From NCBI GenBank assembly GCA_947452725.1, contig CANGEG010000005.1, positions 1 to 35,889 on the forward strand: DNA of 35,889 nt. Direction: 5' to 3'. This document shows, piece after piece, positions 1-35,889 of this stretch (position 1 is the first letter of the stretch; every line of letters starts with the position of its first letter). The position numbers and the translations under genes were made by a program. The notes beneath the pieces were generated by a model, which had not been told where the DNA came from, ran no database searches, and saw nothing but the letters and a program-made list of their open reading frames with translations. The stretch is from Comamonadaceae bacterium (GTDB lineage: Bacteria; Pseudomonadota; Gammaproteobacteria; Burkholderiales; Burkholderiaceae_C).

Positions 1-121
1 CTTGGTGTTGCGGGATGGCCTGTCCAGATTCTTCGCGCCCATGCACTTTGCGTGATAAAAAAAGTTCGGCGGCTGCCAAGCCTAGAAAAGCATTAAAAGC
101 AGTGACGGTGACACAGCCGAA

Positions 122-1054
122 TCATGCGTACTCGGTCAGTGTCTTCTTCATCTTCTTCATGGCCGCAACTTCGATCTGGCGAATGCGCTCGGCGCTCACG
201 CCATAGACCGCCGCCAAGTCGTGCAGCGTCATGCCGCCCGAGCCGTTGTCGTTCACTTTGAGCCAACGCTCTTCCACGATGTGGCGGCTGCGGTCGTCCA
301 AGGCGGCCAAGGCCGTGGCAATGCCATCGCTCGAGAGCAGATCGCGCTCATGCGCCTCGATCATGGCGGTCGGCTCATGGTTCATATCAGCCAAGTAGGC
401 GATTGGCCCAAAGGCCTGTTCGCCGTCATCGGACGGTGCGGGATCGAGCAACACGTCACCGCCGGACATGCGTGTTTCCATCTCCATGACTTCTTCTCGC
501 TTGACGTTCAAGTCGCGCGCCATCACATCAATTTGATCCACGGTCAACGTGTCCCGGTGGGTGTTGAGTCCAGCATCGGCCTTGAAGCCTTGTTTCATCG
601 AGCGCAAGTTGAAAAAAAGTTTGCGCTGTGCCTTGGTGGTGGCCACTTTGACCATGCGCCAATTTTTCAGAATGTACTCGTGAATCTCCGCTTTAATCCA
701 GTGCAGCGCGTAGCTGACCAAGCGCACGCCTTGGTCCGGATCAAAGCGTTTGACCGCTTTCATCAGGCCCACGTTGCCTTCTTGGATCAGATCGCCATGC
801 GGCAAACCGTAGCCTAGGTACTGGCGCGAAACTGAGACCACCAAACGCAGATGCGACAGGACCAATTTGCCTGCGGATTCGAGGTCGCCTTCGTTTTTCA
901 GTTTGCGTGCAAAAGCCTGCTCTTGCTCCAGCGTCAGCATGGGCATGCGGTTGACCGCAGAGATGTAGGCGTCCAAATGCCCCAGCGACGGCACGACCGC
1001 CCAAGGATTGGTCAAAGACACAGCAGAGGCGGGGGAACCAGTTTGAATGTTCAT
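122..1054 (-). CDS. rpoH: RNA polymerase sigma-32 factor RpoH
   Basis: ORF 310 aa; sigma-70 region 2 (GDLIQEGNVGLMKAVKRFDPDQGVRLVSYALHWIKAEIHEYIL) with the RpoH-type segment NWRMVKVATTKAQRKLFFNLR, and region 4 HTH (LHDLAAVYGVSAERIRQIE). Confidence 0.96.
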   Translation of the reverse strand: MNIQTGSPASAVSLTNPWAVVPSLGHLDAYISAVNRMPMLTLEQEQAFARKLKNEGDLESAGKLVLSHLRLVVSVSRQYLGYGLPHGDLIQEGNVGLMKAVKRFDPDQGVRLVSYALHWIKAEIHEYILKNWRMVKVATTKAQRKLFFNLRSMKQGFKADAGLNTHRDTLTVDQIDVMARDLNVKREEVMEMETRMSGGDVLLDPAPSDDGEQAFGPIAYLADMNHEPTAMIEAHERDLLSSDGIATALAALDDRSRHIVEERWLKVNDNGSGGMTLHDLAAVYGVSAERIRQIEVAAMKKMKKTLTEYA

Positions 1055-1084
1055 ACCAGAACTCCTTTCAGAATTGAGGTTATT

Positions 1085-1111
1085 TTAGCACTCGTGCACA
1101 GAGAGTGCTAA
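1085..1111. promoter_or_regulatory. CIRCE element (candidate HrcA operator) upstream of rpoH
   Basis: Perfect TTAGCACTC-GTGCACAGA-GAGTGCTAA (9-9-9), about 31 bp upstream of the rpoH start codon. Confidence 0.9.
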
Positions 1112-1234
1112 TGATCAGCATCAATAGACCTCACAATGTGTGACGAGATGCAACCGGGCCAATCAGACTTGGAGATGGCCCCCTTATGTCCTATGGTTTG
1201 TCCTAATGGGACCAGGCGGGCGTTTGCGCATTTA

Positions 1235-1256
1235 GACAATACACTAATGTATTGTC
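1235..1256. promoter_or_regulatory. Candidate TetR-type operator, site S1
   Basis: GACAATACACTAATGTATTGTC; inverted repeat GACAATACA/TGTATTGTC, 30 bp upstream of the dehalogenase start; related to S2 and S3. Confidence 0.7.
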
Positions 1257-1285
1257 CGAAGTTCATTTTGTTTGGCAGGCCCCGC

Positions 1286-2212
1286 ATGAGATCTTTACCG
1301 CGTATTGACCAAGTTCTGAGAACCCCGCCAGAATGTTTTGAGGGGTTAAGAGATTTTCCTTATTTGCCGCACTACGCCGAAATCGGCGGGCTGCGTGTGG
1401 CCTATATCGACGAAGGCCCGGCCGATGGCCCTAAGGTCTTGTTGATGCACGGTGAGCCGACCTGGTCTTACCTTTACCGCAAGATGATTCCTGTCCTAGT
1501 GCAAGCTGGTTGCCGGGTGATTGCCCCCGATTTGGTGGGTTTTGGCCAATCCGACAAACCCACCCGGCGCCAGGACTACACCTATGCCAACCACGTGGCC
1601 TGGATGTCGGCATTGATCGAGCAACAGGACTGGCAAGGGATGACTTTCTTTGGCCAGGACTGGGGCTCCTTGGTGGGCTTGCGCGTGGTGGCGGGCATGC
1701 CGCAGCGGTTTGACCGAATCGTACTGGGCAACGCCGCTTTACCCACGGGTCAAGAAATCTTGCCCCAAGCCTTTCGCATTTGGCGTGCATTTGCCATGTA
1801 CAGCCCTTGGTTTCCGATTGGCCGCATTGTCAAAGCCGGTTGCCGCATGGGCTTGACGGACCTTGAGGTGGCTGCCTACGATGCACCATTTCCTACGCGT
1901 GCTTACCGCGTCGGCGCACGGGTTTTTCCCACCCTCGTGCCCGATGGGCCCAACCATCCTGAGGGTATAGCCAACGCGCGTGCCTGGGATGTCTTCAAAC
2001 AATGGCACAAACCGCTGCTGACTTTGTTCAGCAACCGCGATCCGATTACCCGCGGCGGCTACAAAATTTGGCAAACCATGGTGCCCGGCGCACAGGGCCA
2101 GCCGCATGCAAATATTCGCGGAGCAGGCCATTTTTTGCAAGAAGACAGCGGCGTGGAGGTGGCCCAGGCCATGGCGAAATTCATCCACAACACACCGGTC
2201 GTCAGTGCCTGA
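1286..2212 (+). CDS. Haloalkane dehalogenase (alpha/beta hydrolase, HLD-I-like)
   Basis: MRSLPRIDQVLRTPPECFEGLRDFPYLPHYAEI...; HGEPTWSYLYR oxyanion-hole motif, GQDWGS nucleophile elbow, NRDPIT acid, GAGHFLQED histidine; internal ATG at 1286 preferred over 1136. Confidence 0.85.
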   Translation: MRSLPRIDQVLRTPPECFEGLRDFPYLPHYAEIGGLRVAYIDEGPADGPKVLLMHGEPTWSYLYRKMIPVLVQAGCRVIAPDLVGFGQSDKPTRRQDYTYANHVAWMSALIEQQDWQGMTFFGQDWGSLVGLRVVAGMPQRFDRIVLGNAALPTGQEILPQAFRIWRAFAMYSPWFPIGRIVKAGCRMGLTDLEVAAYDAPFPTRAYRVGARVFPTLVPDGPNHPEGIANARAWDVFKQWHKPLLTLFSNRDPITRGGYKIWQTMVPGAQGQPHANIRGAGHFLQEDSGVEVAQAMAKFIHNTPVVSA

Positions 2213-2221
2213 AGGGGTCAT

Positions 2222-3304
2222 ATGAAAAGCAGTCTTTCACGTCGGATCCTCTACAGCCTGGTGGCACTTGGTTTTGCTCTCGGCCTTGCCTGGGCGTTCA
2301 GGGCCAGCCTGAGTGTTTGGGTTGCGCAAAAGGTGGTAGGCCAGCGCCTAGCCACTGAATTGAAGAAGGAACTGAGCGATGGCTTGCATGTGGGTTTGTG
2401 CGGTGCGGGTTCGCCTTTTCCAGACGACAAGCGCACCGGCCCTTGCACCCTTGTGGTGGCTGGCTCCAAAATGTTCGTCTTTGACGCAGGCAACGCCGCC
2501 ACCCGCAATTTGGGCAAGATGGGCGTAAACCATGGGCAAATTGATGCGATTTTTCTGACCCATTTCCATTCCGATCATTTGGACGGTTTGGGCGAGTTGC
2601 TGCTGCAGCGCTGGATCTCGACTGGCAACGCCAGGCCGGTGCCGGTCTATGGACCACCGGGCGTGCAACGCGTGGTCGCCGGTTTGCGCGAGGTCTATGC
2701 CCAAGACGAGAGCTACCGCGTGGCGCATCACGGCGAGGCCATCGTGCCGTCTTCTGGGTTTGGTGGCGAGGCCCATCCCTTTGAGGTGACGGCGCAGCGT
2801 AATCTGTTGATTTACCAAGATGGCGGCGTTGAAGTGCGTGCCTTTGCCGTGGATCATGCGCCGGTGCACCCTGCGGTGGGGTACCGCATTAGCTACCAAG
2901 GCCGCAGCGTAGTGCTCAGCGGTGATACCCGCCCATCAGAGGCGGTGCGCGAGCAAGCCCAAGGCGTGGACTTGCTGGTGCATGAGGCTTTGTCCGAACC
3001 CTTGGTCCGAATCATTGGCGATGCGGCCTTGAAGGCGGGGCGCCCGAATGTGAAAAAACTGATGTCCGACATCGTCGATTACCACTCGTCACCCGAGCAG
3101 GCCGCGCAGGTGGCCCAAGATGCCCAGGTGGGCTATTTGTTACTCAGCCACATTGCACCGCCTTTGCCGATTCCTGGCATGGACAAAGCCTTCTTGGGCA
3201 ATGCGGAGGCGATCTACAAAGGCCCGATACGCGTGGGGATCGATGGTGACTTTGTCAGTTTGCCTGCAGGCAGCAAAGAGATCCTCGTGAGCAAACGGTT
3301 TTGA
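2222..3304 (+). CDS. Metallo-beta-lactamase-fold hydrolase with N-terminal membrane segment (RNase Z/arylsulfatase-like)
   Basis: THFHSDHLDG motif, LVHEA and LLLSHIAP metal-site segments; N-terminal hydrophobic stretch ILYSLVALGFALGLAWAF. Confidence 0.8.
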   Translation: MKSSLSRRILYSLVALGFALGLAWAFRASLSVWVAQKVVGQRLATELKKELSDGLHVGLCGAGSPFPDDKRTGPCTLVVAGSKMFVFDAGNAATRNLGKMGVNHGQIDAIFLTHFHSDHLDGLGELLLQRWISTGNARPVPVYGPPGVQRVVAGLREVYAQDESYRVAHHGEAIVPSSGFGGEAHPFEVTAQRNLLIYQDGGVEVRAFAVDHAPVHPAVGYRISYQGRSVVLSGDTRPSEAVREQAQGVDLLVHEALSEPLVRIIGDAALKAGRPNVKKLMSDIVDYHSSPEQAAQVAQDAQVGYLLLSHIAPPLPIPGMDKAFLGNAEAIYKGPIRVGIDGDFVSLPAGSKEILVSKRF

Positions 3305-3349
3305 TATACAGGGCTTGGCACAGCTTTTTACGGCATGCAACTGGCCCCA

Positions 3350-4639
3350 TCACGCCACAAAGATGCGCGCCAAGCGGCCCATAGACGACCAGTACAAATC
3401 GCGCTGCCATCCTGCGCTGGGAAATACCACTCCTTGCGTGATGCCGCCTGAGCGCACGCGCCCCTTTTCGTCGCCTGAAACGATGTCCAGCACCACCACT
3501 TCTTCGCGCCAGTGGCGGTAATCGTTAAGTACCAGCTCCCCGCTGTCGGGGTAGAGCAGCATGTGACTGGCGCAGCCAAAGTCCTGCTTTTGCCATAAAG
3601 GCTCTAATCGCGTGCCGCCAGGGTCCTCTTGCTGTTCATCCTGAAGTCGCCATGCGCGTAAAACGCGGTTCGACGAGTCGTAGGCGATTACGCAGCGCCT
3701 TTGCAAATCCACCAGAGGTGGGTTGGTAATGCTGCCCTGGGGCAGACCACATACCTCCCAAGCTTGGTGATCTTGCGAGTCGCCTAGCGCCACGCGAATC
3801 AATCGGTTGGGCGAGGCGTTCAGGCCCGCACCGATCATGCGCAAGCGGTAGTTGTGCCGTCCGTTGTCCATGAACCAGGCATGAGCGCCGTCAATCACCA
3901 TATCCCAGCCATAAGACTGCGTGGCACCCGACAGGTAGTCATATTGCCAAGCTTCGTCGCGAACCAGGGCCTGAAGCTCATCACGCCAGTGGTAACGAAA
4001 CACAGATCGTACGCCCACCACGTACACCGTGTTGCCTTGGCTGCTGAGCCGAGCAATCGATGGTTCTGGGCACTTTGTATCGGCACAGGCTCTTTGCAGA
4101 TCGGTGGTCAGCACTGTCAGCTGAGCATGAGTTTGGTCGGAGAGATTTTTGGTAACCAACATGCCGTTGTCCAGAATCACAAACGAGTTGTAGGCCTGAT
4201 CAACGGGTAATTGAAAATGCTTGCGCACCTCGCAGGCGCGGCTCAAGCGGTGGGCATGCCGGCCATAGACCACATACAGATCGCCATTGGCGTGTATGGC
4301 CATGCCTCCCGGCCACATGGGGCCTCCAGGTAAGCGTGGGGAGGCGCACAGTGTTTTGAGCGAAAGGGGATCAATCATTTCCACGCAGGCGGTGGTGGGC
4401 AGGCCCAGGTGCGCGCGCAGGGCGGAATGGGTCAGCAAATACACCTGGCCCGGATCACCCAGAACTGTCATGGTCGAGAGCAAGGTGTTGCGCGTGGTGC
4501 AGGCCAAGCGCTCACCCGCTTGCAGGTTCAGGCCGGGCCAGTTCACACCGGTTGCGCCCCAGGGCTGCTGCAAGCGCTGAGGCCCTGCGTCTTCAGATGG
4601 CCAGGGACTGCGAAAGTAGCCTAAAGGAAAGGGTGTCAT
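3350..4639 (-). CDS. Hypothetical protein, beta-propeller/SMP-30-like
   Basis: ORF continues to 4723, but ATG at 4639 overlaps the sulfatase stop (TGATG); repeated blade-like strands such as GGMAIHANGDLYVVYGRHAHRLSRA. Confidence 0.6.
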   Translation of the reverse strand: MTPFPLGYFRSPWPSEDAGPQRLQQPWGATGVNWPGLNLQAGERLACTTRNTLLSTMTVLGDPGQVYLLTHSALRAHLGLPTTACVEMIDPLSLKTLCASPRLPGGPMWPGGMAIHANGDLYVVYGRHAHRLSRACEVRKHFQLPVDQAYNSFVILDNGMLVTKNLSDQTHAQLTVLTTDLQRACADTKCPEPSIARLSSQGNTVYVVGVRSVFRYHWRDELQALVRDEAWQYDYLSGATQSYGWDMVIDGAHAWFMDNGRHNYRLRMIGAGLNASPNRLIRVALGDSQDHQAWEVCGLPQGSITNPPLVDLQRRCVIAYDSSNRVLRAWRLQDEQQEDPGGTRLEPLWQKQDFGCASHMLLYPDSGELVLNDYRHWREEVVVLDIVSGDEKGRVRSGGITQGVVFPSAGWQRDLYWSSMGRLARIFVA

Positions 4640-6492
4640 CACACCTTGCTGCGTCGCTGACTGCGCCGACGTCGCCAAAGTGCAATGCCCGCAAAAAACA
4701 GCACTGTTCCCGCGGTCAGCCACAGGCCATAAGTGGGCAGCCAGTAGTCGAGCACCATATTGATTGCCACTTGCCGCACCGGGTTGTAGTCGTCTGGCAC
4801 GGGCAAGACCCCATGGGCATCGGCCCAGACTTGGTAGTCATTTTGCATGGCCGCAAATTCGGTCGGCATTTGCACCTGCAGCTCACGGGTTTCGCCGGGG
4901 TCGCTCATCACATCAAAAAGCCGCCATTGCCCGTCGCCCAGCGGCGGTAAATTTTTGACCAGCTTCAAAGCCCCTTTAAACAGCGCCGAATTGCCCGATA
5001 ACTCATAGCCCAATATTTCATCAGTCCGTCGCAGCGGTGCGCTGTCGCCTTGCAAGGCGGCGCGTAGGCTGTGGCCCGCCATGGCTTCAACGGGCTTGCC
5101 TTTGTATTGCCCAGGCGCTGGTGAAATACCGGCCATCTCCAGCAAAGTGGGCGCGATGTCGGTCACATGGGTCAAGCCGGTATAAATGGGGTGAGTGCTG
5201 TTGACACCTGCCCCAGAGATGAACATGGGCACTCGGATGCCGCCTTCACCTGCGAAAAATTTAAAGCCATTCATTGGGCTGGAAGATGCGCTGGCCCAAC
5301 TGGGGCCTTGGATGCTGTAAGCCCCAGGGCCACCCAAGCGATCTATGTTTTGGCTGTATTGGGTCATGAGCCACGGTTGAGCCATTGTGTAGTCAGAGCC
5401 CTCGGCGCCGTTGTCCGACAAAAACACAAAGACCGTGTGGTCGTATTGTCCCGTGGCTTTGAGGTGCGCGACCAGCCGGCCCACCTGGTAGTCCATGGCT
5501 TCGGCCATTGCGGCATAGACCTCCATGCGCCGTGCTTCATAGCGCTGGGTCGGCGAGTCTTGCGCGTCCCAATTCCGGGTGGTGGGCAAGGTGACCATGG
5601 CGATGTTGGCTGGCACCAGCCCCAAGGCGACGGCGCGGTCGCGCCGTGCTTGGCGCAAGGCGGTCCAGCCCTGATCGTAACGGCCTTTGTATTTGGCAAT
5701 GAACTCAGCGGGCGCTTGCACCGGCACATGATTGGCCTGGAAACCGACATAGGCCATGAAAGGTTTGGCGCTGGCTTGGTCTTGATCGAGGTAGCCAATC
5801 ATCCGGTCCACAAAGTACTCGGACGAATAAAACTTTTTCGGCATCACTGCGCTGTGGCCGTCCTCGTACCAATACACCTTGTCGTTATGAGGCAAGTAAC
5901 GTTGTGACGGGTCCCAGTTGTCAGAGCCTGTGTCGCCTTGCACAATTGAGCGGTCAAAGCCGCGTTGCGGAGGCAGGTTGCTCGGCTCGGAGCCCACATT
6001 CCATTTGCCGGTGATGTAGGTGCGGTAACCGTCGTCTTTCAACAGACTGGAAACGGTCACCACCCGTTGAGTGAGTGAGCCTTGGTAGGCCGGGCTGCTC
6101 AGGTGGGCACGCGGTGTGCTCTCGCGCAAATTGCCAATACCCGCGCGGTGACTCTCCACCCCCGTCAACAGCATGGAGCGCGTGGGTGAACAAGAAGCTG
6201 CGGTGTGGAAGTTGGAAAAGCGTACGCCCCGTTGCGCCAAAGCGTCTAGGTGCGGGGTAGCGATCTCGCCGCCGAAAGCGCCCAGGTCACTGAAGCCCCA
6301 ATCGTCGGCGACCAAGATAACAATGTTGGGTCTTTGGCCTTGGGCTGCATGGGCTTTGCTTAGTGCTGCACCCGCACTCGCACCCGTCGTGGCGGATAAG
6401 GCCATGGTGGCGCTGAGTGACAGAGACAGGCACCAGCTTTTAATAAGGCGCTGGCGACAGGGCGCTGGACGTAGCTTGTTGTGCTTAATCAT
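4639..6492 (-). CDS. Arylsulfatase, type I (formylglycine-dependent), exported, C-terminal TM anchor
   Basis: PNIVILVADDWGFSDLGAFGGEIATPHLD, CSPTRSMLLTG signature, TGKWNVG, LSDNGAEG; signal peptide after MIKHNKL; C-terminal LWLTAGTVLFFAGIALWRRRRSQRRSKV. Confidence 0.93.
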   Translation of the reverse strand: MIKHNKLRPAPCRQRLIKSWCLSLSLSATMALSATTGASAGAALSKAHAAQGQRPNIVILVADDWGFSDLGAFGGEIATPHLDALAQRGVRFSNFHTAASCSPTRSMLLTGVESHRAGIGNLRESTPRAHLSSPAYQGSLTQRVVTVSSLLKDDGYRTYITGKWNVGSEPSNLPPQRGFDRSIVQGDTGSDNWDPSQRYLPHNDKVYWYEDGHSAVMPKKFYSSEYFVDRMIGYLDQDQASAKPFMAYVGFQANHVPVQAPAEFIAKYKGRYDQGWTALRQARRDRAVALGLVPANIAMVTLPTTRNWDAQDSPTQRYEARRMEVYAAMAEAMDYQVGRLVAHLKATGQYDHTVFVFLSDNGAEGSDYTMAQPWLMTQYSQNIDRLGGPGAYSIQGPSWASASSSPMNGFKFFAGEGGIRVPMFISGAGVNSTHPIYTGLTHVTDIAPTLLEMAGISPAPGQYKGKPVEAMAGHSLRAALQGDSAPLRRTDEILGYELSGNSALFKGALKLVKNLPPLGDGQWRLFDVMSDPGETRELQVQMPTEFAAMQNDYQVWADAHGVLPVPDDYNPVRQVAINMVLDYWLPTYGLWLTAGTVLFFAGIALWRRRRSQRRSKV

Positions 6493-6772
6493 GATGTTCT
6501 TTGGCGGTATCTGCCGCATCGGCCAAAGGCTTCCAATGCAACAAGCCAAATAACAGCGTCAACAATATGCTGAGTGCGACCGGCCCTTTGTATGAACGCA
6601 CATGCTTGAATACAAACGCCAGCTCCAAGGCATGAATAAATACCAAAATCAAAGCTGCTCGCGTTGGGTCAAAAGGCCAGTCTACAGCCATGGGCCACAA
6701 AGCGTGGGCAAGGCCAAGACAGAGCAGCGTCAAGCAGGCACATTTGGAAATCAAAACAACAACAGGGTTCAT
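6485..6772 (-). CDS. Small membrane protein, DUF1145/YhhL-like
   Basis: 95 aa, several predicted TM segments; overlaps the upstream stop (ATGA) and the downstream start (ATGATTAA). Confidence 0.6.
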   Translation of the reverse strand: MNPVVVLISKCACLTLLCLGLAHALWPMAVDWPFDPTRAALILVFIHALELAFVFKHVRSYKGPVALSILLTLLFGLLHWKPLADAADTAKEHHD

Positions 6773-8100
6773 GAGAATCTTTTATTTTCTTTGTCAAATG
6801 CAGGAGCAGCTGGCAATGAGGTACTTTGGTGCAAGGCCATATCTACCGCCGCCATGCGGTCTTGTCCCCACACGGCAGTGTCGCCCACCTTAAAACTGGG
6901 CACCCCCCACAGACCCAATCCCAGCATCTCCACGCGGCTGGCTTCGGCGCTTATACGCCAGGCGTCGTCTTGCAATGCGGCGCAGACCTCAGGCCAAGCC
7001 AGCCCGGCCCGCGTGGTGATATGGCGCAGGCCTTTGTCGCTGCCAGCGTTGAGGCCTTCGGCCCACACCCCTTGCATGAAGGACAGTACGTAGGCCTGGC
7101 CCACGCCTCGGGCTTCGGCCAAAGGCATCAACGCCAAGCCACGCTCCGTCGGTTTGCCTACAGGGTCGCACACACGCCCAAACGGCACGTTTAAACGGCG
7201 TGCTTCGCGAGCCGCATCAAGGCTGATGTACATGCGTTTGCTTTTCGGCACGGCCAGTCCGCGCATGACCATGGGCAATACATAACGTAACCGTACCTGA
7301 ATGTTAGTGCCCTTTGTTAGAGCAAACAGGCGGTGCGCAGCAATGGCAGAGTAAGGACTGCGGAAGGAAAAATAAAAATCAACGCTGCTTCCCGGTGCCG
7401 CTTGCTCCCAATGGGTTGCTGCCTCGGGCTCGAACATAAAGCCCTTGGTGTCAGCACGCGCAGCGCCCAAGGCTTGCAAGCGTTCCTCCAAATGGTGCAA
7501 CCGGTCTAGGCCCCAGTACCACTCACCTGCGTAGTACAGCATGCTGCCGCTGTAATGCCCCAAGCGTCGGCGCAAAGCGTCTGACATGGCCAAGTGCGTT
7601 TGGACCTGCACTGGGCTGGCCGAGGGAAGAATTTGTGATGATGAGCTGGCAGAACTCCAAAGCGCTTGCACTAACTCGCTGCTGTGATGCTCAAATTGCT
7701 GTGACTCGATCAGGTGCACGAGTTGGGCGCTGTTTTTCTCAATTTCGAGTGATGTTGGTTGCTGACCTGTGTCCTCGAAGTTCAAGCCCTGTTGTTGCGC
7801 CAACCAGGCCGCGTCTCTACGACTGTAGGCGATGAGGCGTTCACGGTCTGGCGCAGCATCGGCTGCCGGTGGGCTAACAAGGTGAGACCGCACATCAATG
7901 TCGTAACGCTGGCGCAGTTGCGGCAGACATTGCACCATTAGGGCCGAATAGGGGTCGTCTACTTGGTGAAAATAATGCACCTGATGTGGCTCAGCGCGTT
8001 GGCAGCGCTGGCGTTCAGCGCTGCGACGTTGCCCAGCCAAACGCTGAGGCGACAACCACCAGGCGGAGATGGCGGGCATGAGCAAGCTCTTGAGGTTCAT
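6769..8100 (-). CDS. DsbA-fold / 2-hydroxychromene-2-carboxylate isomerase family protein with two tandem domains
   Basis: VHYFHQVDDPYSALMVQ and VDFYFSFRSPYSAIAAHRLF; C-terminal LGLWGVPSFKVGDTAVWGQDRM; no CxxC in either domain. Confidence 0.75.
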   Translation of the reverse strand: MNLKSLLMPAISAWWLSPQRLAGQRRSAERQRCQRAEPHQVHYFHQVDDPYSALMVQCLPQLRQRYDIDVRSHLVSPPAADAAPDRERLIAYSRRDAAWLAQQQGLNFEDTGQQPTSLEIEKNSAQLVHLIESQQFEHHSSELVQALWSSASSSSQILPSASPVQVQTHLAMSDALRRRLGHYSGSMLYYAGEWYWGLDRLHHLEERLQALGAARADTKGFMFEPEAATHWEQAAPGSSVDFYFSFRSPYSAIAAHRLFALTKGTNIQVRLRYVLPMVMRGLAVPKSKRMYISLDAAREARRLNVPFGRVCDPVGKPTERGLALMPLAEARGVGQAYVLSFMQGVWAEGLNAGSDKGLRHITTRAGLAWPEVCAALQDDAWRISAEASRVEMLGLGLWGVPSFKVGDTAVWGQDRMAAVDMALHQSTSLPAAPAFDKENKRFS

Positions 8101-8160
8101 CGGCGAATGGATTGGGCCATCAAGGCGCTAACTGAAAGGCTGGCTTCAGCCTGACGATGG

Positions 8161-8180
8161 CCGAAACACAAGTGTATTGT
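8161..8180. promoter_or_regulatory. Candidate TetR-type operator, site S2
   Basis: CCGAAACACAAGTGTATTGT in the divergent intergenic region between 8100(-) and 8294(+); aligns on the same dyad as S1 and S3. Confidence 0.6.
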
Positions 8181-8293
8181 TTGGGCACAATGTAGCACGG
8201 CACCAGGGAGGACAAGCTCAGGGTTTTCGCTATTTCTTAGCTTGACACATTGGCTTGAGCTGTCTGGCCTAAGTCTTTTTTAGGAGAATTTTC

Positions 8294-9085
8294 TTGTTGA
8301 AAAAAATTTTGATCACCGGTGCAGGCACAGGCATTGGGCGTGATGCGGCCTTCGAATTGGCAGCGCGTGGGCATCAGGTCTGGGCGACGACCTACGATGA
8401 AACGCAGGCTGAGGCCTTGACGCGCGACGTTCGCGTGCGAGGGCTGCCTATAACCGTGTTCAAACTTGACATCACAAGCGAAGCTGATCGGGCCTTGGCG
8501 GTGCCTTTGGCTCTGGATGTGTTGATCAACAACGCGGGTGTAGGCGAATCAGGTGCTTTGGCCGAAGTGCCAATGGAGCGCATTCGCCATGCATTTGAAG
8601 TCAATGTATTTGCCACCTTGGCGCTAACGCAAACCGTTCTGGCCGGCATGTTGGCGCGGGAGCGGGGCACAGTGCTTATAGTTAGCTCTATCGCGGGCCG
8701 TATTCCGGTGCCGTTTTTGATGCCTTACGGCATGACTAAATTTGCTTTGTCGGCAGCGGGTGCTGGTTTACGCGCTGAGATGGACCGGTTGAAAAAAAAC
8801 ATCCACATTACACTGATTGAGCCTGGGGCGATTCACACTGGGTTCAACCAAGCCATGACCGCGCGCAAGTACGACTGGATGAACGAGCGTTCCTATTTTT
8901 GGGCTTTACGTGATCGCTTGAAGGCTGAAGAAAAACGCAGTTTTGATTTCCTCGAAGCCCGCGACACGAGCTCCATTGTTGCCCAAATTGTCAAAGCAGC
9001 TGAAGCCCGGCGACCGCGCCTGCGCTATGTGGCTCCAAGAATTCAAGCTTGGATGGTGCGTCTGGCGCGGGTGTGCGGAGTTTGA
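8294..9085 (+). CDS. Short-chain dehydrogenase/reductase (SDR)
   Basis: TTG start; ILITGAGTGIGRDAA cofactor motif, LINNAGVG, SSIAGRIPVPFLMPYGMTKFAL. Confidence 0.9.
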   Translation: MLKKILITGAGTGIGRDAAFELAARGHQVWATTYDETQAEALTRDVRVRGLPITVFKLDITSEADRALAVPLALDVLINNAGVGESGALAEVPMERIRHAFEVNVFATLALTQTVLAGMLARERGTVLIVSSIAGRIPVPFLMPYGMTKFALSAAGAGLRAEMDRLKKNIHITLIEPGAIHTGFNQAMTARKYDWMNERSYFWALRDRLKAEEKRSFDFLEARDTSSIVAQIVKAAEARRPRLRYVAPRIQAWMVRLARVCGV

Positions 9086-9118
9086 GCACTTGGTAGCAGT
9101 TGGGTACTTCAAAAAGGC

Positions 9119-9784
9119 TCATTGGTGGGACAGGTGCGGCGCCATCATGGACTTCACCATCATCAAAACGATGGCTTTAGCTTTGGCCGCCGACAGGCCT
9201 TGCAAGGTTCGCAAACGCATCCATGTTTCCAGGCTTACCAGCATAGACAAGCCTTCAAAAAACACACGGTCTTGCACATACGGGGCAGGTAGCAGCCGGG
9301 TCAGGATGTCTTGCTCAATTTTCACACGGCGTTGAACTTGCAACCTGATGAACTCTGAGTCGTGCATGTGCAATTGGGCTGCAATGTGAAAGGGTGTCAG
9401 ACGATCAAAAATATCGCAACGCCTTTGGATGCCCTCGATCAAGCGGCTGCTCCATTCGGTCGCTCTCAGGGGCTTGTTAACCAAGGGAATCATTAACTCA
9501 TCCAAGCGTTGAGTGATCTCTCGGTAAAGTGTTTCCATGTCGTCGAAATGGCGAAACACGGTACGCAATCCTACTTGCGCTTGTGTTGCAATTTGCTCCG
9601 CCGTGGGCGATGGATGGCCATTACCAATCAACTCTATGAAAGCCGTGACGATGACTTGCCGCGTTCTAATGCTGCGATGATGGCGACCGTCTGTGATCGT
9701 GTCAGGTGGTGCAGTAGCAGTCATTTTTCTGAATACTTTAGAGCTTGTTTTTTCATGGATGGATTGTCCTTGATCACGCCGCAA
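9119..9784 (-). CDS. TetR/AcrR family transcriptional regulator
   Basis: HTH: PTAEQIATQAQVGLRTVFRHFDDMETLYREI; true start may be internal (around 9721). Confidence 0.85.
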   Translation of the reverse strand: MRRDQGQSIHEKTSSKVFRKMTATAPPDTITDGRHHRSIRTRQVIVTAFIELIGNGHPSPTAEQIATQAQVGLRTVFRHFDDMETLYREITQRLDELMIPLVNKPLRATEWSSRLIEGIQRRCDIFDRLTPFHIAAQLHMHDSEFIRLQVQRRVKIEQDILTRLLPAPYVQDRVFFEGLSMLVSLETWMRLRTLQGLSAAKAKAIVLMMVKSMMAPHLSHQ

Positions 9785-9866
9785 TTCGTTGGCATCGAGA
9801 GCGTTCTTCTCCGTAAAATCAATAGCGGCTAGTGTTTGTCCCTATTGTTCTGGCTTGTGAAACAAA

Positions 9867-9883
9867 TGACATTGAGTATGTCA
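9867..9883. promoter_or_regulatory. Inverted repeat upstream of TetR-1, candidate operator
   Basis: TGACAT-TGAGT-ATGTCA. Confidence 0.35.
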
Positions 9884-10130
9884 GTTAATGATAGCGCGAC
9901 CGAGATGTAGGCCTTGCATGAACTTGTTAATGACAAGATAAGTGAGTTGAAGTGCCATGTCTTGGGTGTGTTATCCGCAGCCGACTTGTGTTTCTTAAGC
10001 CCGCTCGCATAGCGCAGCGACCACAACCAAAACTGATAAACAAGACCACTTTAATTAGTTGTGATTTGTGTGTTGTCATACGATGATGGCTGCACCTCAA
10101 TTGCCGCTCACTGAACCCGAAGGATCCCCT

Positions 10131-11318
10131 ATGAAAAAAAATCACACATTCAAGTTGGCCGGCACGGCCATGGTCATTCTGTCTGCAGCTTCATCGGCTT
10201 TTGCGGCGGATGGTTTTAAATTGCGTTTCCCCATTTCGGGCACTTTGGGTGGAGAAATTGTGGCCCCTCTTCCTTCAGAGGGTTGGGTCGGCTCAGTGGC
10301 TTACACCGACATCAATATCGATAAAATTGGTGGGGCTGATGGCAATGCGCTGTCATTGCAAAAACCAGCGACTTTTGGGCCTTTAACTCCGGCTCAATTG
10401 GCCGCCGTGCCCGCTGTCGCTATTCCTGGTGTCGGCTCATTTACGGCCGCCCAGATGCAAGCGGCTTTAAACGGCAGAACTGCCTCGACCGTGGGAGCTG
10501 TTGGTGTGGATTATCACCAACAAATCAAGCAGGCCAATTTGACCTTTGCTCGCATCTTGGACAAGGACGTTCAAGGCGGAAAGTTGGCTATTGCCATCAA
10601 CATTCCATACGCGCTGACCTTGAAGTCTGACGCCTTGTTTACGGGTGCGACGCCGACCTTGAGTGCTTTGAGCCCTTCCGCTGGCCCACTGGCCCCAGTC
10701 GCGCAACAGGTGGCTCAATCCAGTTTCAGTACAGGGTATCAAGCTGCTGTAGCAAGCCAATGGCAGTCCGCCAATGTCAACACTTCAGGTTTGGGTGACA
10801 TCGAGACCAGCTTGTTGTGGGAAAAATCGATCGATCAACTCAAAATCGTGGCTGGCGCGACGCTCGCTTTGCCTACAGGCAATTACAACTATGTGGAAGG
10901 CCGACTTGCACCCAACGTTGGTTATGGAAAGTATTACACGTTCCGTCCGGGCGTTGGGGTGGCTTACACCGCTTCTGAGAATGTGACTTTGGGTGCACGA
11001 GGCAGTTTAGGGTTCAATACTAAGAATACCGAAAACAATGTGCGAAGTGGAGATTTTTATGTGATCGATTTGGCTGCAGCCTTCAAAACTCCTGTGGGTG
11101 TTTTCGGTCCGCATATGACCGTTATGCGCCAGTACACAGATGACACAGGGGGGCAGTTGGGCGCTAACCGCGTTTCACTGACAGGTGCTGGAATGTTTGC
11201 TGCATTTCCGATTGCAGCCATCGGTGCAGGCCTGAACCTCTCTTACATGAAGACCATCGATGCACGCAACTCCTTGGCAGGCAGCTTCGTGCAGGCTCGC
11301 ATTTCCAAAGCTTTTTAA
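10131..11318 (+). CDS. Outer-membrane channel/transporter, phenol_MetA_deg-like
   Basis: MKKNHTFKLAGTAMVILSAASSAFAADG signal peptide, beta-barrel-like alternating pattern, C-terminal aromatic residue (SKAF). Confidence 0.7.
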   Translation: MKKNHTFKLAGTAMVILSAASSAFAADGFKLRFPISGTLGGEIVAPLPSEGWVGSVAYTDINIDKIGGADGNALSLQKPATFGPLTPAQLAAVPAVAIPGVGSFTAAQMQAALNGRTASTVGAVGVDYHQQIKQANLTFARILDKDVQGGKLAIAINIPYALTLKSDALFTGATPTLSALSPSAGPLAPVAQQVAQSSFSTGYQAAVASQWQSANVNTSGLGDIETSLLWEKSIDQLKIVAGATLALPTGNYNYVEGRLAPNVGYGKYYTFRPGVGVAYTASENVTLGARGSLGFNTKNTENNVRSGDFYVIDLAAAFKTPVGVFGPHMTVMRQYTDDTGGQLGANRVSLTGAGMFAAFPIAAIGAGLNLSYMKTIDARNSLAGSFVQARISKAF

Positions 11319-11332
11319 ATACCCTGCATCAC

Positions 11333-11366
11333 ACTCCAAGTTGCGCATGCCCAGCGCACTTGGAGT
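11333..11366. terminator. Hairpin between convergent genes, possible bidirectional terminator without a clear U-tract
   Basis: ACTCCAAGTTGCGC-ATGCCCA-GCGCACTTGGAGT, one bulged base. Confidence 0.45.
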
Positions 11367-11369
11367 TGC

Positions 11370-13046
11370 TCAATTGGCATAGTAGACGTAAGCCTCACCC
11401 GGCTTGGATGCTTGTTTGAGAGTCCTGTCCAGGGCGATAGGGGCTTCAGCCAGCGAGGGCCACAACGGTTTGCCCTGCTGGGCATTGATGGCCAATAGAC
11501 TTTTCTTCATATCTGCCAACCGCTTAGGTTCTTGACTTGCCAGGTTGTTGCGCTCCCCCGGATCTACGGCCAAGTTGTACAGCACATCTTGCTTGGGTCG
11601 TTCCATGACTTGCAGTTTCCAGTCCCCCGTGCGTAGCGCCAGGTAAGTATCGGTGCGGAAAAAGAGTTGCTCATGTGGAGCTTGCGTGTTCAGACCTTTG
11701 GCAAAAGGCAAGAGATTCACGCCGTCCAAGTCTTTACCTTCTGGGGGCGCTGCGTGGGCCGCAGCCAAGGCGGTACTGAAAATATCCAGATGGCTGATGG
11801 GTTGCGTGTACTGGGTGCCTGTGGGCAAGCCCTTAGGCCACTTCATGAAAAAAGGAACGCGGATGCCGCCTTCATAGAACGTGGCTTTCCAGCCGCGAAA
11901 AGGTTTGTTCAAGTCGGGTACACCGATGTAATGTGCGCCACCGTTGTCGCTGGTAAAAATGATCATGGTGTTGTCATCTAACCCCTGCTTTTTGAGGTGC
12001 TGCAACAAGCGCCCGATGTTGCGGTCCAAAGATCGGATCATGGCCGCATAAACGCGTGTGGTGTGGTCTGTGATGTGGGACAGTGCATCGTAATCCTCAC
12101 GCGTCGATTGCAAGGGTGAGTGTGGCGCGTTGTACGCCAAGTACATAAAGAAGGGGTTTTGTTTATTGACATCGATGGCTTTGATTGCCTCATCGGTCAA
12201 ATAATCGGTCATGTAGCGCGGTGGTTGAAAGGGTTCGCCGTCATTGAATCTGATACCCCAGGGATGGGCGGCCCATAGAAATTTATCAATCGGGTCGAAA
12301 TCTTGTTTTGCATTGACCACGTGCGGCGAGTTTTCTGGCAAAAACATGGATGCGCCATGCATCAGAGCCAGTGACTCATCAAAGCCGTGCGAATAGGGCC
12401 GAAACTGGGGGCTGTCGCCCAAATGCCATTTGCCCAGTTGTAATGTTCGATAGCCAGAATTTTTCAGCGCACGTGCCAGCGTCACTTCCTGCACCGGTAA
12501 GCCCATGTCTTCATAGGGGATCAAATCGGCTTCGCGCTCGGGGTGATAAATGGGCTTGCCCGACTGAATGCCGTTGCCCTCTGCGGCAATCACTTTCATA
12601 AATTGCTTGGGGGTGGGCGTGAACTCAAAACCAAACCGGGTGGGGTAGCGCCCGGTCATCATGGCTGCGCGCGATGGCGCGCAGGTGGCATTGCCGGAAT
12701 AGCCCGCCAAGAAATCGACCCCGTTGTGAGCCAGTGAATCTATATGGGGCGTAGGGACCGTACCTTGCGCGACACCACCGCCGTGCGCGGTAATGTCGTT
12801 GAAGCCCAGATCGTCGGCAACAATCAAAATGATATTGGGTCTTTTTTCTGCTGAGTTCGCTAAGGGGCTAATCACAGGCGTGGCCCACTGCACTTCTTGC
12901 GCGGGGCCGTAATCTTTGCGAATCATGTATTTCACTGCCCACAGCATCGCGCCTGTACGCCCGCCGATCGCCCAATACCCAACTCCCAGGAGCATCAATA
13001 GGACGAGTAAGCCGATAAAGCTTCGGCGCAAGAGAGATGACGACAT
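11370..13046 (-). CDS. Arylsulfatase, type I, N-terminal membrane anchor
   Basis: PNIILIVADDLGFNDITAHGG, CAPSRAAMMTGRYPTRFG signature, LGKWHLG, FTSDNGG; N-terminal FIGLLVLLMLLGVGYWAIGG. Confidence 0.94.
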   Translation of the reverse strand: MSSSLLRRSFIGLLVLLMLLGVGYWAIGGRTGAMLWAVKYMIRKDYGPAQEVQWATPVISPLANSAEKRPNIILIVADDLGFNDITAHGGGVAQGTVPTPHIDSLAHNGVDFLAGYSGNATCAPSRAAMMTGRYPTRFGFEFTPTPKQFMKVIAAEGNGIQSGKPIYHPEREADLIPYEDMGLPVQEVTLARALKNSGYRTLQLGKWHLGDSPQFRPYSHGFDESLALMHGASMFLPENSPHVVNAKQDFDPIDKFLWAAHPWGIRFNDGEPFQPPRYMTDYLTDEAIKAIDVNKQNPFFMYLAYNAPHSPLQSTREDYDALSHITDHTTRVYAAMIRSLDRNIGRLLQHLKKQGLDDNTMIIFTSDNGGAHYIGVPDLNKPFRGWKATFYEGGIRVPFFMKWPKGLPTGTQYTQPISHLDIFSTALAAAHAAPPEGKDLDGVNLLPFAKGLNTQAPHEQLFFRTDTYLALRTGDWKLQVMERPKQDVLYNLAVDPGERNNLASQEPKRLADMKKSLLAINAQQGKPLWPSLAEAPIALDRTLKQASKPGEAYVYYAN

Positions 13047-13161
13047 AAGCCACTTTCATTTGCGCAATGGATTTGCGCTTATCTAATTTGGTCTCACATT
13101 CTCTGTGGAAACTTCAACCGACACCATGGGTTGTTTCACCCTTGCCGGGCCATCTTTAATG

Positions 13162-13178
13162 TGGCATGGTAAATGCCA
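13162..13178. promoter_or_regulatory. Inverted repeat upstream of TetR-2, candidate operator
   Basis: TGGCAT-GGTAA-ATGCCA. Confidence 0.35.
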
Positions 13179-13241
13179 ATACCTGCTTTTCAGGGGCCCT
13201 GTGTCAAAGTCTTTTTTGCCTGCACTTGATCAGTCGGGCGG

Positions 13242-13943
13242 TTGGGCCCATTTCTGATAACCTTAAGTGCGTTTTGTTCATTACACACTTCAAACCATCA
13301 GTCCGTGGCGTCTACCTTAAAACCCCCCTCTTCCACTACAGCTTCGTCCAAAGAAGGGCCGCGACTGAAGCGTGAAGATTGGTTGCAAGCGGCTTTCAAC
13401 GCGGTGGTGGACGGTGGCATCGACAACCTCAAAATTCTCACCCTCGCTGAAACCTTGGGCGTGACCCGTGGCAGCTTTTATTGGCATTTTGTGGACCATG
13501 CTGAATTACTCCAGGCCACTTTGCAGGGCTGGAAGGGCCAAGAAATCCAACGCCTTTTGCGCATTGAAGCCCAGCAAACGCAAGATCCTTTGGCCGATGT
13601 GCACACGCTGCTGGAAGAGGCCTTGGCCCACAGCGGTGATGAACTGGAAAACATGAGGTTTGAACTCGCCGTCAGAGGCCTGGGCCGGCGCGATGCGCAG
13701 GTTGCAAACTTGCTCATTGAGGTCGATCAAGCACGCACCCATCTGTTTGTGAAAAAATTTAACCGCTTGTTTCAGGACCCCCAAAAAGCCAGCGACTTGG
13801 CCGCCTTGTTTTACTTGACGATCGTGGGCTGTTTTCAAGCTTTGAGCCGACCCGGTAACCCTGCGAGGTCCAAAGACTATTTCAAGTCCATCATTTCAAC
13901 TTTCTTGATCCACGCCCAATTGCCCCAGTCTTCAGCTGAGTAG
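13242..13943 (+). CDS. TetR/AcrR family transcriptional regulator
   Basis: LKREDWLQAAFNAVVDGGIDNLKILTLAETLGVTRGSFYWHFVDHAELLQATL; start may be GTG around 13302. Confidence 0.87.
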   Translation: MGPFLITLSAFCSLHTSNHQSVASTLKPPSSTTASSKEGPRLKREDWLQAAFNAVVDGGIDNLKILTLAETLGVTRGSFYWHFVDHAELLQATLQGWKGQEIQRLLRIEAQQTQDPLADVHTLLEEALAHSGDELENMRFELAVRGLGRRDAQVANLLIEVDQARTHLFVKKFNRLFQDPQKASDLAALFYLTIVGCFQALSRPGNPARSKDYFKSIISTFLIHAQLPQSSAE

Positions 13944-13956
13944 TCAAACTGAGTGC

Positions 13957-15354
13957 TCAGGGTTGGCGCTCCACAGCGGGCATATGCCAGGCGCCGTTCA
14001 GTGCTTCGGCTTGTGGCCAATACAAGCGCGCACTGAGCAAGAAGGGCGCACCCTCATTCACCGCTATCCAGTTGGCTTGCCGCGGCCCTTCTGGCGCCTG
14101 CGCCTGAATCCACAGATCTAAAGAACCGTCTGAATTGGCCACCAGAGGGTGCAGGCTACCCAAAGCATGGCGGTGAGAGGGGTGATCGATCAAAAAGTCG
14201 TCTAAGCCATAGGCCGTGACGGACCAGAAGGCTTTGACCGGTGGCCACTGTCCTGCAGAAAAATGCATGCGATAGCTGTGGCGCCCATGCAGTGACGCCC
14301 CGCTGCTGTCCAATAGGGCGCTGGGGTACATCGCGTCCTCGGGCAGATTGGCACCTAAACCGATCATGGCCACGGCGGTGCGAATGTTGTAGTCCTCTCC
14401 GTATTGGCCCAAGTTGCGTGGCGGTGTGGACCAGCCATTCACCAGATCACGCGGATGGTTAAGTGCTTGCGCGATCTTGATGTCGGCGATCCAACGTCCC
14501 AGACTCACTGCTGTTTGGTCAAACCAACTCCAGATAATGGGTTGACCCACTTGAATGCCGATCTGCGCCAGCTCTCGCAACATGGGGGCGTCGGCTGCAA
14601 AGGGCGGGTTGACGCGCATTAACTCAGTCAGGCGTTTGAAAAAATCAACCGTGGCCATGCGCTGCATTTGCAACATGGGTGGCGTCAGGATCGCTGTAGA
14701 TTTTTGCCAGGTCTGGGCAGGGGAGCGCTGATGCTCATTGGCCCGTGGGGTCAATTGCAAACCATCTTGCAAGCGATGCACCAGCATGAGATCGGCGTCG
14801 CCTTGGGTTTGGGTGCGACCGATTAGCCAGGCCATGGTGGTCGGCGAGCGCAGCAAGATCGTGCCTTTCGGAGGCGTGCCTTGCCATTGGGGGCCGACAA
14901 TCCAATAACGCCCGCCTGCGGTGCCTTGTGTGCGCGTGCCCAGTGCGGCGAACACATTAGTCCAAGCATCTAAGAAGGCCATCACTTCATAGCGCAATGC
15001 ATTGGGCGGCATCTCAAACAGCACCGGGCTTTGCGACAGGTCTAAAAAGGCGGTGCTGTACAAAGTGTCCAGGTTCGGGCGCACCACGGTCTTAAATTGC
15101 GCATCAGGAAACTGCCTTACCCTTTGCAATACGTTCACCGGAGCGATACTCAAGGCCGCATTTTCTCGCGTGATGTCCATGATCACTAAAGGGTAGCCGA
15201 ACACATAGCCTTGGGCGCCGATGCGGATGTGATCGGCTTTCCACCACGCCAGCCCTGCAGTCACCAGCAAAGGAACCAGCAGCCAGGCGAAGGCGCGCCG
15301 CAGGCGATGCAATGGGCTTGAAGCCGCAGGGGAGGGTGACGCATTGGCCGTCAT
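13957..15354 (-). CDS. DUF1254/DUF1214-like protein with N-terminal membrane segment
   Basis: AYVFGYPLV-type segment (AQGYVFGYPLVIMDITREN), VVRPNLDTLYSTAFLDLSQSPV, C-terminal FWSVTAYGLDDFL; overlaps the FGE stop by 4 nt. Confidence 0.8.
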   Translation of the reverse strand: MTANASPSPAASSPLHRLRRAFAWLLVPLLVTAGLAWWKADHIRIGAQGYVFGYPLVIMDITRENAALSIAPVNVLQRVRQFPDAQFKTVVRPNLDTLYSTAFLDLSQSPVLFEMPPNALRYEVMAFLDAWTNVFAALGTRTQGTAGGRYWIVGPQWQGTPPKGTILLRSPTTMAWLIGRTQTQGDADLMLVHRLQDGLQLTPRANEHQRSPAQTWQKSTAILTPPMLQMQRMATVDFFKRLTELMRVNPPFAADAPMLRELAQIGIQVGQPIIWSWFDQTAVSLGRWIADIKIAQALNHPRDLVNGWSTPPRNLGQYGEDYNIRTAVAMIGLGANLPEDAMYPSALLDSSGASLHGRHSYRMHFSAGQWPPVKAFWSVTAYGLDDFLIDHPSHRHALGSLHPLVANSDGSLDLWIQAQAPEGPRQANWIAVNEGAPFLLSARLYWPQAEALNGAWHMPAVERQP

Positions 15355-16403
15355 TTCAAATCCTTAGGGGCGGGGGCCAGCAACACGGTACGAAAACCTA
15401 AATGGCTGGTGCCCAGGTCTTCTTCTTGGGGTTGGCGCGATCCCGAGCGGTAGCGCATGCAATAGTCAGGTGAGCATAAAAAAGAGCCGCCCTTGATCAC
15501 TCGTTGGCGTGCACCCGCATTGCGAACCAGCGCCGAATCCGGGCTGTTCTCCTCTTTTTGGCTTGAGACAGCGCGGTGATCCTCGGTGTACAGGTCGCGG
15601 GTCATCTCCCACACATTGCCCATCATGTCGTACAAGCCCCAAGCATTCGGTGCGTAGCAACCCACCGGGGCCAGGCCGACAAACCCATCATCGGCTGAGT
15701 TCAGCACAGGAAACACACCTTGCCAAGTGTTGGCACCATGCGGTTGATCATGATCTTTGGCGGCTTTGATCTCGCCGGCGCGTGCGGCCCATTCCCACTG
15801 GCTTTCGGTGGGCAGGCTTCGCCCTTTCCAAGTGGCATAGGCCATTGCGTCTTCGTAAGTCACGGTGACCACAGGGAAGTTGCCACGACCTTGGATGTTG
15901 GTGCTAGGCCCGCCAGGGTGTCGCCACTGGGCGCCGGCCACATATTGCCACCATTGCTGAAGGTCGTTGCGGTTGTGAAGCTTGCTGGGCATGGCAAACA
16001 CAACGGCACCGGGCGCGCGCAGTTCAGGGGGGAAATCGGGGTGTTGTTTGGCATCCCAAGCTCGCTCGGCCAAAGTGACATAGCCCGTGGCCTGAACGAA
16101 GGCGGAAAATTCGTCATTGCTCACTTCAGTGCGGTCCATCCAAAAGCCGTCAACGTGGGTGCGCCGGACAGGGCCTTCTTCGGGATATGTCGTGTCTCCC
16201 ATGTCAAATTGACCCGCAGGCACCCACACCATGCCCGAGTAGCGCACGCCGGGTTCAATCGGAGGCATTGAGCATGCACGCACCGACGCGACGACGCTGC
16301 GGGCCGAGTTTGGGGGATGTGCCAGCCGCCAGCCGCCCAGTGCGATTACGACTGCGGCCAACAATGCCACTGGCCAAAGGATACGAGCAGGAGGCCTGGT
16401 CAT
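15351..16403 (-). CDS. Formylglycine-generating enzyme (sulfatase-modifying factor) with N-terminal membrane segment
   Basis: MVWVPAGQFDMGDTTYPEEGPVRRTHVDGFWMDRTEVSNDEF; GGSFLCSPDYCMRYRSGSRQ with two Cys spaced five residues; N-terminal ILWPVALLAAVVIALGGWRLA. Confidence 0.9.
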   Translation of the reverse strand: MTRPPARILWPVALLAAVVIALGGWRLAHPPNSARSVVASVRACSMPPIEPGVRYSGMVWVPAGQFDMGDTTYPEEGPVRRTHVDGFWMDRTEVSNDEFSAFVQATGYVTLAERAWDAKQHPDFPPELRAPGAVVFAMPSKLHNRNDLQQWWQYVAGAQWRHPGGPSTNIQGRGNFPVVTVTYEDAMAYATWKGRSLPTESQWEWAARAGEIKAAKDHDQPHGANTWQGVFPVLNSADDGFVGLAPVGCYAPNAWGLYDMMGNVWEMTRDLYTEDHRAVSSQKEENSPDSALVRNAGARQRVIKGGSFLCSPDYCMRYRSGSRQPQEEDLGTSHLGFRTVLLAPAPKDLK

Positions 16404-16461
16404 GGATGGCAGGGATTAAAGAAGTGAAGTTGCCATCTTAAGTGCAGGCTTGCCCCAAACA

Positions 16462-17082
16462 TCAGGACAAAATCTGCGTCGTTCCCCAAGCCATCAGTGC
16501 GCACACAACGGCCATATCAAAGCGAGCGCTGAACCCGCTCACCAAAGGGCGAACGGGAAACACCTGGGTCTGCTCAATGGCTGCCCATTTGTGCACTGAG
16601 ATGCCTTGCTTTTCGATGTCCAAAGCAAAATTTAAAAAATCTCTGCGGCTTCTGTACCGAACCATGGCCACGTAATGCCATTCCGGTGCATTGGCATCGT
16701 TGACAAATTGCCCTGTTTTGCGCGCAATGAAGATCGGTAGACAGGCCCGTTTGAGCAAGGGCCAAATGATGGCCTTGCCATAACGCTGGTCCGCTTGCCG
16801 CGGATCTGAGCCAAAGGGCGAGCCCTCAGGATACAGCGCCTGCTTGCGGTAGAGCACCGCATTGGACATGATGAATTCGCGGCCATCGTCTTGCGCTAAG
16901 AACTGCTCTACTTCATGCAAGTGCGCCAGGCTGAGCGGACCAGATACTACGGAGTGAAGTTGTTGAACGCCTTGGGCAGTTTCTTGCGCCGTCAAGGGTT
17001 TGCCGCGCCCGCCCCACCAAAGCAGAAATAACAGATAAAGCGCGGCCCAAGTTACCAGAATGATTTGGTTTGTGCTGCTCAT
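16462..17082 (-). CDS. Hypothetical membrane protein, DUF1330-like region
   Basis: Start at MSSTNQIILVTWAALYLLFLLWW, 6 nt after the upstream stop; WHYVAMVRYRSRRDFLNF segment. Confidence 0.55.
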   Translation of the reverse strand: MSSTNQIILVTWAALYLLFLLWWGGRGKPLTAQETAQGVQQLHSVVSGPLSLAHLHEVEQFLAQDDGREFIMSNAVLYRKQALYPEGSPFGSDPRQADQRYGKAIIWPLLKRACLPIFIARKTGQFVNDANAPEWHYVAMVRYRSRRDFLNFALDIEKQGISVHKWAAIEQTQVFPVRPLVSGFSARFDMAVVCALMAWGTTQILS

Positions 17083-17087
17083 CAGGT

Positions 17088-17912
17088 TCAGGCGGGTTGG
17101 CCGACCACGGTAAATTGGGAGGCGTTGTTGTGTAGCCAAGCTCGCGAAAGGCTAGCGTCGTGTTGGGAGGGGTGAAAATCTTTGCGCAAATAGTCTCGCC
17201 ACAGCACCATATTGCCTCGCAACAAGCCGTCCTTGGCGAACAGCAGGCGTGCAGCACTGCGCCAGGTTTGCAGCTGGAAAAGGCTGCCGTCGTGCCACAA
17301 ATTTAACACGGTCTGACGCAGGATGTCGGCCAAGAAAATGACCGTTACGTAGCGAAACACTTTCAAGCGACGAGCGTGGTCGCCGCCCAAGGCTTGGTAC
17401 AAGTCGAAAGCGGTGCAGCGGTGCTCAGCCTCTTCGGCGCTGTGCCATAGCCAAAGGGTTTGCAAGCGGGGTTCTGCACCCTCCAAGGCCTCGGGGTGGT
17501 GAAGCATCCAGTCTGCAAACACTGCAGTGAAATGCTCTGTCGCGGCGGTGGCGGCCAGGTGCATTCGGGTATCCAGGTGGGCTTGCTTTTGAATGCGCAG
17601 GCTCGCGCGCACTGCAAACCGGTTGTCAAACCCCATTTTGATCAGGTGTTTGTTGAACAGTTCGTGGATTCGGCGGTGCGTGGCCTCTTGGCCAATAAAG
17701 CCTCTGACCTCGGTGGCCATTTGCGCATGTTGCTCGGCGGGCAATTTCTTCAATCCCTCGCGCACGGAGTCGATGAAAAACTGCTCTCCTACCGGAAAGC
17801 TCATCGATAAGGTGTTGAAAAATGCAGACCGAAATGCATCACCGCCATTCCATCTCTGTGCAAAAGGGGCTTCTAAATCAATCAGCAGGCGTCTGACGAC
17901 AAGTTCGGTCAT
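17088..17912 (-). CDS. PF10118-like metal-dependent hydrolase, ferritin-like di-metal fold likely
   Basis: FPVGEQFFIDSVR, FIGQEATHRRIHE, ATEHFTAVFADWML, WLWHSAEEAEHRCTAFDLY. Confidence 0.8.
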   Translation of the reverse strand: MTELVVRRLLIDLEAPFAQRWNGGDAFRSAFFNTLSMSFPVGEQFFIDSVREGLKKLPAEQHAQMATEVRGFIGQEATHRRIHELFNKHLIKMGFDNRFAVRASLRIQKQAHLDTRMHLAATAATEHFTAVFADWMLHHPEALEGAEPRLQTLWLWHSAEEAEHRCTAFDLYQALGGDHARRLKVFRYVTVIFLADILRQTVLNLWHDGSLFQLQTWRSAARLLFAKDGLLRGNMVLWRDYLRKDFHPSQHDASLSRAWLHNNASQFTVVGQPA

Positions 17913-17954
17913 GGTTTTTTTAAAAGAGTGACAGGGTGGACATGGAATAATTTT

Positions 17955-17974
17955 TCAATACACAAGTGTACTGT
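17955..17974. promoter_or_regulatory. Candidate TetR-type operator, site S3
   Basis: TCAATACACAAGTGTACTGT between divergent genes at 17912(-) and 18037(+); TACAC-AA-GTGTA core. Confidence 0.6.
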
Positions 17975-18036
17975 TGCTTGCCGAGATTGTCCAGAGGGGT
18001 ATTCTCGGGGTATTTGGCCTCGCAATAAGGTGCACC

Positions 18037-18942
18037 ATGAGCATTCAAGCCTTTCTGACCCGTTGGTATTTACGCAGCCAATTCAAGCCGCAACCCGGCG
18101 TTCATGTCAGCGTGGATGAGGCCCGTCAAGGCATGGCGCGTTTGAGCCATTGGCAAGTGCCTTTGCCCAAAGGTGTGCACTTGAAATCGTTGGCGGCCGA
18201 TACGGCGGCTGGTTTGTGTCCAGCGGAGTGGTTGTCTGTGGACGCGCCGCAGCGCTCTGTACTGTACTTTCACGGCGGGGGCTATTTTTCTTGTGGCTTG
18301 GATACGCACCGACCCGTGGCGGCCGCCATCAGCCGCAGGGCGCAGGCTCGCGTCTTGTCGGTAGATTACAGACTCGCGCCCGAGCATCCTTGCCCGGCTG
18401 CCGTAGACGACGCGTTGGCTTGGTACCGTGAGCTGCTGAGTGACACGCCTGCCGCTCAGATCGTGATCGCTGGCGACTCGGCTGGCGGCGGTTTGGTGGT
18501 GGCTTGTTTGCAAGCCGCATTGCATCAGGGCTTGCCCATGCCCGCCGGTGCTGTACTTTTTTCACCATGGGTGGATTTGGCCTCCACAGGTGAATCGATC
18601 CACACCCAAGCCCAAAGCGATGTGATGTTCAACCCCGAAAACCTGGTTGATGCGGCAAAGTTGTATTTGGCCGGGCGAAGCGCCACAGACCCTATGGCTT
18701 CGCCCTTGTATGGCAGCATGTTGGGCATGCCCCCTTTGTTGATTTTTGCAAGCAAGAGCGAAATTTTATTGTCTGATGCCACCCGTTTGCACGACAAGGC
18801 CCTCGTAGCGGGCGTGTCCTCGCAATTGGTGCTTCAGCCGAACATGCCGCATGTCTGGCCCATCATGGTCATGTTGCCCGAGGCCAAAGCCAGTTTGCGC
18901 CAGGTGGCCGCTTTCATGCGCGAGCGCGTGCCTGGCCTGTAA
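18037..18942 (+). CDS. Alpha/beta hydrolase, hormone-sensitive-lipase-type esterase
   Basis: YFHGGGYFSCG, YRLAPEHPCPAAVDD, GDSAGGGL; start MSIQAFLTRWYLRSQF. Confidence 0.88.
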   Translation: MSIQAFLTRWYLRSQFKPQPGVHVSVDEARQGMARLSHWQVPLPKGVHLKSLAADTAAGLCPAEWLSVDAPQRSVLYFHGGGYFSCGLDTHRPVAAAISRRAQARVLSVDYRLAPEHPCPAAVDDALAWYRELLSDTPAAQIVIAGDSAGGGLVVACLQAALHQGLPMPAGAVLFSPWVDLASTGESIHTQAQSDVMFNPENLVDAAKLYLAGRSATDPMASPLYGSMLGMPPLLIFASKSEILLSDATRLHDKALVAGVSSQLVLQPNMPHVWPIMVMLPEAKASLRQVAAFMRERVPGL

Positions 18943-18962
18943 GGGGGCAGCGCCAATTTAAC

Positions 18963-20063
18963 TCAGCTCAGCAAGGCTTGGGCAAATTCGCGTGCGTTGA
19001 AGGTTTCAAGATCGGCAAGCTGCTCGCCCACGCCGATGAAATAAACCGGGATCGGTTTTTCGCGTGCAATCGCGCATAGCACCCCACCCTTGGCCGTGCC
19101 GTCCAGCTTGGTCACGATCAGACCCGTCAGCTGCAAAGTCTCATCAAAGGCTTTGACCTGCATCAGCGCGTTTTGCCCGGTGTTGCCGTCAATCACCAGC
19201 AGGATCTCATGCGGCGCAGTGGCGTCTGCTTTTTGCACGACGCGCTTGATTTTGCTCAGCTCTTGCATCAAATGGGTTTGCGTGGGCAAACGCCCGGCGG
19301 TGTCGACCAACACCACATCTTTGCCTCGCGCTTTACCCGCGCTGACCGCGTCAAAGCTGACGGCTGCCGGGTCGCCGCCGGCTTGGCTGATGATGTCAAC
19401 CGTGTTGCGGTCAGCCCACACTGCTAACTGTTCACGCGCTGCGGCGCGAAAGGTGTCAGCCGCGGCCAGCAACACGCTGGCTCCGCTGTCAGCCAAGTGT
19501 TTGGTGAGCTTGCCGATTGAGGTGGTTTTGCCTGCGCCGTTAACCCCCGCGACCATGATCACAGTGGGTTGGTGTTCGCCAATTGACAGGGTTTTTTGCA
19601 GCGGAGTAAGCAAGTCGGTGATGCATTCGATCAACAGGCCTTTGACGGCTTGCGGTTCGGTAGTTTTACTGTCTTTCACCCGACGCTTGAGGTCTTGCAG
19701 CAAATGCTCCGTGGCCTTTACGCCGGTGTCGGCCATCAACAAAGCAGTTTCCAACTCTTCGTAAAGATTGTCGTCAATCAGCGTGCCCGTGAACACGGTG
19801 GCGATACTGGAGCCTGTTTTGCGCAAGCCGGCTTTGAGCTTGTCGAGCCAGCCCTGGCGTGCTGGGTGCGCAGGCGCTGCCGGCTCAGTCGCGCTCGTTT
19901 TGACTGTGAGGGGGGCGAGAGCTGGCGCCGCAGCGGCAAATTCGGGTGCCACTGCAGTCACGGACAACGGCGGCGGCGCCTGTGCGGGGATAGCGGCAGG
20001 TTCGCTGGCTGAAGAGGGGGCTGTGGCCGGTGGGGGGGATTTTTTGCGGAAAAAACTGAACAT
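18963..20063 (-). CDS. ftsY: Signal recognition particle receptor FtsY
   Basis: GVNGAGKTTSIGKLTKHL, AADTFRAAAREQL, DTAGRLPTQTHLMQEL, TKLDGTAKGG. Confidence 0.97.
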   Translation of the reverse strand: MFSFFRKKSPPPATAPSSASEPAAIPAQAPPPLSVTAVAPEFAAAAPALAPLTVKTSATEPAAPAHPARQGWLDKLKAGLRKTGSSIATVFTGTLIDDNLYEELETALLMADTGVKATEHLLQDLKRRVKDSKTTEPQAVKGLLIECITDLLTPLQKTLSIGEHQPTVIMVAGVNGAGKTTSIGKLTKHLADSGASVLLAAADTFRAAAREQLAVWADRNTVDIISQAGGDPAAVSFDAVSAGKARGKDVVLVDTAGRLPTQTHLMQELSKIKRVVQKADATAPHEILLVIDGNTGQNALMQVKAFDETLQLTGLIVTKLDGTAKGGVLCAIAREKPIPVYFIGVGEQLADLETFNAREFAQALLS

Positions 20064-20167
20064 GGGCTCGTTTCTGAATTCGTCCCCATTCTATGAAATC
20101 GGCGAGCGGCCTGATCAATCAACACCCGCACAAGTTCGGCAAACCTGAAATTGAATCCTGGCAAAGC

Positions 20168-20707
20168 TCACATATGCGCAATCGGCAATCGGATGTGGTG
20201 CATGTGCAAGGACAAACCCAAGGCGGCCATGTGGTTGCTGTTGCGGCCCAAAATAAGCTCTGCCAAGGGCAAAAAAGCTTGTTCCTCATGCGCTGCATGC
20301 TGCTGGTATTGCGCCACGAAGCTCGCCAGATCGACGGCACTAACCGCGCAGGCCTGGCCCTTGGCCGCTTTTTTCAGTTCAGGCTCCAAACCATGCCAGA
20401 GCTTTTCAAGGGCGCGATGATCCGCCACTAAGCCGTCCACCAAAGCGTCGATATGCAAGCGCTCTTCACCCTTGTGTGCACTGGCTTTCACCGCAGGAAA
20501 CAGGTCTTTTTCTTCCTCTTGGTGATGCGTGCGAATTACGTCTTGAAAAAACGCCAAGGACTTTTGAGCCGTTTCGCGTGCCAAAGCGGCTGGGGCCAAC
20601 AAGGCGGGTAGGTCGGCCAAGTGATGCAGTTGCGACAAGATGCCCTCATGGCAATGGGAAAAATTGGTCAGCGGGGTGTCGGGGTCAATCGTCATCATCA
20701 GTGTCAT
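20168..20707 (-). CDS. Hemerythrin HHE-domain protein
   Basis: CHEGILSQLHHLADL, RTHHQEEEKDLFPAV, HAAHEEQAFLPLAEL; start chosen among nearby ATGs. Confidence 0.8.
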   Translation of the reverse strand: MTLMMTIDPDTPLTNFSHCHEGILSQLHHLADLPALLAPAALARETAQKSLAFFQDVIRTHHQEEEKDLFPAVKASAHKGEERLHIDALVDGLVADHRALEKLWHGLEPELKKAAKGQACAVSAVDLASFVAQYQQHAAHEEQAFLPLAELILGRNSNHMAALGLSLHMHHIRLPIAHM

Positions 20708-20773
20708 CCTTGAAGTGGTAAGGACCAATGTAGGAGACAGATTAAAGACTGCCAAGGGATGCATCCAATTTCA

Positions 20774-20787
20774 TTGATGCAGATCAT
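20774..20787. promoter_or_regulatory. FNR/CRP-family-like box upstream of the hemerythrin gene
   Basis: TTGATGCAGATCAT versus consensus TTGAT-N4-ATCAA (one mismatch). Confidence 0.35.
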
Positions 20788-20945
20788 CTCTTGCTAAGCG
20801 AAAGCCAATATGCAAGCCCCTGAGCGTCGATACATGGCGTTACACCTGGACGGCAAACACGTCATCAAACAGTGAATGCACCACGTTGTACATGCAAGTT
20901 CAACGCAGTGTTGGGCTCACAACTGAAGTAAATGGAGTATTTTTC

Positions 20946-21203
20946 ATGAACAAATTGCTTGCCACATTGATCGCTGGTTTCTTTGCTGTTGGCGCGTTTG
21001 CACAGGCTCCTGCTGCTGCTACACCCGCAACACCTGCTGCACCAGTCAAAGTCGAGGCTAAGGCGGAAGTCAAAGCTGAACACAAGGCAGTAAAAGAAGA
21101 GAAAAAGGAAGCACATAAGGTGCATAAATCTGAAAAGAAAGCCGAAAAATCAGCAGCTCCGGTGGCTCCTGCCGCTGAGAAAGCACCCGCTGATAAAAAA
21201 TAA
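20946..21203 (+). CDS. Small exported Ala/Lys/Glu-rich protein
   Basis: MNKLLATLIAGFFAVGAFAQAPAAATPATPAAPVKVEAKAEVKAEHKAVKEEKKEAHKVHK...; signal peptide plus low-complexity tail. Confidence 0.75.
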   Translation: MNKLLATLIAGFFAVGAFAQAPAAATPATPAAPVKVEAKAEVKAEHKAVKEEKKEAHKVHKSEKKAEKSAAPVAPAAEKAPADKK

Positions 21204-21256
21204 AAGCGCCTGCATTAACTGCAGATAGCGATGTGGGGCAGCCCAGCCCCGCACAG

Positions 21257-21284
21257 AAGGCCAGTATTTGCTGGCCTTTTTTTT
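21257..21284 (+). terminator. Rho-independent terminator
   Basis: AAGGCCAG-TATTTG-CTGGCCTT then a T-run. Confidence 0.85.
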
Positions 21285-21337
21285 CTTTTGCGCCCATGCT
21301 CAGATGGGGCACTCGCAGCTTGCGTACACTTGACTGC

Positions 21338-21973
21338 ATGCGACCTCGTTCTACCCTAGCCCAAGCTTCTCAAAAACATCGCTCCGTTAAGGCAGCGTCA
21401 TCTTCCGTGATCGGTCACCCTGCGCATGAAATCCGCATCATTGGCGGACTGTGGAAACGCAGCAAACTCAAGGTGCTCGACAAACCAGGCCTGCGGCCCA
21501 CGCCCGACCGGGTTCGCGAAACGCTGTTCAATTGGCTCGGCCAGGACCTGAGTGGTTGGCTATGTGTGGACGCTTTTGCGGGCACAGGTGTGCTGGGCTT
21601 TGAGGCGGCCTCTCGCGGCGCCCAGCAGGTGTTGATGTGGGAGCAAGATGCCGAATTGGTGGCGCAGCTGACCGACAGCAAAGTGCGCCTTAAAGCCAGC
21701 ATGGTGCAGGTGCAGCGCGGTGACGCGGTGAACGGCCTGCAACGTGCAGCCCCGGGAAGCATGAATGTGGTTTTCTTAGACCCGCCTTTTGAAGGCGAGT
21801 TGTTCGCCCCCGCCTTGCAAGCCGCAGCCCAAGCCGTCGCTCCTGGCGGTTGGGTCTACCTGGAAGCGCCTGTGCTGTGGACCGACGAGAAACTCGCGCC
21901 TTGGTTTTTGAAGGTGCAGCGGCACCTGAAGGCCGGCGCCGTGCATGCTCATTTGCTGCAAAAATTGGCCTAA
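21338..21973 (+). CDS. rsmD: 16S rRNA (guanine966-N2)-methyltransferase RsmD
   Basis: IIGGLWKRSKLKVLDKPGLRPTPDRVRETLFNWL, DAFAGTGVLGFEAASRGA, VVFLDPPFE. Confidence 0.95.
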   Translation: MRPRSTLAQASQKHRSVKAASSSVIGHPAHEIRIIGGLWKRSKLKVLDKPGLRPTPDRVRETLFNWLGQDLSGWLCVDAFAGTGVLGFEAASRGAQQVLMWEQDAELVAQLTDSKVRLKASMVQVQRGDAVNGLQRAAPGSMNVVFLDPPFEGELFAPALQAAAQAVAPGGWVYLEAPVLWTDEKLAPWFLKVQRHLKAGAVHAHLLQKLA

Positions 21974-22030
21974 GCAACACACAATTTGCAGTTTTAAACG
22001 TTCCTCACTTTTCTCTTGGAGACCTTGCCC

Positions 22031-22534
22031 ATGAGCCGTTGTGTAATCGCTGTCTACTCTGGCACTTTCGACCCCTTGACCTTGGGCCACGAGGATGTGG
22101 TGCGTCGTGCGGCGCAGCTGTTTGACCAGGTGGTCATTGGCGTGGCCATGGCGCATCACAAAAAAACCATGTTCAGTCTGGACGAGCGTTTGGCCATGGC
22201 GCAAGAAGTGGCGGGTAGCCTGACCGGTGTGCGCGTGGCCCCCTTTACAGGTTTGCTGCGCGACTTTGTGGTGGCCCAGGGCGCGCGCGCCATTGTGCGC
22301 GGTATTCGATCAGTTACGGACTATGACTACGAAACGCAAATGGCCGGCATGAACCGCTATTTGGCGCCGCAGGTAGACACGGTCTTTTTAAACACCTCCC
22401 CCCACTACCAGCACATCAGCAGCACCTTGGTTAGAGAAATCGCCACCTTGGACGGCGATGTGTCGGGCTTGGTTTCGGCGCCAGTGCTCAAAGCCTTGAA
22501 GGATAAGATGGCTGAGCGCAAATCGACACTCTGA
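22031..22534 (+). CDS. coaD: Phosphopantetheine adenylyltransferase
   Basis: AVYSGTFDPLTLGHEDVVRRA, VRGIRSVTDYDYETQMAGMNR, HISSTLVREIA. Confidence 0.97.
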   Translation: MSRCVIAVYSGTFDPLTLGHEDVVRRAAQLFDQVVIGVAMAHHKKTMFSLDERLAMAQEVAGSLTGVRVAPFTGLLRDFVVAQGARAIVRGIRSVTDYDYETQMAGMNRYLAPQVDTVFLNTSPHYQHISSTLVREIATLDGDVSGLVSAPVLKALKDKMAERKSTL

Positions 22535-22631
22535 GTTTAATGACGATGAAATGTGTTTTTAGGTTGCCAGCAATCAGTGGGCAAGAAGGCCCTACACATT
22601 TCCTTCAGATTGTGCCGCCCCAATAGGCACC

Positions 22632-24158
22632 ATGCCTGATCGTTCGTCATTTCGTTTAGTTCACTTTATTGCACTCACGCTTGTGATGTGCATGGGCTTG
22701 ACGGTCGCGATCATGTCCGCCTGGACCGTATGGCAGCTTAAATACGGGTTTGACGAATATCTGCAAGCTCATGACGCACTGCGCTTAGACCAGTTTGCAC
22801 GCCAATTTGAAGTGCTGGCGCAAAAATCGGGCGGCGTATCCGCCTTGTTGCAACAACCCTGGCCTGTCTTGATCGATCAAATGGCAGGCAAGGTGAACAA
22901 AGACCAGGCGCCAGACCTCCGTGAGCCTGATCCGATGGAGCGTTTTGCCCCGCCACACCCGCCCCCCCCACCGGATCAGGCCATGGGTAGCCGCCCTTCG
23001 CGTTCAGGTCGGCTTGGCCCTGACGGATTCAGTCGAAGACTGTCGGTGATTGATCTGGGGGGAGAGACGCTTGAGGGTCCGCCTGTTCGGTCTGACGACC
23101 CATCCATTCAATCCGCTGTACACGTGAATGGGCAGCTTCAAGCTTATTTAAGTTTGCGCACCGTCAAGGCCTTGCCAGATCAATTGGCACAGCGTTTTTT
23201 GCAGCGGCAATACATGGGTTTAGCAGGGTTGGCCTTGGTGATGCTTTGCCTGACCATTGGCATCGCCATGGTGTTGGCTCGGCGGTGGAGTCGTCCGTTG
23301 CAAGCAGCATCGCAGGCCACAGCGCGCATAGCCCAAGGAGATTGGTCATCCCGCATTGCCGAGCATCACTTGACGGGATGGCGCACCGAACTGGACGATT
23401 TGATGCATCACATCAATCAAATGGCCCAATCTCTGCAAAACAACGAAAGCACCCGTCAACGCTGGCTGGCCGACATATCACATGAACTCAGAACCCCATT
23501 GTCAGTCTTGCAAGCCGAAGTGGACGCACTGCTCGATGGTGTGCGCCCTCTCGCATTACCTGGAATTGGCTCATTACGAGAAGAAATACTGCGCTTGAGC
23601 GCATTGGTGAACGATTTGCATTTGTTGTCCATGGCCGATTTGCAGGCTTTGCCCTGTCATTTTGAACCCGGAGATGCCGTGGCGTTGTTGAACAATATTC
23701 ATCAACGATTTGCGCACATAGCTGAAACTAAAGGCGTTGCCCTCAGTTTGGATTTGGTAAGTCAAACGACATTGCCCGTGCAGTGGGACATGCATCGCAT
23801 GACCCAAGTGCTCAGCAACTTGGTCAGCAACAGTTTGAGCTACACCGATGCTCCTGGACATGCGGTTATTCGTTTGCGACAAGTGAAAGAAACTGTCTTG
23901 ATTGAAATGGAAGACAGCGCGCCTGGTGTGCCCACAGATGATTTGGTCAGGCTGCTGGCCCCCTTGTTCAGAGTGCAAAACGATAGGGCCAGGGCCCATG
24001 GTAATCGGATGAGTGGTAGCGGCTTGGGCTTGTCCATTGCGCAAGCCATCGTTAAAGTTCACCACGGGCAAATCGACTTGGATGCTTCAGTCTTGGGTGG
24101 TCTGCGGGTGCGTTTGACTTTACCCATCAACGTGAAACCTATAGAGGCAACTGTGTGA
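22632..24158 (+). CDS. Two-component sensor histidine kinase, BaeS-like
   Basis: ADISHELRTPLSVLQAEVDALLDG, HAMP-like region, MSGSGLGLSIAQAIVKVHHG; two TM segments. Confidence 0.92.
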   Translation: MPDRSSFRLVHFIALTLVMCMGLTVAIMSAWTVWQLKYGFDEYLQAHDALRLDQFARQFEVLAQKSGGVSALLQQPWPVLIDQMAGKVNKDQAPDLREPDPMERFAPPHPPPPPDQAMGSRPSRSGRLGPDGFSRRLSVIDLGGETLEGPPVRSDDPSIQSAVHVNGQLQAYLSLRTVKALPDQLAQRFLQRQYMGLAGLALVMLCLTIGIAMVLARRWSRPLQAASQATARIAQGDWSSRIAEHHLTGWRTELDDLMHHINQMAQSLQNNESTRQRWLADISHELRTPLSVLQAEVDALLDGVRPLALPGIGSLREEILRLSALVNDLHLLSMADLQALPCHFEPGDAVALLNNIHQRFAHIAETKGVALSLDLVSQTTLPVQWDMHRMTQVLSNLVSNSLSYTDAPGHAVIRLRQVKETVLIEMEDSAPGVPTDDLVRLLAPLFRVQNDRARAHGNRMSGSGLGLSIAQAIVKVHHGQIDLDASVLGGLRVRLTLPINVKPIEATV

Positions 24159-24832
24159 ACAAACCCGCGCATATTTTGATGGTGGAGGACGATCTAAAAA
24201 TCGCCCAAGTGGTCAGTGACTATCTGCATCAAGAGGGCTACACGGTGGAGCAGGCCCACGATGGCCTATTGGGTTTGCAGGTGTTTCGCCATCGCCAGCC
24301 TGATTTATTGATATTGGACTTGATGCTTCCTGGCATGGATGGGCTCGCCTTGTGTCAACAGGTGCGCCGTTGCAGTGATGTACCTGTCATCATGCTCACA
24401 GCACGGGTGGACGAGGTTGAAAGGTTGATGGGCCTGGACATGGGGGCCGATGACTATGTGTGCAAGCCCTTCAGTCCGCGTGAATTGATGGCACGGGTCC
24501 GCAGCTTATTGCGCCGCAGTCGTGGCGCCTTTCAACGTGAAAGCATTTGGCGCATCGACGATGCAGGACTACGTATTCATTGGCGAACGCAAGAGTTGGA
24601 ATTGACTCCCGTGGAATACCGATTGTTTCAACTGCTGCTGACGCATCCTGGCCGGGTTTTTTCAAGGGCCCAACTGTTGGATGTAATTCATGATGACTTG
24701 CGCGATACCAGTGACCGCGTGATTGATAGCCACATTAAGAATTTGCGAAAAAAAATCCAGCAAGCTGCCCCCGGTGATGACTGCATTGTTTCTGTCTACG
24801 GGATTGGCTATCGCTTTGACGCCCCAGATTAA
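24155..24832 (+). CDS. Response regulator, OmpR/PhoB family, BaeR-like
   Basis: ILMVEDDLKIAQVVSDYL, LLILDLMLPGMDGL, winged-helix C-terminus (RDTSDRVIDSHIKNLRKKI); overlaps the kinase gene by 4 nt. Confidence 0.93.
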   Translation: MNKPAHILMVEDDLKIAQVVSDYLHQEGYTVEQAHDGLLGLQVFRHRQPDLLILDLMLPGMDGLALCQQVRRCSDVPVIMLTARVDEVERLMGLDMGADDYVCKPFSPRELMARVRSLLRRSRGAFQRESIWRIDDAGLRIHWRTQELELTPVEYRLFQLLLTHPGRVFSRAQLLDVIHDDLRDTSDRVIDSHIKNLRKKIQQAAPGDDCIVSVYGIGYRFDAPD

Positions 24833-24909
24833 GCAATGAGGAACGCTACTTAATTTCTCCATTTTTCGGCTCTATTGTTGACACATTTACAAATCCAAAG
24901 GGAAATGTT

Positions 24910-26112
24910 TTGATTTTGAATTTTTTTAAATCGATAGGGACGGGCTTGCTGATCGGCTTGTTGACGGCTTGTGGCGGCGGCGCCACTTCAAGCGCTTCAA
25001 CCACCCCGACGGCAACACCGTTGAGTGTGGCTCAGGCTTTGTTTGCTGAAAAAGCCTTGTCGGCCAGCGGGCAACAGGCCTGCGCCAGTTGTCATACCGA
25101 TGACAACGCGCACGCCGATGCCACCGCCACCTTACTGCCTCTGGGCGGGGTGAGCATGGATCAACAAGGATTTCGCAGCAGCCCCAGCTTGATGTACTTG
25201 GCCAGTAACACAGCATTTCGTTTCGATGCCAACGGCTTGCCTTTGGGCGGCTTTACTTGGGATGGGCGCGCCAACAGTCGGGCTGAACAAGCATCTGGCC
25301 CGCTGCTGGACAGCGCCGAAATGGCCAATATAGATATAGCTGCAGTAGCGAAAAAAGTCCGTGCTTTGCCGTATTTCAATGACTTTGTGAGTCAATTCAA
25401 TGTGCCGACCGTATCCACCGATCAGCAAATTTTTGACAAGTTGCGAACGGCGCTGCAGACGTATCAACAACTGGACACCGACTACCTTCTGTTCAACAGC
25501 AAATTCGACAAAGTCGCTGACGGAGCCGCCACGTTTACTGCGGCTGAACAGCGTGGATTGGCAATTTTCAATAGTCCCAGCCAAGGCAATTGCGCCAGTT
25601 GCCACACCAGTCGCGTTGGACCTGCGGGTGAGCGCCCTTTATTTACCAACTTCAGCTATGCGGCGCTGGGTTTGCCGCGCAATCCACTCATTCAAAAGAA
25701 TACCGATCCGGCGTTTTTTGACATGGGCTTGTGCGGCCCCAAACGTACTGATTTGAGTACGCGAACCGACTTGTGCGGACAGTTCAAAGTACCCACCCTG
25801 CGCAACATCGCTTTAACGGCCCCGTACTTTCATAATGCCAGTGTGAACACCTTGATTGATGCCGTCGGCTTTTACGCCACCCGTGATATCGACCCTGGCC
25901 GTTGGTACCCTAGCGTCAACGGCCAGGTACAAAAGTTCAACGACTTGCCCTTGTCCTATCGGGGCAACGTGATCAGCACTACCCCGTTTGGGCAGCAACC
26001 GGGCACGGCACCCTTGCTCAGTGCTCAAAATACGGCCGATTTGGTGAGCTTCCTGCAGACCTTGACCGATGACCGCAACGCTGCACCCGGCAGCCTCACT
26101 GTGGGACGCTGA
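24910..26112 (+). CDS. Cytochrome c peroxidase/MauG family di-heme lipoprotein
   Basis: TTG start; lipobox LLTACGGG; two CxxCH (QQACASCHT, GNCASCHT); VPTLRNIALTAPYFHNA. Confidence 0.88.
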   Translation: MILNFFKSIGTGLLIGLLTACGGGATSSASTTPTATPLSVAQALFAEKALSASGQQACASCHTDDNAHADATATLLPLGGVSMDQQGFRSSPSLMYLASNTAFRFDANGLPLGGFTWDGRANSRAEQASGPLLDSAEMANIDIAAVAKKVRALPYFNDFVSQFNVPTVSTDQQIFDKLRTALQTYQQLDTDYLLFNSKFDKVADGAATFTAAEQRGLAIFNSPSQGNCASCHTSRVGPAGERPLFTNFSYAALGLPRNPLIQKNTDPAFFDMGLCGPKRTDLSTRTDLCGQFKVPTLRNIALTAPYFHNASVNTLIDAVGFYATRDIDPGRWYPSVNGQVQKFNDLPLSYRGNVISTTPFGQQPGTAPLLSAQNTADLVSFLQTLTDDRNAAPGSLTVGR

Positions 26113-26117
26113 GTTTT

Positions 26118-27827
26118 TTATTCTTCCGCACCTTCCACCAAAAACCTTACACGGCGCTGGCCTTGCCATTCGTCTGCGTCCAGCCTGAAGGCCAGCTTAA
26201 CGCGGTTGGCCAAGGGCTCGGTGCGGCCAAACCAGATTCCGTCTACCGCCTGACCTTGGTGTTTGAGTTTCAAGGCCAAATGTTTTTCGCCCACCAGGCG
26301 CTGCGACACCACATCCACTTCTTCGCTGAACATAGGTGGAGCAAAGCCTTGGCCCCAGACTTCCTTGTGTAAGGTGTCCACCAAGTCTACGCGCAGGTAT
26401 TCGGGGGCCAATGGGCCATCGGTTTGAAGGCTGCGCGTGAGCGTGGCAGCATCCAGCCATTCGCTCGCCACTTGGTTGAAGGCTTCTTCAAAGACATCCA
26501 ACTGTTCTTCGGCCACGGTGCAACCGGCTGCCATGGCGTGTCCGCCAAAGCGCAACAGCACGCCGGGATGGCGTTTGGCAATCAGGTCGAGTGCATCTCG
26601 CAAATGAAAGCCAGGTATCGAGCGGCCGGAGCCTTTAAGTTCGTCTTCCTTGCCGACGGCGCTGCTGGCTGCAAACACAAAAGTGGGGCGGTGAAATTTG
26701 TCTTTGATCCGCGAGGCCACAATGCCGACCACACCTTCATGAAAGTCAGGGTCGAACACGCAAATGGCAGGTGGCGGCTCCTCGCCTTCGTCAAACAGCG
26801 ATTCGGCAATCTCCATCGCCTGTTCGCGCATATCGCCTTCGATCACGCGGCGCTCGCGGTTAATGCCGTCCAATGCCAGGGCTAACTCGGCTGCACGCAC
26901 GGCGTCGTCGGTCAGCAGGCACTCTATGCCCAGCGTCATGTCAGACAAACGGCCTGCAGCGTTGATACGCGGTCCCAGCGCAAAGCCAAAATCAAAAGTG
27001 GTGGCGCTGCCCGATTGACGACCGGCCACAGTAAATAAGGCTTTCAGTCCTGCAGGCAGTGCGCCGGCGCGAATCCTTTTTAAGCCTTGTGCTACCAGTC
27101 GGCGGTTGTTGGGATCGAGCTTGACCACATCGGCTACGGTACCTAATGCCACCAGCGGCAGCAAAGCATCCAGCTTGGGTTGCTGCTCGGGCGAGAAGGC
27201 ACCGCGTAGGCGCAACTCGGCGCGCAAAGCCAGCAGAACATAAAACATCACGCCCACACCGGCCATGGATTTGCTGGCAAAGCTGCAGCCCGGCTGGTTG
27301 GGGTTGACGATCACCTCGGCACTGGGCAACTCGGCGGCGGGCAGGTGGTGGTCGGTGACAAGCACTTTCAGGCCCAGAGCCTGCGCTTTGGCCACGCCTT
27401 CAACGCTGGCAATGCCGTTGTCCACCGTGATCAGCAGGTCCGCGCCGCTGGCGTACACGCGCTGGGCAATGGGCGCAGTCAGGCCGTAGCCGTCCACAAC
27501 TCGATCGGGCACGATGTAGCTGACCTGCGTGGCCCCCAGTAAACGCAAACCCCGGACCGCCACAGCGCAGGCGGTCGCGCCGTCGCAGTCGTAATCGGCC
27601 ACGATGCACAGGCGTTGATTGGCTTTGATCGCGTCGGCTAGCAAAGTGGCTGCGGCCTGCGCGCCCAAGAGTCCCGATGGCGGCAGCAGCTGCGCCAAGC
27701 CATCGTCCAGGTCTTCCTTGTTCAATACGCCGCGTGCGGCAAAAAGTTGGGCCAGTAGCGGGTGCACGCCGGCTTGCTCCAGGGCCCAGACGGCGCGGGG
27801 GGGGATGTCTCTAGTTAAAAGATTCAT
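26118..27827 (-). CDS. recJ: Single-stranded-DNA-specific exonuclease RecJ
   Basis: VADYDCDGATACAV, VTDHHLPA, GPRINAAGRLSDMTLGIECL, GGHAMAAGCTV. Confidence 0.96.
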   Translation of the reverse strand: MNLLTRDIPPRAVWALEQAGVHPLLAQLFAARGVLNKEDLDDGLAQLLPPSGLLGAQAAATLLADAIKANQRLCIVADYDCDGATACAVAVRGLRLLGATQVSYIVPDRVVDGYGLTAPIAQRVYASGADLLITVDNGIASVEGVAKAQALGLKVLVTDHHLPAAELPSAEVIVNPNQPGCSFASKSMAGVGVMFYVLLALRAELRLRGAFSPEQQPKLDALLPLVALGTVADVVKLDPNNRRLVAQGLKRIRAGALPAGLKALFTVAGRQSGSATTFDFGFALGPRINAAGRLSDMTLGIECLLTDDAVRAAELALALDGINRERRVIEGDMREQAMEIAESLFDEGEEPPPAICVFDPDFHEGVVGIVASRIKDKFHRPTFVFAASSAVGKEDELKGSGRSIPGFHLRDALDLIAKRHPGVLLRFGGHAMAAGCTVAEEQLDVFEEAFNQVASEWLDAATLTRSLQTDGPLAPEYLRVDLVDTLHKEVWGQGFAPPMFSEEVDVVSQRLVGEKHLALKLKHQGQAVDGIWFGRTEPLANRVKLAFRLDADEWQGQRRVRFLVEGAEE

Positions 27828-28828
27828 AGGGCTTGCAGGGCAGTGTGGACGGTCAAAGGTTTAAACAGGCGTTGGGCGCGTTGCCAAATTTGTTGTATCT
27901 GAGTTTGCGTGGTGGTTTGGTAGTGGTGCGCCGCATATTCGCTGCATAGCGTCAAAGTGATGGGGCGTGATCCCGTGCGATCGCGTAAATCAGCGCACAA
28001 GGTGGCGTCGATCTCGCGCCATGCCTGTGTCCAGGCCTGTGCGTCTTCGCGCAGGGCGGGTTCACGCAAGGCCTGAGCCATCTGGGGCGCTGGCGCCGGT
28101 TCAGATCCTAAAGGCTTGTGCGTCAAAACTCCGGCGCCGTGTACCCAAAACGAATTCACAGTCAATTGACGCTGCGTGCTGCGAGCGTCATTGACCGGGT
28201 GGTTGTACAGCAGCATTTGCATTTCGCTTTGCAAACGGCGCAGCGCTTTGGCCGAGTCACTCTTCGGTAACCATAGGTTGATGTCCATTCCGACGACCCG
28301 GTCCAGGCTGGCGCAGGCCAGGCCACGCAGCATCTCGCCTTGCACATGCCATTGGGTGGGTGCAAGGTATCGCACGGTTAAACCGTCTTCAATAAAAAAA
28401 GGCTGCATCGCTTGCAGCAGGGCTTGCGACTCGGCCTCGCTCAGTTGTAAGTGGGCAGGGTTGAGCATGACCACCTGGCCCATGCCAATTTGCCAATGGC
28501 AGGGGCTAAAGAAAGCCTGAGGCACAACGCTGGCGGCTTCGTTCGCTGCTTTATTGGTTATTGCGGCCCAGGGCCAGGCGCCCTCGTTGCCCTCAAGCGC
28601 GGGCAGTTGCAGCGCTTGAGCATAAGCCCGCTCATGCGGCATGTTCAGGCCCGGCTGATCCAGGTCTTCCACGTCCGTTGCCACCCGTGTCAAAGTGCGC
28701 AACAAGGCTTGCAAATGCGGTAATTCGAGGTTCACCAGGGCCTCCCGCAATGCGGGTGAGCGGCTTGCGGCATAGGGAATGATCAGGTGATTGGCGGCTT
28801 GCGCACCGGCAGGGAGAAAGACGGTCAT
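27824..28828 (-). CDS. Phosphoglycerate mutase-like hypothetical protein
   Basis: MTVFLPAGAQAANHLIIPYAASRSPAL...; overlaps the recJ start by 4 nt; family call by memory only. Confidence 0.5.
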   Translation of the reverse strand: MTVFLPAGAQAANHLIIPYAASRSPALREALVNLELPHLQALLRTLTRVATDVEDLDQPGLNMPHERAYAQALQLPALEGNEGAWPWAAITNKAANEAASVVPQAFFSPCHWQIGMGQVVMLNPAHLQLSEAESQALLQAMQPFFIEDGLTVRYLAPTQWHVQGEMLRGLACASLDRVVGMDINLWLPKSDSAKALRRLQSEMQMLLYNHPVNDARSTQRQLTVNSFWVHGAGVLTHKPLGSEPAPAPQMAQALREPALREDAQAWTQAWREIDATLCADLRDRTGSRPITLTLCSEYAAHHYQTTTQTQIQQIWQRAQRLFKPLTVHTALQAL

Positions 28829-28880
28829 GGGGCTATTGTCCGGGATGCCACAATCCCCACTATGGAAATGGATTGGATCG

Positions 28881-30137
28881 ATGCAAATTCCTTATGAATT
28901 GATTTTAGGCTGGCGCTACACTCGCGCCGGCCGCGCCACCCGGCGAAACGGCTTTATCTCGTTCATCTCGGGTGTGTCCATGCTGGGTATTGCGCTGGGC
29001 GTGGCGGCCTTGATCATTGTGTTGTCGGTCATGAATGGCTTTCAAAAAGAAGTGCGCGACCGCATGCTCGGCGTGGTCTCGCACATTGAGGTGTTTTCGG
29101 CCGATGGTGGCGCCTTGTCCGACTTGGCTGGAACTTTGCAAAAAGTCAAAGCCCACAGCAGCGTTCTGGCCGCCGCTCCTTTTATTTCGGCTCAGGCCTT
29201 GCTGGCCCGCGGTGAGGACATGAAGGGCGTGATGGTGCGCGGCATTGATCCGGCGCTTGAGCCTGGCGTAACCGACTTGACGCCTGGCGTGCAAACCCAG
29301 GCTCTGGCGCAGTTGCAGCCTGGTCAGTTTGGCTTGGTGCTCGGAGTGGACCTGGCGCGCATGTTGGGTGTGCGGGTGGGTGACCCGGTCACCCTGGTCA
29401 CCCCCAGCGGCCAGGTCACGCCGGCCGGCGTGGTGCCGCGTTTGAAGCAAATGACCGTGGTCGGCACCTTCAGCTCAGGTCACTACGAATACGACTCGGC
29501 GCTGGCCTTGATGCATGTGGACGATGCTGGGCGCTTGTTCCGGCTCGAAGGCCCAAGCGGCATTCGCCTTAAGTTGCGCGATTTGCACCAGGCCCGTCAA
29601 GTCGCTTACGAGCTGGCGGCGGTGCTGCCGCCCGAGTTGTTGGTGCGTGATTGGACCCAACAAAATCGTACCTGGTTTGCGGCCGTTCAGGTTGAAAAAC
29701 GCATGATGTTCATCATCCTGACTTTGATCGTGGCCGTGGCCGCTTTCAACCTGGTGAGCACCCTGGTGATGACCGTTACCGACAAGCGTGCTGACATTGC
29801 GATCTTGCGCACTCTGGGTGCCAGCCCGGCCAGCATCATGGGCGTGTTTGTCGTGCAGGGCGCCATGGTCGGGGTGATTGGCACCTTGTCGGGGCTGCTG
29901 CTGGGTTTGCTGGTTGCCTTTAATATCGACGTGATCGTGCCCGCGCTGGAAGGTCTGTTTCATGCCAGCTTTTTGCCCAAAGACATTTACTTGATCAGCC
30001 GCATGCCTAGCGAGCCGCAAAGCTCGGACATCGTGCCTATCGCACTCATATCTTTGGTGTTGGCCTTTGTTGCCACTTTGTACCCCAGCTGGCGCGCCAG
30101 TCAAGTCAATCCTGCGGAGGCGCTGCGCTATGAATGA
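28881..30137 (+). CDS. lolC: Lipoprotein-releasing ABC transporter permease LolC/LolE
   Basis: [62 protein letters not shown]-terminal [18 protein letters not shown]. Confidence 0.95.
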
Positions 30138-30819
30138 TATGGTTTTGCAAGCGCAAGGCTTGACCCAGCGATTTACCGAAGGTCGGCTGGATGTGACTGT
30201 GCTGCAAGGCGTGGACCTGCAGGTGCATGCGGGTGAAACTTTGGCTATTGTGGGCGCTTCCGGCTCAGGCAAAAGCACCTTACTGCATTTGCTCGGTGGC
30301 TTGGAAAAACCCACCCAAGGCACCGTGCATTTGAAAGGCCAGGCCCTTGCGCAGCTCAGCGCTGCCGAGCAAGGTCAGTGGCGCAACCGCTATCTGGGCT
30401 TTGTGTACCAATTTCACCATTTGTTGCCCGAGTTCAGCGCGCTTGATAACGTGGCCATGCCCTTGTGGATTCGCCGTATGCCGCGCGCTGAGGCCTCTGC
30501 TGCTGCCGAAATTTGGTTGACTAAGGTGGGCTTGCAAGAGCGTTTGCAGCACCGACCCGCTGAGCTCTCAGGGGGTGAGCGCCAACGCGTGGCGATCGCA
30601 CGCGCCTTGGTCACACAGCCCACTTGCGTGCTCGCTGACGAGCCTACCGGCAACCTGGACCGCAGCACAGCCGAAGGGGTGTTTGATCTGATGCTGCAAC
30701 TGGCGCGCGATGTAGGCACCGCCTTTGTGGTGGTCACACACGACACGCAACTGGCTGCGCGCTGCAGCCGTCAAGTTAAATTGGTGCAAGGGCGATTGGT
30801 GCCCGAGTCGCTGGGCTGA
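30130..30819 (+). CDS. lolD: Lipoprotein-releasing ABC transporter ATP-binding protein LolD
   Basis: [49 protein letters not shown]; start overlaps the lolC end. Confidence 0.95.
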
Positions 30820-30848
30820 ACCTTCAGCGCCATTCACCGCGACACCTC

Positions 30849-31718
30849 ATGTGGATCGACACCCATTGCCACTTGGACGCTGCTGAATTTGACGCTGACC
30901 GGGACTTGGTGCGTGAACGCGCGAGCCACGCAGACATTGGCCTGTGCGTGATCCCTGCCGTGGAACGGCGCAATTGGGCTAAGGTGCGTGAGGTGGCAAA
31001 CCGCTATGGAGATGTGTACGCCCTGGGCATCCACCCCTTGTATGTGGCCCATGCGCAGGTCGATGACCTTCACGCCTTGGATGAACTGCTGAGCGCATCC
31101 AAAGGCGATCCGCGCTTGGTGGCGGTCGGTGAAATCGGCCTTGACTATTTTGTGCCGGCACTGTGCAAGCCCGACCAGCGTGAGCGGCAATGGTGGTTTT
31201 ACACCGCGCAACTGCATCTTGCCCGCAAGCACGGTTTGCCAGTGATCTTGCACGTGCGCCGCTCAGCCGACATGTTGCTCAAAGGCCTGCGGCAAACCCA
31301 TGTCCAAGGCGGTATTGCTCACGCCTTCAATGGCAGCCTGCAGCAAGCCCAGTCTTTCACTGACCTAGGTTTTGTGCTCGGCTTTGGCGGCGCCATGACC
31401 TTTGAACGTGCGACCCAACTGAGGCACTTGGCCGCCACCTTGCCGATCTCTTCGATTGTGCTGGAGACCGATGCGCCGGATATTCCACCGCAGTGGGTGT
31501 ACCGCACGGCTGGGCAACGGGCTCAGGGGGATGTGCAGGGGCGAAATGAGCCCGCAGAACTGCCCCGCATTGCCGATGTGCTGGCTCAGTTGCGCGGCTG
31601 CTCTGCGCTCGATTTGGCTCGTGATACGTGCCGAAATGTCCGTCGCGTCCTGCCCGGGGTACTTCCGGTCGGCGACAATTGGGACCATGATTCGCAAAAT
31701 GAAACCCAAGCTCCCTGA
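30849..31718 (+). CDS. tatD: TatD family metal-dependent hydrolase
   Basis: WIDTHCHLDAAEFD, AVGEIGLDYF, LPVILHVRRS, LETDAPDIPPQW. Confidence 0.9.
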   Translation: MWIDTHCHLDAAEFDADRDLVRERASHADIGLCVIPAVERRNWAKVREVANRYGDVYALGIHPLYVAHAQVDDLHALDELLSASKGDPRLVAVGEIGLDYFVPALCKPDQRERQWWFYTAQLHLARKHGLPVILHVRRSADMLLKGLRQTHVQGGIAHAFNGSLQQAQSFTDLGFVLGFGGAMTFERATQLRHLAATLPISSIVLETDAPDIPPQWVYRTAGQRAQGDVQGRNEPAELPRIADVLAQLRGCSALDLARDTCRNVRRVLPGVLPVGDNWDHDSQNETQAP

Positions 31719-32448
31719 GGTCAATTTCTCTGAGGAAGGCAATGTTCGTTACCTGCATTTGGGCACTCCCTGGATTCAGGGCTCGATGCTGATCACCAAA
31801 CCTTTTGACATCGAGCTGGAGTATGTGCAGCGCATGATGGCCGGCTTGTTGTTCCTGAGCCCTGAGTCGGTGACCGGGGCCCATGCCATGCAACTGGGAT
31901 TAGGTGCGGCCACTTTGACTAAGTTTTGTTATCAAAAGCTCAAGATGACTTGCACCGCAATCGAGATCAATCCGGGCGTATTGCATGCTTGCCGCGGCTG
32001 GTTCAAGTTGCCACCAGATGACGAGCGCTTGCGTGTGGTGCTGGCCGATGCCGGGCAAGAGATTCAAAAGCCCGAGTGGCAGGGCACGGTTGATTTGTTG
32101 CATGTGGATTTGTATGATCACGAGGCGGCGTTACCAGTGCTTGACAGCGTGGAGTTCTACGATCACTGCCGCACTTTGCTAACTGACCAAGGCTGCATGA
32201 CGGTGAACTTGTTCGGGCGCAGCTCCAGCTACCAGCGCAGTCTGGAAAAAATGGCCCAGGTATTTCGTGAAGATGCGGTTTGGGACTTCAAACCTACACG
32301 CGAGGGCAATACGATCGTGCTGGCCCAGCGCGTTCCAAGTCGTCCAGACCGCGAGGCGTTGCAAGCGCGCGCCGAGCAAATTGAGCAACAGTACGGTTGG
32401 CCGGCCAACAAGTGGCTAAAGATGTTCAAGCCGCTGGTCAAACTCTAA
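31687..32448 (+). CDS. Spermidine synthase-like methyltransferase-fold protein
   Basis: LGLGAATLTKFCYQKLKMTCTAIEINPGVLHACRGWF, VDLLHVDLYDHEA; start overlaps tatD by about 30 nt. Confidence 0.7.
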   Translation: MIRKMKPKLPEVNFSEEGNVRYLHLGTPWIQGSMLITKPFDIELEYVQRMMAGLLFLSPESVTGAHAMQLGLGAATLTKFCYQKLKMTCTAIEINPGVLHACRGWFKLPPDDERLRVVLADAGQEIQKPEWQGTVDLLHVDLYDHEAALPVLDSVEFYDHCRTLLTDQGCMTVNLFGRSSSYQRSLEKMAQVFREDAVWDFKPTREGNTIVLAQRVPSRPDREALQARAEQIEQQYGWPANKWLKMFKPLVKL

Positions 32449-32632
32449 AAACGCCAATAAGTAACAAAGCGCTGCGATTAGGTGCTCAATACCAAGGGTT
32501 AACCACGAGATTTGAGGCGCTGCAAGCCTTGGAAGCCGTTTCGCGCCTGCGCGACATAGGTGGAACCCACATGGTCATTGCCCAATGAAGCCGCCACAAT
32601 GAGCGTACCCAAATCATTGGAGGAGCTATCTC

Positions 32633-33121
32633 GTGAATATCAAAAGTCAAAAAGACTTTTTCTCAGGGCTAATGTTTGCCGTTATCGGTGCAGCATTTGC
32701 CTATGGAGCATCAAGTTACACCATCGGCAACGGTGCGCGCATGGGCCCGGGTTATTTCCCGCTCGTGTTGGGCATTATCTTGGCCTTACTCGGCTCGGCC
32801 ATCATGTTCAAGTCGTTGGTGGTGGAAACCCCTGATGGCGAAAAAATTGGTAAATGGGCCTGGAAGCCTTTGTTCTACATCATTGCCGGCAACTTACTGT
32901 TTGGCATCTTGCTCGGCGGTTTGCCCAGCATCAAGTTGCCAGCCATGGGTTTGATTGCTGCCATTTTTGGGACCACTCTAGTGGTCAGCAAGGCCGGAGA
33001 TACTTTCGATTTGAAAGAAGTTCTGGGCTTGTCCACAGTGCTGTCAATCGGCAGTTACTTGGCTTTTGTGGTGCTGCTGAAATTGCAGTTTCCGGTTTGG
33101 CCCACTTTCATAACCGGCTGA
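32633..33121 (+). CDS. Tripartite tricarboxylate transporter TctB-family small subunit
   Basis: GTG start after GGAGGAGC; FFSGLMFAVIGAAFAYGASSYTIGNGARMGPGYFPLVLGIILALLG. Confidence 0.9.
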   Translation: MNIKSQKDFFSGLMFAVIGAAFAYGASSYTIGNGARMGPGYFPLVLGIILALLGSAIMFKSLVVETPDGEKIGKWAWKPLFYIIAGNLLFGILLGGLPSIKLPAMGLIAAIFGTTLVVSKAGDTFDLKEVLGLSTVLSIGSYLAFVVLLKLQFPVWPTFITG

Positions 33122-33134
33122 GGAGAAAAACAAG

Positions 33135-34646
33135 ATGGAACTTTTTGACAACTTAGCCATGGGTTTTGGGGTGGCATTCACCTTCCAAAACCTGATTTAC
33201 GCTTTCATTGGTTGCTTGTTGGGCACTTTGATCGGCGTCTTGCCAGGCATTGGACCTGTGGCGACCATCGCCATGCTGCTGCCTGCCACCTACGCTTTGC
33301 CCCCCGTGGCTGCGCTGATCATGTTGGCCGGTATTTACTACGGCGCCCAGTACGGTGGCTCAACCACCGCGATTTTGGTCAACTTGCCCGGTGAATCTTC
33401 ATCGGTCGTGACTGTGATCGATGGCTATCAAATGGCCCGTAAAGGCCGTGCAGGTCCCGCTTTGGCGGCGGCCGGCTTGGGTTCGTTCTTTGCCGGTTGC
33501 GTTGGCACCTTGATCTTGGCCGCATTTGCTGCGCCCTTGACCGAAGTCGCCTTCAAGTTCGGTCCGGCAGAATATTTCTCGCTCATGATTTTGGGCTTGA
33601 TCGGCGCTGTCGTGTTGGCTTCGGGCTCGTTGCTCAAAGCGGTCGCCATGATTGTTTTAGGCTTGTTGCTTGGGCTCGTCGGTACCGATGTGAACTCGGG
33701 CGTGGCACGTTTCAGCTTCGACATTCCTGAATTGACCGATGGCATTGGTTTCATCGTCATTGCCATGGGTGTGTTTGGATACGGCGAGATCATCTCCAAC
33801 CTGTCACAGCCTGAAGACGAGCGCGAAGTGTTCACAGGTAAGGTCACAGGTTTGTTTCCGACCAAAGAAGACTTTCGCAACATGATTCCGGCTGTTTTGC
33901 GTGGAACAGCCATCGGTTCTATTCTGGGCATCTTGCCTGGCGGCGGAGCCTTGTTGGCGGCTTTTGCGGCTTACACCATCGAGAAGAAAACCAAGTTGCG
34001 TCCCGGTGAAGTGCCTTTCGGTCAAGGTAACATCCGCGGCGTAGCGGCACCTGAATCGGCCAATAACGCCGGCTCGCAAACTTCCTTCATTCCATTGTTG
34101 ACCTTGGGCATCCCACCCAACGCTGTGATGGCCTTGATGGTGGGCGCGATGACGATCCACAACATTCAGCCTGGCCCTCAGGTGATGACCAGCAACCCCG
34201 AGTTGTTCTGGGGCCTGATTGCCTCGATGTGGATCGGCAACTTGATGCTGGTGATCTTGAACCTGCCGTTGATTGGCATCTGGATCAAGCTGTTGACCGT
34301 ACCTTACCGCTGGTTGTTCCCCGCCATCGTGCTGTTCTGCGCTATCGGTGTCTACTCCACAAACAACAACACCTTCGACATTTGGATGGTGGCCATGTTT
34401 GGTGTGATCGGTTACACCTTCATCAAACTGGGTGTGGAGCCTGCGCCTTTGCTGCTCGGCTTCATCTTGGGCCCGATGATGGAAGAAAATCTGCGCCGGG
34501 CACTGCTTTTGTCTCGTGGCGACTGGACCGTGTTCGTGACCCGTGGCTTGTCGGCCAGCCTGTTGGCTGCTGCACTGGTGCTGCTGATCATCGTGCTGCT
34601 GCCTGCGGTGAAATCTAAACGCGAAGAAGCTTTCGTGGAAGAGTGA
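33135..34646 (+). CDS. Tripartite tricarboxylate transporter TctA-family large permease
   Basis: GTLIGVLPGIGPVATIAMLLPATYALPPVAALIMLAGIYYGAQYGGSTTAILVNLPGESSSVVT. Confidence 0.96.
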   Translation: MELFDNLAMGFGVAFTFQNLIYAFIGCLLGTLIGVLPGIGPVATIAMLLPATYALPPVAALIMLAGIYYGAQYGGSTTAILVNLPGESSSVVTVIDGYQMARKGRAGPALAAAGLGSFFAGCVGTLILAAFAAPLTEVAFKFGPAEYFSLMILGLIGAVVLASGSLLKAVAMIVLGLLLGLVGTDVNSGVARFSFDIPELTDGIGFIVIAMGVFGYGEIISNLSQPEDEREVFTGKVTGLFPTKEDFRNMIPAVLRGTAIGSILGILPGGGALLAAFAAYTIEKKTKLRPGEVPFGQGNIRGVAAPESANNAGSQTSFIPLLTLGIPPNAVMALMVGAMTIHNIQPGPQVMTSNPELFWGLIASMWIGNLMLVILNLPLIGIWIKLLTVPYRWLFPAIVLFCAIGVYSTNNNTFDIWMVAMFGVIGYTFIKLGVEPAPLLLGFILGPMMEENLRRALLLSRGDWTVFVTRGLSASLLAAALVLLIIVLLPAVKSKREEAFVEE

Positions 34647-34669
34647 CGGTTGTCTGTCCCTCATTCAAG

Positions 34670-34692
34670 CGGCGCCCCTGGGCGCCGTTTTT
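34670..34692 (+). terminator. Rho-independent terminator after tctA
   Basis: CGGCGCC-CCTG-GGCGCCG-TTTTT. Confidence 0.85.
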
Positions 34693-34787
34693 GATGGAGG
34701 CGCTTGAAACGCCAACGCCAGTGCGGTTGCCGCGGTCGCTGTCGCTTGCGCTCTAGGCCCTGAACCAATCTCTGCCAAAATCATCGC

Positions 34788-35768
34788 ATGAAAAGACGTT
34801 CGCTTGTATTGACCTTAGCTGGCCTTATCGCCTCTTGTTTTGGAACTTTAAGCCTGGCACAGCAGGCGCCGGGCTATCCCAGCAGGCCGATTCGTTTGGT
34901 GGTGCCATTCCCGGCGGGCGGCGCGACCGACATTTTTGCGCGCACCTTGTCGCAAAAATTAGCGGAAAAAATCGGCGCATCGGTGGTGGTGGACAATAAG
35001 CCCGGCGCCGGCGGCACCTTGGGCTCAGACATGGTGGCCAAGGCCATGCCAGACGGCTATACCTTGTTGCTGGCCACCTCCAGCACGCACTCCATCGGTC
35101 CCAATCTCAACCCCAAGATGCCCTACGACGCGGTGCGCGACTTTACGCCCATCGCACAAGTGGGCTTTGCGCCTAGCATCATGCTAGTGCCTAATTCCTC
35201 GCCTGCTCACACTGTGCAAGAGTGGATTAATTACGCACGCAAAAACCCTGGTCGTTTGAACTACGCCTCAAGTGGCAACGGCACCATCGTACAACTGACG
35301 GCCGAACTCTTCAAAGCCCAGGCTGGTTTGTTTGTCGTGCACATTCCGTATAAAGGCACGGCCTTGGCCATGCCCGATCTGATCAGCGGCAAAGTGGACG
35401 TGCTCTTTGACTCCTTGCCCACCGGCTTGCCCCATGTGCGCGATGGTCGATTGCGCGCATTGGGCGTGACCACCGCACAGCGCACCCCACTGGCTCCTGG
35501 CGTTCCGGCCATTTCTGAGGTGTTGCCAGGTTATGAATCCACCACCTGGTTTGGTTTATTTGGTCCGCAAAACTTGCGCCCTGAACTGATCGGTCGCATC
35601 AATGCAGCGGCCAACCTGGCACTCAAAGACCCCGAAGTGGCCGAGAAGCTGCAAAGACTGGGCATTGAAGCTTTAGGCAGCACCCCGGCGCAATTCACCA
35701 CCATGCTGGCCGGCGAGTCGGCCAAATGGAAAAAAATCATCAACGAACGCAAAATTTCTCTGGACTAA
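34788..35768 (+). CDS. Bug/TctC-family extracytoplasmic solute-binding protein
   Basis: YPSRPIRLVVPFPAGGATDIFARTLSQKL, VVDNKPGAGGTLGSDMVAKAMPDGYTLL. Confidence 0.95.
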   Translation: MKRRSLVLTLAGLIASCFGTLSLAQQAPGYPSRPIRLVVPFPAGGATDIFARTLSQKLAEKIGASVVVDNKPGAGGTLGSDMVAKAMPDGYTLLLATSSTHSIGPNLNPKMPYDAVRDFTPIAQVGFAPSIMLVPNSSPAHTVQEWINYARKNPGRLNYASSGNGTIVQLTAELFKAQAGLFVVHIPYKGTALAMPDLISGKVDVLFDSLPTGLPHVRDGRLRALGVTTAQRTPLAPGVPAISEVLPGYESTTWFGLFGPQNLRPELIGRINAAANLALKDPEVAEKLQRLGIEALGSTPAQFTTMLAGESAKWKKIINERKISLD

Positions 35769-35774
35769 CCGAGC

Positions 35775-35889
35775 ATGACTTTTAATTTCAACGCCCCCTA
35801 CACCAGCACCCGTTTGCCGCTGTTTGCGCGCAACGTGGTCTCCACCTCGCACCCTTTGGCGGCGCAAGCCGGTTTGCGAATGATGCTCA
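35775..35889 (+). CDS. Gamma-glutamyltransferase-like protein, 5' partial
   Basis: MTFNFNAPYTSTRLPLFARNVVSTSHPLAAQAGLRMML..., typical GGT-family N-terminus; truncated by the window edge. Confidence 0.6.
   Translation, partial: MTFNFNAPYTSTRLPLFARNVVSTSHPLAAQAGLRMML

Follow-up and report, generated by a model that had tools for sequence, protein, structure and literature searches.

Three similar palindromes lie at three promoters of a sulfatase gene cluster in the 35,889-nucleotide stretch of DNA of a freshwater bacterium analysed here (the window), and they raise the question of whether one regulator controls most of the cluster through them and, if so, which one. The sequence-only reading had proposed a single TetR-type operator common to the three promoters and two TetR genes inside the cluster. 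Both genes are present, TetR1 at 9119–9784 and TetR2 at 13302..13943 on the plus strand, and the shared operator is well supported by comparative genomics, which names TetR2 as the probable regulator. In kind, the three sites are an ordinary TetR operator; the interest lies in their wide conservation and in the pathway under operator control.

Operator Sites and Their Rarity

The operator consensus is a 20-bp dyad, WCARTACAYNNRTGTAYTGW, with the core TACA-N4-TGTA. Site S1 (ACAATACACTAATGTATTGT, 1236..1255) is located upstream of the haloalkane dehalogenase-MBL operon, S2 (CCGAAACACAAGTGTATTGT, 8161..8180) between the DsbA-like gene and the SDR gene, and S3 (TCAATACACAAGTGTACTGT, 17955..17974) between the PF10118 and esterase genes; letters and coordinates match exactly those given in the sequence-only reading, and the positions relative to the genes are as it described them. 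S2 is the weakest of the three copies, with three mismatches to WCARTACAYNNRTGTAYTGW and a degenerate left arm that reads CCGAAACAC in the window and TCAAAACAC or TCAAGACAC in close relatives.

The pattern AATACACNNRTGTAYTGT with up to three mismatches matches the window seven times when both strands are counted, whereas shuffled sequences average 0.39; six of these seven are S1, S2, and S3 read on both strands. A palindromic matrix was built from 77 sites, none of them from the window's own clade, chosen with the consensus pattern; it ranks S1 (32.1 bits), S3 (31.8 bits), and S2 (17.6 bits) as the top three in the window, followed by a fourth position at 0.9 bits, and no position in 5 Mb of simulated sequence scores as high as S2. 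In a pattern scan of the organism's own genome (2.94 Mb, 276 contigs, 81% complete), perfect matches to WCARTACAYNNRTGTAYTGW occur at S1 and S3 only, i.e., the scan found no equally good copies elsewhere. The other genomic candidate, C148:1232, with two mismatches, lies just past the end of a glmS-like gene, with an adhesin-like gene on its other side, and is probably a chance match, since a reversed control pattern yields 0.43 hits per genome at the same stringency. Upstream of sulfatase 2 and of the outer-membrane protein gene, where the earlier reading had likewise seen no copy, no operator is present, and the best match there carries six to seven mismatches.

S1–S3 are conserved islands within diverged intergenic DNA. 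Across the window's clade (G008, G067, G075, G102, G108, G111, and G112), the operators are 88–94% identical, against 31–47% for the left and 30–67% for the right 25-bp flanks; by site, the identity is 89% for S1 (flanks 30–33%), 88% for S2, and 94% for S3. S1 is kept in place in G067, G102, G112, and G108, S2 in these four and in G075, and S3 in eight loci of the clade. Low-copy short repeats can appear by chance, but a chance resemblance among these three short palindromes is vanishingly improbable, being rejected by the shuffles, the simulated sequence, the genome scan, and the in-place conservation across genomes.

Genes behind the Operators

The operon behind S1 (1286..3304, plus strand) comprises a haloalkane dehalogenase-family gene (1286–2212; NF002043, 419 bits against a cut-off of 265) and a hydrolase of the metallo-beta-lactamase (MBL) fold (2222–3304). 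The open reading frame called from 1136 is a mechanical over-call; because relatives start at the position equivalent to 1286, the dehalogenase start is placed at 1286 and S1 is intergenic. On the minus side of S2 is an operon (3350..8100, minus strand) of a DsbA-like/HCCA-isomerase-like protein of the DsbA fold (6769–8100), a small ORF (6485–6772), sulfatase 1 (4639–6492), and a cluster-conserved protein without a Pfam match (3350–4636, the ORF extending to 4723); on the plus side is the SDR gene (8294..9085; Pfam adh_short). S3 is flanked on the minus side by an operon (13957..17912, minus strand) encoding the PF10118 protein (17088–17912), a conserved protein without a Pfam match (16462–17139), the formylglycine-generating enzyme (FGE; 15351–16403), and a DUF1254/DUF1214 protein (13957–15354), and on the plus side by a hormone-sensitive lipase-like esterase (18037..18942; PF07859, with NF058651 below its cut-off). 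Both minus-strand operons were assigned with Pfam, and their gene order is kept in relatives.

Of the 15 larger genes in the stretch that begins with the dehalogenase and ends with the esterase, 11 belong to the operons behind S1–S3; the four left uncovered are those of TetR1, the PF13557 outer-membrane protein, sulfatase 2, and TetR2. Most of the sulfatase cluster is probably switched on and off together. The formylglycine motif is found in both sulfatases (CSPTR in sulfatase 1 and CAPSR in the other), and the maturase is therefore relevant to both. Sulfatase 1 is nearest to the arylsulfatase 1hdh (E 4e-115), an enzyme of Pseudomonas aeruginosa.

The Probable Cognate Regulator

The genus sample consisted of 90 genomes of Limnohabitans-like Comamonadaceae; TetR2 and the operator were sought in all 90, and TetR1 in 60. 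Sites with no more than one mismatch are present in all 32 TetR2-positive genomes compared with 2 of the 58 TetR2-negative ones (Fisher p ~2e-22 over the 90 genomes, a value that serves as a rough guide, as the genomes compared are related and it overstates their independence). The two exceptions are G023, whose site has one mismatch, and G015, which carries a truncated copy of the same cluster, as its contig starts only 78 bp ahead of the S3-esterase region.

An exhaustive dyad count over the upstream regions of 64 non-redundant TetR2 genes, all outside the window's clade, recovered TACA-N4-TGTA in 47 of the 64 against 0.4 expected, and the next two dyads are parts of the same site. This count is a cleaner test than the matrix, because the 77 matrix sites were picked by the consensus pattern. 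In the aligned TetR2 proteins from operator-sharing lineages, the recognition helix VTRGSFYWHF is invariant. Because co-occurrence, position, and the de novo motif all point to TetR2, S1–S3 are very probably the binding sites of TetR2 and not of TetR1.

In favour of TetR1, its gene is part of the cluster both in the window and in close relatives, and TetR proteins often control neighbouring genes. However, a TetR1 homologue occurs in only 7 of 60 genus genomes, and where TetR1 is missing the operator still goes with TetR2. Moreover, three genomes with a distant TetR1-like gene and no TetR2 (G021, G025, and G080) are without a site at up to two mismatches, with none near those genes, and a separate conserved element, CTAGTGTTTNTCCCTAGTG, adjoins TetR1 at the TetR1/outer-membrane protein promoter, where the window has no operator. 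TetR1 was thus rejected as the cognate regulator on co-occurrence and position, and its binding to S1–S3 is very unlikely indeed.

TetR2 itself, the proposed repressor, carries the PF00440 TetR_N helix-turn-helix at its N-terminus (32.9 bits against a cut-off of 24); its start codon is uncertain, a GTG near 13305 being likely. The predicted structure (mean pLDDT 83.8, nine helices) has the all-helical TetR fold with a C-terminal ligand/dimer domain, and among its 166 PDB matches at E up to 0.001 the best are TetR-family regulators.

Promoter Layout and Proposed Mechanism

The promoter of the PF10118 operon, TGGACA-N17-TACACT (17965..17993, minus strand), has its -10 box inside S3, and the hexamers and the 17-base spacing are the same in 8 of 8 loci. 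The location of S3 on this conserved -10 box suggests repression by blocking RNA polymerase. At S2, a possible extended -10 element of the sulfatase 1 operon (TGC-TACATT, 8189..8197, minus strand) adjoins the operator; its role is putative, but the element is conserved in the clade and its layout resembles that in relatives. S2 lies just downstream of it on the minus strand, and a conserved AGGGTTTTCGCTA element comes next. A second conserved element beside S2, AGGGTTTTCGCTATT (8220..8234), is kept in six aligned clade sequences and also accompanies TetR2-promoter operators of the second clade; this copy is the only exact one in the organism's genome. A clear -35/-10 pair was seen neither at S1 nor for the SDR gene. 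Repression by occlusion fits the positions of S2 and S3 relative to the promoter elements.

In the favoured reading, which is very probable, TetR2 would repress the S1–S3 operons by blocking RNA polymerase, a pathway molecule would release it, and the arrangement would have been reshuffled in the window's clade. A TetR2 dimer would bind the 20-bp dyad at each of the three sites and would thereby block RNA polymerase at S1 for the haloalkane dehalogenase-MBL operon, at S2 for the DsbA-like/sulfatase 1 operon and the SDR gene, and at S3 for the PF10118-FGE-DUF1254 operon and the esterase gene. On release of TetR2 by a putative small-molecule inducer from the pathway, the genes behind S1–S3 would come on together.

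A different role is conceivable, in which TetR2 binds but activates, or in which another regulator encoded elsewhere parallels TetR2; the conserved AGGGTTTTCGCTA beside S2 hints at a further regulator at that promoter. Against this, the -10 box covered by S3 in every one of the eight loci is a repressor position, and in many genera the site lies within the TetR2 promoter, as expected of an autoregulated TetR repressor. We consider such a role very unlikely and retain TetR2 as the proposed repressor.

Arrangement in Relatives and Probable Loss of Autoregulation

The genus shows two cluster arrangements. In the window's clade, every member has S3 at the PF10118|esterase boundary, and S2 (DsbA-like|SDR) and S1 (rpoH|dehalogenase) are present in each case in which the locus sequence examined extends over the position; in G111, the S1/S2 pair is assigned from sequence and spacing on contig C55. 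The second clade (G001, G003, G005, G006, G009, G012, G019, G031, G034, G060, G066, G074, G079, G081, and more) has a single strong site, which separates TetR2 from the outer-membrane/DsbA-like/sulfatase operon; six of its loci carry a weaker variant of the TCCATACATNNNTGTATGTT type before PF10118.

The comparison extended to Hydrogenophaga, Polaromonas, Rhodoferax, Roseateles, Undibacterium, Ramlibacter, and Pelomonas. Most sites in these other Burkholderiales are again found in two places, the divergent TetR2 promoter and the start of the PF10118 operon, whose first gene can be an AMP-dependent ligase. Conservation in related clusters, which the sequence-only reading had named as a check, was thus observed: the closest genomes keep the sites at the corresponding promoters, and the motif recurs at TetR2 and PF10118 promoters in other genera. 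Undibacterium has additional sites near flavin monooxygenase, SDR, esterase, and GST genes, and at some TetR2 loci in other genera no sequence comes within two mismatches of the operator. In L215, a perfect site was observed near a chromate transporter gene.

In the window, the promoter of TetR2 has no site (the best match has seven mismatches), and therefore the usual autoregulation is absent here. Rearrangement of the cluster in the window's clade would have left TetR2 without a recognisable operator, and S2 would retain its ancestral surroundings at the sulfatase 1 operon. The layout at S2, with a AGGGTTTTCGCTA element that also adjoins TetR2-promoter operators of the second clade, points to S2 as the ancestral site, beside which the SDR gene would have taken the place of TetR2. 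The regulon would thus have been rewired within one genus, leaving a repressor gene without an operator and operators at three rearranged promoters.

Comparison with Known TetR-Family Regulators

The actinobacterial TetR regulators KstR, KstR2, and FasR, which act on lipid and steroid genes and control catabolic operons of one pathway, are fold-level matches of the TetR2 model with only ~16–17% identity in the fold alignment; they belong to another phylum and have other operators.

In a profile search, the nearest solved proteins are the efflux regulators SmeT (2w53, E 3e-11), TtgR, NalD, and AcrR. However, TetR2 does not pass the curated AcrR (33.0 of 271 bits) or MtrR (35.8 of 280 bits) models. 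Genes of the AcrR and MtrR subfamilies lie divergent from an RND efflux pump operon, but TetR2 has no pump beside it: in the window it is flanked by sulfatase 2 and DUF1254/FGE, and in relatives by the outer-membrane/DsbA-like/sulfatase operon. In contrast to AcrR, TtgR, SmeT, and NalD, its predicted targets are hydrolases and oxidoreductases rather than a pump. The AcrR operator, TACATACATTTGTGAATGTATGTA, contains TACA...TGTA elements (PMC10597343); the TetR2 operator shares these elements but is a 20-bp dyad with other spacing. SmeT uses a single operator region to repress both its own gene and its pump operon, sterically hindering RNA polymerase (PMC3128119); the TetR2 arrangement in the second clade follows the same logic.

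The TetR-family regulator FadP controls fatty acid degradation in Comamonadaceae and other betaproteobacteria, and its regulon was likewise found by a comparative approach (PMC5343134). It resembles TetR2 in family, in its occurrence in Comamonadaceae, and in the control of several catabolic operons under one operator; it is set apart by its described target genes, which belong to fatty acid degradation, whereas none of those here is core beta-oxidation. No beta-oxidation gene lies behind S1–S3, and the AMP-dependent ligase is found only in other genera.

Putative Pathway and Significance

The regulon appears to be undescribed so far, although its novelty is provisional: a literature search on the cluster, or on PF10118 in such a regulon, returned nothing relevant, with most subscription papers outside its scope. 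As a tentative and somewhat doubtful reading, the TetR2 operator may mark an undescribed catabolic pathway for a sulfated hydrophobic compound in several mostly freshwater Burkholderiales genera, with TetR2 sensing an intermediate. The formylglycine-dependent sulfatases would first take off sulfate, and the diiron oxygenase-like PF10118 protein, the SDR, the haloalkane dehalogenase-family hydrolase, and the esterase would then act in turn, joined in other genera by an acyl-CoA ligase or a flavin monooxygenase.

For a cluster common to many freshwater Burkholderiales, the comparison provides a named candidate regulator, a precise operator, and defined target genes. The operator could be used to find remote pathway members in other genomes, and the regulator could be employed as a sensor in the search for the substrate. 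The cluster is also present in the cultured strains Roseateles toxinivorans DSM 16998 and Undibacterium pigrum DSM 19792.

Additional candidate regulatory elements

S2, the operator site between the sulfatase 1 operon and the SDR gene, is flanked by AGGGTTTTCGCTATT (8220-8234), which is kept approximately 40 bp from the operator both here and at the operators in the TetR2 promoters of a second clade. This element, of which the genome contains one exact copy, is possibly the site of a second regulator. Another element, CTAGTGTTTGTCCCTATTG (9829-9847), lies in the interval separating TetR1 from the gene for the outer-membrane protein, a gene that is outside the coverage of the operator sites S1-S3. 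As CTAGTGTTTNTCCCTAGTG, it is near-invariant across the window's clade, and the genome has no other such site at ≤3 mismatches; it is a candidate site for TetR1 or for an activator of the outer-membrane protein gene.

At six loci from other Burkholderiales genera (L208, L209, L214, L241, L234, and L240), the TetR2 promoter contains two tandem operators with a spacing of 37-62 bp, an arrangement that hints at cooperative binding. Additionally, a perfect CIRCE-type (HrcA) inverted repeat, TTAGCACTC-N9-GAGTGCTAA (1085-1111), is located in front of rpoH and is kept in five aligned genomes.

Proteins of the sulfatase 1 and S3 operons

A hydrophobic ORF of 95 aa (6485-6772, minus strand) occupies the space that separates the DsbA-like gene from sulfatase 1; it probably encodes a previously overlooked small membrane protein of the sulfatase 1 operon.

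The PF10118 gene of the S3 operon (17088-17912, minus strand) carries the family label "predicted metal-dependent hydrolase". Its product displays an invariant pattern, E43 - E76xxH79 - E126 - E161xxH164, of the kind seen in ferritin-like diiron proteins. The best matches of its structure model (pLDDT 93.8) are AurF and R2-like ligand-binding oxidases, with a TM of 0.46 and a non-significant E-value of 0.05. The PF10118 protein is possibly an oxygenase and not a hydrolase.
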